64,000 nt of DNA, from the NCBI GenBank assembly GCA_003223645.1, contig QHVT01000009.1:62001-126000 (forward strand). The letters run 5' to 3'. A model generated the notes under the pieces. The model did not search any database. It was not told the origin of the DNA and saw nothing but the letters and a program-made list of their open reading frames with translations. The stretch is from Acidobacteriota bacterium. Lineage in GTDB: Bacteria; Acidobacteriota; Thermoanaerobaculia; Gp7-AA8. Position numbers and translations under genes: made by a program. Shown piece by piece: positions 1 through 64,000 of the stretch. How positions within the stretch are numbered: the stretch's first letter is position 1; each line of letters opens with the position of its first letter.

Positions 1-90
1 CAGCAATTGATTGAAGAGACGGCGCAGTCCCATCTCTTCGAGGAGGCGCCGGATCAGGTCGGGGTCGAGGTGGCCGTAGCGATGTCTCAT
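1..90 (-). CDS. VWA-type protein, N-terminus only (partial at window edge)
   Basis: The reverse strand begins with an ATG at position 90 and reads MRHRYGHLDPDLIRRLLEEM before running off the window. The 30 visible residues are too few to identify a domain. It lies downstream of, and on the same strand as, the MoxR/ChlI-like AAA ATPase at 729-2321, and in many bacteria such ATPases are followed by a von Willebrand factor A protein that they act with. The VWA assignment therefore rests on context only. Confidence 0.4.
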   Translation of the reverse strand, partial: MRHRYGHLDPDLIRRLLEEMGLRRLFNQLL

Positions 91-166
91 GCAGGGCTGA
101 GTGCTGGGTGCTGAGTGCTGGGTGCTGGGAGCTCGGCTTCTAACTCAGCACCCAGCACCCAGCACT
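91..166. repeat. Heptamer tandem repeat with facing complementary arms (GTGCTGA/GTGCTGG family)
   Basis: Between two minus-strand genes, units of GTGCTGG and GTGCTGA run in tandem at about 97-128. They are answered by complementary CAGCACC/CAGCACT units at about 145-166, with a short GC-rich spacer. The RNA would form a long imperfect hairpin. The same unit returns at 62371-62400. Confidence 0.8.
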
Positions 167-169
167 GTT

Positions 170-604
170 TTACGCCTCTCCGAGAGGCTTGTTTTTCTCT
201 AACTTTTCGATCCACTTCGCGATCGTCGGATTGTTCGGCAGATGCTCGCGCGCTTCTTCGAGCGACACGAGCGCGTCGTCTTCGCGGCCCATGACCAAAA
301 GAATCTGCACGCGCAATTCCACGAGCGCCTGATACAACGCGAAGTCGGTGACTTTTTGTTGCGACAGGAGCGACATCGCGCGCGTGACGAATTTCAGCGC
401 GACGTCGGGCTTCGAATCGTTGAGCGCGTCCGCCGCGAAACGATGAAGCATCCTCGGCGAGTCGCCGAGGAAGGACTTCGCGTCGACGAATTGAAGCAGC
501 GCCTCGCGCACGACCGACTCCTGGTCGGGAAACCATCCGTCGCGGATGATCCGGTCGATCTGCCGCGAGAGCTCATTCGGGATGTCGGCCGAGACTTTGG
601 TCAT
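170..604 (-). CDS. Ribbon-helix-helix protein with TPR-like C-terminal half
   Basis: The 144-residue protein opens with a CopG/ParD-like ribbon-helix-helix region (VSADIPNELSRQIDRIIRDG, then ESVVREALLQFV, residues 4-41). Family members bind DNA as dimers, often as antitoxins. The rest (about 55-140) is alpha-helical and looks like two or three TPR-like helix pairs (ALKFVTRAMSLL, DDALVSLEEAREHLPNNPTIAKW). No toxin partner is adjacent; its neighbours are an AAA ATPase and a probable VWA protein on the same strand, so it may regulate or scaffold that complex. The joint of a DNA-binding ribbon to a TPR-like tail is uncommon and the role is unknown. Confidence 0.75.
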   Translation of the reverse strand: MTKVSADIPNELSRQIDRIIRDGWFPDQESVVREALLQFVDAKSFLGDSPRMLHRFAADALNDSKPDVALKFVTRAMSLLSQQKVTDFALYQALVELRVQILLVMGREDDALVSLEEAREHLPNNPTIAKWIEKLEKNKPLGEA

Positions 605-650
605 TGCCTTGTCTGGTTTCCTGGTTCTCTAGTTTATCCCGCGCGAAGAG

Positions 651-730
651 TGGTTGCGCGGTTGCTCGGTCGCGCGGTGGGGTGGGCGGGCCGCGCAACT
701 GCGCGACCGCGTAACCGCGCAACCCAACCT
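651..730. repeat. Octamer tandem repeat with facing arms (GTTGCGCG/CGCAACCG family)
   Basis: Roughly four 8-base units (GTTGCGCG, GTTGCTCG, GTCGCGCG) are followed by complementary units (CGCAACTG, CGCGACCG, CGTAACCG, CGCAACCC), so the region is an imperfect inverted repeat. It fills most of the gap between the AAA ATPase and the ribbon-helix-helix gene. A second copy of the same family is at 7520-7613. Position 631-649 just before it repeats AGTTTATCCCGCGCGAAGA, the arm sequence of the element at 25116-25333. Confidence 0.75.
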
Positions 731-2321
731 ATCGAACCGTCCGTAAAACGTTGAACTTCATCAGCTCCTGGAACGTGATCGTCGAGTCGAGGTCTTCGCG
801 CGCGAGGCGGAGCGCCTGGTGCAATCCTTCGAGCACCATCTCCATCCAGAACGCGAGCTCTTCGTCGCGCTTCGGACTCGCGTACTTGCGCGCGACGTCG
901 GCGAGGCGCGGCACGCGCGACAGCTCGCGGAAGTATTCGGCGAATGGCTGTTCATCCGACAACGTGATCTTGTTGCCGTCCGCGAACCACGCCAGGATCG
1001 ATTCGTAGCCTGGCTCGCTCGGGGCAGCGGCGGGTGGCGGTTCTTCGCGCTGCTGCTGCTGTTCTTTTTTCTTTTGGCGGCGTCCCGAGAACATGTCGTC
1101 GAGCTCGTCGTGGTCGATCTCGCCGTAGCGCTTCTCGCGCGCTGCGCGCTCGTTCACGCCCGCGCGCTCGATCGCCGGGAACTTCGTCGAGAACAATTTC
1201 CCGACCGTCTCGCCGATCAGTTTTCGCGCGACGACTTCCGCGCCCTGCTGCTCCCCTTCGTACACCATCTCCACTTTTCCGGTGACCGCCGGCAGCACCA
1301 TGTTGAGATCGCAGAGTCGCGGGAAGACATATTTGTCGCCGGTCATCGCGGCGCGGCGCTCGAGATTCGATTGCAGCAATTCCATCGCCGCGATCGTCAG
1401 TCGCGCGGACACGCCCGACGACTGATCGACGAGCTCCGATCCGCGCGCGGTGAACGCGATCGACTCGACGAGATCGCGCACGTACGGCGGAATGTCGATC
1501 GACGCGGCTCCGTCGCGATCGAGCCACGCTTCCTGATCGGTGATGCGCCGCGCGGTCTCGACGCTCTGCGGATAGTGCGTGAGGATCTGTGAGTCGATGC
1601 GGTCCTTCAGCGGCGTGATGATGTTCCCGCGGCTCGTGTAGTCCTCGGGGTTCGCGCTGAAGACGAGCACGACGTCCATCGGAATGCGCACCGGAAATCC
1701 GCGGATCTGCAGGTCGCGCTCTTCGAGAATGTTGAGCAGCGCAACCTGAATGCGCGGCGCGAGATCAGGCAGCTCGTTGATCGCGAAGATGCCGCGATTC
1801 GTGCGCGGGATGATGCCGTAGTGGATCACTTCCTCGTCGGCGTACGTGAGGCGCTGATTCGCGGCTTTGATCGGATCGATGTCGCCGATGAGATCGGCGA
1901 CCGTGACGTCGGGCGTCGCGAGTTTTTCGCGATAACGCAGATCGCGCGGAATCCACGCGATCGGCAGGTCGTCACCTTTCTCGACGGCAAGCCGCCGGCA
2001 GCGTTTGCACGTCGGCTGATACGGCGTGTCGTTGATCTCGCAGCCGTCGATCGTCGGAATGTGCTCGTCGAGGAGTGACGTCAGCGCGCGGAGAATGCGC
2101 GTCTTCGCCTGTCCGCGAAGGCCGAGGAGGATGATGTCGTGCCTGGAGAGGATCGCGTTGTGAATCGCGGGAATGACGGTGCGCTCGTAGCCGTGGATGC
2201 CGGGGAACGTCTTCTCGCCGCGCGCGATTTTGCCGAGGAGATTCGCGCGCATCTCGTCCTTGACCGAGCGGACCTGATAGCCCGACGCGCGCAACTCTCC
2301 GAGAATGTGGATCTGCGTCAT
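729..2321 (-). CDS. MoxR/ChlI-like AAA+ ATPase
   Basis: A 530-residue AAA+ protein of the magnesium-chelatase/MoxR group. The Walker A loop is GLRGQAKT (residues 67-74). A Walker B/sensor region follows with NELPDLAPRIQVALLNILEE, the signature of this group, then FSANPEDYTSRGNIITPLKDR. A CxxC pair (TCKRC, about residue 105) lies in an insertion and could bind metal. The C-terminal quarter carries a glutamine- and proline-rich linker before a helical end. Such ATPases usually remodel a partner bearing a VWA domain; the minus-strand gene at the window edge may be that partner. The substrate cannot be told from sequence. Confidence 0.88.
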   Translation of the reverse strand: MTQIHILGELRASGYQVRSVKDEMRANLLGKIARGEKTFPGIHGYERTVIPAIHNAILSRHDIILLGLRGQAKTRILRALTSLLDEHIPTIDGCEINDTPYQPTCKRCRRLAVEKGDDLPIAWIPRDLRYREKLATPDVTVADLIGDIDPIKAANQRLTYADEEVIHYGIIPRTNRGIFAINELPDLAPRIQVALLNILEERDLQIRGFPVRIPMDVVLVFSANPEDYTSRGNIITPLKDRIDSQILTHYPQSVETARRITDQEAWLDRDGAASIDIPPYVRDLVESIAFTARGSELVDQSSGVSARLTIAAMELLQSNLERRAAMTGDKYVFPRLCDLNMVLPAVTGKVEMVYEGEQQGAEVVARKLIGETVGKLFSTKFPAIERAGVNERAAREKRYGEIDHDELDDMFSGRRQKKKEQQQQREEPPPAAAPSEPGYESILAWFADGNKITLSDEQPFAEYFRELSRVPRLADVARKYASPKRDEELAFWMEMVLEGLHQALRLAREDLDSTITFQELMKFNVLRTVR

Positions 2322-2352
2322 AGGGGCGTCGAGATTAGCACGAGCGGTGAGC

Positions 2353-2931
2353 TCAGGATGACGGTTGCTCCTCCGGATCGCGATTGAACTCGTTCATCGC
2401 GCGCCGGAGATCGCCGCGGCAAAACAGCACCAGCGCATCGACGGAGCGGTCGATTGCGCGATCGACGATCGGCTGTTCGTCGGGCGTGAATTCGTCCAGC
2501 ACGTAGTCGCGCAGACGCGTCTCCGGCGAGCCGATGCCGAGACGCAGCCGCGGAAAATTTTCGGAGCCGAGCTCTTCGACGATCGAGCGCATCCCGTTGT
2601 GCGTCCCCGCGGACCCGTTCGGCCGAATCCGCAACTTCCCGAGCGGCAGATCGATGTCGTCATAGACGACCATCAACTCCTCCGTCGACTCCGCGTATGC
2701 ATTGACCAGCAACCGTACCGCATCGCCCGAGAGGTTCATATAGGTAAGCGGCTTCGCCACCAGCACACTTCCGCCCGCCACCCGCCCCGTCCCCGTCATC
2801 GCGCTCTTTTCATGTCGCGCCACGGCGATGCGAAATTTTTTCGCGAACGCGTCGACCACCTGCCACCCGACGTTGTGGCGCGTCAGCGCGTATTCAGGGC
2901 CGGGATTGCCGAGACCGACGATCAATTTCAT
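2353..2931 (-). CDS. pth: Peptidyl-tRNA hydrolase
   Basis: This 192-residue cytoplasmic enzyme cleaves the ester of peptidyl-tRNA released from stalled ribosomes and so recycles tRNA. It starts MKLIVGLGNPGPEYALTRHN, holding the family's GNPG loop and the catalytic His in TRHNVGW (near residue 20). YDDIDLPLGKLRIR and GSAGTHNGMRSI give the catalytic Asp and the substrate-binding loop. Length is normal for bacterial Pth. It lies 31 bases upstream of the AAA ATPase on the same strand and is divergent from the MntA-like gene, only 18 bases away. Confidence 0.97.
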   Translation of the reverse strand: MKLIVGLGNPGPEYALTRHNVGWQVVDAFAKKFRIAVARHEKSAMTGTGRVAGGSVLVAKPLTYMNLSGDAVRLLVNAYAESTEELMVVYDDIDLPLGKLRIRPNGSAGTHNGMRSIVEELGSENFPRLRLGIGSPETRLRDYVLDEFTPDEQPIVDRAIDRSVDALVLFCRGDLRRAMNEFNRDPEEQPSS

Positions 2932-2949
2932 CCGGGTGCGAAGGGTACA

Positions 2950-3297
2950 ATGCAGAGGATGGACGCGCTACCGCCGCTGATCGCCGGCAAGCTGCCCGAA
3001 GTGCGGGCGCTGTGCGAGAAGTATCACGTGAAGCGGCTCGGCGTGTTCGGGTCGGTGGCGAAGGGAACGTTCGATCCGGAGCGAAGCGATATCGATTTCG
3101 TGGTGGAGTTCGACGAAGACCCGACGAACACGCGTTACGGCTGGGGTGGACGATTGCTTGCGATTCTGAGTGATCTCGAAAACGTATTCGGCCGCAAAGT
3201 GGACGTCGTCGAACGACGAGCGATCGAGAACCCATACTTTCATCAAGTGCTGGCGCTGACGGAACGGCCGGTCTATGAACGAACTCGAGCAGCTTGA
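2950..3297 (+). CDS. mntA: MntA-type nucleotidyltransferase antitoxin
   Basis: A 115-residue minimal nucleotidyltransferase. The signature GSVAKGTFDPERSDID (about residues 34-49) matches the GSxARG...SDxD core, in which the two Asp residues bind metal. In the MntA/HepT family this protein AMPylates the HepT toxin and silences it. The downstream hepT gene overlaps its end by 23 bases, the usual order for this pair. A start at 2959 is also possible; an AAGGG lies just upstream of 2950. The call rests on motif and partner together. Confidence 0.88.
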   Translation: MQRMDALPPLIAGKLPEVRALCEKYHVKRLGVFGSVAKGTFDPERSDIDFVVEFDEDPTNTRYGWGGRLLAILSDLENVFGRKVDVVERRAIENPYFHQVLALTERPVYERTRAA

Positions 3298-3637
3298 GCG
3301 GAAGACGCGGCTGTGGCACATCGAGAAAGCGGCCGGCAAGATCAGCAGGTTCATTGCCGAGCGCACGCTCGAGCAGTTCCTCACCGATGAAATGCTGCGA
3401 GCAGCGGTAGAGCGTGAGCTGATCACGATCGGCGAAGCAATGGCGCGCGCCGAGCAGGTCGATCCGGAGCTCGCGAACCTGATCACCGATGTTCCGGGAA
3501 TCATCGCGTGCCGCAACCAGCTCGTGCACAACTATCCGCGTATTGCGCCGGAACGGATTTGGGAGATCGTCAGCGAGCATCTCCCTCTCCTCCTCACCCA
3601 GGTCCGCGCGCTCCTCGCTGGTCAGAATCCTGCATAG
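3275..3637 (+). CDS. hepT: HepT-like ribonuclease toxin (HEPN, DUF86)
   Basis: A 120-residue all-helical HEPN-domain protein. The RNase motif R-x4-H-x-Y is present as RNQLVHNY (R80, H85, Y87), and the third residue of the family's AMPylation target is Y87. It overlaps the mntA-like gene upstream, so the two are translated together and form a toxin-antitoxin module. Such modules are mobile, often found near defense genes, but no transfer marks are visible here. All key residues are intact. Confidence 0.88.
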   Translation: MNELEQLERKTRLWHIEKAAGKISRFIAERTLEQFLTDEMLRAAVERELITIGEAMARAEQVDPELANLITDVPGIIACRNQLVHNYPRIAPERIWEIVSEHLPLLLTQVRALLAGQNPA

Positions 3638-3657
3638 TCCGCTTGAACGAATCGGGG

Positions 3658-4788
3658 ATGGACAAGCCAAGGCCGCGAATCGTCGTCGTCGACGACAATG
3701 CGAATGATGTTCAGGTCACGCGGCGCTTTCTCGAGCGGCGCGGGTATGACGCCGTTCCTGCACTCTCCGGCGAGGAAGGGCTCGAGATCGCGCAGAAGCT
3801 GATGCCGGACGCGATGGTCATCGACTATCGCATGCCGGGCATGGACGGCTTCGAGGTCACGCGCCGGCTGAAGAGCGATCCACGTCTGCAGACGATCCCC
3901 GTGCTGATGCTGACCGGCAGCGATTCCGCGCAGCACGTCGTCGAAGGGCTCGGCGCCGGCGCGGATGATTTCGTGACCAAGGGCTCCGACACCGAGGTGC
4001 TCACCGCGCGGCTGGGCGCGCTGCTGCGCATGAAGGCGTACCAGGATCAGCTGCGCCGTATGAACGAGCAGATGCGGCGCGATCTGCAGATCGCGCGGCG
4101 CGTACAGGAAGCGCTCATGCCGCAGCGTGAGTTCTGTTCGCCGCGCATGGAGATCCGATCCGCCTACATTCCGAGCGAAATGCTGTCCGGAGATTTCTAC
4201 GACTACTTCGTGCAGGATGAGAATCTCTACCTCTTCGTCGCCGACGTCTCCGGCCACGGCCTCCCTGCGGCTATCCTCGTGTCGATGCTCAAGAGCTACA
4301 TTCATACCGAGGCGGCGTCGGAGCCGTCGCTTGCGGCGTTCATGTCGTCGCTGAACGATTTTCTGTTCAGCGTCAGCCTGCCGACGCAATACGCGACGGC
4401 GATGTTCTTCCGTCTCGATGAGAACGGACAGCTCGCCTACACGAACGCGGCGCATCCGCCGTTTCTCCTCGATCAGCGCGGCGACAAAACGATCCTCCTC
4501 GAACAGCCCGGCAATCTCCTCGGCGCGATGCCGAACATGGCCTTCGAAGACTTCACCGTCAGCGTCTCGCCGGGCGACACGCTCTTCGTCTACACCGACG
4601 GGCTGACCGATCGCTGCACGCCCGGCGGCGAGTTCTATTCGATCGAGCGCGTGGCGTCGCTGATCGAGCGCGGGCGCGACGCCGACCTCGCGGCGCTGTA
4701 CGAGGCGATTTACGCGGATGTGACCGAATTCCCGACCACGGAAGAATTTCGCGACGACATCGCGTTTGTGGTTGCGCGGTTCCACTAA
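3658..4788 (+). CDS. Response regulator with PP2C/SpoIIE-type phosphatase output
   Basis: The 376-residue protein has an N-terminal receiver domain (residues about 7-125; acidic pocket VVDDN, phosphoacceptor D56 in VIDYRMPG, K in FVTKGS). A helical linker with RRDLQIARRVQEALMPQ leads to a PP2C-type SpoIIE phosphatase domain (about 180-376) holding GDFYDYF, DVSGHGLPAAI, YTDGLTDR and the final FRDDIAFVV, which supply the metal-binding Asp residues. This RsbU-like layout normally turns a phosphorylation signal into dephosphorylation of an anti-sigma antagonist. No partner anti-sigma gene is near. The ATG at 3658 is chosen because the receiver domain starts right after it. Confidence 0.92.
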   Translation: MDKPRPRIVVVDDNANDVQVTRRFLERRGYDAVPALSGEEGLEIAQKLMPDAMVIDYRMPGMDGFEVTRRLKSDPRLQTIPVLMLTGSDSAQHVVEGLGAGADDFVTKGSDTEVLTARLGALLRMKAYQDQLRRMNEQMRRDLQIARRVQEALMPQREFCSPRMEIRSAYIPSEMLSGDFYDYFVQDENLYLFVADVSGHGLPAAILVSMLKSYIHTEAASEPSLAAFMSSLNDFLFSVSLPTQYATAMFFRLDENGQLAYTNAAHPPFLLDQRGDKTILLEQPGNLLGAMPNMAFEDFTVSVSPGDTLFVYTDGLTDRCTPGGEFYSIERVASLIERGRDADLAALYEAIYADVTEFPTTEEFRDDIAFVVARFH

Positions 4789-4792
4789 CGTA

Positions 4793-5824
4793 ATGACACG
4801 AAAACTCGCCGTTTTTCTCCTGCTCCTCGCCGCCCCCGTCTCGCTCCACGCGGTCACGCCGCAGATTTTCCCCGACGACTACAAGCCGTCGCAGTGCCAG
4901 GCAAAAGATCCGTGTGCGACCTTCGACCGCTCGGCGATCACCAACGCCGGCGCGCGCATGCAGGGCTACACGAACCTCCGCGAGACCTGGATCAACACGC
5001 ACATCGACAAGCTGCAGGCGGACATCAAACCGTACTGTACGAAGCTCGCGACCTGCTACGGCACGCTCGGCAACACCAGCATGTTCTGCAACGACGTCGT
5101 GCTCACGCAGATGATGTCGGTTTGCGATCAGTGGCCGCAGAAGTCGGACGATCACGATCAGTGCTTTCTGATGATGCGCACCTACGCAACCGGCATCGAT
5201 CTCAAGGCCTGGGACACGTGGACCGCCGCGCAGGAGTGCGCGAAGGCGAACGCCACACCGGGCCCGCGGCAGATGGAGCTCATCGTCACACCGAAGACGC
5301 TTCCCCTCGACTTCGACGGCAAGCTCGTGATCTACGCGCTCGACAAAGAGACGCGCGTTCCGCTGCGCGCGATCATCAACGTCGAAGGCGAGATCCTGTA
5401 CGCGCGCGAGGCTCCCGACGGAATCACGACGACGTCGTATGCGCTGCCCTGGAAAGCGAGCCTGCGCAAGGTGACGCGCGCGGACGGCCACTCCGACATC
5501 GTGCCGCCGAAAGTGACGGTCACGCGCGAAGGCTACGAGACCATCACGTTCCCGATGCCGCTCGAAGTGCGGCCGATGGTCGCGTCGATGACGCCGGCCG
5601 TCTCGTCGTTGAAGCGCGGCAAGAACAAGATCACCGTGACGGCGATCGACTCGAAGACCGGCAAGCCGGTCGACGCGCGCGTGATGATCGGCGAGCACGA
5701 CGTCGCCGAGGCCGGACAACCGTTCGAGCTCGACCTCAAGAAGGGCGAGAAGCGCGAAGAGATCTGGGTGCGCTCGTCGTTCGAGCGATACAGCGACGTG
5801 GTGGTCGCGCCGGCGAAACGGTAG
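4793..5824 (+). CDS. Secreted protein with two Ig-like/carboxypeptidase-regulatory-like segments
   Basis: A 343-residue protein with a clear signal peptide (MTRKLAVFLLLLAAPVSLHA). The first 160 mature residues are cysteine-rich (about eight Cys) with no recognised fold. The C-terminal half has two beta-rich segments, LVIYALDKETRVPLRAIINV and ITVTAIDSKTGKPVDARVMI, resembling carboxypeptidase-regulatory or Ig-like repeats. It starts four bases after the upstream phosphatase stop and is probably co-transcribed. Function is not recognised. Confidence 0.8.
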   Translation: MTRKLAVFLLLLAAPVSLHAVTPQIFPDDYKPSQCQAKDPCATFDRSAITNAGARMQGYTNLRETWINTHIDKLQADIKPYCTKLATCYGTLGNTSMFCNDVVLTQMMSVCDQWPQKSDDHDQCFLMMRTYATGIDLKAWDTWTAAQECAKANATPGPRQMELIVTPKTLPLDFDGKLVIYALDKETRVPLRAIINVEGEILYAREAPDGITTTSYALPWKASLRKVTRADGHSDIVPPKVTVTREGYETITFPMPLEVRPMVASMTPAVSSLKRGKNKITVTAIDSKTGKPVDARVMIGEHDVAEAGQPFELDLKKGEKREEIWVRSSFERYSDVVVAPAKR

Positions 5825-5840
5825 AGGCCTTTTGCGATGC

Positions 5841-5942
5841 CTTTGTGGCGACCGCTGCCCTCAGCGGTCGCGGCGGCGCGAAGCGCCGCTGGCGCCGCCG
5901 TTAGGCGGCGCTGTGACCGCTGAGGGCAGCGGTCACCACAAC
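5841..5942. repeat. Palindromic intergenic element, family A (copy 1 of 3)
   Basis: About 100 bases with terminal inverted arms (CTTTGTGGCGACCGCTGCCC at the left, GGCAGCGGTCACCACAA at the right) and GC-rich inner hairpins. It lies between convergent genes ending at 5824 and 5950. Close copies are at 41394-41487 and 46047-46143. Possible roles are transcription termination or a REP/MITE-type element. Confidence 0.8.
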
Positions 5943-5949
5943 CTGGAGT

Positions 5950-6366
5950 TCACTCCTCTTCCAGAATCTCCTCGAGATCGCGCTCCTTCATCAACTCGCG
6001 CGTGATCCCAGCGTGCTTTTTCGTCCCGTAGTACCACGCCGACTTGATCGACGGCGACTCGGGGAACGCGCCGTCGTAGACGAAGCACTCCAGCGATCGG
6101 AGCCTTCCGTTCAACACGTGCAGCGATGCGTCGACCGGCGTCTTCACTCCGTCGAGCTCGATCTGCAGGTCGTCGAGATGCAGGAGCTTGCGATCGATCG
6201 GCTTCGCGCTCGCCGGCACGTCGAAGCGCGTGACGAAGCCGCGCGTGTTCACTTCGCGGTCGCGCACGGACGCGGCCGCGTACTGCGCGCGCAGCGCGTC
6301 CAGCAGCGGATGGTCGCCGGCCAGCAGGCCCGCGATCACCTGTCGTTCGAACTCTTCAATCGTCAT
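5950..6366 (-). CDS. Small conserved protein of unknown function
   Basis: A 138-residue soluble protein, starting at ATG 6366 (MTIEEFERQVIAGLLAG). It has an acidic C-terminus (MKERDLEEILEEE) and no motif that I recognise. A direct repeat of about 21 bases containing CGTCATCGTCACTGCGCAAC sits across its start at 6360-6403, so an upstream in-frame GTG at 6372 is part of the repeat. It is the last gene of the long minus-strand run that begins near 17022. Confidence 0.7.
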   Translation of the reverse strand: MTIEEFERQVIAGLLAGDHPLLDALRAQYAAASVRDREVNTRGFVTRFDVPASAKPIDRKLLHLDDLQIELDGVKTPVDASLHVLNGRLRSLECFVYDGAFPESPSIKSAWYYGTKKHAGITRELMKERDLEEILEEE

Positions 6367-6407
6367 CGTCACTGCGCAACGTCCGTCATCGTCACTGCGC
6401 AACGGCG

Positions 6408-7487
6408 TCACGCGATTCGCTGAAGCAACTCGACTGCCTGCGGCTTCTTTTCGTAACGCACGTCGGTCGCGGCAATCTTCTCGAGATATTTTCGCGCCTC
6501 CGCGCGGTCGTCGCGGCGCAGGTGGCAGCGCGCGATCCAGAACCAGGTGTCGACGACGTATTCGTTCTCGCTGAAGCGATGCGTCTGCACCGCTTTCTCG
6601 AACGCCTCGACGGCTTCGCCGTAGCGCTGCTGCAGGTAGCGGATGCGGCCGAGGTGCGAGAGCGCGTCGAAGTAATCGAACGAGCTCTGGTCGACGTTCT
6701 CGATCACGCGGCGATAAAACGCCTCGGCCTCCGGATACGCGCCGCGATCGAAATGGATCGCGCCGCAGAAGAGGAGTGCGTTGCGATAGAAGTAGGAGTT
6801 GAAAAACGGCGCGTTCTCGTCGAAGAGACCCAGCGCCTCTTCGAAGAGATGCAGCGCGTCGTCGAAGTCGTGCAGCGCGTACGAGTTCAGGGCCTTGAGC
6901 GCGAGCGCCTGCGCGGTGACGTTCGCGTTCGGCGCGAAGCGCAGCGAGCGATCGTGCAGGTCTTTCGCTTTTGCATAGTCGCGCTCTTCGTGCGACAAGT
7001 GACCGAGGATCACGTACGACTTGTATTTGATGTCGTTGGCCTCGTCCGACTCCTCGGACGCACACGCCGCGCTGAAACCTTCGCGCGCTTTCGCGAGGTC
7101 GGTCGCATACAAAGCAGCAACGGCGCGGTAGTACGTCGCCTCGAGCGTCGTCAGCACCGTGCTCTTCGACGCGCTGAGCTGATCGATGAACTTCGTCACG
7201 AGCTGCGCGAGGATGCGATTCTCCGAGGACGGATCGACGATGAAGTTCTGCAGGTAGACGAGACGGTTCTCGAGGATGCGCATCATCTCCAGCATGATCG
7301 TGACGCGATCCTGATCGTTCGGCGCGTCGCGGAACATGGACGCGAGCTGCCGCTGCAGCGACTGATAGAGCGTGTCGTATTCGTGCGCGGTCTTCTCGGA
7401 CAGCTCGCCCGGTTCCTTCTGCAGTTTCGCTTCGAGCGCGATGCGATCGTTGACGAGCTGCCGCAATCGTTCGGCTACGTCGGCCAT
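6408..7487 (-). CDS. TPR-repeat protein
   Basis: The 359-residue cytoplasmic protein begins with a coiled-coil-like region (MADVAERLRQLVNDRIALEA) and then consists of about six tetratricopeptide repeats from residue 120 on (for example YAKAKDLHDRSLRFAPNA, FDDALHLFEEALGLF, YGEAVEAFEKAVQTH, RAEARKYLEKIAATD). It has no signal peptide or catalytic motif. TPR arrays act as protein-binding scaffolds. It is downstream of RNase R, from which it is separated by an octamer repeat. Start at ATG 7487 is preferred over an in-frame ATG at 7511, because the family-like sequence begins there. Confidence 0.85.
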   Translation of the reverse strand: MADVAERLRQLVNDRIALEAKLQKEPGELSEKTAHEYDTLYQSLQRQLASMFRDAPNDQDRVTIMLEMMRILENRLVYLQNFIVDPSSENRILAQLVTKFIDQLSASKSTVLTTLEATYYRAVAALYATDLAKAREGFSAACASEESDEANDIKYKSYVILGHLSHEERDYAKAKDLHDRSLRFAPNANVTAQALALKALNSYALHDFDDALHLFEEALGLFDENAPFFNSYFYRNALLFCGAIHFDRGAYPEAEAFYRRVIENVDQSSFDYFDALSHLGRIRYLQQRYGEAVEAFEKAVQTHRFSENEYVVDTWFWIARCHLRRDDRAEARKYLEKIAATDVRYEKKPQAVELLQRIA

Positions 7488-7519
7488 AAATCGAAGAGTA
7501 GCAGACTGCAAATGCAGGG

Positions 7520-7613
7520 CCCGGTTACGTCGGTTGCGCGATTACGCGGTCGCGGTTACGCGGCGGCCGGGGGAAGCCGCGCAACTGCGCGACCGAGCGA
7601 CTGCGCAACCGCC
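7520..7613. repeat. Octamer tandem repeat with facing arms (GTTGCGCG/CGCAACCG family, copy 2)
   Basis: Units such as GGTTACGT, GGTTGCGC and GGTCGCGG on the left face complementary GCGCAACT, GCGCGACC and GCGCAACC on the right. It fills the gap between RNase R and the TPR gene and could form a long hairpin. It is the same family as 651-730. Confidence 0.75.
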
Positions 7614-7614
7614 G

Positions 7615-9816
7615 TCACCGTTCCCGCTCTTTGATCGGCGCGCCCGACACTTCCAGCAAACGAAATTCGAGCTGATGGCGATCTTCATCGATCGACTCGA
7701 CACGCACCTTGACGTGATCGCCGAGGCGGAGCTCGCGGTGCGAAGACTCGCCGATCATGCGATGCGAGCGGTCGTGATAGCGCCAGTAGTCGCCGCCGAT
7801 CGTTGCGACCGGCACCATGCCCTGCACGAAGATTTCATCGAGCTCGACGAAGAGGCCGAACGGCGCGACACCGGTGACGATGCCGCTGTATTCGTTGCCG
7901 ACTTTGTCGCGCATGAAGATGACTTTTTTCCACTCCAGCACTTCGCGCTCCGCCTCCTCGGCGCGCCGCTCGCGATCGCTCGACTGCTGCGCGTACAGCG
8001 GATGCGCGCGCTCGAGCTCGTCGCGGCGCTCGCCGTACAGCGCTCCGCTGGTGATCAATTCGTTGAGACGCCGATGCACGATGAGATCGGGATAGCGGCG
8101 GATCGGCGACGTGAAGTGGCAGTAGTGCTCGAGGCCGAGCGCGAAGTGTCCGATGTTCTCTTCGGAGTAAAACGCGCGCTTCATGGAGCGAAGAATGATG
8201 TTCGTGAGAAATCGCTCCTCGGGTGTGCCGGCGACCGTCCTGAGCACGCGCTGCAATTCCGCGGGACGGATGTCTTCGAGATCGCCGCGCAGCGTGAGCC
8301 TGAATTCCTTGAGGATCTCTTTCAGATCGGTGAGCTTCTGCGGGTCGGGCTGCTGGTGCACGCGATAGATGCCGGGCTGGTTCGCGAACACGAGCTCGCG
8401 CGCGACGACTTCGTTCGCGGCGAGCATGAACTCTTCGATGATGCGATGCGCGACGTTGCGCGCGCTCGGACGAATCGCCTCGATGTCGCCGCTTTCCCCC
8501 AGCATCACCTCCGCCTCGGGTAAATCGAAGTCGATCGACCCGCGCTGATCGCGCCGCGTACGCAAGATCTCGAATAGCTCGAGCATGCGTTGAAAATCGG
8601 GAAGGAGATATCCGTAGCGTTCGCGAAGTTCCGGCGTGATGTCGGTGAGCAGCGCGTTGACGTTCGTGTACGTCATCCGCTCTTTCGTCTTGATCACCGA
8701 CTTGTAGATCTTGTGATTGAGGAACCGTCCGCGCCGATCGATCTCGATCTCGCACGAGAACGTGAGCCGCTCGATCTGCGGGTTCAGCGAGCAGATGCCG
8801 TTTGACAAACGCTCCGGCAGCATCGGAATCGCGCGGCCGGGAAAGTAGACGGACGTTCCGCGCTCGAATGCTTCCGCGTCGAGCGCGCTCCCCTGGGTCA
8901 CATAGTGGGAGACGTCGGCGATGTGGACCCCGAGAAGCAGGTTGCCGTTCGGAAGGTTCTGCACTTCGACGGCGTCGTCGAAGTCTTTCGCGGTCTCGCC
9001 GTCGATCGTGACGATGTTGCGGTCGCGGAGATCGACTCGTTGCGCGATCACGTCCTGCGGCACTTCGAGCGGAATCGCATCGGCCGCGATCAGCACTTCG
9101 TCGGGCATGAGGTGCGGGATGTGGTGTTTGCGGACGACGACTTCGATGTCGACGCCGGGCTCGCCGATGAAGCCGAGAATCTCGACGACGCGGCCGGAGG
9201 CGAAGTGCGTCGAGCGATCAGGATAGCGATCGAGCTCGACGTTCACCATCTGCCCGTCCTTCGCATTCATCGTCGCGTCGTGCTGGATGAGGATGTCGGT
9301 GTCGAGGCGGACGTCGAACGGAACGACGAACGGCTCGGGCTCGAGATGGAAACGACCGACGAGCGTTTTGTGCGCGCGGCGCAAAACCTGATTGACTTCG
9401 CCGGCGATGTACTGCCGGTCGCGGACGCGTTTGTACGACGGATGTTTTTTGTCGATGCGGACGATGACGAGGTCCTCGTTCATCGCGCCTTTCACCACGC
9501 GGCGATCGATGTAGACGTCCGGCTCGTCGTCAATACCCGGCAACGTGCCGTGTCCATCGGGGTGCACGCGAATGCGTCCGGCGACGTACGGCGTGAACTC
9601 GAGGAGCGAGTAGCGCTTGCCGCGCACGGCGAGGATCACGCCTTCGCTTTCGAGCTCTTCGATCGCGCGCTCGACTTCTTCGCGTGTGGCATCGACATCA
9701 TCGAGCCGCTCGTGAATTTCTTTCACGGCGAGGATGCGATTCCCGCGGCGCCGCAGCAAGTCGATGATCGCCTGATGCAGCTCGGGACGTTGCGGAATGC
9801 TGAGTGGCGAGGTCAC
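7615..9816 (-). CDS. rnr: Ribonuclease R (RNase II family exoribonuclease)
   Basis: A 733-residue 3'-to-5' exoribonuclease that degrades structured RNA. Order of domains: N-terminal winged-helix (residues 5-70), cold-shock OB domains (GRIRVHPDGHGTLPG, about 75), RNB catalytic domain (about 245-580; TIDGETAKDFDDAVEV, HIADVSHYV, ERLSNGICSLNP carry the catalytic Asp cluster) and a C-terminal S1 domain (YSGIVTGVAPFGLFVELD). It lacks the long lysine-rich tail of the E. coli enzyme. The Fis-type gene upstream ends 17 bases before it. Confidence 0.96.
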   Translation of the reverse strand: MTSPLSIPQRPELHQAIIDLLRRRGNRILAVKEIHERLDDVDATREEVERAIEELESEGVILAVRGKRYSLLEFTPYVAGRIRVHPDGHGTLPGIDDEPDVYIDRRVVKGAMNEDLVIVRIDKKHPSYKRVRDRQYIAGEVNQVLRRAHKTLVGRFHLEPEPFVVPFDVRLDTDILIQHDATMNAKDGQMVNVELDRYPDRSTHFASGRVVEILGFIGEPGVDIEVVVRKHHIPHLMPDEVLIAADAIPLEVPQDVIAQRVDLRDRNIVTIDGETAKDFDDAVEVQNLPNGNLLLGVHIADVSHYVTQGSALDAEAFERGTSVYFPGRAIPMLPERLSNGICSLNPQIERLTFSCEIEIDRRGRFLNHKIYKSVIKTKERMTYTNVNALLTDITPELRERYGYLLPDFQRMLELFEILRTRRDQRGSIDFDLPEAEVMLGESGDIEAIRPSARNVAHRIIEEFMLAANEVVARELVFANQPGIYRVHQQPDPQKLTDLKEILKEFRLTLRGDLEDIRPAELQRVLRTVAGTPEERFLTNIILRSMKRAFYSEENIGHFALGLEHYCHFTSPIRRYPDLIVHRRLNELITSGALYGERRDELERAHPLYAQQSSDRERRAEEAEREVLEWKKVIFMRDKVGNEYSGIVTGVAPFGLFVELDEIFVQGMVPVATIGGDYWRYHDRSHRMIGESSHRELRLGDHVKVRVESIDEDRHQLEFRLLEVSGAPIKERER

Positions 9817-9833
9817 GGTCGCCGCCTCCGCTG

Positions 9834-10136
9834 CTAGCGCGCGCGGACGGAACGAGGAGGCTTCGGCGCGGAGACGCGCTTGTGCGAAACGCGGCGGCGC
9901 ACGGGGCGCACCGACTCCGCGAAGCCGTTGAGCATCGTCTGCGTGCGCAGCTTGTTGTGCAGCGTGTTGCGATGCACGCCGAGCTTGCGCGAGGCCTGCG
10001 TGACGTTGCCTTTACTGGCCGTCATCGCCGCGACGATGTACTTCCCTTCGAACGCTTCGACCGCCTGCGCGAGCGTGATTCCGTTCCCGATCAGCTCACG
10101 AATAATTGCATTCAGACGATCGTCAATACTTACCAT
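9834..10136 (-). CDS. Fis-type helix-turn-helix DNA-binding protein
   Basis: A 100-residue protein whose middle (about residues 35-68) is a Fis/NtrC-type helix-turn-helix: AAMTASKGNVTQASRKLGVH followed by RNTLHNKL. The remainder is a basic, arginine-rich tail (VRPVRRRVSHKRV) likely to touch DNA. There is no ATPase or receiver domain, so it is a free-standing bending or activating factor. Its start overlaps the stop of the YfhO-like gene (ATGGTAA, 10130-10136), implying translational coupling. Confidence 0.82.
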   Translation of the reverse strand: MVSIDDRLNAIIRELIGNGITLAQAVEAFEGKYIVAAMTASKGNVTQASRKLGVHRNTLHNKLRTQTMLNGFAESVRPVRRRVSHKRVSAPKPPRSVRAR

Positions 10137-12082
10137 GTACGAGCCCTCGAAGCGTTCAGGTGTTGTTGGAGCGAGGAAGCGATTCTACTACTCAAGATTC
10201 GAGTGACAGGAAGAAAAATTTTTCGCGATTTTCGTTGCTTGACAGAAAGAAAAAGTGCTAGCGCGATCAGTGTGACGAGCGTCATAGCGGCGCCCGCAAA
10301 AAGCGAGCGCGCATGATAGTCGAAGACGACTTCGTGATGTCCACTCGGAACGTCGACTCCCAGAAAAAAGCCGAAAATGTGCCGTTTTTCGGCCTTTTTC
10401 CCGTCGACGCGCACGCGCCACTGCGGCGCGTCCTGCTGCGTCAGCACGGCAATGCCGTCGGCGGGCGCGTCGGCGATCACACGCGCGCGTGACGTTCCGA
10501 TCTCCCATCGCGCCGGCGTGATCGCGTTCTTCGTGATCACGAACGCCATCGGTTGCGCGCCGCGGTTGCGATAGACCGTCACGTTCGCCGCGCGCGCGAT
10601 CGCCTCGTACGACGGCGGCATCGAAAACGACGCGAGAAGATAGCCTGCCGGCAGCGCGTCGACGACGATCGGCGATGGCCGCGCGAGAATTTGCCGGTGG
10701 AGCTCCAGATAGCGCTCGTTCGCCAGCGGCGCCGCGGTGTCGGCGTCGAATCGACGGTCATACAGATTGAGATAGCCGGCGATCCAGGCGACGCGATGCG
10801 CGGGATCGATGTTCTCGGCGCGCAGAAATTTCGAGCTCGCGCCGATCGAACGGTCGTACGGAACAATGTCGCGGCGAAACGGAGCGGATTGAAACAGCGG
10901 ACGCGCGGCGGACAGCAACTCGAGACTGACGCCGAGGACGATCAGAAGATCGACCCAGCGCTGTCCGCGACGCAGGCGATCCCACCCGATCACCGCAAGC
11001 GCCGCGAGCGCGAGCGACGCGAGCGGAACGACGCGCGCGGGATAGCGGAAGAGCGTCAGCGGCAGTTGCGCGAGGAACGATGGACCGGCGGCGACAATCA
11101 CCACGATGACGAGCAGCGCGACCCACGGACTCGCACGCTTCCAGCGCGTGAGGCCGATCAGCGCGAACACGACGACCAAGACGCCGACGTACACGACCGG
11201 AATAAAGTGCTGTCCGAGTTTCGGATCGAGCTTGCCGGAGAAGACAGCCGGCGAGATCGCAACGCGCAGCCAGTCGCGGAGCGGCATCGAGTCGCGGAGG
11301 ATCAGTTCCCTCGACATCCCTCCCGCGCGATCGCTGCCGGCAATGAGCTCGACGAACGGCAGCAGCTGAATCGCGCACGCGCCGAACGCGATGACCGCTG
11401 CAATCGCGACATCGCGAACTTTTCGTGAGACGCAAACGAACATGAGCGCCGCAATCGCCGCGAGGAACGGCTCGCCGGCGAGAAACGCGAGCGCGAGCGC
11501 GAGCCCGCCGCGAATCGGCGCACGTTTCTCCGCGCACCACAACACGAGCGGGATCCAGGCGAATGACGCGAGGTTGTTGTTGACGTCGAGCAGCGACAGC
11601 ACCGGCCCGCTCAACATGAGCGCGATCGCCCCCACCATCGCCCCCCCGGGTGTCGCATCACGCGCAAAGAAAAAATACGCACCCCATCCGAGAAGCACGA
11701 GATGGAACAGCAGGAACAGCATGTACGCGGTCGGAAACGGCAGCGCGAGGAACAGCCACGACGGCGGATAAAACACGCCAGCCTGCGGATTCGCGAGCCA
11801 CGCCTCGCCCGACGCGTTGTACGGATTCCAAAGCGGCAGATGACCGGCGCGTAACTCATCGGCGGTGAACCAGCGCAGCGGTTGGAAGTAGTCGAGGTGA
11901 TCGCGGAGGGTGAAGACCTCCTGCTTGGCCAGAGGCGAGATGAAGATGGTGAGGGCGATGAGGAAGATGAGAGTGAGCGCGAAGCGATGACGAATGAAGG
12001 CAGAAGGCAGAAGGCAGAAGGCAGAACTGAGAAAGCTCTTACTTCTGCTTTCTGCCTTCTGCCTTCTGCCTTCTGCCTTCAT
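10130..12082 (-). CDS. YfhO-like polytopic membrane protein; N-terminus written by heptamer repeat
   Basis: A 650-residue membrane protein with about 12 hydrophobic segments and an extracytoplasmic C-terminal domain. The N-terminal LRDHLDYFQPLRWFTADELR and LPLWNPYNASGEAWLANPQA, then PPSWLFLALP, match YfhO-type/GT-C-like proteins thought to glycosylate or modify cell-surface polymers. The ATG at 12082 overlaps the M20 peptidase stop (ATGA), and the first ~30 residues (MKAEGRRQKAE..., FCLLPSAF) are read straight from the AGAAGGC heptamer array. No ATG follows before the first membrane segment, so the repeat-derived start is likely the true one. Enzymatic activity is unproven. Confidence 0.82.
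   Translation of the reverse strand: MKAEGRRQKAESRSKSFLSSAFCLLPSAFIRHRFALTLIFLIALTIFISPLAKQEVFTLRDHLDYFQPLRWFTADELRAGHLPLWNPYNASGEAWLANPQAGVFYPPSWLFLALPFPTAYMLFLLFHLVLLGWGAYFFFARDATPGGAMVGAIALMLSGPVLSLLDVNNNLASFAWIPLVLWCAEKRAPIRGGLALALAFLAGEPFLAAIAALMFVCVSRKVRDVAIAAVIAFGACAIQLLPFVELIAGSDRAGGMSRELILRDSMPLRDWLRVAISPAVFSGKLDPKLGQHFIPVVYVGVLVVVFALIGLTRWKRASPWVALLVIVVIVAAGPSFLAQLPLTLFRYPARVVPLASLALAALAVIGWDRLRRGQRWVDLLIVLGVSLELLSAARPLFQSAPFRRDIVPYDRSIGASSKFLRAENIDPAHRVAWIAGYLNLYDRRFDADTAAPLANERYLELHRQILARPSPIVVDALPAGYLLASFSMPPSYEAIARAANVTVYRNRGAQPMAFVITKNAITPARWEIGTSRARVIADAPADGIAVLTQQDAPQWRVRVDGKKAEKRHIFGFFLGVDVPSGHHEVVFDYHARSLFAGAAMTLVTLIALALFLSVKQRKSRKIFLPVTRILSSRIASSLQQHLNASRARTW
11996..12080. 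repeat. Heptamer tandem repeat with facing arms (AGAAGGC family), inside the 5' end of a gene
   Basis: Four AGAAGGC units on the plus strand face four or more CTTCTGC units, with a loop near 12040. The whole array is translated on the minus strand as the N-terminus of the YfhO-like protein. The same family forms a longer array at 17037-17236. Confidence 0.85.
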
Positions 12083-13452
12083 TTTCGCTCGCAGAAATCT
12101 CGCACAATCGTCCGCATCAACCGCACTCCCTCGCCAAAAAACCGCATGCGAATGCGCTCGTCCACGCCGTGCACGCTGTCCGCGTCGTAGTAGTTCACCT
12201 TGAACGGCATGATGCCGTACGCGGTGATGCCGCGCGCGCGGAAGTAGCGGCTGTCGGTCGTGCCCGGGCCGACGGTCGGCGCGACGACGGAGCCAGGCGC
12301 GTGCTCGCGCATCGCGTGCGCGACGACGTCGAACAGCTTCGTCTTCGCGGAGCTCTCCGGCACCGGCTCGCCCGCGAGAAGAACATCGACCGTCACGTTC
12401 TTGCCTGCCGCTTCACGCACGCGCGTGAGCATCGCGTCGGTTTTCGTGTCGGGAAGAAGACGAATGTCGACATCGCCGGTCGCCTTCGACGGAATCATGT
12501 TCACGGAAGTGCCGGCCGACACGTGTGTGATCGCGATCGTGTCGTGCAGGAGCGAGCGATAGCCGACCGGAAGCTCGCGCATGATCTGTTCGAGATCGAG
12601 CGGCTCGCGATAGAGCTTCATCCGCGCCGCGCGCGCGTCCTTCCGCACCGCCGCCGCCGCAGCCGCCGCGCGCGCGACGCTCGGCTCGAGCCGATACGGC
12701 GTTTCGATCGTGCGAATCGCGTCGAGCGCGCGCACGAGCTTCGCCGTCGCGCCGCCGTCATCCGGCGGGATCGCGCCGTGTCCTCCGTTGCCTTCGGCCG
12801 TGACGCGCAGCCACAGCGGAATCTTCTGCTGCACCTCGACGCCCCAGAACAACACCTTGTCGACTGCCGTCTCGTTCGAGCCACCTTCGTTGAGCACGAA
12901 CCCGACGTTCTCGATCAACTCCGGATGCTGCGCAATCAGCTTCGCCGTTCCGTGCGTGCCGCCCAGCTCTTCATCGGGCGTCGCGAGAAACACGATGTCG
13001 CGCTTCAGCGTCGCGTTGCGCCGCTTCAACTCGATCATCGATATCAGTTCCGCGACGCCGAGGCACTTCATGTCGAGCGCGCCGCGCCCCCAGATGTATC
13101 CGCCCTGTCGCGCGCCGCTGAACGGCGGCTGCGTCCAAACGCTCGCGTCGGCCGGCACCACATCGATGTGACTGAGCAGCAGCAGCGCGGGTTCTTTCGA
13201 TCCTGACACTAACCGCGCGTATACGGCCTGACGTTTCGGATCGTCGCCGACGAGTTTCGCGGCGATGCCGTCCTTCAAAAACAGGTCGCGCAGAAACGTC
13301 GCGCCGCTCGTTTCATTGCCGGGAGGGTTGGACGTGTCGATCTGCAAGTACGCGACGAACGCGTCTTCCGCTTCTTTGTCGAGCGGATCCTGCGCGGCAC
13401 CGGCCGCTTCGCGGCAGCCGACAGAAAGAAGGAGGAGCGCCAACAACGTCAT
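12079..13452 (-). CDS. M20 family metallopeptidase, lipoprotein
   Basis: A 457-residue M20/ArgE/DapE-type zinc peptidase or deacylase. A lipoprotein signal (MTLLALLLLSVGCREAAG, lipobox LSVGC) puts it in the periplasm or membrane. Zinc ligands are in LLLSHIDVVP (HxD, about residue 100), GRGALDMKCLG, ATPDEELGGTHG (catalytic Glu) and a final VHGVDERI (His). A dimerisation domain of alanine-rich helices is inserted at about 215-330. The ATG at 13452 lies exactly on the edge of palindromic element B (13450-13545). It overlaps the YfhO-like gene downstream by 4 bases. Substrate not determinable. Confidence 0.93.
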   Translation of the reverse strand: MTLLALLLLSVGCREAAGAAQDPLDKEAEDAFVAYLQIDTSNPPGNETSGATFLRDLFLKDGIAAKLVGDDPKRQAVYARLVSGSKEPALLLLSHIDVVPADASVWTQPPFSGARQGGYIWGRGALDMKCLGVAELISMIELKRRNATLKRDIVFLATPDEELGGTHGTAKLIAQHPELIENVGFVLNEGGSNETAVDKVLFWGVEVQQKIPLWLRVTAEGNGGHGAIPPDDGGATAKLVRALDAIRTIETPYRLEPSVARAAAAAAAVRKDARAARMKLYREPLDLEQIMRELPVGYRSLLHDTIAITHVSAGTSVNMIPSKATGDVDIRLLPDTKTDAMLTRVREAAGKNVTVDVLLAGEPVPESSAKTKLFDVVAHAMREHAPGSVVAPTVGPGTTDSRYFRARGITAYGIMPFKVNYYDADSVHGVDERIRMRFFGEGVRLMRTIVRDFCERK

Positions 13453-13545
13453 CCCGAGCGTGAGCGAGGGACCTGGGCGGGTGGCGCTGCGAGGCATACG
13501 TTTCGTGCACCACCCGCCCAGGTCCCTCGCTACGCTCGGGATGAC
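13450..13545. repeat. Palindromic element, family B (copy 1 of 3)
   Basis: About 96 bases opening GTCATCCCGAGCGTGAGCGA and closing with the complementary CCTCGCTACGCTCGGGATGA, with GGGACCTGGGCGG and its complement inside. It separates thymidine kinase from the M20 gene and supplies the M20 start codon. The first 30 bases are identical to the copy at 19602-19699. Confidence 0.85.
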
Positions 13546-13547
13546 GA

Positions 13548-14162
13548 TCACGCGTTTCCGGCGACCGGCTGCGGCATCGTCAGCTGCACGGCCGGCGTTT
13601 CTTCCGGCAGCGCATGATACGACTCGAAGCACGCGCGGCAACGCGCCTCGTACGACGAGTCGCCGACTTCCACCTGTGCGTTGCCGCCCGACACGCGCTG
13701 CGAGTAGTGCGCCGCTCCGCGGCAGCGCACACACACCGCGTGCATCTTGGCGACTTCCTCCGCGACGGCGAGCAGCGCCGGCATCGGTCCGAACGGTCGG
13801 CGCATGTAGTCCTGATCGAGTCCCGCCGCGATCACGCGAATGCCGGCGTCGGACAATTGCATGCAGACGTCGACGACGCCGGGATCGAAGAACTGCACTT
13901 CGTCGATGCCGACGACCTGCACGCCGATCTCGACGCGCGCGCGGAGCTCCGCGCTCGTCGCAACCGGAGTCGCTTTCAAACGGCGGTCGTCGCGCGACAC
14001 GACTTCGTCCGTCGCAAAACGATCGTCCAGGATCGGTTTGAATACCTGCACGCGCTGCCGCGCGATCACGGCGCGGCGCAGCCGCCGGATCAACTCTTCC
14101 GATTTTCCGGAGAACATGCCTCCGGCAATGATTTCAATCCAGCCGCCGCGATGATTGTCCAA
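13548..14162 (-). CDS. tdk: Thymidine kinase (type II)
   Basis: A 204-residue cytoplasmic enzyme of the pyrimidine salvage pathway that phosphorylates thymidine to dTMP. It shows the Walker A IAGGMFSGKSEELIRRLRR (residues 12-30), the Asp/Glu pair in GIDEVQFFD, the substrate lasso region with AGLDQDYMRRPFGPMP, and a zinc site built from CVRC and CRAC near the C-terminus. All are typical of the tetrameric bacterial type II family. It lies 24 bases downstream of the aminotransferase gene on the same strand. Confidence 0.96.
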   Translation of the reverse strand: MDNHRGGWIEIIAGGMFSGKSEELIRRLRRAVIARQRVQVFKPILDDRFATDEVVSRDDRRLKATPVATSAELRARVEIGVQVVGIDEVQFFDPGVVDVCMQLSDAGIRVIAAGLDQDYMRRPFGPMPALLAVAEEVAKMHAVCVRCRGAAHYSQRVSGGNAQVEVGDSSYEARCRACFESYHALPEETPAVQLTMPQPVAGNA

Positions 14163-14186
14163 TGAGGGACCTCCGAGAGAAGTTGT

Positions 14187-15371
14187 CTAAGGATAAAACA
14201 CGCCCGCCAACCTCGCCACACCTTCGCGCATGCGATCGTCGGTTTCCTTCGCGAACGTGAGGCGCATCGTGTTGCGTCCGCTTCCGTCGACGAAGAACGG
14301 TCCGCCCGGAATGTACGCGACGCCGCTCGCGACCGCGTCCTCGACGCGCTTCGCCGTGTCGACGTCTTCGTTCAGCGTGACGAAGGTGAAGAGTCCTCCG
14401 TCGGCGGATGTCCAGTGCGCGCGGCCGGTGAAATGCTGATGCAGCGACTCGAGCAGCACGCCGCGTTTGCCGCGATAGAACGCGCGGACTTTCTCGATCT
14501 GCGGCGCGAGCTCGCCGCCGGCGCAGAACTCGTCGACGATCGACTGGTCGAGCATTCCCGAGCAGAGATCCGCGGCCTGCTTCGCGATCTCGATGCGCTC
14601 GAGCAGCGGCTTCGCCGCGATGATCCATCCGCAGCGCAAGCCCGGCGCGAGAACCTTCGAGAACGATCCGAGGTAGAGAACGCGCTCGTGAGCGTCGCGC
14701 GATTTCATCGGAGTCGTGTCCGCCTCGTCGACGTACACCAGCTCGCCGTACGGATCGTCTTCGATGATCAGGAAGTCGTGCTCTTCCGCGATTGCGAGCA
14801 CTGCATCGCGCCGCTGCTGCGTCATCAATCGTCCCGACGGATTCTGAAAATTCGGGATCGTGTAGAGCAGCTTGATGCGCGTGCGCGACGCGACTTCGCG
14901 CAGCGACTCCGGGACGATGCCGTCGTCGTCCTGCTGTACGCCAACGAGCGTCGCGCTGCGCGCGAAGAACGAGGACGAGCCGCCAATGTACGTCGGCAAT
15001 TCGACCGCGACAACGTCGCCGGGATCGAGGAGCGTGTGCGCGATGAGATCGAGCGCCTGTTGCGAGCCGGTCGTCGTCAGCACGTCGTCGACGCTGCACG
15101 CGATCCCGCGCGTCCTGCAGAGCTCCGCGATGAAGGCGCAGAGCCGCGGCAAGCCGCGCGTCGGCCCGTACTGCAAAGCGACCGCGCGCCGCTCGCGAAT
15201 CACCTGTCCCGCGATCGACGCGATGCGCTCCGCGGGAAATGTCTCCGGATTCGGCACACCGCCGGCGAACGAGATGATGTTCGGATCGTTGATCAGCTTC
15301 GCGAACGCACGGATCGGCGACGGCCGGAACTCCTGCGCGTCTCGCGAGACGAACGTGTCGAGTGGGGTCAG
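14187..15371 (-). CDS. PLP-dependent aminotransferase, LysN/2-aminoadipate type
   Basis: A ~394-residue fold-type I aminotransferase. The characteristic start of the family is visible (RPSPIRAFAKL, ISFAGGVPNPETFP), as are TTGSQQALDLIA, the Asp/Tyr pocket IIEDDPYGELVY, the PLP lysine in GSFSKVLAPGLRCGW (about residue 235) and a C-terminal phosphate Arg (NTMRLTFAKE). Related enzymes transfer amino groups of 2-aminoadipate, aromatic or branched-chain amino acids. No ATG or GTG is found in the right place; a CTG at 15371 overlapping the upstream TGA (CTGA) is the best start, so this boundary is tentative. Confidence 0.9.
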   Translation of the reverse strand: MTPLDTFVSRDAQEFRPSPIRAFAKLINDPNIISFAGGVPNPETFPAERIASIAGQVIRERRAVALQYGPTRGLPRLCAFIAELCRTRGIACSVDDVLTTTGSQQALDLIAHTLLDPGDVVAVELPTYIGGSSSFFARSATLVGVQQDDDGIVPESLREVASRTRIKLLYTIPNFQNPSGRLMTQQRRDAVLAIAEEHDFLIIEDDPYGELVYVDEADTTPMKSRDAHERVLYLGSFSKVLAPGLRCGWIIAAKPLLERIEIAKQAADLCSGMLDQSIVDEFCAGGELAPQIEKVRAFYRGKRGVLLESLHQHFTGRAHWTSADGGLFTFVTLNEDVDTAKRVEDAVASGVAYIPGGPFFVDGSGRNTMRLTFAKETDDRMREGVARLAGVFYP

Positions 15372-16315
15372 GGTTTGTTCTCCACCGAAAGCGCGGAATA
15401 CGACGCCAGATACCAGTTGCCGATCAGCGCGGAGAACGCCCAGCTGAGGATTGTTCCGAACATGCGCAGCGGCGCGGTCATGACGTTGATGAGGTTGTCG
15501 CTGCGAATCGAATGGCCGAACGAGCCGAACATCGAGAAGCTTGAAAACGCCGACGATCCGGCGAGTGCGACGACGATGATCGCCAGCGCGATCAACAGAT
15601 GGCGGCCGAAATCCATCTTCATCGAGCGCCAGCCGGTCGCGAGCGCGTGACGCGCGGTGCTGCGCTGGGCCGCCCAGTTGGCGATCGCGCGATTCGTCCA
15701 CATGCCGGTGACGAGCCCAAGGACGATGCCGAAGAGCAGCACGACCAGGATGCCGAGACAGCCGACGCCCACGGAGACCGCGGGATTGCCGCGGAAGACG
15801 AACATCAGCGCCGCGACCGGAATGAGCGGGATGAGAAGAATCAGCGCCGCGACGCTCCAGGCGAGGTTGTAAATCCAGAAGACGCGCCATCCGCCTTCTC
15901 TCGCGCCGGCAAACCATCGACTGACGGAGAAGACGCGATAGCGTCCTTTCGGCCCGGTCGCCGCCGGTCCGGCCGCGTGTTCCGCGTCGACGAAGACACG
16001 CGCGCATCCTGCCTCGACGTATGAATGCACGAGCGCGAAGAAAACGAACAACGCGAGCATCCCGACGCCGAACCAGAGAAAGACCGTCCACTGTTCGAGC
16101 AGCGTCGTCATCACGGACTGCATGTCGTCGGCGTCGTGGATCTCGGTGAGACGGATGCCGAGGGAGACGAAGAGCGGGACGAGGGCGACGATGATGCCGA
16201 CGACGGCGAGCGCGCAGAACGCGAGGATCTCGATGAAGCGGATGAGCGAGAGCTGCCAGTTCGCGAGCGCGTTCTCGCCGCCGCGCTTCAGCGTCTCGAT
16301 GATGCCGCGTCTCAC
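15368..16315 (-). CDS. Polytopic membrane protein of unknown function
   Basis: A 315-residue protein with about six transmembrane segments, including ILAFCALAVVGIIVALVPLF, VFLWFGVGMLALFVFFALVH, ALILLIPLIPVAALMFVF, ILVVLLFGIVLGLV and HLLIALAIIVVALAG. It resembles DUF7847/glycerophosphoryl-diester-phosphodiesterase membrane-domain proteins loosely, but I cannot place it. It overlaps the DnaC-like gene upstream (16312-16315, ATGA) and the aminotransferase downstream (CTGA), so the three form a coupled unit. Confidence 0.82.
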   Translation of the reverse strand: MRRGIIETLKRGGENALANWQLSLIRFIEILAFCALAVVGIIVALVPLFVSLGIRLTEIHDADDMQSVMTTLLEQWTVFLWFGVGMLALFVFFALVHSYVEAGCARVFVDAEHAAGPAATGPKGRYRVFSVSRWFAGAREGGWRVFWIYNLAWSVAALILLIPLIPVAALMFVFRGNPAVSVGVGCLGILVVLLFGIVLGLVTGMWTNRAIANWAAQRSTARHALATGWRSMKMDFGRHLLIALAIIVVALAGSSAFSSFSMFGSFGHSIRSDNLINVMTAPLRMFGTILSWAFSALIGNWYLASYSALSVENKP

Positions 16316-17022
16316 AGTCGGTTCCGCCGGTAATCGGTCGCGCCCGCGAGCTCGACGCGTTCGGCCATCTCCGCGAGGCGGCTGCGCAGCCGCGTGCCGA
16401 TGCGCTGCTCGAACGTCTCTTCCTTCGCGTCGCTGGCGTGCTCGGGATAGTTGGTGGTGAAGATCGTCGTCAGCTCGGCGTTATAGCGCGAGTTGATCAC
16501 GTAATAAAGAATGTCCTGCACGAAGTTCGTCGGCTTCTGCGATCCCAGCTCATCGAGCACGAGCAGGTCCGCTTCCAGCAGTGGACGCAGAAGCTCCGAC
16601 TTGCTGGGCACTTCATCGGAGTCGAACGACGCCTGGATCTCCTGAATCAGATCCTGAAAATTCGAGAACAACATCCGCCCCGGCTTCCCGCTGTTGATCA
16701 CTTCCAGCAGCGCCGCGACGGCGAGGTGCGTCTTCCCCGCCCCACACCCGCCCATCAACAACAGGCCATTCGTATTCGGCCAGAGATACACGAACTCCTG
16801 CACGCGCTTCTTCGCATTGCGCAGCACCGTCGAGTCGTCGCGAAACGTGTCGAGCGTGCAATGCGCGTAACGCTTCGGAATGCTCGCCGACAAAACCCGC
16901 TCGCGCTTCCGCAAGTCGCCCTGACACCCGCAAGGCTCCACGCGCAGGTTGTCATCGGCCATCGGAACCCAACCGGAACCATTGCAGCGCGGGCACGGGG
17001 AGGCGACAGGGACGGGACGCAT
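16312..17022 (-). CDS. DnaC/DnaI-like AAA+ ATPase with N-terminal zinc ribbon
   Basis: A 236-residue ATPase like the helicase loaders DnaC/DnaI. The N-terminus has a zinc ribbon (CPRCNGSG and CGCQ, residues 9-34). The AAA core has Walker A LMGGCGAGKTHLAV (about 88-101), Walker B LLVLDELGSQ and sensor 1 TTIFTTNYPE, followed by an arginine-rich end with RLRSRL. In known systems such proteins load the replicative DnaB helicase. An in-frame extension upstream of ATG 17022 is only translated repeat DNA, so this start is used. It heads the long minus-strand run. Confidence 0.9.
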   Translation of the reverse strand: MRPVPVASPCPRCNGSGWVPMADDNLRVEPCGCQGDLRKRERVLSASIPKRYAHCTLDTFRDDSTVLRNAKKRVQEFVYLWPNTNGLLLMGGCGAGKTHLAVAALLEVINSGKPGRMLFSNFQDLIQEIQASFDSDEVPSKSELLRPLLEADLLVLDELGSQKPTNFVQDILYYVINSRYNAELTTIFTTNYPEHASDAKEETFEQRIGTRLRSRLAEMAERVELAGATDYRRNRL

Positions 17023-17036
17023 TGGGGAGAGTTTAA

Positions 17037-17236
17037 AGCAGAAGGCGGAAGGCAGAAGGCAGAAGGCAGAAGGCAGAACGAAGAAGTGAGAAGTTCGAGG
17101 TTCGAATTCTAAATTCTTCATTCGCACCTCGAACTTCGAACCTCAACACTTCTCACTTCTGCCTTCTGCCTTCTGCCTTCTGCTTTCTGCCTTCTGCTTT
17201 CTGCTTTCTGCCTTCTACTTTCTGCCTTCTGCTTTC
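17037..17236. repeat. Long nested heptamer array (AGAAGGC family with inner CGAACTT units)
   Basis: About 200 bases filling the gap between divergent genes. AGAAGGC units at 17037-17077 face CTTCTGC units at 17155-17236. Inside lie a second pair of arms, GAAGTGAGAAG against CTTCTCACTTC, and a third around TCGAGGTTCGAA against TTCGAACCTC, centred near 17115. The result is one large cruciform-capable palindrome that must overlap the promoters of both flanking genes. Confidence 0.85.
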
Positions 17237-17261
17237 ATTTCTCTATACTCGCCCCCACCCG

Positions 17262-19595
17262 ATGAAGACCCTCGTTTCCTATCTCGCCCAGCGTCCCGAC
17301 TCCTCGACGTTCTTTCTTCCGCAGGACATCGAGCGCGCGCTGAGCGAGTTGTTTCCGCAGCCGGAGGCGCTGCTGCCGAAGCCGCTGAAGATTTATCCGG
17401 CGGACGAGACGCAGCAGCCGATCCTCGGCTTCCCAGTGTCCGAGTCGCCGCTGCTGAAGGATCTCGAGACGAAGCTCGATCGGTGGCTCACGGAAGAGGT
17501 CACGTTTCAGGTCACGCGTGCGACCGACGCGAAGGACAAGGCCGCGGCCGCGTTCAACATCTACATCGGCAACCTGATGAAGGCGGCCGAGAACGCGTTG
17601 ATGTCGAATCTGCTCTCCGACTATCACGCGATTTTCTGGCTCGCGCATTCGTTCGATCTCGCGCGGCATTTCGGCTCGCTGCCCCGCCGCGTCAGCGCCG
17701 CCGACACGCAAGTCGGCCGCTCCCTCGGCGACACGTTGAAGTACCGCATCTTCGGCCGCTGGGTCAGCGAGACGCGCCAGCAGATGACCGAGCTTTCCGC
17801 GAAAGCAGGCAGTCTCCTCGAAGGCGAAGAGCAGCGCGGATTGCAGTTCTTTCGATTGCTGCAGGACGACGTGCTGATTCTGACCGAGGAGTTCGTCGGA
17901 CCGGATTTGCGCGAGCTGCGATCGTTCCTCAACGGATACCTGCGCCGCGATTTTCAGAGCTTTCGCGATTCGTTCGAGCGATTGCGCACGACGGCAGCGG
18001 ACCTGATGCAGCGCGAGCGCAACTTCCGCGCGGCGCTCCCGCTCTTCGGCGCGAATCCCGATCAAGGCGTCACGCTCGCGCTGCTCCTCGATCCGCGATT
18101 CGAAAACTTTCTGTTCGATCATCCAATGGCGCAGAACGCGGTCACGCGCGAGGAGCGCGAGCAGTTTCAGTTGATCGCGCGCCGCGTGCGCGAGTTCGCC
18201 GTGCTCAACCAACTGCGGCGCGGCATCGTCTGGACGAACACGCTGCCGGACGGCGAAGTCGTGTCCGCCGACCGCCGCAGCGCGACGACGTACTCACGCT
18301 CCACGCGGCCGATGGATTTCGGCAAGCCCGGCGTCGTCGATCCGATGATCCATCGCTTCGGGATGATCTACGACATGTCCGCGTTCTCGGAGACGCTCGG
18401 ACGCATCCGCCGCGGCGGCGGCAAGGAAGAGATTCGCTCGTATCGGCAGATGCTCGTGTTTCAGCGCAAGCTCGACGCGATCGCGCAGCGGCACCTCCTC
18501 CAATTCGAGAAGTTCCTCGGCGACGGCGCGTTCTACACCACGCGCCGCGCGCTGCGCCTCGTGCGCGCGGCCGTCGAGATCCAACGCTTCTACACCGAGA
18601 TGAAGCGCAAGGGATTCGCGTTCAACAAAGGGCTGCGCATCGCGTTGAATTACGGCTATTACCGATTGCTGCCGATGAAGACCGCGGCGGAGTCGAGCGA
18701 GCGCATCACCGAGTTCTACGGTCCCGGCATCGTCGAACTGTCGCGCCTCACCACGGGAAAATCGAATCGCGAGATCGATGAGATCGCGTCGTTCCTCGTG
18801 CAGCACGGCTACGACCAGTCGAAAGTCCAGCAGTTCTTTGCACCTCTTCGAGGGGCTGACGTGATCGATCACACGCAGCATGCGCGCGAGTACTACGCGT
18901 ACCTCGACGCGAACGGACATCTCGTCAACGAAGGCATCGTCGGCTCCACGTCATTTCTGCAGGAGCTATCGAACGAGCTGCAGGCCGAAGCGCAGCAGCT
19001 CTATCGCGCGCGCACGCCGTACGGAAACTTCGTCGCCTTCAAGCCCGCCATCACCGACGTTGAACTGATCGGCGCGCGTCTCCTCGGCAGTGTGTCCTTG
19101 AAAGGACTCGATCGCATCGAAGTCGGCGAGATCGTTCCGTTCGCGGCGAACGAAGTCGAAGAGCTCACACCGATCGATGTCCCCGAGCTGTTCATCATGC
19201 TCCTGCGCCAGGAGTTCCATCACGAAGCGGACGAGCAGTCGCCCGCGTTCGAGCGGCATCACACGACGACGCGCGAGCGTTTGATCGGCAGCGAGATCGT
19301 GATCTGCGTGCGCACGACGCCGACCGATGCCGACGACGAAGTCCTCATCGGCGAATGGGACCCCAGCTCCGACGACGTCCGCCGCCCATTGCGACTGCCG
19401 CGCGGCGACTTCCAGCGATTGTTCTCGTTGCGCGGCGAGCTGTCGCCGGAAACGCTGGAAGGGAAAAAAGATCTGGTGCGCGAGATGTACGAGCGCTTGT
19501 CCGCGCGCGCAGCGAATCCCGCGCTGGCGTTCGGGCCGTACCGGGAGGGGGAGTACGACTCGTATGTGTTGGGGGATGTGGTCGAGAAGCTGTGA
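17262..19595 (+). CDS. Large protein with degenerate class III nucleotide-cyclase-like domain
   Basis: A 777-residue soluble protein that I do not recognise as a whole. Residues about 360-500 look like a diverged adenylate/guanylate cyclase core: GMIYDMSAFSETL (metal Asp, ~370), 30 residues of helix, then KFLGDGAFYT (second metal Asp, ~420), an alanine-rich helix with AAVEIQRFY, the strand LRIALNYGYYRLL and finally YGPGIVELSRLT where the N-x3-R transition-state motif would be. The two flanking halves (1-360 and 500-777) are mostly helical with no known motif. The Asn of the final motif is replaced, so activity is doubtful. Next to it is the nuclease-helicase at 19718, separated by palindrome B. 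Confidence 0.8.
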   Translation: MKTLVSYLAQRPDSSTFFLPQDIERALSELFPQPEALLPKPLKIYPADETQQPILGFPVSESPLLKDLETKLDRWLTEEVTFQVTRATDAKDKAAAAFNIYIGNLMKAAENALMSNLLSDYHAIFWLAHSFDLARHFGSLPRRVSAADTQVGRSLGDTLKYRIFGRWVSETRQQMTELSAKAGSLLEGEEQRGLQFFRLLQDDVLILTEEFVGPDLRELRSFLNGYLRRDFQSFRDSFERLRTTAADLMQRERNFRAALPLFGANPDQGVTLALLLDPRFENFLFDHPMAQNAVTREEREQFQLIARRVREFAVLNQLRRGIVWTNTLPDGEVVSADRRSATTYSRSTRPMDFGKPGVVDPMIHRFGMIYDMSAFSETLGRIRRGGGKEEIRSYRQMLVFQRKLDAIAQRHLLQFEKFLGDGAFYTTRRALRLVRAAVEIQRFYTEMKRKGFAFNKGLRIALNYGYYRLLPMKTAAESSERITEFYGPGIVELSRLTTGKSNREIDEIASFLVQHGYDQSKVQQFFAPLRGADVIDHTQHAREYYAYLDANGHLVNEGIVGSTSFLQELSNELQAEAQQLYRARTPYGNFVAFKPAITDVELIGARLLGSVSLKGLDRIEVGEIVPFAANEVEELTPIDVPELFIMLLRQEFHHEADEQSPAFERHHTTTRERLIGSEIVICVRTTPTDADDEVLIGEWDPSSDDVRRPLRLPRGDFQRLFSLRGELSPETLEGKKDLVREMYERLSARAANPALAFGPYREGEYDSYVLGDVVEKL

Positions 19596-19601
19596 TGTCA
19601 T

Positions 19602-19699
19602 CCCGAGCGTGAGCGAGGGACCTGGGGCTCGGGTGGTGGCACGAGGCGCATTCCTCGCAGCCGCCCCCGCCCAGGTCCCTCACTCACGTTCGGGATAAC
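19602..19699. repeat. Palindromic element, family B (copy 2 of 3)
   Basis: Opens GTCATCCCGAGCGTGAGCGA and closes with the complementary CCTCACTCACGTTCGGGATAAC; the first 30 bases are identical to 13450-13479. It sits between the cyclase-like gene and the helicase, both plus strand, and may work as a read-through attenuator. Confidence 0.85.
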
Positions 19700-19717
19700 A
19701 GCAGTTAATATGAACCT

Positions 19718-22156
19718 GTGCGCGTCGACTACGACAAACGCGAGATCGTCTGCTCGGTCGGCGATCTCGTCCATGAGTCGACTTACCGCCGCATCGGCGT
19801 GGAGCGCGGCGACGGGTTCCGGCGGATGTGGATCGGGCAGGACATCCACTCGCGCCGTGCGGAGCAGCGCGCGGGAGAAGATCCGAAATATCGCGCCGAG
19901 GTGCACGTCGTCCACCGGACGACACTCGCCGGATGGTCGATCACGATCACCGGACGCATCGACGGGCTCTCCGTCGACCGCGATGAGCAGCGCGTCAACA
20001 TCGAGGAAGTGAAGTCGATTCACTTCGATCTCGAGCTCGAAGCACTCTACAGATCGGAGAAACTGCAGCGCCACCTCTATCAGCTGCTGCTCTACGCGTA
20101 CTTTCTTTCCAGCCAGCCCGATTTCACTGGATTTACTTTCGAGCCGCAGCTGGTGTTGATCGATCTCGTCTCCGGCGATACGAAGATCGTCGACACGGAA
20201 TTCGATCGCGATCGCGTCGCGACGACGCTCGACACATCACTCGCAAAACTGATCGAGGAGCTCGAGACCGCGGCGGCGCTGCGTGTCGCGAAGCGCGCGT
20301 TCGCCGACACCTTGCACTTCCCGTTCGACGCGCTGCGCCCCGGCCAGGAAGAGATGATCTCCGCCGTCGCGCGTGCCGTATATCAACGCGATTCGCTGCT
20401 CATCTCCGCACCGACCGGCATCGGCAAAACGATGGCCGTGCTCTATCCCGCGCTGCGGCAGTCGCTGAAGCTCGGCAAGAAGCTGTTCGTGCTCACGTCG
20501 AAAACATTGCAGCAGGACGCGGCGATCACCGCGCTGCGTCTGCTCAACGACGGCTCGTTCCGCGTGTTGCGCATCCGCGCGAAGGCGAAGATGTGCGCTC
20601 ACACGGAGATGATCTGTCACGAAGACTTCTGTCCGTTCGCCGCGCGCTACTCCGAGAAGATGGAGAAGAGCGGTCTGCTTCAGCATCTCGTGACGTCGAT
20701 GAGCTACTTCGATCCCGACATCACGTTCGAGCTCGCACGCGACCGCGAAGTCTGTCCGTTCGAAGTCTCGCTCGAGCTCATCGAGCAGGCCGACGTCATC
20801 GTCTGCGACTACAACTACATCTTCGATCCCTACGTCGGCCTCAAGGCCTATCAACAGGAGAACGACTACGGCGACTGCGTGCTCGTGGTCGACGAGGCGC
20901 ACAACCTCGTCGATCGCGGGCGCGGCTACTACTCGCCGGAATTGCATGAGAAATCGTTCGACGACATCACCAAGCATCTGATGACGCGCAACTGCTGGGT
21001 GGAAGGGTGGGAGGAGTTGCTCGAGCTTTTGCGCGCTCACTTCCACGAGCTCGCGCAAGTCCTCGAAGGCGACGTGAAGCAGGCGCTGTGCGAGCCGAAC
21101 CGCGAGCTGTTCATCGATCAGCGGACGGAGTGGGAGCGGCTCGTGCTCGCGTACATCGGCTGGAAGATCGACAACCGCATCGCCGAGGAAGACGACCCGC
21201 TGATCGACTTCTACTTCAAGCTCGTGAAGTTTACGAATTTGCTCGCCGAGGATGGCGACGAGTTCGCGCACATGGTCGAGAAGACGCAGGACGGGATCAA
21301 GCTGAAGATTTTCTGCAAAGACCCCTCGCGTTTCCTCGGCAAGATCTTCGACTCCGCGCACGCGACCGTCGCGCTCTCCGCGACCCTCGAGCCCTTCGAC
21401 TTCTATCGCAAGACCCTCGGCTTCCCCGAAGATCGCACCGCCGAGTTGTCACTCCCCTCCCCCTTTCCGCGCGACAACCGAAAGATCGTCGTCGTTTCCG
21501 AGGTCGACACCACGTACAAGCGCCGCGCGGACCACTACGACCGCATTGCCACGAACGTCGCCGATATCGGTGACGCCGGTGACGGCAACTTCCTCGCGCT
21601 CTTCCCGAGCTACGCGTTCCTGCGCGAGATCGCGGAGCGATTGCCGCCGATGCGCAAGCACGTGATGGTGCAGCGCACCGACATGACGGACTACGAGCGC
21701 AACGCCATCCTCGACATCCTGCGCAACCGATCGCAGAAGGGAAATTTGATTCTCGCGGTGTCGGGCGGAATGTACGCCGAGGGAATCGACTACCAGGGCG
21801 ACATGCTCGCGGGCGTGATGGTCGTCGGCCCCGCGCTGCCGCAAGTCAGCTTCGAGCAGGAGCTGCTCAAACAGTATTACGACGAGCAATACGGCGCGGG
21901 ATTCGAGTTCGCGTATCTGATTCCGGGAATGACGCGCGTCGTGCAATCGGCGGGACGCGTCATCCGCAGCGAGACCGACATCGGCGTCATCGCGCTCCTC
22001 TGCAAACGGTTCACGCAGGAGACGTACACCCGATATTTCCCGAGCGACTGGTACGAAGAATCGCCGCGCGAGCTCGTGTCGCGCAAACCCGCGCTCGACG
22101 TGCGCGCGTTCTTCGATGAAAAGACGATCAAACCGCAATTGAGGTTGGTGTTTTGA
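19718..22156 (+). CDS. Fused PD-(D/E)XK nuclease / XPD-DinG-type DNA helicase
   Basis: An 812-residue protein starting at GTG 19718. The first ~150 residues form a RecB/Cas4-like nuclease: GRIDGLSVD (Asp), NIEEVKSIH (ExK, ~96-98) and the QLLLYAY motif. Then comes a superfamily 2 Rad3/XPD helicase: Walker A SAPTGIGKTMAVLYPAL (~228), iron-sulfur Cys at KMC, MIC, DFC and EVC (~290-345), DEAH box VVDEAHNL (~389), SATLEPFDF, and the arginine finger motif MTRVVQSAGRVIRS. Such helicases unwind DNA 5'-to-3'. The nuclease motif residues are complete. Similar fusions occur in repair and defense; its role here is unknown. Confidence 0.92.
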   Translation: MRVDYDKREIVCSVGDLVHESTYRRIGVERGDGFRRMWIGQDIHSRRAEQRAGEDPKYRAEVHVVHRTTLAGWSITITGRIDGLSVDRDEQRVNIEEVKSIHFDLELEALYRSEKLQRHLYQLLLYAYFLSSQPDFTGFTFEPQLVLIDLVSGDTKIVDTEFDRDRVATTLDTSLAKLIEELETAAALRVAKRAFADTLHFPFDALRPGQEEMISAVARAVYQRDSLLISAPTGIGKTMAVLYPALRQSLKLGKKLFVLTSKTLQQDAAITALRLLNDGSFRVLRIRAKAKMCAHTEMICHEDFCPFAARYSEKMEKSGLLQHLVTSMSYFDPDITFELARDREVCPFEVSLELIEQADVIVCDYNYIFDPYVGLKAYQQENDYGDCVLVVDEAHNLVDRGRGYYSPELHEKSFDDITKHLMTRNCWVEGWEELLELLRAHFHELAQVLEGDVKQALCEPNRELFIDQRTEWERLVLAYIGWKIDNRIAEEDDPLIDFYFKLVKFTNLLAEDGDEFAHMVEKTQDGIKLKIFCKDPSRFLGKIFDSAHATVALSATLEPFDFYRKTLGFPEDRTAELSLPSPFPRDNRKIVVVSEVDTTYKRRADHYDRIATNVADIGDAGDGNFLALFPSYAFLREIAERLPPMRKHVMVQRTDMTDYERNAILDILRNRSQKGNLILAVSGGMYAEGIDYQGDMLAGVMVVGPALPQVSFEQELLKQYYDEQYGAGFEFAYLIPGMTRVVQSAGRVIRSETDIGVIALLCKRFTQETYTRYFPSDWYEESPRELVSRKPALDVRAFFDEKTIKPQLRLVF

Positions 22157-22159
22157 GGA

Positions 22160-22245
22160 GATGGCGGATGGCAGATGGCAGATGGCGAAAGCTCGGGCTC
22201 GTGTATCTCTTCTGCCTTCTGCCATCCGCCATCTGCCATCTGAGC
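22160..22245. repeat. Heptamer tandem repeat with facing arms (GGCAGAT family), inside a 5' coding end
   Basis: GGCAGAT units at about 22164-22186 face GCCATCT/GCCATCC units at about 22213-22243. It is translated as the signal peptide of the following lipoprotein. Another copy of this unit family is at 45812-45896. Confidence 0.85.
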
Positions 22246-22734
22246 TGCGCCTCGAAGCCGCAAACGCCCGTTGCACCGGAATGGACCGCGATTCCGCAAG
22301 GTGTCGTCGAGGCCTTCTGCCTGCGACTCAAAGCCGAAGGCGTCGCAGAAGGGCAGCCGGTCGCGATCGTCAGCACCACGCAACCCTTCACGACGATGAA
22401 CGCGATCGCCTTGCTGGCCGGCCCGACTCCGAAACGCCCGAACATGGAGATCGCCACCGCCGCCCTCTACGCATCCCAACGCGCCATCCCGCTGACGCTC
22501 GGACCCGGCGGCTGCACCTGGATCGCGATCGATTCCGCAAAAGCGTATCGCCGCGCCGATCAGATGATCGTGGAGATGTCGGCCCCCGCCCCCAACCCCT
22601 TCCGCCTCAAAGAGGCGGGACTCTTCGCGCGCATGTCCCTCGCCGGCGAGCACGGACAGTGGTACTGGATCTCGCTCCTCCAGCACGAGGGCGCGTGGGT
22701 GGTGGGGGGGATTGAGGCGCTGCCGGCGATTTAA
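22168..22734 (+). CDS. Predicted lipoprotein with repeat-derived signal peptide
   Basis: A 188-residue protein. ATG 22168 has a GAGGAG Shine-Dalgarno at 22155-22160, overlapping the helicase stop, so the two genes are coupled. The signal region (LVYLFCLLPSAICHLSC) is encoded by the GGCAGAT heptamer palindrome and ends in a lipobox-like HLSC. The mature protein (ASKPQTPVAPEW onward) is a soluble domain of unknown fold containing FCLRLKAEGVAEGQPVAIV and WYWISLLQHEGAWVVGGI. A shorter start at GTG 22201 would still keep the hydrophobic stretch. Its position after the helicase suggests no obvious shared job. Confidence 0.78.
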   Translation: MADGRWRKLGLVYLFCLLPSAICHLSCASKPQTPVAPEWTAIPQGVVEAFCLRLKAEGVAEGQPVAIVSTTQPFTTMNAIALLAGPTPKRPNMEIATAALYASQRAIPLTLGPGGCTWIAIDSAKAYRRADQMIVEMSAPAPNPFRLKEAGLFARMSLAGEHGQWYWISLLQHEGAWVVGGIEALPAI

Positions 22735-22985
22735 CGCGGCCGCTTTTTCGGAATTGACGCGCGCCGCGCGCTGATCTTCTTTGCGCGCTTCGCCGCATCG
22801 GCAACGGTACGCAACGCGGCATTCACCGACTCGTTGTCAGGAAAGAGATCGACCAGATCTTTGTCGATGAGTCGCACGCACGTCCGATCGACCACACCCA
22901 GCCAGTAAGGATTGGGCCGGCCCTTGCTGAAATCCACTTCGCGGTCGAGCGGATCGCCGTCGATGTTAAGGCGTTTGCTCTTCAT
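22731..22985 (-). CDS. brnA: BrnA-like antitoxin
   Basis: An 84-residue protein (MKSKRLNIDGDPLDREVDFS) overlapping the brnT-like toxin by 20 bases, the usual toxin-first order. The middle (VVDRTCVRLIDKDLVDLFPD and ESVNAALRTVADAA) fits the ribbon-helix-helix end of BrnA antitoxins, which bind DNA and the toxin and autoregulate the operon. The C-terminal tail is lysine/arginine-rich. An upstream in-frame start at 23045 is excluded since it would read through most of brnT. Confidence 0.78.
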   Translation of the reverse strand: MKSKRLNIDGDPLDREVDFSKGRPNPYWLGVVDRTCVRLIDKDLVDLFPDNESVNAALRTVADAAKRAKKISARRASIPKKRPR

Positions 22986-23256
22986 ATTCTTTTCGTTCTT
23001 TTCGCGTTGCCTGCCGGGCACTGATGACGCGAATGGTGTTGCCATCGCGCAGAGTGAACGCCACCACGACGATGCGTTTCTTCTCCGACATTCCGATCAA
23101 CGCAAATCTGTCTTCAGCAGCCGAATGATCAACATCGAATGATTCGATCGCGAACACGTCACCGAAACAGCTGGTGGCTTCATCGAACGTGACGCCGTGC
23201 TTCTCTTCGTTGAGCCGTGCTTTCTTCTCGTCCCATTCGAATCCGTAATGCACCAC
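22966..23256 (-). CDS. brnT: BrnT family ribonuclease toxin
   Basis: A 96-residue protein with the BrnT hallmark FEWDEKKARLNEEKHGVTFD followed by EATSCFGD and, near the end, IRVISARQATRKERKEYEE. The family folds like RelE and cleaves RNA. It overlaps and precedes brnA, as in other bacteria. Together with the MntA/HepT pair, this is the second toxin-antitoxin module in the window. Confidence 0.9.
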   Translation of the reverse strand: MVHYGFEWDEKKARLNEEKHGVTFDEATSCFGDVFAIESFDVDHSAAEDRFALIGMSEKKRIVVVAFTLRDGNTIRVISARQATRKERKEYEEQTP

Positions 23257-23280
23257 TTCCCACCATTTTACGCGCCTCGT

Positions 23281-25089
23281 CTACGCCCAGTTCTCGATCC
23301 AATATCCCAACATGATCACCGCCCACAACGCCTTCGCGTGGTTCGCGCGTCCTTCGCGGTGTGCGGCGAGCAGTTCGCTCACGCGATCCGCGTCCACGAT
23401 TCCTTGCTCGCGCAAACGGGCGGGCGCGAGCAGGCGATCGACTTCGCTTCGCAGCGAGCCGTTGATCCAGCCGGCGATCGGCACGCTGAGACCGCGCTTG
23501 CGGCGATAAATGACGTCGCGCGGAATCCACTTCTCTGCGGCTTTCTTGAGAATCCACTTGGTCGTCAGTCCGCGGACGCGCAGGTCTGGAGGGAGGGAGA
23601 GCGCAAATGCGGTGACGAAACGGTCGAGGTACGGCGCGCGCGCTTCGACGGACGAGAGCATGGTCGCGCGATCGACTTTCACCAGCAGGTTGTCGCGCAG
23701 GTAGGTTTGGTAATCGAGGAGCATTGCCCCGGTGAGCGGATCGTGATCGCGCACTTCGAACGACGGCATGTGCATGGATACGCCGGTGCCGAACCAATTC
23801 AGGTGTCGCTCGATCCATGGCTTCTCCGCGTCGGTGACGAAGCGTTTGAGCATGAATTCGAGCGTGACTTTTTTTCCCGACGCCGGCACCGCCAACGTCG
23901 CGCGTCGTAATGCTGCGCGGATGAACGACGGCAGGGCGTCGTATATCGGAGCGATTTTGTGGCCGAGGTACGTCGGGTAGCCGCCGAACAACTCGTCGGC
24001 GCCTTCGCCGCTGAGGACCACCTTCACGTGCTCGCGCGCGGCGCGCGCGAGGAGGAACGTCGGCAGGATCGCGGGATCGGCGAGTGGCTCGGCGACGCGC
24101 GTCGTGACGTTGTGCAGCGCCTCGCGCAGCGTCTCTTCATCGGTGCGCACCGGGATGTGCCGCGTGCGCATCCGCTTCGCCAGCTCCGCCGCGTCCCGAC
24201 TCTCGTCATACGACTCCTCGGCGAATTGCGCCGAGAACGTATGTACTTTGTCGACGCCGATCGCTTTTGATGCGAGCGTCGCGAGGAGCGACGAGTCGAG
24301 GCCGCCGCTGATGAACACGCCGACCGGCACGTCGGACATCACCTGCTTGGTGACGGCTTCTTCGAACAATCGCTGCAGCTCCGCGACGGCTTCGCGCGGA
24401 TCGCGCGGCTGAATCGCGAAGCTCGCCGGGTCCCAGTAGCGGATCGTCGTCTCTTCGCCGTCGGGCGTGAAACGCATGATCGTGCCGGCGGGCACGCGGC
24501 GGATCGCCTTGAATGGCGAGCGCGGCTCGAGGGTGTAGCCGAGGGCGAGATAGTCCTGGAGTGCATCGCGATCGAGCTCGCGCGAGATTTCGGGGTGACG
24601 GAGAAGACACTGCAGCTCGGAGGAGAAGAGAACTTCGCCGCCGATGCGCGTGTAGAAGATCGGCTTCTCGCCGGCACGGTCGCGCGCGAGCGTCAGCGTG
24701 TTCGTGCGGCCGTCCCAGATCGCGAGACCGAACATGCCGTCGAGCATCGAGACCGCGTTCGCGCCGTGCTCGAGATACAGCGGCAGGATCGTCTCGACGT
24801 CAGAGTGCGATCGATACGGATAATCGGGGTAGCGCGCGCGAATCCAGGCGGCGTTGTAGATCTCGCCGTTCGCTTCAAGCCACACTTTTCCGTCGGGTGA
24901 CGCGAACGGCTGATCGGCGCGCTCGTGCAGATCGATGATGCGCAGGCGCTCGGTGCCGATGCGCGCATTCGGCGAGTCGAACCACGCGCTGCCGTCCGGC
25001 CCGCGATGGCGCAGCGCCTCCCCCATCCGTTCGAGCACATCCGGAAATCGCAACGCGGACGTGCCGGCCATTCCGTAGATGCCGCACAT
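23281..25089 (-). CDS. asnB: Asparagine synthase, glutamine-hydrolysing
   Basis: A 602-residue two-domain enzyme that makes asparagine from aspartate, ATP and glutamine. The N-terminal glutaminase begins MCGIYGMAG (catalytic Cys2), with RHRGPDGS and ANGEIYN. The C-terminal synthetase holds the pyrophosphate loop FISGGLDSSLLA (about 262-273) and GEGADELFGGY. AsnB paralogs also work in exopolysaccharide clusters, and a GT39-type glycosyltransferase lies upstream at 25288, so a cell-envelope role is possible. The inverted repeat at 25116-25333 lies just upstream. Confidence 0.95.
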   Translation of the reverse strand: MCGIYGMAGTSALRFPDVLERMGEALRHRGPDGSAWFDSPNARIGTERLRIIDLHERADQPFASPDGKVWLEANGEIYNAAWIRARYPDYPYRSHSDVETILPLYLEHGANAVSMLDGMFGLAIWDGRTNTLTLARDRAGEKPIFYTRIGGEVLFSSELQCLLRHPEISRELDRDALQDYLALGYTLEPRSPFKAIRRVPAGTIMRFTPDGEETTIRYWDPASFAIQPRDPREAVAELQRLFEEAVTKQVMSDVPVGVFISGGLDSSLLATLASKAIGVDKVHTFSAQFAEESYDESRDAAELAKRMRTRHIPVRTDEETLREALHNVTTRVAEPLADPAILPTFLLARAAREHVKVVLSGEGADELFGGYPTYLGHKIAPIYDALPSFIRAALRRATLAVPASGKKVTLEFMLKRFVTDAEKPWIERHLNWFGTGVSMHMPSFEVRDHDPLTGAMLLDYQTYLRDNLLVKVDRATMLSSVEARAPYLDRFVTAFALSLPPDLRVRGLTTKWILKKAAEKWIPRDVIYRRKRGLSVPIAGWINGSLRSEVDRLLAPARLREQGIVDADRVSELLAAHREGRANHAKALWAVIMLGYWIENWA

Positions 25090-25115
25090 TGCGGCGCGCA
25101 GTCTAACCTCTCTTC

Positions 25116-25333
25116 AGTTTATCCCGCGCGAAGACGCGGGATCTCTGGCGGCACCGGCAGCAAAGCCCGCGGCGTGCGCAAAGGGCTCCAGCTTCGCTCG
25201 TCGTCACGTTCGACGCGGAATCTGTGGTTACACCGGCAGGAGTTTACCGACAGGCGCGAACGGCGGTCGTCCTCATCGTGGTTCCGCTCAGCGCGGCGTC
25301 ACCGGAGATCTCGCGTCTTCGCGCGGGATAAAC
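25116..25333. repeat. 218-bp element with 30-bp terminal inverted repeats
   Basis: The left arm (25116-25145) begins AGTTTATCCCGCGCGAAGA and the right arm (about 25304-25333) is its complement with 29 of 30 bases paired. The 160-base interior has no ORF of note. The element covers the last ~15 codons and stop of the GT39 gene. A lone copy of the first 19 arm bases is at 631-649. Size and arms resemble a MITE; target-site duplications were not identified. Confidence 0.8.
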
Positions 25334-26994
25334 TGGAAGGCCACCTGATGCGCGCCTTCGGCGATGCGGCGGAAGCCGCGCGACTCGAGCAGCGCGCGCC
25401 GCTTCGCGTCGTCGTTGCGAAGAATATACATCGGGCAGCAGGTGCCGAGGCTTTGGCCGAAGTAGGAGAGCGGCTTGATCGGCGAGTACGGATTGCGCGC
25501 GAACTGGTCGTAGCGGCGCATCAGATAATTGCTCGTCAGCTCGCTCGCGTCTTCGCTGACGACGATGATCGGGCGCTCGAGATAGAACATCAGCGAGCCG
25601 GTGAATGCCTCGACGCCGATGACTTGCGTGTCCGGAGCGAGATGCGGCTTCAGCGCAGTTGCGAGGGACTTCGCGGAGCGGCGCTCGGCGATGCCGAGCA
25701 TCAGCGGATTCGTAAGGAGCGGCAACGCGACGATCGGCAGCGAGAGCGCGATGAGCGCGAGCTCGCGACGCTTCGCGAAGATCGCGACGAGACCGCCGAG
25801 GACGAACGCGACGCCGAGGGCGATCGCCGTCTCGCCGGCGAACGCGGCGACCTCCGGCTTCATCTTCGCGCGATGGAAGAAGAGCGGCGCGATGAGGAAC
25901 AGCGCGCCGAATGCAGCGACCACGATCGCCGTCGCGCGCGTGCGCGCCTCGTCCCAGATGCCCGCGACGATCAGCGCGAGCGCGGGCAGCAGCGGGAGAA
26001 TGTACTGCGGGCGCTTCGACTGATTGAGCGAGAAGAAGACGAACGGGATGAGGATCCAGAGAGAGAGAAACAGCGTGTCATTCCGAGCCGCGAAGACGGC
26101 GAGGAATCCCCGGCGCAAGTGCGTGCTCGCTCCGTCGGCGGGGGATCCTTCGCCGTCTTTGCGGCTCAGGATGACGCGTGAGCTCATCAGCGCGATGAGC
26201 GACCACGGCAGCGCGCCCCCGATCAAATACGGGATGAAGTACCACGGCGGTCCGGTGCGCTTGAGCGCCTTCGTCGCCATCCGCTCCGCGGTCTCGGTGA
26301 CGAGCACGTAGTGCAGAAACTCCGGTACGACGCGCGTCACGCCCCACAGCCACGGCGCGATGATCGCCGCGAACGCGAGGATGCCGAGAATCGGAAAGAG
26401 CCTGCCGAGCGACTTGCGATAGATCGCATACGGAATCGCGACGAAGAGCACGAGCACGAACGTGACCGGACCCTTCGTGATGATCGCGAGACCCATCGCC
26501 GCCCACGCCAGGATCGACCAGCGCGAGTTGCGCTCTTCGATCGAGAAGTAAAATGCGATCAACGCGACCGTGCAGAAGAACGTCAGTGCGCTGTCGAAGA
26601 TGACGGTGCGCGCGAATGCGATCGTGAGCGGCATCGCCAGAAAGACGATCGCCGCGACGTACGGCGTGTCGCCACCCCACACGCGCCGCGCGAACCAGAA
26701 CAGCATCGCCGCAGTTGCGAGCGTGAAGAGGTACGCGGGCAGGCGCGCGGCCAGCTCCGTCGGTCCGAAAACTTCCATCGCCGCCGCTTCCGCAGCGAAG
26801 TACACGACCGGCTTGTCGAGATACGGCAGTCCGTCGAGCCGCGGCATGACGTAGTCGTTCGTCGCCGCCATCTCGCGGCCGACTTCCGCGTTCCGGCCTT
26901 CATCGGCATCGAGCAACGGAAAGCCGCCGAGATGGATCGCCAGCGCGATCACCTCGACGGCGAGCCAGATCTTGAGAACGTTCGTGCGCGTCAA
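25288..26994 (-). CDS. Glycosyltransferase family 39 / ArnT-like membrane protein
   Basis: A ~568-residue protein with a dozen membrane segments. The first luminal loop reads FPLLDADEGRNAEVGREM, with the acidic pair typical of GT-C enzymes (ArnT, PMT) that move sugars from polyprenyl-phosphate donors to lipid or protein. A TTG at 26994 is the best start; the open frame continues to 27672 only because the 21-bp array upstream is open. Residues about 272-306 come from palindromic element B read in frame between two membrane segments, and the last ~15 residues come from the terminal inverted repeat element. Such an enzyme would tolerate loop insertions. Confidence 0.88.
   Translation of the reverse strand: MTRTNVLKIWLAVEVIALAIHLGGFPLLDADEGRNAEVGREMAATNDYVMPRLDGLPYLDKPVVYFAAEAAAMEVFGPTELAARLPAYLFTLATAAMLFWFARRVWGGDTPYVAAIVFLAMPLTIAFARTVIFDSALTFFCTVALIAFYFSIEERNSRWSILAWAAMGLAIITKGPVTFVLVLFVAIPYAIYRKSLGRLFPILGILAFAAIIAPWLWGVTRVVPEFLHYVLVTETAERMATKALKRTGPPWYFIPYLIGGALPWSLIALMSSRVILSRKDGEGSPADGASTHLRRGFLAVFAARNDTLFLSLWILIPFVFFSLNQSKRPQYILPLLPALALIVAGIWDEARTRATAIVVAAFGALFLIAPLFFHRAKMKPEVAAFAGETAIALGVAFVLGGLVAIFAKRRELALIALSLPIVALPLLTNPLMLGIAERRSAKSLATALKPHLAPDTQVIGVEAFTGSLMFYLERPIIVVSEDASELTSNYLMRRYDQFARNPYSPIKPLSYFGQSLGTCCPMYILRNDDAKRRALLESRGFRRIAEGAHQVAFQFIPREDARSPVTPR
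26077..26178. repeat. Palindromic element, family B (copy 3), read through inside a gene
   Basis: Opens GTCATTCCGAGCCGCGAAGA and closes with the complementary CTTTGCGGCTCAGGATGAC. It lies wholly within the GT39 gene and adds about 34 residues (including VILSRKDGEGSPADGAS and FAVFAARNDTL-like sequence) without breaking the frame. Confidence 0.8.
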
Positions 26995-27011
26995 TGTCGC
27001 ACGGCACGATA

Positions 27012-27189
27012 TCGCGTCACGTCGTCGTCGACGAAGGTTCCTTCGGCGTGGTTTCTCGCGCTCGAGCTGGGGGAGCTGGCGGAGTTGGCATGGTCGGATG
27101 AGATGCGTTGGAAGCAGGTGCCGCGGCCCGGCTCGATCGACGCGATCGTGGCGGCGTATGAGGCGGCGGCGGATTCGCAGGACAGTTGA
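27012..27189 (+). pseudogene. Possible gene remnant before the 21-bp array
   Basis: One plus-strand frame reads STKVPSAWFLALELGELAEL, then AWSDEMRWKQVPRPGSIDAI, then VAAYEAAADSQDS and a TGA at 27187-27189. Composition and codons look protein-like, but no start codon is found upstream in this frame. The frame of the following SLAS repeat is offset by one base, so a single-base change could once have joined the two. This is an inference from codon pattern only. Confidence 0.3.
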
Positions 27190-27781
27190 TTCGATTTCAC
27201 TTGCATCCGAGCCAGTTTCACTTGCATCCGAGCCAGTTTCACTTGCGTCCGAGCCAGTTTCACTTGCATCCAGGCCGATTTCACTTGCATCCGGGCCAGT
27301 TTCACTTGCATCCAAGCCAGTTTCACTTGCATCCAAGCCAGTTTCACTTGCATCCGAGCCAGTTTCACTTGCATCCAAGCCAGTTTCACTTGCATCCAAG
27401 CCAGTTTCACTTGCATCCGGGCCAGTTTCACTTGCATCCAAGCCAGTTTCACTTGCATCCAAGCCAGTTTCACTTGCATCCGGGCCAGTTTCACTTGCAT
27501 CCAAGCCGATTTCACTTGCATCCGGGCCAGTTTCACTTGCATCCAAGCCGATTTCACTTGCATCCGGGCCAGTTTCACTTGCATCCGAGCCAGTTTCACT
27601 TGCATCCGGGCCAGTTTCACTTGCATCCGGGCCGGTTTCACTTGCATCCGGGCCGGTTTCACTTGCATCCAAGCCAGTTTCACTTGCATCTGGGCCGGTT
27701 TCACTTGCAAACGAGTTGGTTACGTTTGCGAATCAACCAATTTCGCTCGCGAATGAAGGCATTCGAAAATTGCCGGAATAA
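27158..27781 (+). CDS. Heptapeptide-repeat protein, (V/I)SLA(S/N)xP units
   Basis: From ATG 27158 the frame reads MRRRRIRRTVDSISLASEPV and then 24 near-identical seven-residue units encoded by the 21-bp array, then three diverged units (VSLANEL, VTFANQP, ISLANEG) and a stop at 27781. In the diverged units the SLA codons change from TCA CTT GCA to TCG CTC GCG, all silent, which suggests this strand and frame is translated. Within the array, the sixth residue varies (E, K, G, R) while Pro and Ser change only silently. The start is unclear, no signal peptide is seen, and the function is unknown. It could instead be a decayed gene. Confidence 0.4.
   Translation: MRRRRIRRTVDSISLASEPVSLASEPVSLASEPVSLASRPISLASGPVSLASKPVSLASKPVSLASEPVSLASKPVSLASKPVSLASGPVSLASKPVSLASKPVSLASGPVSLASKPISLASGPVSLASKPISLASGPVSLASEPVSLASGPVSLASGPVSLASGPVSLASKPVSLASGPVSLANELVTFANQPISLANEGIRKLPE
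27195..27719. repeat. 21-bp direct tandem repeat, 24 near-identical units plus diverged edge
   Basis: Units with the core TTTCACTTGCATCC start every 21 bases from 27195 to 27678, and a 25th (27699) is partly changed. Three further diverged units extend to about 27781. Differences between units are confined to a few positions. There are no spacers of varied sequence, so it is not CRISPR. Five of the six reading frames stay open across it. Confidence 0.95.
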
Positions 27782-27892
27782 CGGGAAAATACGCTGAAAT
27801 ACTGACTGCCTCGCAATGAGCGCCGGGGCGATTAATTCACCCTTTCGCCTGGTCCGATCACCGCGCCGATTGCGTTCGCCAAGGTGACGAGC

Positions 27893-27940
27893 CGCCGCCC
27901 GGGGCACAGGCTGGAAAGCCTGCGCTACACGGGCAGATCT
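27893..27940. repeat. Half-copy of a palindromic element, family C
   Basis: GGGGCACAGGCTGGAAAGCC with TGCGCTACAC matches the right half of the element at 48338-48397. It lies about 40 bases before the kinase gene. No other structure is visible in the stretch from 27782 to 27980. Confidence 0.7.
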
Positions 27941-27980
27941 GCAAACAGTGCGTTACGTCTTTGTCTCCCGCCCCGCTAGA

Positions 27981-30761
27981 ATGTTTCGCGTGTCCCTTCA
28001 GCCGCACGAGATGCTCGGCCCCTACGAGGTTGTCGATCTGCTCGGCGAAGGCGGGATGGGTGCGGTCTATCGCGCAAAAGACACGCGCCTTGGACGGTTC
28101 GTCGCGATCAAGGTCCTGACCAACGTCACCCTCAGCGATCGCGAGCGGCTCGTCCGTTTCGAACAGGAAGCGCGCGCAACCGGACTCCTCAATCATCCGA
28201 ATCTGCTGACCGTCTACGACGTCGGCGTCGACGCGGGCGGCGCACCGTTTCTCGTCAGCGAGCTGCTCGAAGGCGAGACGCTGCGCAGCAGACTCGAGCG
28301 CGGTCCGCTCTCGCCGCGCAAAGCGATCGACGCGGCGCTGCAAATGGCGCAGGGACTCGCGGCCGCGCACGACAAGGGAATCGTTCATCGCGATCTGAAA
28401 CCCGACAATATTTTTCTCACGCGCGACGGCCGTCTCAAGATCCTCGACTTCGGCATCGCCAAACTGACCGCGCACGCCGGCGCGGACGGTCCGACATTTC
28501 AAATGGCCGCCACCGAGCCCGGCATGGTCCTCGGCACCGTCGGCTACATGTCCCCCGAACAAGTCCGCGGCGAAGTGGTCGATCACCGCTCGGACATCTT
28601 TTCCCTCGGCGCAATCTTCTACGAGATGCTCTCCGGCATCCGCGCGTTCAAGCGCAACTCGTCGATCGAGACGCTGAACGCGATTCTCAAAGAAGATCCG
28701 TCCGATCTGACCGACATGCTGCCGTCGCTGCCACCGGCGGTCGACAAGCTCGTGCGCCGCTGTCTGGATAAAGATCGCGAGCAACGCTTTCAGCACGCGC
28801 GCGATCTCTCGTTCAATCTCGAGACGCTGTCGGCGATGTCGAGCGGCGGCACGCTCGGAGGCATGGCGCGTCCGCCGGTCACCGGCACGATGCCGCTCGC
28901 GAACGCGCCGACCGTGCGCAGCGCGGCGGCGGGATCCTCGCCGCGCACGTCGGCAACGTCCGCGACTTCGGCGCTGCGCGCGCCACAGACCACCGCGCGT
29001 CCGCTGATGAAGCCGAAGCGCGGCGTGTCGCCGGTGCTGCTTGCGCTGCTCTACCTCGTGTCGATCGCCGGCGCCGCATACGGCGCGTGGATGTGGGCGC
29101 AGCACACGAAAGAGGTTCCACCGGAGCCGCAGTTTCGACGGATGACGTTCCGCCGCGGTGAAGTGCGCACGGCGCGATTCACGCCCGACGGCGAGACCAT
29201 TGTTTATAGCGCGGCGTGGGACGGCAATCCGACGGAGACGTTCGTCGTGAGCCGCAGTGCGACCGAGGCGAGGCCGCTGGAGATTCCGGAAAGCGAAGTG
29301 CTCGCGGTGTCGAAGGCGGCCGAGCTCGCGATCCTTCTGCATCGCGATCGCTTCACGAACACCGGCGTGCTCGCGCGCGTCCCGCTCGCCGGCGGCACGC
29401 CGCGCGAGATGGCCGACAACGTCATCTCCGCGGACTGGGCACCGGACGGATCGACGCTCGCGGCGGTGCGCGTGGTCAACGGAAAAACGCGCGTCGAATA
29501 TCCAATCGGGACCGGCGTGTACGACGCGCTCGCGGTGAGCCAGGTGCGCATCGCGCCGGACGGAAAACGACTGGCGATTCTCGAGCGGCTGCAAGGCGAA
29601 AGCAATCTCACGATCATCGAAAACGGCCGGCCGGACATCGTCGCGCGCGGCTGGTCGCGCGGCGCGAGCGGACTCGCGTGGGCGCCGGACGGAAAAACGA
29701 TTCTCGTCTCCGGCACGTCGACCGCGGCGCCGGCCGCGATCTACGCGGTGAACGTCGGCGACGGCAGCATGCATCTGGCGTCGCGACTCACCGGCGTCAC
29801 GCGCATGTTCGACATCTCCACGCGCGGCGAAGTGCTCATATCGCACGGAACCTGGCGCGCGGCGCTGGTTTGGAAACCGGGTGGTGTAGGACAGGCGATC
29901 CCGCCTGTCCCGCCAACAACAACCGACACGACCGGACAGGCGGGATCGCCTGTCCTCCACGAAGAACCCGAACGCGATGCATCCTGGCTCGACTGGTCGA
30001 TCCTCGCCGACATCTCGCCCGATGCGCACACGATTCTCTTCAGCGAAACGCGCGAAGGCGGCGGCGCGAAGAACGCGGTCTATCTGCGGCGCGCCGATGC
30101 GTCGTCGCCCGTTCGCCTCGGCGAAGGCATCGCCGACGGGCTCTCGCCCGACACGAAGTGGGTGCTTGCGCATCAGGCCGGAAAAGTCGTGCTGCTGCCG
30201 AGCGGCATGGGCGAGCCGCGCGAGCTGAAGCTGAACGGCTCGTTCGAGAACGGCGCCGCATGGATGCCGGACTCGCGCCGCGCGGTGTTAGGCGGTGCCG
30301 TCGGCAAAGAAGGATTCCGCCTGCACGTCGTCGACACGCTCGACGAAACGACGAAGGCGATCTCGCCCGAAGGAATCTTCAGCGGCGGTACGCGCGAGTT
30401 CGCCGTCTCGCCCGACGGCCGCATCGTCGCCGGCATGTCGAAGGATCAGACGATCATGCTCTATCCCGTCGACGGGTCGGCGGCGACGCCGGTGGCGAGC
30501 GCGGAAAAAGGTGAAGTGCCGATCACCTGGTCCGCCGACGGCACCATGCTGTACGTCTACCGTCCGACCGCGTTGCCCGCGCGCGTCTTCCGCATCACGC
30601 TCGTCACCGGCGCGCGCGAGCCGTGGAAAACGTTCATGCCGCCCGATCCGGCCGGCGTCTACAAAATCTCGCCGCTTCTGATCACGCCCGACGCGACCGG
30701 CTACGCGTACACAGCAATGCGCACGCTGAGCGACTTATACGCTGTTGAAGGTTTGAAATAG
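27981..30761 (+). CDS. Ser/Thr protein kinase with C-terminal PD40-type beta-propeller
   Basis: A 926-residue membrane kinase of the PknB class. The kinase domain (about 10-280) has LLGEGGMGAVYRA, VAIKVL, the catalytic HRDLKPDNIFL, DFGIAKL and GYMSPEQV. A single membrane segment (LLALLYLVSIAGAAYGAWMW, about 350-370) follows a Pro/Thr-rich linker. The remaining ~550 residues form WD40/PD40-like repeats (FTPDGETIVYS, WAPDGSTLAA, IAPDGKRLAI, SPDGRIVAG) expected to face the periplasm as a sensor. A palindromic element is read in frame at residues ~633-660. ATG 27981 is chosen since the domain starts soon after; GTG 27990 is possible. Confidence 0.94.
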   Translation: MFRVSLQPHEMLGPYEVVDLLGEGGMGAVYRAKDTRLGRFVAIKVLTNVTLSDRERLVRFEQEARATGLLNHPNLLTVYDVGVDAGGAPFLVSELLEGETLRSRLERGPLSPRKAIDAALQMAQGLAAAHDKGIVHRDLKPDNIFLTRDGRLKILDFGIAKLTAHAGADGPTFQMAATEPGMVLGTVGYMSPEQVRGEVVDHRSDIFSLGAIFYEMLSGIRAFKRNSSIETLNAILKEDPSDLTDMLPSLPPAVDKLVRRCLDKDREQRFQHARDLSFNLETLSAMSSGGTLGGMARPPVTGTMPLANAPTVRSAAAGSSPRTSATSATSALRAPQTTARPLMKPKRGVSPVLLALLYLVSIAGAAYGAWMWAQHTKEVPPEPQFRRMTFRRGEVRTARFTPDGETIVYSAAWDGNPTETFVVSRSATEARPLEIPESEVLAVSKAAELAILLHRDRFTNTGVLARVPLAGGTPREMADNVISADWAPDGSTLAAVRVVNGKTRVEYPIGTGVYDALAVSQVRIAPDGKRLAILERLQGESNLTIIENGRPDIVARGWSRGASGLAWAPDGKTILVSGTSTAAPAAIYAVNVGDGSMHLASRLTGVTRMFDISTRGEVLISHGTWRAALVWKPGGVGQAIPPVPPTTTDTTGQAGSPVLHEEPERDASWLDWSILADISPDAHTILFSETREGGGAKNAVYLRRADASSPVRLGEGIADGLSPDTKWVLAHQAGKVVLLPSGMGEPRELKLNGSFENGAAWMPDSRRAVLGGAVGKEGFRLHVVDTLDETTKAISPEGIFSGGTREFAVSPDGRIVAGMSKDQTIMLYPVDGSAATPVASAEKGEVPITWSADGTMLYVYRPTALPARVFRITLVTGAREPWKTFMPPDPAGVYKISPLLITPDATGYAYTAMRTLSDLYAVEGLK
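29881..29963. repeat. Palindromic element, family D, read through inside the kinase gene
   Basis: GTGGTGTAGGACAGGCGATC and CCCGCCTGTCC at the left face GGACAGGCGGGATCGCCTGT and CCTCCAC at the right, with a short loop near 29920. It adds about 28 residues (GVGQAIPPVPP, TTTDTTGQAGSPVLHE) to a propeller loop. Confidence 0.8.
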
Positions 30762-30837
30762 ACGTTCGTCGCGTCGACACACAGCTGTTGCACGTGTGAC
30801 CTGACTTTCCGCGAGGTGAGGCGTCCGTCCTTACATC

Positions 30838-31239
30838 GTGGGACCGTTTCTGATCGCACTCGCGTTGCTGGCCACCCTCCACCCTCCCGAGTTGCCGGAT
30901 CGCGTGTTGTCCGAATTCGCACTCGAGATTCTCAAACAGGCCGGCCCGGTCGAAGAGCTGGAAGTCGCGGCGTTCATCATGCGCTCGGACGATGGAACGC
31001 TCTCGCTCCGCAGCTGGCCGAATCAGCGCCGCTTCCGAACCGCACAATGGAGCGGGCCCTTGCCGCCCGCTGCGATCGCGATCATTCATAGTCATCCGGT
31101 AACGATGCCGCTGCCTTCGACGATGGACCGTCGCGAAGCGGAGCGGTTGCGCATCCCGATCTACGCGGTGTCGCGCGGCTCACTCTGCAAGGCCGATATC
31201 CGCGGAGAGGTGCAGTGCGCGATACTCTCCCGCCGGTGA
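30838..31239 (+). CDS. Secreted JAB1/MPN (JAMM) metalloprotease-like protein
   Basis: A 133-residue protein starting at GTG 30838. An N-terminal hydrophobic stretch (MGPFLIALALLATLH) suggests export. IIHSHPVTMPLPSTMD (about 82-97) fits the JAMM zinc motif H-x-H-x7-S-x2-D exactly, and glutamates at EELEVAAFI (about 39-45) could supply the catalytic Glu. JAMM proteins cleave isopeptide bonds or process small peptides, usually in the cytoplasm. It overlaps the TauE/SafE exporter by four bases. The fold call is from motif and size only. Confidence 0.75.
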   Translation: MGPFLIALALLATLHPPELPDRVLSEFALEILKQAGPVEELEVAAFIMRSDDGTLSLRSWPNQRRFRTAQWSGPLPPAAIAIIHSHPVTMPLPSTMDRREAERLRIPIYAVSRGSLCKADIRGEVQCAILSRR

Positions 31240-32009
31240 CTGTTTTCTCCATCGCCGTGGTTCTCGTCGCAGGCGTCGTTGCCGGCGCGCTCAACGCCGT
31301 CGCGGGCGGCGGGACGCTCGTCTCCTTCCCTGCGCTGTTATGGCTCGGCAGAGATCCGGTGATCGCGAATGCCACCAACGCGGTGGCGATCTGGCCGGCG
31401 TCGCTGGCCGGCGCGTTCGGATTCCGCCGCGAGCTGTCGAGCGTGCAGCGCTGGCTGCTGCTGCTCATCCTCCCGTCGATCGCGGGCGGCGCGCTCGGCA
31501 GCTGGCTGCTGCTGCGCACGCCATCCAACACGTTCGAGCGCCTCATCCCGCTGCTCATCCTCGGCGCGACGCTGCTGCTCGCGGCGCAGGAGATCATCAC
31601 CCGCAAGCTCGGCGTGCTTGCAGAGGCGCACGAGCATCCGACCGCCGGCTGGGTCACGTTTGTCTTCGTCTTTCAGTTTCTCGTCGCGCTGTACGGCGGC
31701 TACTTCGGCGCCGGCATGGGCATCCTGATGCTCGCCGCCCTCGGTCTCATCGGCATGACCGACATGCATCAGATGAACGGCCTCAAAAACATTCTCGGCC
31801 TCTGCATCAACGCCGTTGCCGCGATCTATTTCATCTCCCAGCGCGCCGTCGTGTGGCACGACGTCTTCCTGATGGCGATCGGCACGACGACCGGCGGCTT
31901 TCTCGGCGCGCGCCTCGCGCGGCGGCTCGGACGCAGCTTCGTCCGCCGCGCCGTCGTCGTCATTGGGCTGGCAATGACTGCGGCGATGGCGCTCCGGACG
32001 TGGCTCTGA
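31236..32009 (+). CDS. TauE/SafE family sulfite/anion exporter
   Basis: A ~257-residue membrane protein with about eight helices. The family signature AGALNAVAGGGTLVSFPALL lies at the N-terminus and is mirrored in the second half (GGYFGAGMGILMLAALGL). Related proteins export sulfite, sulfoacetate or other small anions. GTG 31236 overlaps the JAMM stop (GTGA) and is preferred; an in-frame GTG at 31215 is the other option. The 3' end overlaps the convergent gene at 31960 by 50 bases. Confidence 0.93.
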   Translation: MTVFSIAVVLVAGVVAGALNAVAGGGTLVSFPALLWLGRDPVIANATNAVAIWPASLAGAFGFRRELSSVQRWLLLLILPSIAGGALGSWLLLRTPSNTFERLIPLLILGATLLLAAQEIITRKLGVLAEAHEHPTAGWVTFVFVFQFLVALYGGYFGAGMGILMLAALGLIGMTDMHQMNGLKNILGLCINAVAAIYFISQRAVVWHDVFLMAIGTTTGGFLGARLARRLGRSFVRRAVVVIGLAMTAAMALRTWL

Positions 32010-32499
32010 GCGCCTTCGCCACCATGCGGTAGCGCCACACCGCGATCGCGATCATCGTGCCGAAGATCAGGACGAAGAACACCGTCAGATCCCACGGACG
32101 GTGATACTTCGACGCGCTGAAAAAGATGGATCCCATCAACGCGCACGCGGCCAGGAACCAGTAGTTCGCCCAGCCGATGACGTACGTCGCACCTTCCTCC
32201 GGCGCGTAGCGCACGAGGCCGTGAAAGACCGGCAGATAGCGGAAGGACACCGACGCGTTTCCCCGCTCGCGAAATGCGATCGCGCTCTCCGACAGCCGCT
32301 CGAAGGCGATGCGCGACACGCGATGATCGGCCGTCGTCGCGAGACGCTGTTCGGCGTCTGACCCGAGGCGGACGTTCGGGAGGCGCATGCGGAAGAGCGG
32401 TAGACCGATGAGGTAGTAGACGCGCGCCCACATGCGCGCCGCTAGAAACTCGATGATGGCAAGCACACCGATCGCGAGAAACGGCCAGAAAACCTTCAT
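31960..32499 (-). CDS. Small membrane protein of unknown function
   Basis: A 179-residue protein with an N-terminal membrane segment (VFWPFLAIGVLAIIEFLA) and two more near the C-terminus (YWFLAACALMGSIFFS, TVFFVLIFGTMIAIAVW), with a hydrophilic middle. No family recognised. ATG 32499 has GAGG in TCCGAGGTCC upstream. Its tail overlaps tauE convergently by 50 bases, which would put both messages under antisense pressure. Confidence 0.7.
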   Translation of the reverse strand: MKVFWPFLAIGVLAIIEFLAARMWARVYYLIGLPLFRMRLPNVRLGSDAEQRLATTADHRVSRIAFERLSESAIAFRERGNASVSFRYLPVFHGLVRYAPEEGATYVIGWANYWFLAACALMGSIFFSASKYHRPWDLTVFFVLIFGTMIAIAVWRYRMVAKALRATSGAPSPQSLPAQ

Positions 32500-32559
32500 G
32501 AATGGACCTCGGAAACAAAGGATCGCACAGTTCTCGCATTGTGGGGAGCGGGAGGATCG

Positions 32560-33003
32560 ATGAAACGAGTTGCCGTTCTCGCTGTGCTCGCCATGCTGGC
32601 ATGCACGACCACACAACAATCATCCGCGCCATCGAACGCCGCGCCGAAATCGAATTACAAAAACCTGCAGGTGTTGCCGAAAGACATCTCGCGCGAGCAA
32701 CTGCTGGCGACGATGCGCAGCTTCACCCGCGGCCTCGGCGTGCGCTGCAATCACTGCCATGTCGTCAAGGCGACGGAGCCGAAGGAAGAGCTCGACTTTC
32801 CGTCCGACGCGAAAGACGAAAAGAAAAACGCGCGGACGATGATCCTGATGACGCGCGAGATCAATCGGACATGGATTCCGCGCGTGTCGAAGGAGCCCGC
32901 CGACATGCGTGTCGGATGCTGGACGTGCCATCGCGGCAAACCGGAGCCGGAGTCGCCTCCTCCGCCGCCCGAGCCGCAGGCGCAGCCGAAGCCGTCGAGA
33001 TGA
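32560..33003 (+). CDS. Di-heme c-type cytochrome lipoprotein
   Basis: A 147-residue lipoprotein (signal MKRVAVLAVLAMLACTTT, lipobox LACT at ~15). Two CxxCH sites are present, CNHCH (~67) and CWTCH (~129), each expected to bind heme c. Residues NLQVLPKDISREQLLATMRS and FTRGLGVRCNHC are typical of small photosynthetic-reaction-center-like cytochromes common in Acidobacteria. The C-terminus is proline-rich. It probably shuttles electrons at the outer face of the membrane. GGAGG precedes the ATG. Confidence 0.9.
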   Translation: MKRVAVLAVLAMLACTTTQQSSAPSNAAPKSNYKNLQVLPKDISREQLLATMRSFTRGLGVRCNHCHVVKATEPKEELDFPSDAKDEKKNARTMILMTREINRTWIPRVSKEPADMRVGCWTCHRGKPEPESPPPPPEPQAQPKPSR

Positions 33004-33035
33004 CATTCCGCTCCGGGTGAGAGACGATCTCACCC

Positions 33036-34790
33036 GTGCGACTGCTCTACGGATATCTGCTCCGCTACAAACACCTCCTCTTCGGCGCGCTGCTGCTGGC
33101 GACGATCAACCAGGTCTTCTCGCTGCTCGACCCGCAGGTCTTCCGGCTGATCGTCGACCGCTACGCCGTCAAAGTCGCGACGATTCCCAAACAGGCGTTC
33201 GTGCGCGGCGTGCTGGTGCTGCTGCTGATGTACATCGGCGTCGCGCTCATCTCGCGCATCGCCAAAAACTTTCAGGACTACTTCGTTAACGTCATCGCCC
33301 AGCGGACGGGCGCGCAGTTGTATGAGCGCAGCGTCTCCCACTCATTCTCGCTTCCCTACTCCGTCTTCGAGGACCAGCGCAGCGGCGAGATCTTGCAGAA
33401 GATGCAGAAGGCGCGCGCCGACGCGCAGTCGCTGATCACCAACTTCATCAACTTCCTCTTCGTCGCGCTGGTCGGACTCGTCTTCGTGACGGTGTATGCC
33501 TTCACCGTACACTGGGCGATCGGCCTGGTGTATCTCCTCCTCGCCCCGTCGCTGGGCACGCTGATGTTCTTCATCAGCCGGCGCATCAAGACCCAGCAGC
33601 GCGTGATCGTCACGCAAACCGCGGAGCTGGCCGGATCGACGACCGAGACGCTGCGCAACGTCGAGCTCGTGAAATCGCTCGGACTCGAACAGCAGGAGAT
33701 CCGCCGGCTGAACAACGTCAACGCCGGCATCCTCGGCCTCGAGCTGAAGAAAGTGAAGTTCCTCCGCTACTACAGCTTTTTGCAGGGGACGATCATCAAC
33801 AGCACGCGCGCGAGCATCCTCTTTCTCACGCTCTGGCTGCTCTACAACCGCTCGCTCTCCCTCGGCGAGTTCTACGCCCTCTTCTTCTACTCGTTCCCGA
33901 TCTTCTCTCCCCTCGCCGAGCTCGGCGCGATCATCGCGCAGTACCAGGAAGCGAAAGCGAGCATGGAGAAACTCGAAGAAGTGCTGGCCATCCCGCCGGA
34001 GCCGAAGGCGGCGAACCCCGTGCCGCTCGGCGCGCTGATGCGCGTCGCGTTCGAGCACGTGTCGTTCACCTATCCGTCGTCGACGATGCCGTCACTCGAA
34101 GAGATCAGCCTCGAGATGCGCGCGGGAGAAACGGTCGCCTTCGTCGGACCGTCCGGCTCCGGCAAGACGTCGCTCGTCAAACTTCTCGTCGGCCTCTATC
34201 GCCCGACGGACGGAAACCTCCGCGTCAACAACACCGACATCAACGACATCGACGCCGGCGACCTCCGCGCGCGCATCGGCCTCGTCACCCAGGACACCCA
34301 GCTCTTCGCCGGCACCATTCGCGAGAACCTCCTCTTCGTGAACCCCGACGCGACAGACGCGGAATGCATCGAAGTCCTCCGCCAGGCCGCCGCCCTGCCG
34401 ATCATCGAGCGCGGCGGCAAAGGTCTCGACACCAAGATCGGCGAAGGCGGAATCAAGATCAGCGGCGGCGAACGCCAGCGTCTCGCAATCGCGCGCGCAC
34501 TGCTCCGCCAACCCGAGCTCATGATCTTCGACGAAGCCACCAGCAGCCTCGACTCGATCACCGAGAAAGCCATCACCGAAACCATCCGCGACTTGACGAC
34601 TCACGGCCACCGCAGAATGACCGTCCTCGTCGCGCATCGCCTCTCGACCATCGCCCACGCACAGCGCATTCACGTGCTGGCGAAAGGACGCATCGTCGAA
34701 ACCGGAACGCATGAATCGCTGCTGGCGACGAGCGGGTTGTACGCGGCGTTGTGGCGGGAGCAGAGTGCGCGGAGGGAGGAGGCGGCTTAG
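33036..34790 (+). CDS. ABC exporter, fused permease and ATPase
   Basis: A 584-residue half-transporter starting at GTG 33036. Six membrane helices (residues about 15-300) are followed by a nucleotide-binding domain with Walker A FVGPSGSGKTSLVKLL, Q-loop LVTQDTQLFAGTIRENL, signature ISGGERQRLAIARALL, Walker B LMIFDEATSSLDS and H-loop VLVAHRLSTIAHA. All catalytic residues are present. Such exporters work as homodimers moving lipids or drugs outward. The substrate cannot be assigned from sequence, and the neighbours give no hint. Confidence 0.94.
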   Translation: MRLLYGYLLRYKHLLFGALLLATINQVFSLLDPQVFRLIVDRYAVKVATIPKQAFVRGVLVLLLMYIGVALISRIAKNFQDYFVNVIAQRTGAQLYERSVSHSFSLPYSVFEDQRSGEILQKMQKARADAQSLITNFINFLFVALVGLVFVTVYAFTVHWAIGLVYLLLAPSLGTLMFFISRRIKTQQRVIVTQTAELAGSTTETLRNVELVKSLGLEQQEIRRLNNVNAGILGLELKKVKFLRYYSFLQGTIINSTRASILFLTLWLLYNRSLSLGEFYALFFYSFPIFSPLAELGAIIAQYQEAKASMEKLEEVLAIPPEPKAANPVPLGALMRVAFEHVSFTYPSSTMPSLEEISLEMRAGETVAFVGPSGSGKTSLVKLLVGLYRPTDGNLRVNNTDINDIDAGDLRARIGLVTQDTQLFAGTIRENLLFVNPDATDAECIEVLRQAAALPIIERGGKGLDTKIGEGGIKISGGERQRLAIARALLRQPELMIFDEATSSLDSITEKAITETIRDLTTHGHRRMTVLVAHRLSTIAHAQRIHVLAKGRIVETGTHESLLATSGLYAALWREQSARREEAA

Positions 34791-34817
34791 GGTTTGTCGC
34801 TTCGCTCGGCCGCCCAC

Positions 34818-34856
34818 CCTGGGCGCGGAAGCGGGCGCGGGCTCGGGCGCGGGATT
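34818..34856. repeat. Hexamer GGGCGC-type short repeat
   Basis: About six GC-rich hexamers (GCGGGC, GCGGGC, TCGGGC, GCGGGA) between the ABC exporter and the convergent coiled-coil gene. The unit is complementary to the longer CCCGCG array at 54043-54120. Confidence 0.55.
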
Positions 34857-35166
34857 AGAGCTGGGTTTCGAGCTCGGCGACGCGTTCTTGCAGCGCTACG
34901 ATGCGCTGCTTGATCTCGTCGATTTCGTTTCGGATCTCGACTTTCATCGTCTCTTCCATCCGCTTCATGCGGTCTTCGACGCGGATGAGCGCGGCCTTGA
35001 TCGCCGCATACTCGGCGTTCAGCGTGTCGAGTTTCTTGTAGATCGCGTCGAAGTTGCCAAGGATCTCCTCGCGAAACGGCGCCTGCTGGTCACGGACGAT
35101 GCGTTCAGTATCCGACGCGATATCACGTCGCAATTGGATTAATGCGTCAGCCACGTTCTCAACCAC
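34855..35166 (-). CDS. Small coiled-coil protein
   Basis: A ~103-residue helical protein. The second half (DRMKRMEETMKVEIRNEIDE, IKQRIVALQERVAELETQL) has clear heptad hydrophobic spacing and is expected to form a coiled coil. It has no signal peptide or catalytic motif. GTG 35166 has GAGG about ten bases upstream, so it is preferred over TTG 35190. Similar small coiled-coil proteins in Acidobacteria often sit next to toxin-antitoxin genes. The function is unknown. Confidence 0.7.
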   Translation of the reverse strand: MVENVADALIQLRRDIASDTERIVRDQQAPFREEILGNFDAIYKKLDTLNAEYAAIKAALIRVEDRMKRMEETMKVEIRNEIDEIKQRIVALQERVAELETQL

Positions 35167-35257
35167 GATACAAATTTTACCTCGGTCCAACGAGCCTTAC
35201 ACAAACTCTACTTCCAGTGGAGCTTATCCGTTCGTATCGACATCCATTCATACGCCA

Positions 35258-35479
35258 ATGAGCATCTTCATCATGACCGACACCCGCCGCATCACTGCCA
35301 ATCTCCCCGGCGATTTGCTCGATGACGCGCGGGAAGTGACCGGCGAGGGGATCAGGGAGACGCTCATCGAAGGACTCCTGCAGGTAAAGCGGCGGCGGTT
35401 CTTCGAGCGCTCTTTGCGTTTGCGCGGGAAGCTGCAGCTCGACATCAACCTCGAGGAAACGCGCGGCCGGAGTACTTGA
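35258..35479 (+). CDS. VapB-like ribbon-helix-helix antitoxin (no partner found)
   Basis: A 73-residue protein; start could also be ATG 35273. RRITANLPGDLLDDAREVTG followed by GIRETLIEGLLQVKRRRFFE has the beta-strand/helix/helix pattern of type II antitoxins, with a charged tail (LEETRGRST) that usually holds the toxin. No PIN-domain or other toxin gene follows; instead a repeat and the convergent ABC gene come next. It may be orphaned or regulate distant genes. Confidence 0.6.
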   Translation: MSIFIMTDTRRITANLPGDLLDDAREVTGEGIRETLIEGLLQVKRRRFFERSLRLRGKLQLDINLEETRGRST

Positions 35480-35483
35480 ACTT

Positions 35484-35575
35484 CCCGCGCCCGCTTCCGT
35501 GCCCGGGGCGGGGGACGAGCGGAGCCCATTCGTCTGGCGCGCCTCCCGCCCAAAGGCGCGCCGGAGGCGCGCACC
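35484..35575. repeat. Hexamer CCCGCG tract plus GC-rich palindrome
   Basis: CCCGCGCCCGCTTCCGTGCC and GGGGCGGG at 35484-35511 share 16 bases (CCGTGCCCGGGGCGGG) with the end of the array at 54043-54120. It is followed by a palindrome built on GGCGCGCCTCC and its complement at 35535-35575. Together they fill the space between two convergent genes and could stop transcription from both sides. Confidence 0.6.
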
Positions 35576-35605
35576 ACTGCGGATTGCTTCTCCGGGGCGG
35601 GCGGG

Positions 35606-36352
35606 CTACGCCACCACGTCGTGCTGCAACAGCTTCCGCGTCGCGGGATGCTTCGGATTCGTGAGCACTTCGCGCGCGTCGCCTTCTTCCACGACTTCGC
35701 CTTCGGCGAGCACGATCACGCGCGCGGCGAACTCGCGCGCGAAGTCGTCGTCGTGCGTGGTAACGACGAGCGTGCGGCCGCCGGCGGTGAGCTCGCGCAG
35801 CGTGTGGCCGAGCTCGAAGCGGCGCGCTGGGTCGAGCGACGCGGTCGGCTCGTCCATCAGCAGCAGCGGCGGATCCATCGCCATCGCGCGCGCGATCGCG
35901 ACGCGCTGCGCTTCGCCGCCGGAGAGCTCGCGCGGATACGCGCCGCGGCGATGCGCGACGCCTAAGGATTCGAGAAGCTGGACGGCGCGGCGCTCGGCGT
36001 CGCTGCGCGCGACGTGCGCAACGTGGAGCGGCGCGAGCGTGATGTTGTCGATCGCGGTCAGGTGATCGAAGAGATAGTGGAGCTGGAACACCATCCCGAC
36101 TTTCTTTCGCAGCTCGCGCGTCGTCATCCGCGGATGCGATCGGCCGGCATGCAGTTTGACGCCGTCGACGTCGATCGTGCCGGCGTCGAACGGCTCGAGC
36201 GCGGCGATCGAGCGCAGTACCGTCGTCTTGCCGCCGCCGGAGAGTCCCATCAGCGCGACCAGCTCGCCGCGCGCGACGGAGAACGTGATGCCGCGCAGCA
36301 CTTCGCGCGCGCCGCGCTTCAATCGCAAGCCATCGATGCGCAGCACGCTCAT
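35606..36352 (-). CDS. Polar amino-acid ABC transporter ATP-binding protein
   Basis: A 248-residue ATPase of the GlnQ/HisP group. Walker A LMGLSGGGKTTVLRSIA (Ser/Gly variant of the loop), Q-loop VGMVFQLHYLFDHLTAIDNI, signature ELSGGEAQRVAIARAMAMDP, Walker B LLLMDEPTASLDP and H-loop TLVVTTHDDDFARE. It overlaps the fused binding-protein/permease gene (36349-36352, ATGA), so the two make one complete importer. All catalytic residues are present. Confidence 0.93.
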   Translation of the reverse strand: MSVLRIDGLRLKRGAREVLRGITFSVARGELVALMGLSGGGKTTVLRSIAALEPFDAGTIDVDGVKLHAGRSHPRMTTRELRKKVGMVFQLHYLFDHLTAIDNITLAPLHVAHVARSDAERRAVQLLESLGVAHRRGAYPRELSGGEAQRVAIARAMAMDPPLLLMDEPTASLDPARRFELGHTLRELTAGGRTLVVTTHDDDFAREFAARVIVLAEGEVVEEGDAREVLTNPKHPATRKLLQHDVVA

Positions 36353-37869
36353 TCCGTGGCCGCCTTCCATTGCTCTTCGAGCCGGCGCGCGAGGCGCGCG
36401 AGCGGAAGCGAGAGAATCAGATAGAGCGCAGCGCACAACGCACCGGGGATCACCCAGCTGCCGATGTTCGCGGCGAAGATCGACGTCTGCTTCGTCAGTT
36501 CGACGACGGTGATGACGGAGACGAGCGAGGAGTCTTTGAGCAGCGCGACGAAGTCATTCGTCATCGGCGCGAGCGCCAAACGAAATGCCTGCGGACCGCG
36601 CACATAGCGGAAGACCTGAAACTCGGTGAGTCCGAGGGTGCGTGCGGCTTCGAGCTGTCCGCGCGGCACCGCTTCCATCGCGCCGCGATAAATCTCGCTC
36701 TCGTACGCTGCGTAGTTCAATCCGAGTCCGATCAGCGCGGCGACGAAGGCCGGCAAGCGGATGACCGCGGAGAGTCCGTAGTACAGAACGAAGAGCTGCA
36801 GCAGCACCGGCGTGCCGCGAATCACTTCGACGTAGCCGGTCAGCAGCGTGCGCGTGATCATGCCGCCGTACACGCGCCCCGTCGCGACGGTCATGCCGAT
36901 CGCGATCGCCAGCGCCATCGCAAGACACGACATGACGACGGTGATGCCGGCGGCGCGGATCAGCGAGGGGAGATACTTCAGGACAAGCTCCGCTTTAGTG
37001 GAGCGGCGGCCGCCCTCGGCCGCCGTTTCTCGCGAGAGGCCGGCGGCCGAAGCGGCCGCCGCTCCACCAAGCACGCGCGCGAAAAACTTCGGCTGGTATT
37101 CGTCCCAAATGTCCCACTTGCGATAAATCCGCTCGAGCGTGCCGTCGCGCATGCGCGCTTTCAGGATCTCGTCGATCCGGTCGCGCAGCGCGGTGTTGCC
37201 CGGCGCGAGCACGGCGATGTAGTGACCGGTCGCGACGGGCCTGTCGTAATGCGTGTACAGCCCACCCGTCCGCCGCATCGCGCGCGCGGCGATGATGTTG
37301 TCGAGCAGCACGGCGTCGAGGCGCCCCGACACGACGTCTTCGTACGGATGCACGTCGTCGTCGTACGAGACCGGCGTGATGCCGAGCGTTTTCTGCGCGG
37401 CGAGCAACAAGTCATATGCGGTCGTACCGCCGAGGGTTCCGACGCGGCGGCCGCGGAGATCTTCGAGCGACTTGAATCGATCGCGATCCGCCTGGCGCAC
37501 CGTGATCGTCTCGGTGAATTCGTAGTAAGGAATCGTCGCGGCGAGCGCGGCGCGGCGCGCGGGTGTGTCTTCGACGCCGCTCATGCCGACGTCAAAGTCG
37601 CCGCGCGCGACCGACTGATCGATCGACGCCCACGCGACCTGCACGAACTGCGGCGTGCGCCCGAGTCCCTTCGCCATCGCGCCCGCGACTTCGACGTCGA
37701 ACCCTTCCACCTTCGCGGGATCATTCGGGTCCGCTTCGACGTACGGCGCTCCCCCTTCGGCGTCACCGCCCCAGCGCAGCACGGCCTCTTCCGCATTCAG
37801 CGCGACGGTCGTCGGGCGCGCGGAAAACGCGAGCACGATCACGATCAGAACGACACGCACGGCGCGCAT
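36349..37869 (-). CDS. Fused amino-acid-binding protein / permease of ABC importer
   Basis: A 506-residue fusion. A signal segment (MRAVRVVLIVIVLAFSARPT) is followed by a type 3 solute-binding domain (residues 25-262: LRWGGDAEGGAPYVEADPND, EGFDVEVAGAMAKGLG, VGTLGGTTAYDLLL, WDEYQPKFF). A linker carries a palindromic repeat (about 266-290). The C-terminal permease (about 300-500) has the EAA-type loop with GQLEAARTLGLTEFQVFRYV. This covalent SBP-permease arrangement resembles GlnP-type importers. Substrate is probably a polar amino acid. Confidence 0.92.
   Translation of the reverse strand: MRAVRVVLIVIVLAFSARPTTVALNAEEAVLRWGGDAEGGAPYVEADPNDPAKVEGFDVEVAGAMAKGLGRTPQFVQVAWASIDQSVARGDFDVGMSGVEDTPARRAALAATIPYYEFTETITVRQADRDRFKSLEDLRGRRVGTLGGTTAYDLLLAAQKTLGITPVSYDDDVHPYEDVVSGRLDAVLLDNIIAARAMRRTGGLYTHYDRPVATGHYIAVLAPGNTALRDRIDEILKARMRDGTLERIYRKWDIWDEYQPKFFARVLGGAAAASAAGLSRETAAEGGRRSTKAELVLKYLPSLIRAAGITVVMSCLAMALAIAIGMTVATGRVYGGMITRTLLTGYVEVIRGTPVLLQLFVLYYGLSAVIRLPAFVAALIGLGLNYAAYESEIYRGAMEAVPRGQLEAARTLGLTEFQVFRYVRGPQAFRLALAPMTNDFVALLKDSSLVSVITVVELTKQTSIFAANIGSWVIPGALCAALYLILSLPLARLARRLEEQWKAATE
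36993..37073. repeat. Palindromic element, family E, inside the SBP-permease linker
   Basis: GTGGAGCGGCGGCCGCCCTC and GGCCGCC at the left face GGCGGCCGAAGCGGCCGCC and GCTCCAC at the right. It encodes about 25 residues (GGAAAASAAGLSRETAAEGG) between the two domains of the importer. The stretch at 54763-54795 is a smaller palindrome of similar GGAGCGGCGG type. Confidence 0.8.
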
Positions 37870-37884
37870 GTTAACCTCCGCCGC

Positions 37885-38640
37885 GTGAACCGCGACCTCC
37901 AACTCGCGCTCGATCTCGCCGATGCCGCGGACGCGATCACGATGCGCTGGTTTCGCTCCTCGTCGCTGGCAGTGCGCACGAAAGAAGATCGCTCGCCGGT
38001 CAGCGCGGCCGATGAAGAAACGGAGCGCATGATCCGCGAGGCGCTGCAGCGCGAGCGTCCCGCTGACGGGATCGTCGGCGAGGAATTCGGCGTCAGCGGC
38101 GAGGCCGCGCGGCGATGGATCGTCGATCCGATCGACGCGACGAAAAACTACATCCGCGGCATTCCCGTTTTCGCCACGCTGATCGCGCTCGAAGAAGACG
38201 GGAAGATCGTGATGGGCGTCGTCTCGTCGCCCGCGATACAGAAACGCTGGTGGGCGTCGAAAGGCAACGGCGCGTTCTGCAACGGCGAGCGCATGCACGT
38301 GTCGAACGTCGACGCGATCGAGCGCGCGTATTTGTCGTACGACAGCGTCTCGTCATTCGATCCGTACGGCACCACGCATTCATTCATCGTGCTCGCGGGA
38401 CGCTGCGCGCGCACGCGCGCGTTCGGCGACTTCTGGTCGCACATGCTCGTCGCCGAAGGCGCGGTCGACATCGCCATCGAGCCCGAAGTCGCGCCGTGGG
38501 ACATGGCGCCGGTGCAGATCATCGTCGAAGAAGCGGGCGGGCGATTCACCGACGTCGCCGGACACACGCATTACAACCTCGGCAGTGGCGTCTCGACGAA
38601 CGGCCGATTGCACGACGCCGTGCTGGAGGCGCTGCGCTGA
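37885..38640 (+). CDS. hisN: Inositol-monophosphatase family phosphatase, HisN type
   Basis: A 251-residue Mg-dependent phosphatase. Motifs: GEEFGVSG (Glu ligands), VDPIDATKNYIRGIPVF (the DPID metal site) and the C-terminal PWDMAPVQIIVEEAGGRF. Its active-site set resembles histidinol-phosphate phosphatase more than true IMPase, but substrate is not certain. A GTG at 37885 is the start; no Shine-Dalgarno stands out. It is divergent from the amino-acid importer with only 15 bases between the start codons, so the two promoters must overlap or lie inside the genes. Confidence 0.88.
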   Translation: MNRDLQLALDLADAADAITMRWFRSSSLAVRTKEDRSPVSAADEETERMIREALQRERPADGIVGEEFGVSGEAARRWIVDPIDATKNYIRGIPVFATLIALEEDGKIVMGVVSSPAIQKRWWASKGNGAFCNGERMHVSNVDAIERAYLSYDSVSSFDPYGTTHSFIVLAGRCARTRAFGDFWSHMLVAEGAVDIAIEPEVAPWDMAPVQIIVEEAGGRFTDVAGHTHYNLGSGVSTNGRLHDAVLEALR

Positions 38641-38651
38641 CGGAACAAGTC

Positions 38652-39212
38652 ATGGTCGTCGCGCGCGAGGACATCGCGCCGTTTCTCGTCCGCTACGGAT
38701 TCACGCGCGAGCACGCCGACGAAGTGCTCGACGTGATCAACGAGCGGCACTTCTTCATCGATCGTCCGACCGCGGAAGTCTCGCCGCAGTACAAGCAGAT
38801 CATCCCGTACGTCGTGATCCGCCATCGCGACGCATTTTTTCTTTTGCAGCGGACGCAAAAGCAGACCGAGGCACGGCTGCATCACAAACTGTCGATCGGG
38901 GTGGGAGGGCATATCAATCCCGACACGCCGGAGCTGCTCGACGGATTGCAGAAAGAGCTCGAGGAAGAAGTCGACGTGCGCGGCGACTACGATCTCGCGT
39001 TCGCCGGCATCCTCAACGACGATTCCACCGACGTCGGCAGCGTCCACCTCGGTGCCGTCTTCGTCCTCGACACACACGACGGCGACGTCTTCGTGCGCGA
39101 GACCGAAAAGATGACCGGACGATGGGCAACGCGCGAGGAATTGGCAGCTGTACGCGAGACAATGGAGAGCTGGTCGCAAATTTTATTTGATGCAATAACA
39201 AATTTATTGTAA
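38652..39212 (+). CDS. Nudix hydrolase family protein
   Basis: A 186-residue protein. The Nudix box appears as GVGGHINPDTPELLDGLQKE followed by LEEEVDVRG (residues about 78-106); the REUxEE motif is replaced by KELEEE, still with the metal-binding Glu residues. The N-terminal region (VVAREDIAPFLVRYGF) has the look of phosphoesterase-type Nudix proteins linked to DUF-like HAD or IPP-isomerase-type members. It starts 11 bases after the hisN-like stop and is probably co-transcribed. Substrate unknown. Confidence 0.85.
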   Translation: MVVAREDIAPFLVRYGFTREHADEVLDVINERHFFIDRPTAEVSPQYKQIIPYVVIRHRDAFFLLQRTQKQTEARLHHKLSIGVGGHINPDTPELLDGLQKELEEEVDVRGDYDLAFAGILNDDSTDVGSVHLGAVFVLDTHDGDVFVRETEKMTGRWATREELAAVRETMESWSQILFDAITNLL

Positions 39213-39224
39213 TAATCTGCGCGC

Positions 39225-40526
39225 ATGAGGCAGCTACGGTTTCTTGCGGCAGTTCTCCTGTTCACCTCGTTCGCTTCGGCCGCCCCGGTGATCACCTCGG
39301 TCACACCCGCGGAAGGCTCCGAAAGCGGCGGCACGGCGGTTATCATTCACGGCAGCGGCTTCAGCAACAACTGTCCCGGCTGCAACCCGCAGAACAAGCC
39401 GCCGGACGTGTTCTTCGACGGTGTCGCGCCATCGACGTGGGGCTACCTCTCGTCGACGGAGCTCAGCGCGATCGCGCCGCCGCACGCGCCGGGCAAGGTC
39501 GCGGTGAAGGTCGCGCAGTTCAACGGCGAGTTCACGCTCGCGAACGCGTTCACCTACACGAAAGATCCGTTCACGATGTCGCCGAAGTCGGGACCGGAAC
39601 AGGGCGGAACGGTCGTCACGATCAAAGGCGCGTTCGGTTCGTTTCCATACGCGATCATCTTCGGCGAGACGTTCGTGCCGACCTGGCGCACGGCAGCGGA
39701 CACGGTCGTCGCGGTCTCGCCGCCGGGAGCGCCCGGCAGCCATGTGCCGATCACGATCTGGGAACACGACATCGGCATCCCGACGAATCTCGTCTTCACC
39801 TACGAGTCGACGTCGCTCGATGGGATGGAGCGCGTGCTGCTGCCGGTGCTCACGCCTCCGGTCGGCGGTGCGTTCGGCTCGCGATTCGTGACCGAGTTGC
39901 GCGCGTACAACCGCTCCGTCACCAACACCGCGCAACTCCGCGGACTGTCGTACGCGTGCACCGGGCAAGTCTGCCCCCCCGTAGTTCCGGATCCGCAGCG
40001 CGACTCGATCGGCTTGGCGCCGCAAGCGACGCTCGCGCCGCTCGATGTCGTGTACAACGGAACGCCTGGCCGCTTCATCTGGGTGCCGAAGGATCAACTG
40101 GATCGTTTGTGGCTGAATCTGCGCGCGTACGACGAGAGCCGCAGCTCGTTCAACTTCGGCACGGAGCTGCCGATCGTTCGCGATCGCGATTTTTTCCGCA
40201 ATGAACCGATCGTCTTCCCCGACATTCCGACCGGCCAGGGATTCCGCAGCACGCTGCGCATTTACGCGGAGTCCGCGGTGACGGTGACGCTCGACATCAC
40301 CAACGGCAAGGACTTCGTGACGCGCCGCGAGGTCGCGTTGCAGCCGGCGATGAACAAGTTCGATCCGGCGTATGCGCAGATCGGCGATCTGCCGGAAGGC
40401 GTCGGCAACATCCGCATCCGCATCATTCCGCCCGAGCCGGGACAGCCCGGTTTCTACACGCCGACGTGGGCGTTCATCGGCGTCACGAACAATTTCACGC
40501 AGCAGATCACGACCGTCCGCCCATGA
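39225..40526 (+). CDS. Secreted protein with IPT/TIG domains
   Basis: A 433-residue protein with a signal peptide (MRQLRFLAAVLLFTSFASAA). Two IPT/TIG Ig-like domains follow: VITSVTPAEGSESGGTAVII with HGSGFSNN (residues ~21-110), and TMSPKSGPEQGGTVVTIKGA (~116-200). The C-terminal ~230 residues are beta-rich and open with VLLPVLTPPVGGAFGSRFVT, which resembles the repeated module in the PKD metalloprotease at 41493. It starts 12 bases after the Nudix stop. Probably a surface or matrix protein. Confidence 0.87.
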   Translation: MRQLRFLAAVLLFTSFASAAPVITSVTPAEGSESGGTAVIIHGSGFSNNCPGCNPQNKPPDVFFDGVAPSTWGYLSSTELSAIAPPHAPGKVAVKVAQFNGEFTLANAFTYTKDPFTMSPKSGPEQGGTVVTIKGAFGSFPYAIIFGETFVPTWRTAADTVVAVSPPGAPGSHVPITIWEHDIGIPTNLVFTYESTSLDGMERVLLPVLTPPVGGAFGSRFVTELRAYNRSVTNTAQLRGLSYACTGQVCPPVVPDPQRDSIGLAPQATLAPLDVVYNGTPGRFIWVPKDQLDRLWLNLRAYDESRSSFNFGTELPIVRDRDFFRNEPIVFPDIPTGQGFRSTLRIYAESAVTVTLDITNGKDFVTRREVALQPAMNKFDPAYAQIGDLPEGVGNIRIRIIPPEPGQPGFYTPTWAFIGVTNNFTQQITTVRP

Positions 40527-40530
40527 GACG

Positions 40531-41385
40531 ATGAGCGCGATGAACCTGGTTCTCGCGCTCCTCGAAGTCATCCTCCTCGGCACCGGCTACCCGCGCCCCG
40601 ATCCGGCGCGGGCAGCCGCGTCGAATGCGATCGTCATCGGCAACAAATGGTTCGTCGTCGACGCGGGACGCGGCGCGACGATGCGCATCGCCGCGACCGA
40701 TTTGAATTACGCGAACCTCAAAGCGGTTTTCCTCACGCATCTCCATTCCGATCACACCTCGGGACTCCCCGATCTCTTCGACACGTCGTGGCAGTTCGGA
40801 CGCAAGAGCGTTCCGCTGGAGTTGTACGGACCGCCGGGAACGAAGAAGCTCGCCGATGCGATGCTGCAGTTCTTCGCCGAAGACATTCACCTGCGCCGCG
40901 ACCTGCTCGAGAAACATCCCGCCGCCGGCGCGACGATCCGCACGCACATCGTCAAAGAAGGAGTGGTGTACGACGACGGAGACGTGAAGGTGACGGCGTT
41001 CGCCGTCGATCACAAGCCGGTGCCGTACGCGTTCGGCTATCGATTCGACTCGCACGGCGAGTCGATCGTGATCTCCGGCGACACGCGTCCGAATGCGAAC
41101 CTGATTCGCTACGCGAAAGGCGCGGACGTGCTCGTGCTCGAGGCGTATCTGCCCGAGCACTTCGACAAAGTCGACACGCCGGAAGTCGCCGCGCGCTTGA
41201 AGAGCTATCACACCAGCGCGGAAGAAGCGGGCGAGATCGCCGCGGCCGCGAACGTGAAGACGCTCGTGCTCACGCACCTCATCCCCGGAAATGCGGATGA
41301 GACGTTCCGCGAGCGCGCGGCGCGGAAGTTCAAGGGGAAGATTGTCGTGGGCCGCGATCTGGTGAAGATCGCCGCCCCCGACTGA
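40531..41385 (+). CDS. Secreted metallo-beta-lactamase-fold hydrolase
   Basis: A 284-residue MBL-fold protein. The zinc motif THLHSDHTSGLPDLF (about residues 70-84), then ISGDTRPNANL and the final His in VLTHLIPGNAD are present. It lacks RNase Z-specific insertions but its layout (ELYGPPGTKKL, FAVDHKPVPYAFGYRF) resembles RNase Z/arylsulfatase-like AtsA subgroups. The N-terminus (MNLVLALLEVILLGTGYPRP) is weakly hydrophobic. It begins four bases after the TIG gene. Reaction unknown. Confidence 0.87.
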   Translation: MSAMNLVLALLEVILLGTGYPRPDPARAAASNAIVIGNKWFVVDAGRGATMRIAATDLNYANLKAVFLTHLHSDHTSGLPDLFDTSWQFGRKSVPLELYGPPGTKKLADAMLQFFAEDIHLRRDLLEKHPAAGATIRTHIVKEGVVYDDGDVKVTAFAVDHKPVPYAFGYRFDSHGESIVISGDTRPNANLIRYAKGADVLVLEAYLPEHFDKVDTPEVAARLKSYHTSAEEAGEIAAAANVKTLVLTHLIPGNADETFRERAARKFKGKIVVGRDLVKIAAPD

Positions 41386-41393
41386 ACGAACCT

Positions 41394-41487
41394 CTGTGGC
41401 GACCGCTGCCCTCAGCGGTCGCGCGGCGCAACGCGCCGCTGGCCGGCAAGCCGGCGGTGCCGCTGAGGGCAGCGGCACCCACAAAAG
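41394..41487. repeat. Palindromic intergenic element, family A (copy 2 of 3)
   Basis: CTGTGGCGACCGCTGCCCTC and AGCGGTCGC on the left face GCCGCTGAGGGCAGCGGC and ACCCACAAAAG on the right. It separates convergent genes ending at 41385 and 41493, where a bidirectional terminator is plausible. Confidence 0.85.
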
Positions 41488-41492
41488 AATAG

Positions 41493-44400
41493 TTACCGTC
41501 CCGCGAAAAACACCGGATCACCCGACGCGTTGTCGATCATCGAGCCGTAGGCGAAGAGCTTCGCGTTCGCGTCGCCGCGCACTTGCAGCGTGAAGCTGCC
41601 GATCGACGACGACAGGTTCGGGAAGAGCGACGTCACGGACTGCTGCATCAACTCGCCCGGCTGCAACACGATCTGCGTCGACCCGAGCTCGAAGCCGGCC
41701 GGCGAGAGCAGCGACACCGTCAGTTGCTCGGCATCGGTGCCGCCGTTGAGCACACCGACGTTCGAGCGATAGCTCACGTCGGCGCGCAGTCCCGGAACGA
41801 ACATCTCGTTCGAGAACGCGGCGATCGGATCGATGGACTGTCCGAACGTTCCGCCGCTGCCGTCCGTAGTGTACGTGCGATTCGTGACGACAGGAGCGAC
41901 GCTGCCTGTCCAGCTGATCGCGAGCGGTCCATTGCCCGAGGAAAATCCGAACTGCGTGAGGATGTCGCTGACGAGATACGTCTCGTGCGCGTTGAGGCCG
42001 AGGGTCTTCGTCGTGCCGGCGTAGCGCAGCGAGACGAGGATGTGATCGTTCGACGGATTGAAGAACATCAGATCGCTGCGCCAGAACGTGCCGTTCGCGC
42101 CGTTCGCGCGGCCGATCGCGGGAATCGTCATCGAGCTGCCGCTGCGCGCCGGCATCGCCTGCATATACACAGGATCCTGGCTGGAATTGTCGATCACCGA
42201 CGCGCACGCGGTCACGACGTCGGCCGCGGTGGTCGTCATGCGCATCGACATCGCGTTGAACGAGCGCCCCGCCGTCTCCGGGAAGAACTGCGAGAGCGAC
42301 GACTGCTGATAGCTGTTCGCCGGAATCGTGACGTTCGCGGTGCTGACGGTGTTGCCGTTCGAGTCATACAGCGTGAGCGTCGCGCCGACGTCGCTGCCGC
42401 CGCGATTCACGAGGCCGATGTTCGTGCGGAACGCGGCATTCGACTGAATGCCCGTCAGGTAGAGCGTCGTCTCGAGATCGTTCGAGCGGACGTCCGGCAC
42501 CGACTGCCCGTACGTTCCGCGGCTGCCGTTCGTGAACGTGCGGCTGGTGACGCGCAGCTGCGCGGCCGTGCTCGGGCTCGTCGCCTCGATCGCGACCGCG
42601 CCCGCGCCGTTGGCGATGCCGAACAGATCGAGCAGCGTGTTCGCGTAAGTCGTCGACTGATGCGGCGCGAGGAAAATCGATCGCGTGACCATCGAGCCGC
42701 CCGCGGACGGGATGAACAGCGCCGTCACGTTCGCGCTCTGCGTGCCGGCATTGAAGAGACTGAGCTCGGTGCGCCACGACGTGCCGCCGAGACCGCCCTG
42801 CTGCGCGGCGGCGGAGATGAGCGAGCGATACGGAGCGATCGACGCGACGGTGATCGTCTTCGAGGCCGTGCCCGACGTGAACGCGTTCGCGGCGAAGAGC
42901 ATGACCGTGTACGAGCCGGGCGCGTTGTAGGCGTGTACAGGATTCTGTGCAGTGGAGGTCGCGCCGTCGCCGAACGACCACGTCCAATTCGCCGGCGAGC
43001 CGGTCGAGCGGTCGGTGAACGTCACGTTCTCGCCAACGATCGGAGAAGTGTTGCCCGCGTCGAATGCAGCGACGACCGGCGGAACCGTCGGAGAGGACGC
43101 CGTCACGACGATCGTCTTCGACACACTCGCCGTTTCCGTTCCGCGCGCGAGCGTGAGCGTCACGCTGTACGAGCCGGAGGCGGCGTATTGCTTCGTCGGA
43201 TTCTGCTGCTGCGAGATCGAGCCGTCGCCGAATGTCCAGTACCACGACGACACGCCGCCGGTCGACTGATCGTTGAACGTGATCACGTCGTTGACCGACG
43301 GATTCGCGGGCGACCAGCTGAACGCGGCCGTGAGTGTGTTCGACACGCTGATGACTTTCGATGCCTGCGACGACGTGCCGTTGCCGGTGACCGTCAGCGT
43401 GACGGTGAACTGTCCCGCGCTCGCGTAGGTGTGCGCCGGATTCGTTGACGTCGAGCTCGTGCCGTCGCCGAACGTCCATGAGCGCGACGTCACCGGTCCA
43501 GTCGACTGATCGGTGAACAGGAAATTCGTGACGTTCGCCGTTCCGCTTTGCGTCGACACGTTGAACGCCGCGACGAGTTGCTGCGGCTGCGTGCCGCCGC
43601 TGACGGTCGCCGTCGCGATGTTCGAGCCCGTCGACGATCCGGCGGAGTTCGATGCGGTGACGTAGAAGCGATACGTGCCGGCCGTGAATCCGCTGACCGT
43701 CGCTCCCACCACGTCCGCACTGACGTCGCCGACTTTCGAGAACGCGCCGCTGCCGGTGGCCATGTAGACCGACTGCGACGTTTCATTGTTCGCGTTGTCG
43801 GTCCACGTCAGATTCACGTTCGATCCCGCGGCGCTCGCGCCGAGGTTCGATGGCGCGGCCGGCGGATTGAGCGGCGGCGGCGGCGCGACGCTGCCGTTCG
43901 GATAGAGCCAGCGCGCCGCGACCTGATCGTCGGAACGGAGCGCCGGTCCGAGTCCCGTCACGTACGCGTACATCAATGCCGTGTTGTCGTTGCTGTGTCC
44001 GAGCCCGAGGGTGTGGCCGAACTCGTGCGCGACGATTTCGGCGAGACGGCTGCTGGAGATGCCGGTCGACGGCGACACGCCGTCCTGGATCGTGAGATTG
44101 CCTTCGCTGATGGTGAACGACGTCTGCGCGCCCGCGGGATGGCTCGCGTCCGCGGTGAACGGCGCGTTCCACTGCGCGGTTCCGCTGACGCCGTTGAAGC
44201 CGCCGGTGCCGACGACGCCCGAGCCGGTGAACGTTCCGCTGATCTCGTTGTTCGGATCGTTGAAGAGCACTTCGTTGACGCCGTTCGGCGCGGTGAGACC
44301 GCCGAGGGAGCCGGTGCGGACCCCAGAGTAGGTGTAGAAAATCTTCGCCTGCGAATAGCTCGTCCAGCTGCTCATCGCGGTCTGCATTTCATTCAGACCG

Positions 44401-45125
44401 CCGCCGCTGTAGCCGCTTTGCGTTCCCGCGCTGAACCAGGCCGCGGACGCGCCGCTGTCGAATCGCGTCCAGCGATACACCTTCGGCTCGGAGATGAGCG
44501 TGAAGTCTTCCTTCGCGCCGTTCTCGCTGGTCGCAGTTTTCTCGAGGACCGGATTCTCGACGCCGTAGTTCGCGCTTCCGGCGCGTCCGGCCACGCGATC
44601 GGCGACGAAGGTCTCGAACGCGACGGCGTCGCGCTGCACGTTCTTCGCCTTGATCGGCTGGAAGTTCGCGTCGAGCATCACCGCGTCCGCGCCGACGTCG
44701 TCGCGCATCCACAAGCGGCGGCCGTTCATCTGCCGCGCTTCCGTCATCTTGCCGACGAACAAATCCATCGTGCGATAGCCGCCCTGCGGCGACGGCTCGA
44801 TGAAGAGCAGCACGCGCTCGCCGGCGTGGAACTCGGCGGTGCCGAAGATTTTCGTGAATCGTCCGTTCGCCTCTCCTCCGAGCTCGCGAACGGTGATGAT
44901 GTCAGGTGCGTTGCCCTTCATTACGTTTGCAACGGATACTCTCGCCTCGGTCCACACCGCGCCATTGCGCTCGACTGCACTCGTGGAGAGGACCGTGCCG
45001 GTCACGATCACCGGCGACTTCGCGATCAACTGGCCATCCGTCGGCATCACGATCGTGGTCGCGTTGGCGGCCGCGGCAGCGATCATCAGGACACACGTCA
45101 ACCCGTACACCCGAAATTTGTTCAT
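41493..45125 (-). CDS. Secreted metalloprotease with fibronectin and PKD domains
   Basis: A 1210-residue exported protein (signal MNKFRVYGLTCVLMIAAAAA). A matrixin-like zinc site, EIVAHEFGHTLGLGHSND, lies at about residue 360. It is followed by a fibronectin type III domain (~420-510) and three PKD domains (for example YWTFGDGSISQQQNPTKQYA, WSFGDGATSTAQNPVHAYNA; ~520-785). The final ~420 residues hold about four copies of a ~100-residue beta module (WRTELSLFNAG, FRTNIGLVNRGG, WRSDLMFFNPSN, YRSNVGVLNGGT). It probably degrades polymers or binds surfaces. No downstream partner is apparent. Confidence 0.92.
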   Translation of the reverse strand: MNKFRVYGLTCVLMIAAAAANATTIVMPTDGQLIAKSPVIVTGTVLSTSAVERNGAVWTEARVSVANVMKGNAPDIITVRELGGEANGRFTKIFGTAEFHAGERVLLFIEPSPQGGYRTMDLFVGKMTEARQMNGRRLWMRDDVGADAVMLDANFQPIKAKNVQRDAVAFETFVADRVAGRAGSANYGVENPVLEKTATSENGAKEDFTLISEPKVYRWTRFDSGASAAWFSAGTQSGYSGGGLNEMQTAMSSWTSYSQAKIFYTYSGVRTGSLGGLTAPNGVNEVLFNDPNNEISGTFTGSGVVGTGGFNGVSGTAQWNAPFTADASHPAGAQTSFTISEGNLTIQDGVSPSTGISSSRLAEIVAHEFGHTLGLGHSNDNTALMYAYVTGLGPALRSDDQVAARWLYPNGSVAPPPPLNPPAAPSNLGASAAGSNVNLTWTDNANNETSQSVYMATGSGAFSKVGDVSADVVGATVSGFTAGTYRFYVTASNSAGSSTGSNIATATVSGGTQPQQLVAAFNVSTQSGTANVTNFLFTDQSTGPVTSRSWTFGDGTSSTSTNPAHTYASAGQFTVTLTVTGNGTSSQASKVISVSNTLTAAFSWSPANPSVNDVITFNDQSTGGVSSWYWTFGDGSISQQQNPTKQYAASGSYSVTLTLARGTETASVSKTIVVTASSPTVPPVVAAFDAGNTSPIVGENVTFTDRSTGSPANWTWSFGDGATSTAQNPVHAYNAPGSYTVMLFAANAFTSGTASKTITVASIAPYRSLISAAAQQGGLGGTSWRTELSLFNAGTQSANVTALFIPSAGGSMVTRSIFLAPHQSTTYANTLLDLFGIANGAGAVAIEATSPSTAAQLRVTSRTFTNGSRGTYGQSVPDVRSNDLETTLYLTGIQSNAAFRTNIGLVNRGGSDVGATLTLYDSNGNTVSTANVTIPANSYQQSSLSQFFPETAGRSFNAMSMRMTTTAADVVTACASVIDNSSQDPVYMQAMPARSGSSMTIPAIGRANGANGTFWRSDLMFFNPSNDHILVSLRYAGTTKTLGLNAHETYLVSDILTQFGFSSGNGPLAISWTGSVAPVVTNRTYTTDGSGGTFGQSIDPIAAFSNEMFVPGLRADVSYRSNVGVLNGGTDAEQLTVSLLSPAGFELGSTQIVLQPGELMQQSVTSLFPNLSSSIGSFTLQVRGDANAKLFAYGSMIDNASGDPVFFAGR

Positions 45126-45263
45126 GGAGGTCTCCGAAGTTATTGGGCTGAACGGGGCACGGGCGAGCGATGATTCCCCGACGTGGATTCCGCGTGTTTC
45201 AATCCGGACACAACGGCGGCATCATGCGGCGGTTAGGCACGAACCGCGGTGACCCTGATCACG

Positions 45264-45740
45264 ATGACCAAAACGAATGCCGCCCGCCTCCTCGACTCCC
45301 TCGGCATCGCCTACGAAGTGCGCGAATACGAAGTCGATCCCGATGATCTCGCCGCGGAAAGCGTCGCGCGCAAAGTCGGACTCCCGCCCGAGCAGGTCTT
45401 CAAGACGCTGGCCGCGCGCGGCGACAAACACGGCGTCTGCTTCGCCGTCGTCCCCGGCGACCAGCAACTCGATCTCAAAGCGCTCGCCCAACTCACCGGC
45501 GACAAGAAGATCGACACCGTCGCGCTGAAAGAAGTGCAGCCGCTGACCGGCTACATCCGCGGCGGTGTGACCGCCCTCGCGGCGAAGAAAACGTATCCGG
45601 TATTCGCGGACGAGACGATCGAGCTGTTCGACGTCATCTCGATCTCCGCCGGCACGCGCGGCGCGCAACTGCTGTTGTCGCCGGCGGATTACCTCCGCTC
45701 GACGAGCGCGAAAGTCGGGGCGATCGCGAAGGAAAAGTGA
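45264..45740 (+). CDS. ybaK: Cys-tRNA(Pro)/Cys-tRNA(Cys) deacylase YbaK
   Basis: A 158-residue protein of the YbaK/EbsC family, which hydrolyses mischarged Cys-tRNA(Pro). The start [20 protein letters not shown], the [10 protein letters not shown] lysine that is essential in homologs, and [29 protein letters not shown] are typical. The length is normal. An upstream in-frame GTG at 45249 is possible. It is divergent from the giant metalloprotease. Confidence 0.95.
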
Positions 45741-45811
45741 TTGAGGGCTGCCCCCGTTCGCGGCTGCGCTGATGACGGATCGCTGCTGCGCTGATGGCCG
45801 CAATCACTGCC

Positions 45812-45896
45812 GCCATCTGCCATCTGCCATCTGCCATCGGCCATCTGCCATCGGCCATCGGCGAAGCTGCCATCCGCGAAGCTGCCATCCACGAAG
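45812..45896. repeat. Heptamer GCCATCT tandem repeat
   Basis: About ten units of GCCATCT, GCCATCG and the octamer-like GCCATCCGCGAA run in one direction between ybaK and the tRNA gene. It belongs to the GGCAGAT family at 22160-22245, but here the complementary arm is missing or weak. The rest of 45741-45967 shows no gene. Confidence 0.75.
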
Positions 45897-45967
45897 CAAT
45901 GCTAGACTTCGCGCCCCCGCGCGAATGCACCTGCATTCGACGTTGTTCCTCTCAGAACACCCTTTGA

Positions 45968-46042
<75 letters not shown>

Positions 46043-46046
46043 GGCC

Positions 46047-46143
46047 CTTTGTGGCGACCGCTGCCTCAGCGGTCGCGCGGCGCTAAAGCGCCGCTGGCCG
46101 GCAAAGCCGGAGGTGCCGCTGAGGGCAGCGGCACCCACAAAGG
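46047..46143. repeat. Palindromic intergenic element, family A (copy 3 of 3)
   Basis: Starts five bases after the tRNA's CCA end, with CTTTGTGGCGACCGCTGCC on the left and GGCAGCGGCACCCACAAAG on the right. Inner GCGGCGCTAAAGCGCCGC and GCCGGCAAAGCCGG hairpins are perfect. It likely ends tRNA transcription. Confidence 0.85.
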
Positions 46144-46246
46144 TTCGTCGAGGAACAGACCTGACCCCTCCCCCGTTTAACGATCCGGCAAATTTTTTCA
46201 AATCATTCAAAAGACGCCGATTCCGCGCGTGTATCGTGAGATCACC

Positions 46247-48337
46247 ATGAGAAAACTCTTCGCCGCCGCCAGTCTCTTTGTCGCCGCTGCAGCCGTGAAC
46301 GCACAACAGCCGAGCGCCGCAGAGACGGTCCAGGTCACTGTCGTCGAAGTGCCGGTCACCGTTTCGGATCGCGGAGGCAACGCGGTTCGCGGGCTCACGA
46401 AGGAGAACTTCGAAGTCACGGACGACGGGAAGAAGGTTCCGATCGAGTACTTCGAAATGCTCGATTTGCCGACACTGACGGCGCAAGCGGAGGCGTCATC
46501 GTCCACACCGTTGCCTCCGGCAGCGACGCGGCACTTCCTGCTGCTCTTCGATCTCGCGAACTCTTCGCCGGGAACGATCGGCCGCGCGGCGGCAGCGGCG
46601 CGGCAGTTCATCGAGGGCCAGCTCGGCGAACGCGACCTCGCGGCCGTGGCGACGTTCACGACCGAGAAGGGGGCGCGCATGATCACGAACTTCACGCGCA
46701 ACCGCACGCTGCTCGTGAATGCGATCGAAACGCTCGGCAATCCGGCGTACTTCAAAGTCGCCGATCCGCTCATGATCTCGGCGCTTCGCGCCACCAACAA
46801 CGCCACCGCGGCCGGCGCCGATGGCGGCACGGCCGGCGCCGCAGAAAAAGCCGCGCAGGAAATGGCGCGCGAGAACGAAGTCCAGCAGGGAAAGATCCGC
46901 GACAACGAACTACGCGACCGCCTGCGCATCCAGCTCACCAACATGGGCAGCCTCGTGCGCGCGCTCGATCGCATCAGCGGACAGAAGCAGGTGATTCTTC
47001 TCTCCGAGGGATTCGACGCGTCGCTCGTGCACGGACGCGAAAATCTCGGCTCGGCCAGCGCGCGTCAGGAAGACGCGAGCGTGCTCGCGGGTGAAGTGTG
47101 GAACGTCGACAGCGATCAGCGCTTCGGCAACGCAGCGGCCGCGAACGACGTCGACATGATGACCACGCTCTTCCGCCGCTCCGACGTCGTGCTGCATGCG
47201 ATCGACATCAAGGGACTGCGCGGCGCGTCCGACGTCACGACTTCCGACGGCACCGCCGGCAAATCGAATGAAGGACTCTTCCTCATCACCGCGCCGACCG
47301 GCGGCACGGTGTTCAAGAATGGGAATGACCTCAAGTCGAACTTCGGCCGCCTGCTGAAGCAGCAGGAAGTCGTCTACGTCCTCGGCTTCCAGACGCACAC
47401 GACCGGCAAGCCCGGCAAGTTCCACGCGCTGAAAGTGAAAGTCGTCAACGCGAAAGCGGACAAAGTGACGGCGCGCGCCGGCTACTACGAGCAGTCGAAC
47501 ATGTCCGACCTGGAGCGCGTCCTCACAGTCGCCGACGTGCTCATGACCGACGCGCCGGTCGACGACATCACCGTCAAAGTCACCGCGACTCCGTTCCCCG
47601 GTCCGAACAACCGCGCGCGCGTTCCCGTCGTCGTCGAGATCCCCGGCTCGCGCCTGCTGCAGAACATCACCGGCAAATCCGCGAACGCGGAGATCTTCCT
47701 CTACGCGTTCGACAAGAACAGTCAAGTGATGGACCATCTGAAGGAGAAGATCACGCTCGATCTCACGAAAGCCGGCGAGCAGATTCGCAACGGCGGCGTG
47801 CGCTACTACGGAACGCTGCGGCTGCCTGCCGGCGACTACGCGGTCAAGAGCGTCGTGCGCGTCGAAGAGTCGGGCCTGATGGGCTTCACGCGCGCCGACG
47901 TGAACGTGCCGGCGTTCGCGGGATCGACGGTCGTCGATCCGGTCGTCGTCGCCGAGCCGGGCAACTGGGGACTGATCGTCGGCCCGAGCCGCGGTGACGA
48001 TTATCCGTATCCTTTCACCGCCGGCGAAACGCGCTACATCCCGCAACGCAACGTGCAAGTGAGTCCGTCCGGCACCTACCGCGTCGCGCTCTTCCTCATC
48101 GGCGTCCCGCTCGAAAACCTCGGCCTCACGCCGACCGTCACCAGCGAAGGCGGCGCGACGAAGCAAGCGGACGTGAAACTCGTCGGCCGCACCGCGCCCG
48201 ACGACCGCGGCGTCTTCCAACTGTTCTTCGATTTCAAGCCCGGCACCCTCGCCTCGGGACAGCATCAGCTGAAGTTTGATGTGAAGTCGAAGGATGGTGC
48301 GCAGTCGGTAGTGTCGATGCCGTTCGTGGTGCAGTAG
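46247..48337 (+). CDS. Secreted VWFA-related protein (Acidobacteria type)
   Basis: A 696-residue exported protein (signal MRKLFAAASLFVAAAAVNA). Residues ~24-330 form the VWFA-related domain common in Acidobacteria: VQVTVVEVPVTVSDRGGNAV, then RGLTKENFEVTDDGKK, LLLFDLANSSPG in place of the usual DxSxS metal site, IEGQLGERDLAAVATF and VILLSEGFDAS. The MIDAS is thus partly degraded. The C-terminal half is beta-rich (propeller- or Ig-like). Function unproven; such proteins are thought to be extracellular binders. Confidence 0.9.
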   Translation: MRKLFAAASLFVAAAAVNAQQPSAAETVQVTVVEVPVTVSDRGGNAVRGLTKENFEVTDDGKKVPIEYFEMLDLPTLTAQAEASSSTPLPPAATRHFLLLFDLANSSPGTIGRAAAAARQFIEGQLGERDLAAVATFTTEKGARMITNFTRNRTLLVNAIETLGNPAYFKVADPLMISALRATNNATAAGADGGTAGAAEKAAQEMARENEVQQGKIRDNELRDRLRIQLTNMGSLVRALDRISGQKQVILLSEGFDASLVHGRENLGSASARQEDASVLAGEVWNVDSDQRFGNAAAANDVDMMTTLFRRSDVVLHAIDIKGLRGASDVTTSDGTAGKSNEGLFLITAPTGGTVFKNGNDLKSNFGRLLKQQEVVYVLGFQTHTTGKPGKFHALKVKVVNAKADKVTARAGYYEQSNMSDLERVLTVADVLMTDAPVDDITVKVTATPFPGPNNRARVPVVVEIPGSRLLQNITGKSANAEIFLYAFDKNSQVMDHLKEKITLDLTKAGEQIRNGGVRYYGTLRLPAGDYAVKSVVRVEESGLMGFTRADVNVPAFAGSTVVDPVVVAEPGNWGLIVGPSRGDDYPYPFTAGETRYIPQRNVQVSPSGTYRVALFLIGVPLENLGLTPTVTSEGGATKQADVKLVGRTAPDDRGVFQLFFDFKPGTLASGQHQLKFDVKSKDGAQSVVSMPFVVQ

Positions 48338-48397
48338 GTGTGGGGCAGGCTTTCCAGCCTGCCCCCGGAGCGCAGGCTGGAAAGCCTGCGCTACACC
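48338..48397. repeat. Palindromic intergenic element, family C
   Basis: GTGTGGGGCAGGCTTTCCAG with CCTGCCCCC faces GCAGGCTGGAAAGCC and TGCGCTACACC, about 60 bases in all, between convergent genes. Probably a bidirectional terminator or REP-like unit; half-copy at 27893-27940. Confidence 0.8.
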
Positions 48398-48399
48398 GA

Positions 48400-49578
48400 T
48401 CACAGCGAGTTCAGAAACTTCACGAGCTGATCCTTCCCTCTGCGATCAAGCCCGTTGAACGCGTCCCGCGACTTTCGCCCCTGCCCGTCGTGCGCGAGGA
48501 TCGCGTCCTGTACGGTGTGCGCGCGGCCGTCGTGCAGGTAGCGCGTGACGACGCGCAGGCCCCACAGCGGTGAGGTGCGCATGTCGCGGCCTCCTGCGCG
48601 GGACTGCGTGATGCCGTCGCCGAGGCGGCCAATGTCGTGGAGCAGGAAATCGGAGTACGGATGGAACGCGACGCGATCGAGCGCGGCAATCTCGCTCGGT
48701 CCGGTGCGCAGCGTCGGCGTGTGGCACGCGGCGCAGCCGATCTGCTGGAACACGCGCTCGCCCGCGCGCACGTCGTTGTCGATGTTGCCGCGCGGCGGCG
48801 TGCCGAGCATCGTCATGAAATCGGCGAATGCTTCGACGCCGTCGCCCGCGTCGTTGATGCCGGGTGCGGGATTGTGGACGAGCTCCCCGCAGTTGCCCTG
48901 CGGACAATTCTCGTTCGGGAAGAGCGGGCTCGTGATGCCCATCTCGTTGAGATACGCGTCGGCGGAAAATTGGAAGAGCGTCGGCACTTGCGACTTCCAG
49001 CCGAATTTGCCGACGACGTCCATTCCGGTGACGACGTTCGTGACGATGTTCGGACGTCCGGCCATCGACGGATCGCTCGCCGCTTCCTGCGCGGCGAGTT
49101 GCTGGAACGCGCCGTCGGGAACGGCGTCGACGAGTCCGAGTCCGAACAGCGCCGTCGTGCGGCGACCCGCCGTCACGTTCGCCTGCTTCGGCACGGTCTC
49201 GCCTTTGTAGTCGTACAGCGAACCGTCGGCGCTGGTGATGGCGGTCGTTTGAATGAGCGATCCGCCGAGGCTCGCGAGCGGATCGAACGTGCCGTTCTGC
49301 ATCCGTCCGAATCGCGTTTCCACCAGCTCGCCGCCGCCGCCCGTCGCGCCGGCCGCGTGACATTCGACGCACGAGCGTCCATTGAATACAGGTCCGAGTC
49401 CTTCATCCGCTTCTTCCGCTGCTTCGAATTCGTCTTTGCCGGCGTCGAAGCGCGTGCGTTGTTCGTTGGTCAAGCCGGGAACGGGGTTGCCGAATGCGGG
49501 TGGCTGCGGACGTTCATTCGCGCCGACGAGGAGACACACCACGCACACTACGAGTAGAGAGAGAGATCGCGCTCGCAT
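48400..49578 (-). CDS. Di-heme oxidoreductase (DHOR-type c-type cytochrome)
   Basis: A 392-residue exported protein (signal MRARSLSLLVVCVVCLLVGA). Two heme sites, CVECH (about residue 70) and CAACH (about 283), and the segments FNGRSCVECHAAGATGGGGE, ADAYLNEMGITSPLFPNENC and SDFLLHDIGRLGDG mark the DHOR/thiol-oxidoreductase-like family. It is related to MauG and cytochrome c peroxidase folds. Electron acceptor and substrate unknown. It ends right at palindrome C. Confidence 0.92.
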   Translation of the reverse strand: MRARSLSLLVVCVVCLLVGANERPQPPAFGNPVPGLTNEQRTRFDAGKDEFEAAEEADEGLGPVFNGRSCVECHAAGATGGGGELVETRFGRMQNGTFDPLASLGGSLIQTTAITSADGSLYDYKGETVPKQANVTAGRRTTALFGLGLVDAVPDGAFQQLAAQEAASDPSMAGRPNIVTNVVTGMDVVGKFGWKSQVPTLFQFSADAYLNEMGITSPLFPNENCPQGNCGELVHNPAPGINDAGDGVEAFADFMTMLGTPPRGNIDNDVRAGERVFQQIGCAACHTPTLRTGPSEIAALDRVAFHPYSDFLLHDIGRLGDGITQSRAGGRDMRTSPLWGLRVVTRYLHDGRAHTVQDAILAHDGQGRKSRDAFNGLDRRGKDQLVKFLNSL

Positions 49579-49661
49579 TGATTACTTCCTTTCTCCAGGT
49601 TGTCGCGACTTTTATTGACAGTACAGGAGGGCCGATTGCGCGTGTACAACGGAAATGCGGA

Positions 49662-49682
49662 ATTCGTGAACGACGTGTCACG
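49662..49682. promoter_or_regulatory. Candidate operator, copy 1 (CGTGA...TCACG)
   Basis: The 21-base segment contains CGTGAACGACGTGTCACG, with outer CGTGA/TCACG arms. It matches 53254-53274 at 20 of 21 bases. It lies 84 bases upstream of the di-heme oxidoreductase start. The rest of 49579-49741 shows no gene. Confidence 0.35.
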
Positions 49683-49741
49683 GATTCTCGGTCGAGCGGC
49701 GGCATCCGCGTCTAACGTGCCGCCGCTCTTCCGATTACGTC

Positions 49742-50128
49742 TTATGGATGCGCACCACCTCCTGGCCCGCCTTTGCGGAGAATTTCCATCGCAGCGATGA
49801 AAGCCTCGAACTTCGCTTTCTGATCGCCCGTGAGGATCGTTTCGAACTTCGCGTCGGCTGCTTTCCGCGCGGCCATCAGCTGTTCGTGCAGCGCGCGCAT
49901 TTGCTCGTGCAGCGACTCCGTCTGCGCGCGGAAGTCGGCTTCGATCGACTGCGCGGCGGCTTTCTGACTGTCCGTGAGATTGAGATAGTCGTCGAGCGCG
50001 GGAGCGCCCGGAGGTGGCGGCGGCGGACCGAATGCGGCGGCGCCGGCAGGACCGTGCGGCGGCGGCGCCGCGACCGCGAAGGATGCGACCAACAGGATTC
50101 CGAGGATCAGGGAAACGATGCGTTTCAT
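49742..50128 (-). CDS. Spy/CpxP-like periplasmic protein (LTxxQ motif)
   Basis: A 128-residue exported protein (MKRIVSLILGILLVASFAVA). After a proline-rich stretch (HGPAGAAAFGPPPPPPGAPA) comes a helical domain with LNLTDSQKAAAQSIEADFRA and ILTGDQKAKFEAF, the LTxxQ repeats of the Spy/CpxP family of envelope chaperones and stress sensors. An AAGGAGG Shine-Dalgarno lies before ATG 50128. It is divergent from the sensor kinase at 50265, suggesting shared control. Confidence 0.85.
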   Translation of the reverse strand: MKRIVSLILGILLVASFAVAAPPPHGPAGAAAFGPPPPPPGAPALDDYLNLTDSQKAAAQSIEADFRAQTESLHEQMRALHEQLMAARKAADAKFETILTGDQKAKFEAFIAAMEILRKGGPGGGAHP

Positions 50129-50264
50129 GAGACCTCCTTGTTGCTTGGCAATATCGCCCTTCGGCGAAAGAAAGACTTCATGAGGGGGCAAGAACTTCGT
50201 AAGAAACGTAAAACCTGACTGCACCGTCTTGCGCGACGTCGCGCGCGCGTTAGACTCGCGGCCG

Positions 50265-51941
50265 ATGGGTCGTCCGCTCGTCGCCTTACTCCTGCTGCTC
50301 GTGATCGCGCTCGGCGTGCTCGCGACGCTGCAGTACCGCTGGATCGATCGCGTAAGCGAAGCGGAGCGGCAGCAGACGCGCGCGAACCTCGACTTCGCCG
50401 CGCGCCGCTTCACCGACGATCTGCGCGCGGAGCTCGGCGCGCTCTTCGACGCGTTCGGACAACCCGATCGCGGTGAGGTCGAAGATCGATACGACCAATG
50501 GGCGCGCGCGGCCGCGCATCCCGCGCTGCTCGAGAACGTGTACGTTGCCGAGCGCCGCGACGACGCGTGGACGCTGCTCGTCCTCGATCGCGACTCACAT
50601 CGCTTCGCCGACACGCAGTGGCCCGCGAAGCTCGAGGACATTCATCAGCGGCTCGACGCGGCAGCGCAACATCAGCGCATCCGCTGGCTGCCGCCGCTCG
50701 TCTCCGCCGTGCCTGCGTTCTTCTTTCCTCCGCGTCCGCGCTTTCGCCCCGACTTCCTTTCCGAGCCCGGGCCCGAGCCCGATTTTCCCGGCGGTCCTCC
50801 TCCCAACGCGCCGCAAGGCGTGCGCGCCACGATCATCGTCATCAATCGCGACGAGCTCGCGAAGAACATCCTCCCTTCACTCGCCGGCCGCTATTTCTCG
50901 ACGACGAAGAAAGGCGAATACGATCTCGCGCTGACGAACGGCATCGAGACGATCTATCGCTCATCGACGTCCTGGCCCGACGGAAAATCGAATGCCGACT
51001 TCGATCTCGCGTTCAAGCCGGTCGATCGTGAGATGTCGCCGGCGCGCCGTTCTCCGTTCGCCGACCCTCCGCCGCCCTCCGTGCCGTGGCGTCTCCTCGT
51101 GCGCCGTCACGACGGCAGTCTCAACGCGCTCGTCGCCTCGACGCGCACGCGGAATCTCGCCGTCAGTTTCGCGATCCTCTTCATCCTCGGTGCCACGGCG
51201 CTCGTTCTCGCCGCACTTCTGCGCCGCGCCGATCGTTTGCGCGCACAGCAGACGCACTTCGTCGCGGCGATCAGTCACGAGCTCAACACGCCGATCGCCG
51301 CGTTGCGATCGGCCGGCGAAAACTTGAAAGACGGAATCGTCGCCGACCCCGACAAGCTCGCGCGCTACGGCGAGACGATCGTCAAAGAATCCGCGCGCCT
51401 CGGCGATATGGTCGCGCAGGTCCTCGAGTTCGCCGGCATGCAGGCGCGCACGCGTCCGCCCGCGCTGCAACCGGTCGACGTCGCGGCGGTCATCGACGAG
51501 GCGATCGCGCAGTGTCATTGGATCCTCGACGGGTCGAAGATTCACGTCGACGTCGATATCGATGACGATCTGCCGGACGTGCGCGGTGACAGCGCGGCGT
51601 TGACGCGCGCGGTGCAGAACCTGATCGCGAATGCGATCCGTCACGGCGGCAGCGGAGAGTGGGTCGGCGTGCGCGCGTCGCGTGACGATGTTGACAACGG
51701 GGGCGTGACGATCGCCGTCGAAGACCGGGGACCCGGTATCGACGGACGCGAAGCGGCGCGCTTGTTCGAGCCGTTCTATCGTGGAAAAGCGAGCAGCGGC
51801 GTACGCGGCACGGGACTCGGCCTCGCGATCGTGCGGCAGATCGCGATCGCGCACGGCGGATCGATCGACATCGACAAGCGCCGCCGCGACGGCGCGGCGT
51901 TCCTCTTCCATCTCCCCGCGGCGGCGGTGGATCATGCCTGA
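50265..51941 (+). CDS. Sensor histidine kinase
   Basis: A 558-residue membrane kinase. Membrane helix 1 is LVALLLLLVIALGVLATLQY and helix 2 NLAVSFAILFILGATALVLA (about 295-320), enclosing a ~270-residue periplasmic sensor. The phosphoacceptor His is in FVAAISHELNTPIAALRS (~335), followed by the ATPase domain with NLIANAIRHGG (N box), VEDRGPGIDG and GTGLGLAIVRQIA. It overlaps its response regulator by 8 bases. Two Spy-like genes flank the pair, so a CpxA-like envelope sensor is likely. Confidence 0.93.
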   Translation: MGRPLVALLLLLVIALGVLATLQYRWIDRVSEAERQQTRANLDFAARRFTDDLRAELGALFDAFGQPDRGEVEDRYDQWARAAAHPALLENVYVAERRDDAWTLLVLDRDSHRFADTQWPAKLEDIHQRLDAAAQHQRIRWLPPLVSAVPAFFFPPRPRFRPDFLSEPGPEPDFPGGPPPNAPQGVRATIIVINRDELAKNILPSLAGRYFSTTKKGEYDLALTNGIETIYRSSTSWPDGKSNADFDLAFKPVDREMSPARRSPFADPPPPSVPWRLLVRRHDGSLNALVASTRTRNLAVSFAILFILGATALVLAALLRRADRLRAQQTHFVAAISHELNTPIAALRSAGENLKDGIVADPDKLARYGETIVKESARLGDMVAQVLEFAGMQARTRPPALQPVDVAAVIDEAIAQCHWILDGSKIHVDVDIDDDLPDVRGDSAALTRAVQNLIANAIRHGGSGEWVGVRASRDDVDNGGVTIAVEDRGPGIDGREAARLFEPFYRGKASSGVRGTGLGLAIVRQIAIAHGGSIDIDKRRRDGAAFLFHLPAAAVDHA

Positions 51942-52623
51942 GCGCCGCGTGCTGCTGTGCGAAGACGAGGAGAGCCTCATCCTCACGCTGCGCGATCGGT
52001 TGCAGAGCGAGGGCTACGACACGAGCGTCGCCAGGGAGGGCGAAATCGCGCTCGAGACCGCGACGAAGAAATCGTTCGACTGCATCCTCCTCGACATCTC
52101 GCTGCCGAAGAAAAACGGATTCGACGTCTGCCGCGATCTCCGCCAGCGCGGCGTGCAGACGCCGATCCTCATGCTCACCGCGCGCGGTCAAGTCATCGAT
52201 CGCGTCCTCGGCCTCAAGCTCGGCGCCGACGACTATCTGACCAAACCATTCGAGATGGCCGAGCTCCTCGCACGCATCGAAGCGCTGCTGCGCCGCGCAC
52301 GCACGCTCGTCGCCAGCAGCGCCGACGCCTACGCCTTCGGCAACATCGAAGTCGACTTTCGCCGCGCCGAGGTGAAGAAGGACGGCGCGGAGATCGAACT
52401 GTCAGGACTGGAGCTCAAACTGCTGCGCTACTTCGTCGAACACCGCAGCGCCGTCCTCACGCGCGACGAACTCCTCGAGAAGGTCTGGGGCTACGACGCC
52501 ACGCCCGTCACGCGCACCGTCGACGTCCACATCGCATCCCTGCGGCAGAAACTCGAGACCAATCCCGCGCGCCCGGAGTTTTTCCTGACGGTGCACGGAA
52601 TGGGTTACAAGTTCGTGGGGTGA
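51934..52623 (+). CDS. OmpR/PhoB-family response regulator
   Basis: A 229-residue regulator. The receiver domain has the acidic pair in LLCEDEES, phosphoacceptor Asp in ILLDISLPKKNG (about residue 54) and K in DDYLTKPFE. The C-terminal winged helix contains GLELKLLRYFVEHRSAVLTR, then WGYDATPVTRTVDVHIASLR and VHGMGYKFVG. It is the partner of the kinase gene it overlaps, and likely controls the flanking spy-like genes by analogy with CpxR. Confidence 0.95.
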   Translation: MPERRVLLCEDEESLILTLRDRLQSEGYDTSVAREGEIALETATKKSFDCILLDISLPKKNGFDVCRDLRQRGVQTPILMLTARGQVIDRVLGLKLGADDYLTKPFEMAELLARIEALLRRARTLVASSADAYAFGNIEVDFRRAEVKKDGAEIELSGLELKLLRYFVEHRSAVLTRDELLEKVWGYDATPVTRTVDVHIASLRQKLETNPARPEFFLTVHGMGYKFVG

Positions 52624-53202
52624 CTAAAACGGCGGCCGCCTCCCGCCCATCCCGCCCCTTCCGCCTCTACCCCGTCCGCCCATCCCCCGCCCGTTTCCGC
52701 CGCGATCGCGTCCGCGATCCATGCGCTCGTCGGCGAACTGCTGCTGAAGTTTCATCCACTGGTCGTACGTCAGGATCGCGCGCTCGCCGGCGAGCATGGT
52801 GATGCGCCGGCGGAAGAGTTGATCGCGCAGCGTCGCGACGCGATCGCCGGCCGCGGTGATGTCGTTCGCGACGGCGTCATGTTGATTGACGGCGTTGCGG
52901 ATGTCGCGCGATGCGACCATCACGTCGCGCGAGAGTCGCTCGATCTCGTCGCCCTGCTCGCTCTGTAATTTGTCGAGCTGCTGCATCTGCTCCGCGCTCA
53001 CGTTCACCGCCTCGGCGAGATGCGGGCTGTGCCACCAGTTCGCCTCCGGCAGGAGTTCGTCGTCGCCGCCGAAGTTACCGCGCATGCGCATGCCGCCGCC
53101 CATCCCGCCGCGCGGTTCGGGCCGCGACTGCGGATCGTCGTACGAGTCGTTTGTCGTACACGCGAGCGCGAGGAGGAGCGGGATGAGGAGTGTTCGTCGC
53201 AT
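52624..53202 (-). CDS. Spy-like lipoprotein, glycine- and arginine-rich
   Basis: A 192-residue lipoprotein (MRRTLLIPLLLALACTTNDS, lipobox ALAC). The central helical part (HLAEAVNVSAEQMQQLDKLQ, LTYDQWMKLQQQF) resembles Spy/CpxP or heavy-metal-sensor (ZraP-like) proteins. Both ends are low-complexity: GGMGGGMRMRGNFGG and GRDRGGNGRGMGGRGRGG. It is convergent with the response regulator, with stop codons adjacent (52623/52624). Its location supports a role in the same stress circuit. Confidence 0.8.
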   Translation of the reverse strand: MRRTLLIPLLLALACTTNDSYDDPQSRPEPRGGMGGGMRMRGNFGGDDELLPEANWWHSPHLAEAVNVSAEQMQQLDKLQSEQGDEIERLSRDVMVASRDIRNAVNQHDAVANDITAAGDRVATLRDQLFRRRITMLAGERAILTYDQWMKLQQQFADERMDRGRDRGGNGRGMGGRGRGGRGGMGGRRPPF

Positions 53203-53253
53203 GCGCCGACATTACCGCAACCGCACGCGAAGGGCCTCTGGCGCTATCGTTGT

Positions 53254-53274
53254 ATTCGTGAACGACATGTCACG
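53254..53274. promoter_or_regulatory. Candidate operator, copy 2 (CGTGA...TCACG)
   Basis: The segment contains CGTGAACGACATGTCACG and matches 49662-49682 at 20 of 21 bases. It overlaps the first ATG of the dioxygenase gene and lies eight bases before a second possible ATG at 53282. Confidence 0.35.
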
Positions 53275-54040
53275 AAATCGAATGCCGGCGATCTTCTTCG
53301 GCCACGGCAACCCGATGAACGCGATCGAAGACAACGCCTACAGCCGCGCCTGGCGCGCGATCGGCGCAGCGCTGCCGAAGCCGAAGGCGATCCTCTGCGT
53401 CTCCGCGCATTGGTACCTGCCGGCAACGCTCGTCACCGCGATGGAGAAGCCGCGCACGATTCACGACTTCGGCGGCTTTCCGCGTCCGCTTTATGAAGTG
53501 CAGTACGCGGCACCCGGCGATCTAGCGTTGTGCGAACGCGTGCGCGATCTCGCCGGCGCGCAGTTCGATGATCGATGGGGACTCGATCACGGCACGTGGT
53601 CCGTCCTCGTGCACGTCTTCCCGAATGCAGACGTGCCGGTCGTCCAGCTCAGCATCGACGAAACCCAGCCCGCCGAATTTCATTATGAGATCGGAACAAA
53701 ACTCTCCGCGTTGCGCGACGAAGGAGTGCTCGTCATCGGCAGCGGCAACCTCGTGCACAACCTGCACACCTTTTCGTGGGGCGGCCATCCCGTCGAGCCG
53801 TTCGACTGGGCGGTGCGATTCGAAAAGAGCGCGTGCGAATGGATCATCGCCAATGATCCCGCGCCGCTCGTCGGCTACGAGAAACTCGGGCGCGACGCGA
53901 TGCTCTCCGCGCCGACGCCCGATCACTACCTCCCGCTCCTCTACATCCTCGGCGCCCGCCGCGACGACGACAACGTGACGTTCCCCGTTGAAGGCGTCGA
54001 CGGCGGGTCGGTATCGATGCTGACGGTGATGTTCGGGTGA
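53267..54040 (+). CDS. ygiD: Extradiol ring-cleavage dioxygenase, DODA/YgiD type
   Basis: A 257-residue class III extradiol dioxygenase of the 4,5-DOPA-dioxygenase family. The first zinc/iron ligand is in MPAIFFGHGNPMNAIEDN, others in CVSAHWYLPA, and the C-terminal GSGNLVHNLHTFSW holds the final His. HGTWSVLVHVFPNADVPVVQ is family-typical. The natural substrate in bacteria is unknown. A shorter start at ATG 53282 (MPAIFFGHG) matches homologs well and would free the upstream operator-like site. Confidence 0.93.
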   Translation: MSRNRMPAIFFGHGNPMNAIEDNAYSRAWRAIGAALPKPKAILCVSAHWYLPATLVTAMEKPRTIHDFGGFPRPLYEVQYAAPGDLALCERVRDLAGAQFDDRWGLDHGTWSVLVHVFPNADVPVVQLSIDETQPAEFHYEIGTKLSALRDEGVLVIGSGNLVHNLHTFSWGGHPVEPFDWAVRFEKSACEWIIANDPAPLVGYEKLGRDAMLSAPTPDHYLPLLYILGARRDDDNVTFPVEGVDGGSVSMLTVMFG

Positions 54041-54042
54041 TT

Positions 54043-54120
54043 CCCCGCGCCCGCACCCGAACCCGCGCCCGCGCCCGCGCCCGAACCCGCTCCCGAGCCC
54101 GCTCCCGTGCCCGGGGCGGG
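54043..54120. repeat. Hexamer CCCGCG tandem repeat
   Basis: Thirteen units of CCCGNN (CCCGCG, CCCGCA, CCCGAA, CCCGCT, CCCGAG, CCCGTG) between the dioxygenase and Uma2 genes. It ends CCGTGCCCGGGGCGGG, the same 16 bases as at about 35497-35512. Confidence 0.8.
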
Positions 54121-54154
54121 TGGGCCGAGCAATCGCCGGCGATATACTTTCCCC

Positions 54155-54760
54155 ATGTCGAGAGCCGCGGCGCTGCGCGAACACGACGATACGATTGATT
54201 CCGACCACATCGTCGTTCTCCATGACGTCTCATGGGAAGACTACGAGCGCATTCTCGAAATTCGCGGCGAACACTCCGCACCGCGAATCAGCTATTTGGA
54301 GGGGGAGCTCGAAATCATGAGCCCTGGGCAGGATCACGAGATCATCAAGTCCCGCATCGGACGACTGCTCGAGGCGTGGTGTATGGATCGCGGAATCGAG
54401 CTCGAGGCGGTCGGTAGCTGGACGCTCAAAAACAAACGGAAACGGGGCGGAGCGGAGGCCGACGAGTCCTACATCTTCGGTACGAAGAAACAGAGCCGGC
54501 CGCATCTCGCGATCGAGGTCGAGTGGACCCACGGCGGCATCGACAAGCTTGCGATTTACGAGAAACTCGGCGTTGAGGAAGTGTGGTTCTGGCGCAAAGG
54601 AGCCCTCGAGGTCTACATTCTCACCGACGGCAAGTTCACCGGGACGCCGCGCAGCAGACTCTTTCCCGAGCTCAATCTCGAGCTCCTAGTGTCGATGCTC
54701 GATCGCGACACGCTCACGCAAGCCGTGCGCGATTTCCGAAAAGCACTCCGCAAGAAATAA
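54155..54760 (+). CDS. Uma2-family (DUF820) PD-(D/E)XK endonuclease-like protein
   Basis: A 201-residue protein. The N-terminus (VSWEDYERILEIRGEHSAPR, ISYLEGELEIMSPGQDHEII) and the core HLAIEVEWTHGGIDKLAIYE with KLGVEEVWFW match the Uma2 fold, a restriction-endonuclease-like family abundant in cyanobacteria and Acidobacteria. The D/E-x-K residues appear as E-V-E plus K. Function in cells is unknown; some members have been linked to mobile elements. Confidence 0.9.
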   Translation: MSRAAALREHDDTIDSDHIVVLHDVSWEDYERILEIRGEHSAPRISYLEGELEIMSPGQDHEIIKSRIGRLLEAWCMDRGIELEAVGSWTLKNKRKRGGAEADESYIFGTKKQSRPHLAIEVEWTHGGIDKLAIYEKLGVEEVWFWRKGALEVYILTDGKFTGTPRSRLFPELNLELLVSMLDRDTLTQAVRDFRKALRKK

Positions 54761-54762
54761 GC

Positions 54763-54795
54763 GGAGCGGCGGGTTTCCGCCCGCCGCTCCTTCGC
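54763..54795. terminator. GC-rich hairpin terminator candidate
   Basis: GCGGAGCGGCGGG, a TTTCC loop and CCCGCCGCTCC form a perfect stem between two convergent genes. No strong T-tract follows, so termination would rest on the stem. Confidence 0.55.
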
Positions 54796-54797
54796 GC

Positions 54798-55478
54798 TCA
54801 CCACCGCCCGTTCCGCAAACTATCGATGTTGTACGCCTCGAACACACCTCCGCGGCGCCAGTCGCCGCTCAGCGTGATGCGGTCCCCGCGTCGCACGTCA
54901 TTCAGATCGACGCCGCGGCGATTGCGGCTTCCGCCCGCCATCAAGACTTCGATGCGGCGTCCGCTGCGCGCGTCACGCACGAGCATCGTGCCGCGACGGA
55001 AGTCGACGCGCTCGACGATGCCGCTCACGGAGTCATTGCCGTATCCGTAGCCGTCGCGATAGCCGCGGTTGTCGCGATAGCCGCGGTTGTCGCGGTTGTC
55101 GCGGTTGTCGCGGTTGTCGTTGTAGTACGCGCCGTCGATGACGTCGCACGAGTCGGCGTAGAAGTCGTCGCCGCCGAAGTAGCCGCCGAGGCGGAGGCTC
55201 ACGCCGATGCGAAGCTCGTTGTGACGTCCGCGGAAAGCCGACTGCGGAACGTGATACCAGCGATTGTCGCGTTCGAACTGCACGCGAAAGCCATCGCTCT
55301 CGCGGCTGAAGCTGCGCACCCGTCCTTCGAATGTCTGCGAGCGGCGGCTTTCATTGCGGGAGTTGTCCCGCCAGTCGCCGTTCGTCTCGTTTCGATGACG
55401 CGGTTCCGCAAACGCGGACGTTCCCGCCGTCATCGCCACCACTGCCCCAATTGCCACGATCTTCAATGTTTTCTTCAT
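54798..55478 (-). CDS. Secreted protein with RDN-rich repeat region
   Basis: A 226-residue exported protein (MKKTLKIVAIGAVVAMTAGT). The first domain (FEGRVRSFSRESDGFRVQFE) and the last (VSGIVERVDFRRGTMLVRDA, VDLNDVRRGDRITLSGDW) are small beta-rich units like DUF5666 or OB-type domains. Between them lies a tandem region of Asp/Arg/Asn/Gly (NDNRDNRDNRDN, RGYRDNRGYRDG) made by a 9-base DNA repeat at about 55065-55115. GGAGGGC precedes the ATG. Function unknown. Confidence 0.82.
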   Translation of the reverse strand: MKKTLKIVAIGAVVAMTAGTSAFAEPRHRNETNGDWRDNSRNESRRSQTFEGRVRSFSRESDGFRVQFERDNRWYHVPQSAFRGRHNELRIGVSLRLGGYFGGDDFYADSCDVIDGAYYNDNRDNRDNRDNRGYRDNRGYRDGYGYGNDSVSGIVERVDFRRGTMLVRDARSGRRIEVLMAGGSRNRRGVDLNDVRRGDRITLSGDWRRGGVFEAYNIDSLRNGRW

Positions 55479-55590
55479 TTTGCCCTCCTGGGCCGATTGA
55501 CTTCGGGCAGGACATTTCGCAACCGCTGCGCCAGGCGCGGCCGCGTTAGGCACCGCTTCTTGCAACAAACAGCGTCGGAGGACCCAACGA

Positions 55591-56403
55591 ATGCTGAAGA
55601 GACTGGCAGTTGCGAGTCTGTTGGTCCTGCTGCTGCCGCTGCACGCGGCGGCGCTGGACACGCAGGACTTGCTCGCCCTCGTCGCCATGCCGCTCGCCGT
55701 CGCAGCGGTGTCGGAGATGACGAATGTTCCCCAGAACGATTTGATGGATGTCGTATCGCTGCTCAATCAAGCCGACGTTCCGCCGGCGCAGTTCGTCGAA
55801 GTCGTGCGCTACGTTCCCGTCGCGCTGGTGACGCCGGTCGAGACCGGACCGACGTTCGTGCAGTTCCTGCAAACGGAGGAGCAGCAGGGTTTGCGCGGGA
55901 CGCAACTCGTGACCGTGATCGAAGACCGCTATCGCACGATCGGAGTACCCGCCGATCTCGACGTCGTCGCGCCGCGCGTCGTCGAAGTGAATCGCGACAC
56001 GTTCGTGCCGGAGATCGTCCGCACGCGCGTGAACGAGATCGCGACGGCGAACGCCAACACGCCGCGTACACGATGGAGTGCGCACCCGCACGGCGGCCCG
56101 CCGGGACAGTTGAAGAAGATCGAAGGCGTGCAGACCGGAGCGGAGATCGTGCATCGCGATCGCGCGCCGAAGCCGAAGCATCGCAATCGTGAGGATCGCG
56201 TTGTCCGCGATCGGCAGGATCGCGTCGTCGTGGCTCAGCCGCGCACCGTCGTCGTCAATCCCGTCATGGTTCCGCGCGGCGACGATCGCGGAAACAAAGG
56301 ATTGGCGCGCGGTCACGAAGGCGGCGGACATGGACAGGGACACGGACAGGGACAGGGACAAGGACACGGACAGGGCAAAGGCAAAGGAAAGGGGAACGGA
56401 TGA
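55591..56403 (+). CDS. Secreted protein with Gly/His/Gln-rich tail
   Basis: A 270-residue exported protein (MLKRLAVASLLVLLLPLHAA). Residues 25-130 are helical without known motif (VAMPLAVAAVSEMTNVPQND, LMDVVSLLNQADVPPAQFVE). The rest is a charged, low-complexity tail ending in a GHGQG/GQGQG/GKGKG repeat. GGAGG lies seven bases before the ATG. It overlaps the small lipoprotein downstream by 4 bases (ATGATG), so both are co-translated. Confidence 0.8.
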   Translation: MLKRLAVASLLVLLLPLHAAALDTQDLLALVAMPLAVAAVSEMTNVPQNDLMDVVSLLNQADVPPAQFVEVVRYVPVALVTPVETGPTFVQFLQTEEQQGLRGTQLVTVIEDRYRTIGVPADLDVVAPRVVEVNRDTFVPEIVRTRVNEIATANANTPRTRWSAHPHGGPPGQLKKIEGVQTGAEIVHRDRAPKPKHRNREDRVVRDRQDRVVVAQPRTVVVNPVMVPRGDDRGNKGLARGHEGGGHGQGHGQGQGQGHGQGKGKGKGNG

Positions 56404-56702
56404 TGCGCACCGCGACTGCTCTCCTCTTTTCATTGCTTCTCGTCGCTGCGTGCGGCGGACGAGAGAAAACCGCGTCGACGACGACACCCGCGCAGCCGCA
56501 GGCGACGGCGTCGATCAACTTGACGCCCGAGCAGCTCGGCGAGCTCGGCGCGCAGATTCAGAAGAATCCCGACCGCGCGCAGGAGATCCTCAAACATCAC
56601 GGCTTCACGCCGGAGTCGTTCGAGGTCGCGATCCGCAAAGTCACCGAGAACGCAGACGCGTCGCGGCGCTACGCCGCGGCGTACCGGAGGGCGAGCGCTT
56701 GA
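56400..56702 (+). CDS. Small lipoprotein
   Basis: A 100-residue lipoprotein (MMRTATALLFSLLLVAACGG, lipobox VAAC). The mature helical part (INLTPEQLGELGAQIQKNPD, RAQEILKHHGFTPESFEVAI) is not a known domain but resembles a DUF4168- or Spy-like helical bundle. It overlaps the preceding secreted gene. Confidence 0.78.
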   Translation: MMRTATALLFSLLLVAACGGREKTASTTTPAQPQATASINLTPEQLGELGAQIQKNPDRAQEILKHHGFTPESFEVAIRKVTENADASRRYAAAYRRASA

Positions 56703-56784
56703 GTGCGCTCGCCTTTTGGGAATTTTCCTGCTCCTCTTGATAAACGCCTTTCGGTAGTGCTATCTTGACGTCCGTAAAGCCGTC

Positions 56785-58122
56785 ATGCACTTCGACGACG
56801 ACACGCTGTTTCGTTTCGCGGAAGGAACCTCGGACAATTCCGGGGAAATCGAGACCCATGTTTCCGCGTGCGGCGAATGCTCGCACCGCGTCGGCGGACA
56901 CCGCGCGGTCGTCGATGCGCTTCGCAACGCCGATGTCTGGCACGACGATCCTCCCGCGCCGCGGCAGTTCGTCCTCGATGTCGTGACATTTGCGTCACGC
57001 GCAAAAGCCGAAGAAGAAAACGCGCGCGTTCTCTGCGACGAGATCCTCACCGGTCCGTCGTCGTGGTGGCCGCAGCGGCTTCGCAAAGCGCAGGACGCCT
57101 ACACCGCGGGGATGGTGAAAGAGCTGCTGGAGCGGATGCGCCAGACGCTGGAATCCTCCCCCGCCGCCGCACTGCAAGTGACCGCGCTCGCCATCGACGT
57201 CGCGCATGCGCTCGACGTCACCACTTATCCGTGTGACTACGTCGTCAAGCTCCGCGCGCAGGCGTTCCGCGATCACGCGTTCGTGCTTTCGTTCATGGGC
57301 CGTTATCCCGAGGCGCTCGACTTCGCCGACCGCGCGAAACGTCTCTTCGACCAGGTTCCGCTGCCGGAGTACGACCTCGCGCGGCTCGCGCTGGTGCGCG
57401 CATCGATCCTGCGTTGTATCGACCGGGTTCCCGAGGCGGTGGGTCTCGCGCGTGAAGCGTCGGAGACCTTCCGCAAATACGGCGACATGTCGCGCTGGTC
57501 AACGGCGCGGATGTGGGAAGGAGCGTGCGTGCTCGAGAGCGGGCGTGTCCAGGACGCGCTGGAGATCTTCAAGTCGCTCGAAGGCGAAGCCGCACTCGAC
57601 GACATCAGCCGCGTTCGTCTCATCAACAGCATTGCCGTCTGCTACCGCCAGCTTTCGCAGTTCGACACCGCGGCCCTCTACCTCAAACGTGCGGCCGAGG
57701 AGTTCGCGCTCCTGGGAATGGAGACCGAGGCCACCCGAAGCCGCAACAGTCTTGGACAGACTCTCCTCGCGGCGGGACACGCGCGCGAAGCGATTCCGGT
57801 GCTGCGGCAGACGTGGCGCGAATTCGAACAGCTCGATCTCGTCGCCGACGCGGCGCTCGCTGCATTGCAGCTCGCCGAAGCAATGCTGCACACGGGAAAC
57901 GCTACGGAAGTCGCCGCCATCTGCCGCGACCTCATCGCTCGGTTCACCGCCGCCGGCATGACATCGCGCGCAATTACCGCTCTTTCCTTTCTGCGTGAGG
58001 CCGTCGCGATCGGTCAGGCAACACCGAGCCTCGTTCGTCATGTGTATGACTTCATGCGAGAGCTCCCGGCCGAGCGGCCTCGTCTCTTTGCGCTGGCTCC
58101 CGCGGATTCGCTGGGAGACTAG
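56785..58122 (+). CDS. Zinc-finger (anti-sigma-like) and TPR protein
   Basis: A 445-residue soluble protein. The first ~40 residues form a zf-HC2/anti-sigma-type zinc site (HFDDDTLFRFAEG, HVSACGECSHRV, with H-x3-C-x2-C). From about 150 on it has five or six TPR units (ALDFADRAKRLFDQ, AVGLAREASETFRKYG, AALYLKRAAEEFALLGM, AREAIPVLRQTWREFEQLDL). There is no membrane segment, unlike most anti-sigma factors of this kind. A sigma factor may lie elsewhere. The regulatory role is an inference. Confidence 0.82.
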   Translation: MHFDDDTLFRFAEGTSDNSGEIETHVSACGECSHRVGGHRAVVDALRNADVWHDDPPAPRQFVLDVVTFASRAKAEEENARVLCDEILTGPSSWWPQRLRKAQDAYTAGMVKELLERMRQTLESSPAAALQVTALAIDVAHALDVTTYPCDYVVKLRAQAFRDHAFVLSFMGRYPEALDFADRAKRLFDQVPLPEYDLARLALVRASILRCIDRVPEAVGLAREASETFRKYGDMSRWSTARMWEGACVLESGRVQDALEIFKSLEGEAALDDISRVRLINSIAVCYRQLSQFDTAALYLKRAAEEFALLGMETEATRSRNSLGQTLLAAGHAREAIPVLRQTWREFEQLDLVADAALAALQLAEAMLHTGNATEVAAICRDLIARFTAAGMTSRAITALSFLREAVAIGQATPSLVRHVYDFMRELPAERPRLFALAPADSLGD

Positions 58123-58257
58123 CCTCTCACCCGCGCCGCCGCCGCTTCGAGTCGCTGCCCGCGGCACGGCCAAAAAGCGTTCCCTTGGGCCACCGCCCGC
58201 GTCGGGTCGGTGTCCGTCTATTCATCTCACCGCAAGCGTAAGGACAGGAGGAATACC

Positions 58258-58461
58258 ATGCATCAGACTATTCGCCGTTTCGCCGCCGCCGCTTCTCTCG
58301 CCATGATTCTCGCCGCCACGCCGGCCATCGCCGCCCCGGCGCGCGACAACGATCCGAAGGATCGCTCGTCAATCGTTCGCGTCGTGCAGGGAATCATCAA
58401 GAAGCTGTTCGGCGTGAAGACGACCGCGGAAATTCAGCCGCCGATCCCGGGACATCAATAG
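58258..58461 (+). CDS. Small exported protein
   Basis: A 67-residue protein with a signal peptide (MHQTIRRFAAAASLAMILAA) and a strong AGGAGG nine bases before the ATG. The mature ~40 residues (RDNDPKDRSSIVRVVQGIIK) contain an amphipathic helix with IKKLFGVK and no cysteine. Nothing similar is recognised; it might be a peptide acting at the membrane. The stretch 58123-58257 before it shows no gene. Confidence 0.65.
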   Translation: MHQTIRRFAAAASLAMILAATPAIAAPARDNDPKDRSSIVRVVQGIIKKLFGVKTTAEIQPPIPGHQ

Positions 58462-58572
58462 CTGCCTGGCCTCCCGGCCTCCGAGCCTCCGAGCCTCCTA
58501 GAGGTCTCCTGGTCTCCGAGTCTCCTGGTTTCCTAGGAGGCTAGGAGGCTGGGAGACCGGGAGGCTGGGTGG
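58462..58572. repeat. Octamer tandem repeat with facing arms (CCTCCGAG family)
   Basis: CCTCCCGG, CCTCCGAG, CCTCCGAG, CCTCCTAG on the left, with middle units of GGTCTCCTG, face CTAGGAGG, CTAGGAGG, CTGGGAGA, CCGGGAGG on the right; the centre is TTTCCTAGGAGG near 58530. It lies between convergent genes. Confidence 0.8.
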
Positions 58573-58581
58573 GCGGCGGCG

Positions 58582-59709
58582 TCAGGTCGCGGGCGTGCAG
58601 CGTGGAACGAGATCGCGGAGCAATCCCGCGACGCGATCGATCTCCTCGGCCTTCGTGAACCGGCTGAGCGAGAAACGCACCGTCGCGCGCGCGTCGTCGG
58701 GGGAGAGGCCCATGGCCAGCAGTACCGGACTCGGTTCGATGCGACCCGACGAACAGGCGGAGCCTGTCGATACGGCGACGCCGTTGAGATCGAGCGCGAT
58801 CACGATTCCCTCGCCGTCCGCGCCGTGGAACGTGATGTTGCTCGTGTTGGGCACGCGCGGCGCGTCCGCACCGTTGATCGTGACGTCGAGCGACTCGGCG
58901 ACGCGCGATTCGAGGCGATTGCGCAACTCGCTCATGCGCACGCGTGCAACGAGATCGCCGGCCATCGCCGCGGCCATTCCGAACGCCGCCGCCAGCGGAA
59001 CATTCTCCGTTCCGGCGCGCCGCCGCCGCTCCTGCGCGCCGCCGACGATGTGCGACGACATCGCCACGCCGCGCCGCACGTAGAGCGCGCCGACTCCTTT
59101 CGGCGCGTGCATCTTGTGCGCGGAGATCGCCAGCGTGTCGCATTGAATCGCATTCACGTCGATGTCGATCTTCCCCGCGGCTTGCACCGCGTCGACATGA
59201 AAGTGCACGCCGCGCTCGCGGCAGGCGCGGCCGATCGCCTCGACCGGCTGGATCACACCTGTCTCGTTGTTGACCATCATCACCGTGACGAGGCGCGTAT
59301 CATCGTGCATCGCCTCGATGACCTCTTCCGCGCGGACCGTGCCGCTTCGCATCGCCGCGACGAGGGTCACCTCGCAGCCGCCGCGCTCGAGCTCGCGAAC
59401 GGCCTCAGCCACGGAAGGATGCTCGATCGCGCTTGTCACGATGTGGCAACGACCGCTCGCGCGGGTCGCGCCAAAAATCGCAGCGTTGTTAGACTCGGTG
59501 CCGCCGCTCGTAAAAACGATCTCGCGGGCCGTGGCGCCAAGCAGCCGCGCCACCGACTCGCGAGCCTCTTCGATCGTGCGGCGCGCAGCCTGGCCTTCTT
59601 TATGAATCGACGACGCGTTGCCGAAGACTTCTCGAAGCGAGGTTTCCAGAACGTGAAGCACGTCCGGATGAATCGCCGTGGTTGCGTTATTGTCGAGATA
59701 GATCCGCAT
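58582..59709 (-). CDS. iscS: Cysteine desulfurase (NifS/IscS family)
   Basis: A 375-residue PLP enzyme that removes sulfur from cysteine to supply iron-sulfur and other sulfur pathways. Start motif MRIYLDNNATTAIHPDVLHV; ASSIHKEGQAARRTIEEARE; TSGGTESNNAAIFG; PLP lysine in ISAHKMHAPKGVGALYVR (about 196); the active-site Cys loop VSTGSACSSGRIEPS (about 316) is of the short NifS/IscS (group I) type. No iscU follows. It is divergent from the GWxTD gene by 14 bases. Confidence 0.95.
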   Translation of the reverse strand: MRIYLDNNATTAIHPDVLHVLETSLREVFGNASSIHKEGQAARRTIEEARESVARLLGATAREIVFTSGGTESNNAAIFGATRASGRCHIVTSAIEHPSVAEAVRELERGGCEVTLVAAMRSGTVRAEEVIEAMHDDTRLVTVMMVNNETGVIQPVEAIGRACRERGVHFHVDAVQAAGKIDIDVNAIQCDTLAISAHKMHAPKGVGALYVRRGVAMSSHIVGGAQERRRRAGTENVPLAAAFGMAAAMAGDLVARVRMSELRNRLESRVAESLDVTINGADAPRVPNTSNITFHGADGEGIVIALDLNGVAVSTGSACSSGRIEPSPVLLAMGLSPDDARATVRFSLSRFTKAEEIDRVAGLLRDLVPRCTPAT

Positions 59710-59723
59710 CAATCAGGAAAATC

Positions 59724-62369
59724 ATGAAACGAGCGATCGCAGTCGCACTGTCGTTTGCGTTTGCTACAACCATTCTCGCGCAAACCGGCACTCCCCCTCC
59801 TCCATCGAAAGATGAATCCGCGAAGAAACAGGCGCCGCCCGGCCAGGGCATCCGCAAGCTCGGCAAGCGCGAGCGGAAGGAAAAGATCTCCGCGCTCGAC
59901 GTCCGCTTCCAGGATTTTCTGAGCGACGTCGAGCCGATCATCCTCGGCACGGAAGTCGACACCCTCCTGATGCTCGAGACCGACGCGCAGCGCGACGCCT
60001 TCATCGACGACTTCTGGCATCGCCGCGAAGTCGCGATGGGCACGACCGGCCGCGCGTTCCGCGACATGTACTACGCGCGTCTCGAAGTCGCGAAGTCGCA
60101 GTTCCGCAAGATATCCTCCGACCGCGCGAAAGTGTTTCTCCTCAACGGTCCGCCGGCGCAGGTCGTCCGCACGGAGTGCCAGAACATCCTCGTGCCGATG
60201 GAGATCTGGAAGTACCCGTCGCTCCCCGGCCTCGGCTACAACGTGCGGCTCCTCTTCTATCGCTCGCGCAACGGCAACGACTACAAACTCTGGAACCCGA
60301 TCGGCGGCAACCTCGCGCTCGCGGAACTGATGACGCAGGAGGCGTTCGCGTTCTCGCGCAACGACGACTCGACCGTGCGGCGCACGTTCGACTCCGCGAG
60401 TCCATACAATGTCGTCAACCGCCTTCAGCTCGAATGCCGCGACGGCGACGAGATCCTGCGCACGATCACGCAGATGGTGCAGAGCCGCGTCGATCTCCTC
60501 AAATTGTTCGAGCCGCCGCAGATCAACAAGGAGGACGCGGACAAGCTGCTTCGTTCGCTCGTCATCTCCAATCCCAACGCGCCGAAGCTCACCGCCGACT
60601 TCAGCGTGCGCTATCCCGCGAAGAACGGCAGCCGCACGGACGTGCAGATGATGCTGCAGGTGCCGCGCGCGGAGATCACGCCGGCCGAAGTCGCGGGCGC
60701 GGAGGTCTACACGATCGACGTCACCGGCGAAGTGCTGAAGGACGGCGCGCTCTGGGAGAAATATCGCTATCGATTCGATTTCCCCGGCGACTTCAAAGGC
60801 GACAAGTTCCCGATCGTCATCGATCGCCTCCTGCGCCCGAACGCGTACGTCTCGCGCGTGAAAGTCATCGACGCCAATACCGGCGCGGAAGTGATCGTCG
60901 AGCAGCCGCTCGACGTCCCCGAGGTGTACACGCCGGCGGCGGAAGTCGCGGAGACGCGCGAGCAGGCGCCGCAGGAAAATCCCGCGCTGGCGACGACCGT
61001 CGCCGCGCTGAAAGCGGACGTCGTGAAAGACGAAGTCGCGCTGCGCATCGTGCCGCCCGACGAAGGATTCGTGAGCGGACTCAAGACCGTCGACACGATC
61101 GCCACCGGCAGCGCGATCAAGGCCGTCGAGTTCTGGCTCGACGGGCGCAAGATCGCCGTACGCCGCACCGCGCCGTACAGTCTCGACGTCGACTTCGGCG
61201 CCGTTCCGCAGATGCGCCGCATTCGCGCCGTCGCGCTCGACGCGAAAGGCAATCCCATCACCGGCGACGATCTCGTCATCAACACCGGCAGCGATCCGTT
61301 CCGCGTGCGCATCGTCTCGCCGCGCATCGCGCCGCACCTCACCGGCACGACGAGAGTGGAGCTCGACGTCAGCGTGCCGGACGGCGAAGAGCTCGACGGC
61401 GTGCAGCTGTTCTGGAACGAGACCAAAGTCGCGACGATGTTCGATCCGCCGTTCATCCAGACCGTCGACATTCCCGCGACCGAAGGCGTCGGCTATCTGC
61501 GCGCGGTCGCGACGTTGAAGGACGGCGCGACGCCTCCGGTCGAAGACGTGGTGCTGCTCAACACGCCCGCGTACATGGAAGAGTTGAACGTCCACCTCAT
61601 CGAGCTGCCGACCTCCGTGATGATCAGCGGCAAGCCGGCAACGCAATTGCCGGAGAGTGCGTTCAAGATTCTCGACGAAGGAAAACAGGTCTCGATCGCG
61701 AAGTTCGAGTACGTGAAAGATCTGCCGCTGTCGGTCGGACTCGCGATCGACACGTCCGGATCGATGCAGCCGCGCATCGACGAGGCGGTGAAAGCGGGCG
61801 CGCAGTTTTTCCAGAGCGTGATGAAGAAAGGCGACAAGGCCTTCCTCGTCTCGTTCGACTCCGAGCCGCAGCTCGTGCAGAAGTGGTCGACGCGCATCGC
61901 CGACGTGCACGCGGGCCTCGCCAAGCTGCGCGCCGAAGAAGCAACCGCGCTCTACGACGCCGTCGTCTACTCGCTCTACAACTTCCTCGGCGTGCGCGGG
62001 CAGAAGGCGCTCGTCCTCATCACCGACGGCCGCGACACCAGCTCGAAATTCACGTTCGACCAGGCCGTCGAATACGCGCGCCGCGCCGGCGTGCCGATCT
62101 ACGCGGTCGGCATCGGCATCCGCGGCAACGACTTGGACGTGCGCTTCAAACTCAGCAAGTTCTGCAGCGAGACCGGCGGCGCGACGTACTACATCGAACA
62201 GGCGCGCGACCTCGCGCACGTCTACGATCAAATCCAGGAAGAGCTCCGCTCCCAATACGTCCTCGGCTTCTACCCCGCGCCCGACATCAAGGCCGGCAGC
62301 AAGTGGCGCGAGATCGAAGTGAAGACGACCGACGGAAAAGTGAAGACCGTGCGGGGGTATTACCCATGA
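59724..62369 (+). CDS. Secreted GWxTD-type protein with VWFA domain
   Basis: An 881-residue exported protein (MKRAIAVALSFAFATTILAQ). The N-terminal GWxTD-like domain holds DTLLMLETDAQRDAFIDDFW (about 65-85) and KVFLLNGPPAQVV. Middle beta-rich domains follow. The C-terminal ~300 residues are a VWFA domain with an intact MIDAS: VGLAIDTSGSM (DxSxS), then EATALYDAVVYSLY and LVLITDGRDTSSKF. This two-part architecture is typical of Acidobacteria. Its stop overlaps the start of a paralog (ATGA). Confidence 0.92.
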   Translation: MKRAIAVALSFAFATTILAQTGTPPPPSKDESAKKQAPPGQGIRKLGKRERKEKISALDVRFQDFLSDVEPIILGTEVDTLLMLETDAQRDAFIDDFWHRREVAMGTTGRAFRDMYYARLEVAKSQFRKISSDRAKVFLLNGPPAQVVRTECQNILVPMEIWKYPSLPGLGYNVRLLFYRSRNGNDYKLWNPIGGNLALAELMTQEAFAFSRNDDSTVRRTFDSASPYNVVNRLQLECRDGDEILRTITQMVQSRVDLLKLFEPPQINKEDADKLLRSLVISNPNAPKLTADFSVRYPAKNGSRTDVQMMLQVPRAEITPAEVAGAEVYTIDVTGEVLKDGALWEKYRYRFDFPGDFKGDKFPIVIDRLLRPNAYVSRVKVIDANTGAEVIVEQPLDVPEVYTPAAEVAETREQAPQENPALATTVAALKADVVKDEVALRIVPPDEGFVSGLKTVDTIATGSAIKAVEFWLDGRKIAVRRTAPYSLDVDFGAVPQMRRIRAVALDAKGNPITGDDLVINTGSDPFRVRIVSPRIAPHLTGTTRVELDVSVPDGEELDGVQLFWNETKVATMFDPPFIQTVDIPATEGVGYLRAVATLKDGATPPVEDVVLLNTPAYMEELNVHLIELPTSVMISGKPATQLPESAFKILDEGKQVSIAKFEYVKDLPLSVGLAIDTSGSMQPRIDEAVKAGAQFFQSVMKKGDKAFLVSFDSEPQLVQKWSTRIADVHAGLAKLRAEEATALYDAVVYSLYNFLGVRGQKALVLITDGRDTSSKFTFDQAVEYARRAGVPIYAVGIGIRGNDLDVRFKLSKFCSETGGATYYIEQARDLAHVYDQIQEELRSQYVLGFYPAPDIKAGSKWREIEVKTTDGKVKTVRGYYP

Positions 62370-64000
62370 ACGGTGCTGAGTGCAGAGTGCTGAGTGCTGA
62401 GATGGAACGCCGATCGCGGTGCACGTACCCGGCACCCGGCACGCGGCACCCGGCACTTCTCCGCGTCGTTGCTTTTCTCTTCCTCGCGCTCTTCACCTTC
62501 TTCGCACTCGCCGCCGACAAGAAACCGGAGCTCTCGCGGCGCGAGCGCAAGGATCGCATCGCCAAACTCGCCGAGCCGTACCGGCAGTTCCTGACCGAAG
62601 TCGGACCGATCATTCAAACGTTCGAGCGCGACGCGTTCCTGATGCTCGAAAGTGACGCGCAGCGCGACGCGTTCATCGACGACTTCTGGCGCCGCCGCGA
62701 CATCGCGCGCGGCACGACCAACAACGCCGCGCGCAACGAGTACAACACGCGCCTCGAATACGTGCGCGAGAACTTCGAAGGCATCTCTTCCGACCGCGGC
62801 ACGATCTATCTCGTGCAGGGACCGCCGCAGGGAATGATCGACGCGAAGTGCCAGCAGTACTTTCAGCCGCTGCAGATCTGGGGCTACGGCTACATCGAAG
62901 GCTACGGCCACGAAGTCCGCCTCCTCTTCTACCTGCCGCGCAATCAGCGCGAGTTCCGGTTGTGGGATCCCTTCACCGAGGGAATGGCGGCGCTGCAGTC
63001 GGACGACATCATGTCCAACCACGAGCAGTTCACGATGGAGGACGTCGCCAACAACTGCCGCAACGGAGAAGAGATCGTCGCCGCGCTGGCGATCATGCAG
63101 AACAACCAGTACAAGCTCCGCGACATCTTCAAGCCGCCGGCGATCAACGAAGAAGACATCGGCAAAGTCCTGCGCGCGTCCGTCCTCCTCGACAACAGCG
63201 CGCCGAAGCTCGCCGGCGCCGAACAGAAGATCACTTACCCCGCCGCGAAAGGCGCGAAGACCGACGCGCAGCTGACGATCATGGTTCCGCGCGCGCAGCT
63301 CAAGACCACCACCGCCGGCGCGAGCACGGTGTACACGATCGACGTCGTCGGCGAAGTGTTGCGCGACGAGAAGATGTGGGAGCGCTATCGCTATCGTTTC
63401 GATTTCCCCGGCGACATCAAGGACGAGAAGCTGCCGATCGTCATCGATCGCTTCCTCAAGCCGGCCACGTATCGCTCGCGCGTGAAGATCACCGACGCCT
63501 CGTCGAGAGCGCAGACGATCATCGAGGCCGATCTCGTCGTGCCCGAGCTGGAGATGCCGAAGACCGCGGAGTCGGAGACGCTCGACGTCATTCGCGAAGA
63601 CGTCCAGTCGACGCGCGCGACGCTGCGCATCGTGCCGCTCTCCGAGAGCGTGATCAGCGGACTGACGACCATCCAGACGATCGTCAGCGGCAGCGGCATC
63701 AAGGCCGTCGAGTTCTGGCTCGACGGAAAGAAGATCGCGACGCGTCACGCGCCGCCGTACACGCTCGACCTCGACTTCGGCACCGTGCCGCGCTCGCGGA
63801 AGATCCGCGCCGTCGCGCTCGACGCGCATGACCTCCCGATCACCGGCGACGAGATCGTGATCAACACCGGCACCGATCCGTTCCGCGTGCGCATCGCGTC
63901 GCCCAGGGTCGCGCCGAAGCTCAGCGGACCGACGCGCGTGGAAGTGGAAGCGCGCGTGCCGGAAGGAAAAGAGCTGGCATCGGTCGATCTGTACTGGAAC
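62366..64000 (+). CDS. Second GWxTD-type protein, paralog (partial at window edge)
   Basis: The frame from ATG 62366 runs to the window end (545 codons). Its first ~32 residues (MNGAECRVLSAEMERRSRCT, APGTRHPALL) are read from the GTGCTGA/CGGCACC repeat, then a signal-like helix follows (VVAFLFLALFTFFALAAD). An in-frame ATG at 62402 is the alternative. Residues ~70 on (DAFLMLESDAQRDAFIDDFW, TIYLVQGPPQGMI, FKPPAINEEDIGKVLRASVL) align throughout with the gene before it, so it is a tandem duplicate. A VWFA end should lie beyond the window. Confidence 0.9.
   Translation, partial: MNGAECRVLSAEMERRSRCTYPAPGTRHPALLRVVAFLFLALFTFFALAADKKPELSRRERKDRIAKLAEPYRQFLTEVGPIIQTFERDAFLMLESDAQRDAFIDDFWRRRDIARGTTNNAARNEYNTRLEYVRENFEGISSDRGTIYLVQGPPQGMIDAKCQQYFQPLQIWGYGYIEGYGHEVRLLFYLPRNQREFRLWDPFTEGMAALQSDDIMSNHEQFTMEDVANNCRNGEEIVAALAIMQNNQYKLRDIFKPPAINEEDIGKVLRASVLLDNSAPKLAGAEQKITYPAAKGAKTDAQLTIMVPRAQLKTTTAGASTVYTIDVVGEVLRDEKMWERYRYRFDFPGDIKDEKLPIVIDRFLKPATYRSRVKITDASSRAQTIIEADLVVPELEMPKTAESETLDVIREDVQSTRATLRIVPLSESVISGLTTIQTIVSGSGIKAVEFWLDGKKIATRHAPPYTLDLDFGTVPRSRKIRAVALDAHDLPITGDEIVINTGTDPFRVRIASPRVAPKLSGPTRVEVEARVPEGKELASVDLYWN
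62371..62456. repeat. Heptamer repeat (AGTGCTG and CGGCACC units) inside the 5' end of a gene
   Basis: AGTGCTG, AGTGCAG, AGTGCTG, AGTGCTG at 62374-62400 and CGGCACC, CGGCACG, CGGCACC, CGGCACT at about 62431-62457. Both tracts are translated as the start of the second GWxTD protein. The first unit family is that of 91-166. Confidence 0.8.

Follow-up and report, generated by a model that had tools for sequence, protein, structure and literature searches.

The 64,000-nucleotide stretch of DNA analysed here (the window; bases 62001-126000 of contig 5 in the 6.38-Mb draft genome of a soil bacterium, Acidobacteriota, Thermoanaerobaculia) contains several short gaps filled by tandem units that are followed by their own complement. 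The layout is the same from gap to gap, while the units themselves are unrelated, which raises the question of how one design comes to be built from so many words. The original prediction had named eight such loci with units of 6-8 bases and attributed them to a local generating process, template-switching repair or slippage across a hairpin, rather than to the spread of one element.

Tandem-armed hairpins and their position relative to genes

All counts for the window genome refer to a 962-kb sample in which genes were called with a simple coding model and both ungapped hairpins and tandem arrays were sought. A tandem-armed hairpin in the strict sense has an ungapped stem score of at least 16, and each of its two arms shows tandem periodicity; dinucleotide shuffles served as control, and loci and junctions are non-independent observations in all statistics given below. 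Hairpins scoring at least 18 numbered 215 in the real sequence and 0 in the shuffles, and 95 tandem-armed hairpins were found against 0 in five shuffles. Facing arms thus exceed chance level by a very wide margin. Their unit period is 7 in 57 cases, 8 in 22, 9 in 9 and 6 in 7. About 20 words of 6-9 bp, most of them heptamers, occur in the sample, and 64 distinct units were counted over the window genome and its relatives, so that the idea of one design realised in many unrelated units holds well beyond the window.

All eight loci named at the outset are real; six pass the strict test and two are degenerate. The strict locus at 92-167 consists of a G-rich 5' arm of GTGCTGR heptamers (92-133) and a right arm of CAGCACC/CAGCACT heptamers (143-167); it fills the gap between two minus-strand genes, the right one of which ends with a stop codon at 170. 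At the same junction the congener G001 has a 16-bp gap and no array. Likewise, G001 shows an empty gap of 13 bp where the window carries the strict GGTTGCGC locus at 652-724, whose left arm is made of GGTTGCGC-type octamers with the word GGTNNCGC (652-678) and whose right arm of GCGCAACC-type octamers (691-724) lies 4 bp from a stop codon at 729. The first degenerate locus (7522-7612) combines GGTTACGC/GGTTGCGC octamers (7522-7563) with an equally degenerate complement (7578-7612), which is 2 bp away from the stop codon at 7615 of an RNB-domain ribonuclease gene. Two strict loci share the word GAAGGCA. At 11993-12083, the left arm (11993-12026) faces TGCCTTC heptamers (12042-12083) that overlap the stop codon of an M20 peptidase gene (12079-12081), and the orthologous array of G001 has other bases at the variable (N) positions. 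The second GAAGGCA locus, at 17035-17207 with the array continuing to 17236, is located between divergent genes; its left arm (17035-17094) corresponds to a GAACGCA array in G001, and its right arm of TGCCTTC heptamers (17148-17236) ends directly upstream of TATACT, a putative -10 box. At this divergent junction (16962-17262) an array or another insert lies between two putative -10 boxes in all relatives, with the TATACT-like boxes intact.

The remaining strict loci are GGCRGAT at 22159-22234, with a left arm at 22159-22186 and a right arm of GCCATCT heptamers at 22211-22242, and GCCTCCGA at 58469-58565, where the left arm of GCCTCCNR octamers (58469-58498), one of few C-rich 5' arms, faces CTAGGAGG octamers (58533-58566). 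The GCCATCT word recurs at 45812-45859 in 6.9 copies as a one-armed array that lacks a facing arm. At the second degenerate locus (62373-62456), GTGCTGA heptamers (62373-62401) begin 4 bp after a stop codon at 62369 and face CGGCACC heptamers (62427-62456). The word reads GTGCTG in the left arm and GTGCCG in the complement of the right arm; this difference of one base indicates that the two arms can diverge separately.

Similar gaps of the window also hold non-tandem hairpins of the families TGTGGCGACCGCTGCC, GTCATCCCGAGCG and CAGTTTATCCCGCGCG (5843-5941, 13463-13531, 19596-19700, 25115-25335 and 41403-41475), and G001 is without a hairpin at all five of these junctions. Hairpins of one family can be nested in the loop of another family's tandem-armed hairpin, as seen at the upstream junction of L074 and at 200363-200501 on contig 5 of the window genome. 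A 21-bp repeat of 24.5 copies at 27195-27709 is coding sequence within a large minus-strand open reading frame (25288-27672) and is unrelated to the arrays.

The arrays occupy intergenic positions, only 4 of 84 paired arrays being located wholly inside called genes. Where a gene reads into an array, the distance to its stop codon is at most 6 bp in 55 of 85 cases. Targeting of stop codons was considered and dropped as an explanation, because the junctions that are filled in the window genome are mostly gaps of only about 6-23 bp or gene overlaps in G001; no other room exists, and an insertion must come to lie behind the stop codon of one gene and ahead of the following gene's leader. Co-directional, divergent and convergent gene pairs flank arrays in a ratio of 56/16/14, compared with 455/114/111 overall, so that there is no enrichment in convergent gaps (p=0.91). 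The U-tract of an intrinsic terminator follows the hairpin in only 3 of 85 cases, and an arm with four GGG runs, i.e. with quadruplex potential, exists at only 2 of 87. Intrinsic terminators and quadruplex arrays were therefore rejected as a general reading.

The arrays can reach into proteins. The GGCRGAT array lies at the start of a lipoprotein-like open reading frame (22153-22734, plus strand) and encodes its predicted N terminus, MRRWRMADGRWRKLGLVYLFCLLPSAICHLSC: read in frame, the left arm gives the charged start of the signal peptide and the right arm its hydrophobic part. A purine-rich first arm thus yields charged residues and a pyrimidine-rich second arm a hydrophobic core. In five species (the window, L071, L072, L073 and L078), different arrays supply, in frame, the signal peptide of this same gene, whereas ordinary short signal peptides are found in L074, L076 and L082; judged from its sequence, that of L080 appears ordinary and short as well. 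Arrays thus also reshape proteins.

Distribution and turnover at orthologous junctions

Each species compared is represented by a single draft metagenome assembly; all comparisons are therefore between species, and the samples taken from the relatives comprise 29-195 kb each. Tandem-armed hairpins occur in every sampled member of the bacterial family at 21-219 per Mb, densities that rest on these small samples, and their words are mostly different. One genome of a sister family has 12 per Mb, and the class's other families, sampled by five genomes, contribute one such hairpin in total. Within the family, G001 is a natural near-empty control for array-bearing junctions: its syntenic 195-kb contig (contig 13, L085-L094) holds 5 hairpins, about one tenth of the hairpin density of the window genome.

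Orthologous junctions carry one design built from unrelated words. The junction after a helicase gene (window 22156) is filled by GGCRGAT in the window, GGATGAA in L071 and L073, GGCAGAA in L078, GCGGACC in L075, CAGACCA-type units in L079 and a CACAGAGG-type array in L072, and it is without an array in L074, L076, L080 and L082. The junctions 16962-17262 (divergent) and 19595-19718 likewise show the same design in other words across relatives. In G014 and G005, which belong to one genus, one site is filled in G014 and empty in G005, and another site is a shared array with altered units. Together with the near-empty junctions of G001, the former site indicates that whole hairpins are gained or lost.

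Repeated filling of the same sites might suggest that arrays are retained for an RNA or DNA function (terminator, 3'-end hairpin, quadruplex or a series of binding sites), with any hairpin being sufficient. Over all comparable junctions, those occupied in the window genome do tend to be occupied in other family members too (odds ratio 7.2, p=0.0017, driven by two junctions), i.e. several species refill identical junctions with different hairpins, and the words are conserved. However, the figures on convergent gene pairs, U-tracts and GGG runs speak against such a function, the adjacency to stop codons is explained by the shortness of the gaps, and G001 does with only 5 hairpins and shorter gaps at the matching junctions. 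We therefore regard a selected function as a distinctly unlikely explanation.

Copying, local generation or end addition

We tentatively favour, with a probability of roughly 0.4, the view that the arrays are dispersed, lineage-specific families of hairpin-forming repeats which were copied within the genome in a manner similar in logic to REPINs, the candidate mobiliser not being a RAYT. Each family would be an inverted pair of short (word-N)n arrays around a mostly unrelated spacer of about 20 bp, and such pairs would be copied within the genome into intergenic gaps that tolerate them. Slippage would afterwards alter the number of units per arm, positions outside the word would drift freely, and the role of a RAYT would be taken by a putative trans-acting factor that recognises or templates the word. 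The spread of copies by mobilisation and a factor that reads the word are what we infer from the features described below, which are themselves observed.

The first of these features is polarity. Since each hairpin is its own complement, polarity here means which arm leads in the 5' to 3' direction. The G-rich arm is the leading one at 133 of 149 loci (p=4e-24); among distinct words with unbalanced composition it leads in 44 of 55 (p=9e-6), and with one exception each recurrent word has a single polarity. In non-tandem hairpins this preference is only weak (121:71). The same word is found in the same polarity at 4-14 distant loci, and in the larger families the phases at which arms start and end are fixed (GTNCTG...GT, TAGGAC...TAGGAC, GANNGCA...GA). 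Recurrence at distant loci in one polarity and with phased arms supports the dispersed-copy reading, and loci within a word family look like copies rather than independent events.

The second feature is the structure of the unit, a fixed word plus one or two hypervariable bases, the variable columns carrying all four bases. Pooled units of the AGTGCTG family show A77G33C7T1, G118, T118, G94C16A8, C118, T106 (12 others) and G115 (3 others) in their seven columns. Substitutions are likewise confined to few columns in the GAGTGAN, GCCTCCNR, GAATTGN and TAGGACNN families, and this concentration is significant in most testable families. The two arrays common to the window genome and G001 (11993-12083 and 17035-17236) allowed a direct comparison of orthologs. 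With units read as G A A n n n A, the columns differ between the two genomes at 0/24, 0/24, 0/24, 20/20, 2/20, 7/20 and 0/20; 0 of 92 word sites have changed compared with 29 of 60 other sites (p=9e-15), while fourfold sites of the flanking genes are 67.6% identical to G001. The pattern is less clean in one array of G005 and G014. The invariant word columns support the dispersed-copy reading. Two histories would produce what the shared arrays show: the word has been preserved through recognition, templating or selection, or a sister family using an identical word has refilled the site.

Gain and loss of whole hairpins, the existence of some shared loops and the lack of target duplications point in the same direction. 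Direct flank repeats of at least 6 bp occur at 2 of 95 loci with 3.7 expected; there is thus no target duplication, which indicates that the arrays are not one fixed transposon, as had been predicted, and a MITE mobilised by a DDE transposase was rejected on the same grounds. Loops are mostly unrelated among loci of one word, except for some families with a common loop motif and two GAAGGCA loci that share most of a loop. This argues against copying, since a copied hairpin should carry its loop. Further points against the dispersed-copy reading are that none of the enzymes checked tracks the arrays, that about 20 families to one candidate transposase is an odd ratio, and that tandem arms of 6-9 bp are atypical of REPINs.

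The local process originally proposed would have slippage build a tandem array and fold-back template switching add the complement, independently at each locus; the 7-bp step would reflect the footprint of the polymerase, an idea that Rehm et al. 2015 cite. A period near 7 whatever the word fits this process. Copies of the same unit are slightly clustered, at lags 1 and 2, and at 43% of loci (26% expected) the two arms differ in length by no more than half a copy, which indicates that slippage acts, if modestly. The order of units is mirrored between arms beyond shuffled order (z 8.3 for 7-mers and 5.6 for 6-mers), and some loci, for example C1:36883, have perfectly mirrored, locus-specific variants. 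However, the mirroring of 7-mers is small (0.921 identity versus 0.901 with shuffled unit order), and an apparently strong mirroring of variants (0.80 versus 0.59) was rejected because the register had been picked for best match; best-shift scoring on both sides gave 0.817 versus 0.794. When right arms were exchanged among loci that share a word, the pooled match of left arms to their own right arms was reached in 65 of 1000 permutations, an own-arm excess being clear only for the GAAGGCA family and three G001 loci. Independent fold-back would yield both polarities, and the single polarity seen per word leaves it unsupported. Neither the phased arm ends nor identical words at many distant loci are expected from it, and slippage alone would not conserve words while N bases saturate. 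Of the two processes originally invoked, slippage retains a modest role in shaping arms, and template switching or fold-back at each locus is not supported as a general origin. Independent local generation is in our view unlikely, although local fold-back is possible for some GAAGGCA loci.

A different process might resemble the fusion of telomeres. At a break, a repeat-adding polymerase would write one word onto both 3' ends, the last base of each unit being poorly templated. Joining of the two ends would then leave a G-rich arm on the 5' side and a C-rich arm on the 3' side of a short, unrelated spacer. This end addition accounts better than the dispersed-copy reading for the polarity at loci and in distinct words, for the unrelated loops and for arms that have a common word but largely independent strings of N bases; it also agrees with the lack of target duplications and with the same period for unrelated words. 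The end-joining protein family Ku (PF02735) is represented by 2-4 genes in most members of the bacterial family and by 0 or 1 in most other genomes of the class (among G000-G040). This association is a lead only: no Ku gene was found in G004 and G013, and G004 nonetheless has two tandem-armed hairpins. Reverse transcriptases (PF00078) were rejected as the enzyme, as none was found in G001, G002, G004, G008, G012 and G017, all of which bear arrays. Y-family polymerases (PF00817), which are present in most genomes, showed no correlation with arrays. End addition does not explain why inner arm ends are phased too, many words per genome would require many templates, and we know of no bacterial repeat-adding enzyme of this kind. 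We thus consider this process quite unlikely.

Genuine REPINs mobilised by a RAYT, with arms that happen to be tandem, would account for inverted conserved ends and variable spacers, and Y1 (RAYT-type) transposase genes are common across the bacterial family. The only such gene of the window genome (C4:53122; 53122-53433 on contig 4, L105) is, however, flanked on both sides by GTGGAGCGGCGCCCGC hairpins, a conventional REP-type family distinct from the arrays, and G001 has four arrays and no Y1 gene. Inspection of arm ends revealed no common terminal tag of the GTAG/CGTC type among the words. The RAYT was therefore rejected as mobiliser; for this genome the explanation is largely refuted and highly unlikely.

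Copying within the genome thus remains our preferred reading. A bolder version, which we offer as speculation with long odds against it, is that a factor owned by the family may write, or else recognise, a short word in fixed steps of 7-9 bases (a templated word plus one free base) and add or maintain facing, G-rich-first arrays at gene junctions. Its role in bacteria would correspond to telomere-type repeat addition or to a satellite maintenance that reads words, and it would also account for the heptamers of Xanthomonas and Nostoc.

Comparison with known repeat systems

Repeats of this kind are already known, and heptamers have been noted in several bacterial phyla, so far without an explanation; our literature searches found no facing heptamers in Acidobacteria. 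The closest published case is (GGGANTN)n of Xanthomonas, a genus that includes plant pathogens, in which positions 1-4 and 6 are conserved and two are variable (Rehm et al. 2015, PMC4692102). Each genome contains 70-75 convergent facing pairs, which are intergenic and close to the upstream open reading frame, and the same genes carry them in two species with varied length and sequence (PMC4692102). The arrays described here are similarly made of 7-bp units (57 of 95) in convergent facing pairs, are mostly intergenic, and combine fixed columns with one or two variable columns per unit. In contrast to the single G-rich word of Xanthomonas, there are about 20 words of 6-9 bp, nearly all arrays are without quadruplex potential, and orthologous junctions bear different words in different species.

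Heterocystous cyanobacteria contain heptamers of the STRR type, for example GGGGA(C/T)T of Nostoc PCC 7120, which are dispersed and mostly intergenic. Tandem units of 7 bp with a variable base, dispersed over mostly intergenic sites, are common to both systems, but few facing pairs have been reported in Nostoc. The REP sequences and REPINs associated with RAYTs have inverted conserved ends and a less conserved spacer, form hairpins and are extragenic (Bertels and Rainey 2011, PMC3116915). Inverted conserved ends, a variable spacer and an extragenic site are found here as well, whereas arms that are tandem arrays of 6-9 bp, the many families per genome and the separation from the RAYT present set our arrays apart. 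The TAACTGA heptamers of the Beggiatoaceae form intergenic arrays with a lineage-specific distribution, in which the repeats are direct and nearly all one-armed (PMC4679880). Intergenic heptamer arrays restricted to a lineage are thus a shared trait; unlike the arrays of the window genome, those of the Beggiatoaceae use one direct word, nearly always in a single arm.

What the present analysis adds to these systems is the number of words, the refilled junctions and the comparison of word and free base between orthologs. The many words, the near-empty congener, the refilled junctions, the strict polarity and the word/N pattern are testable constraints on the underlying process. As an analogy only, G-rich tandem units that face their complement over a short spacer recall the head-to-head interstitial telomere repeats of eukaryotes, which consist of one word per species and are made by telomerase.
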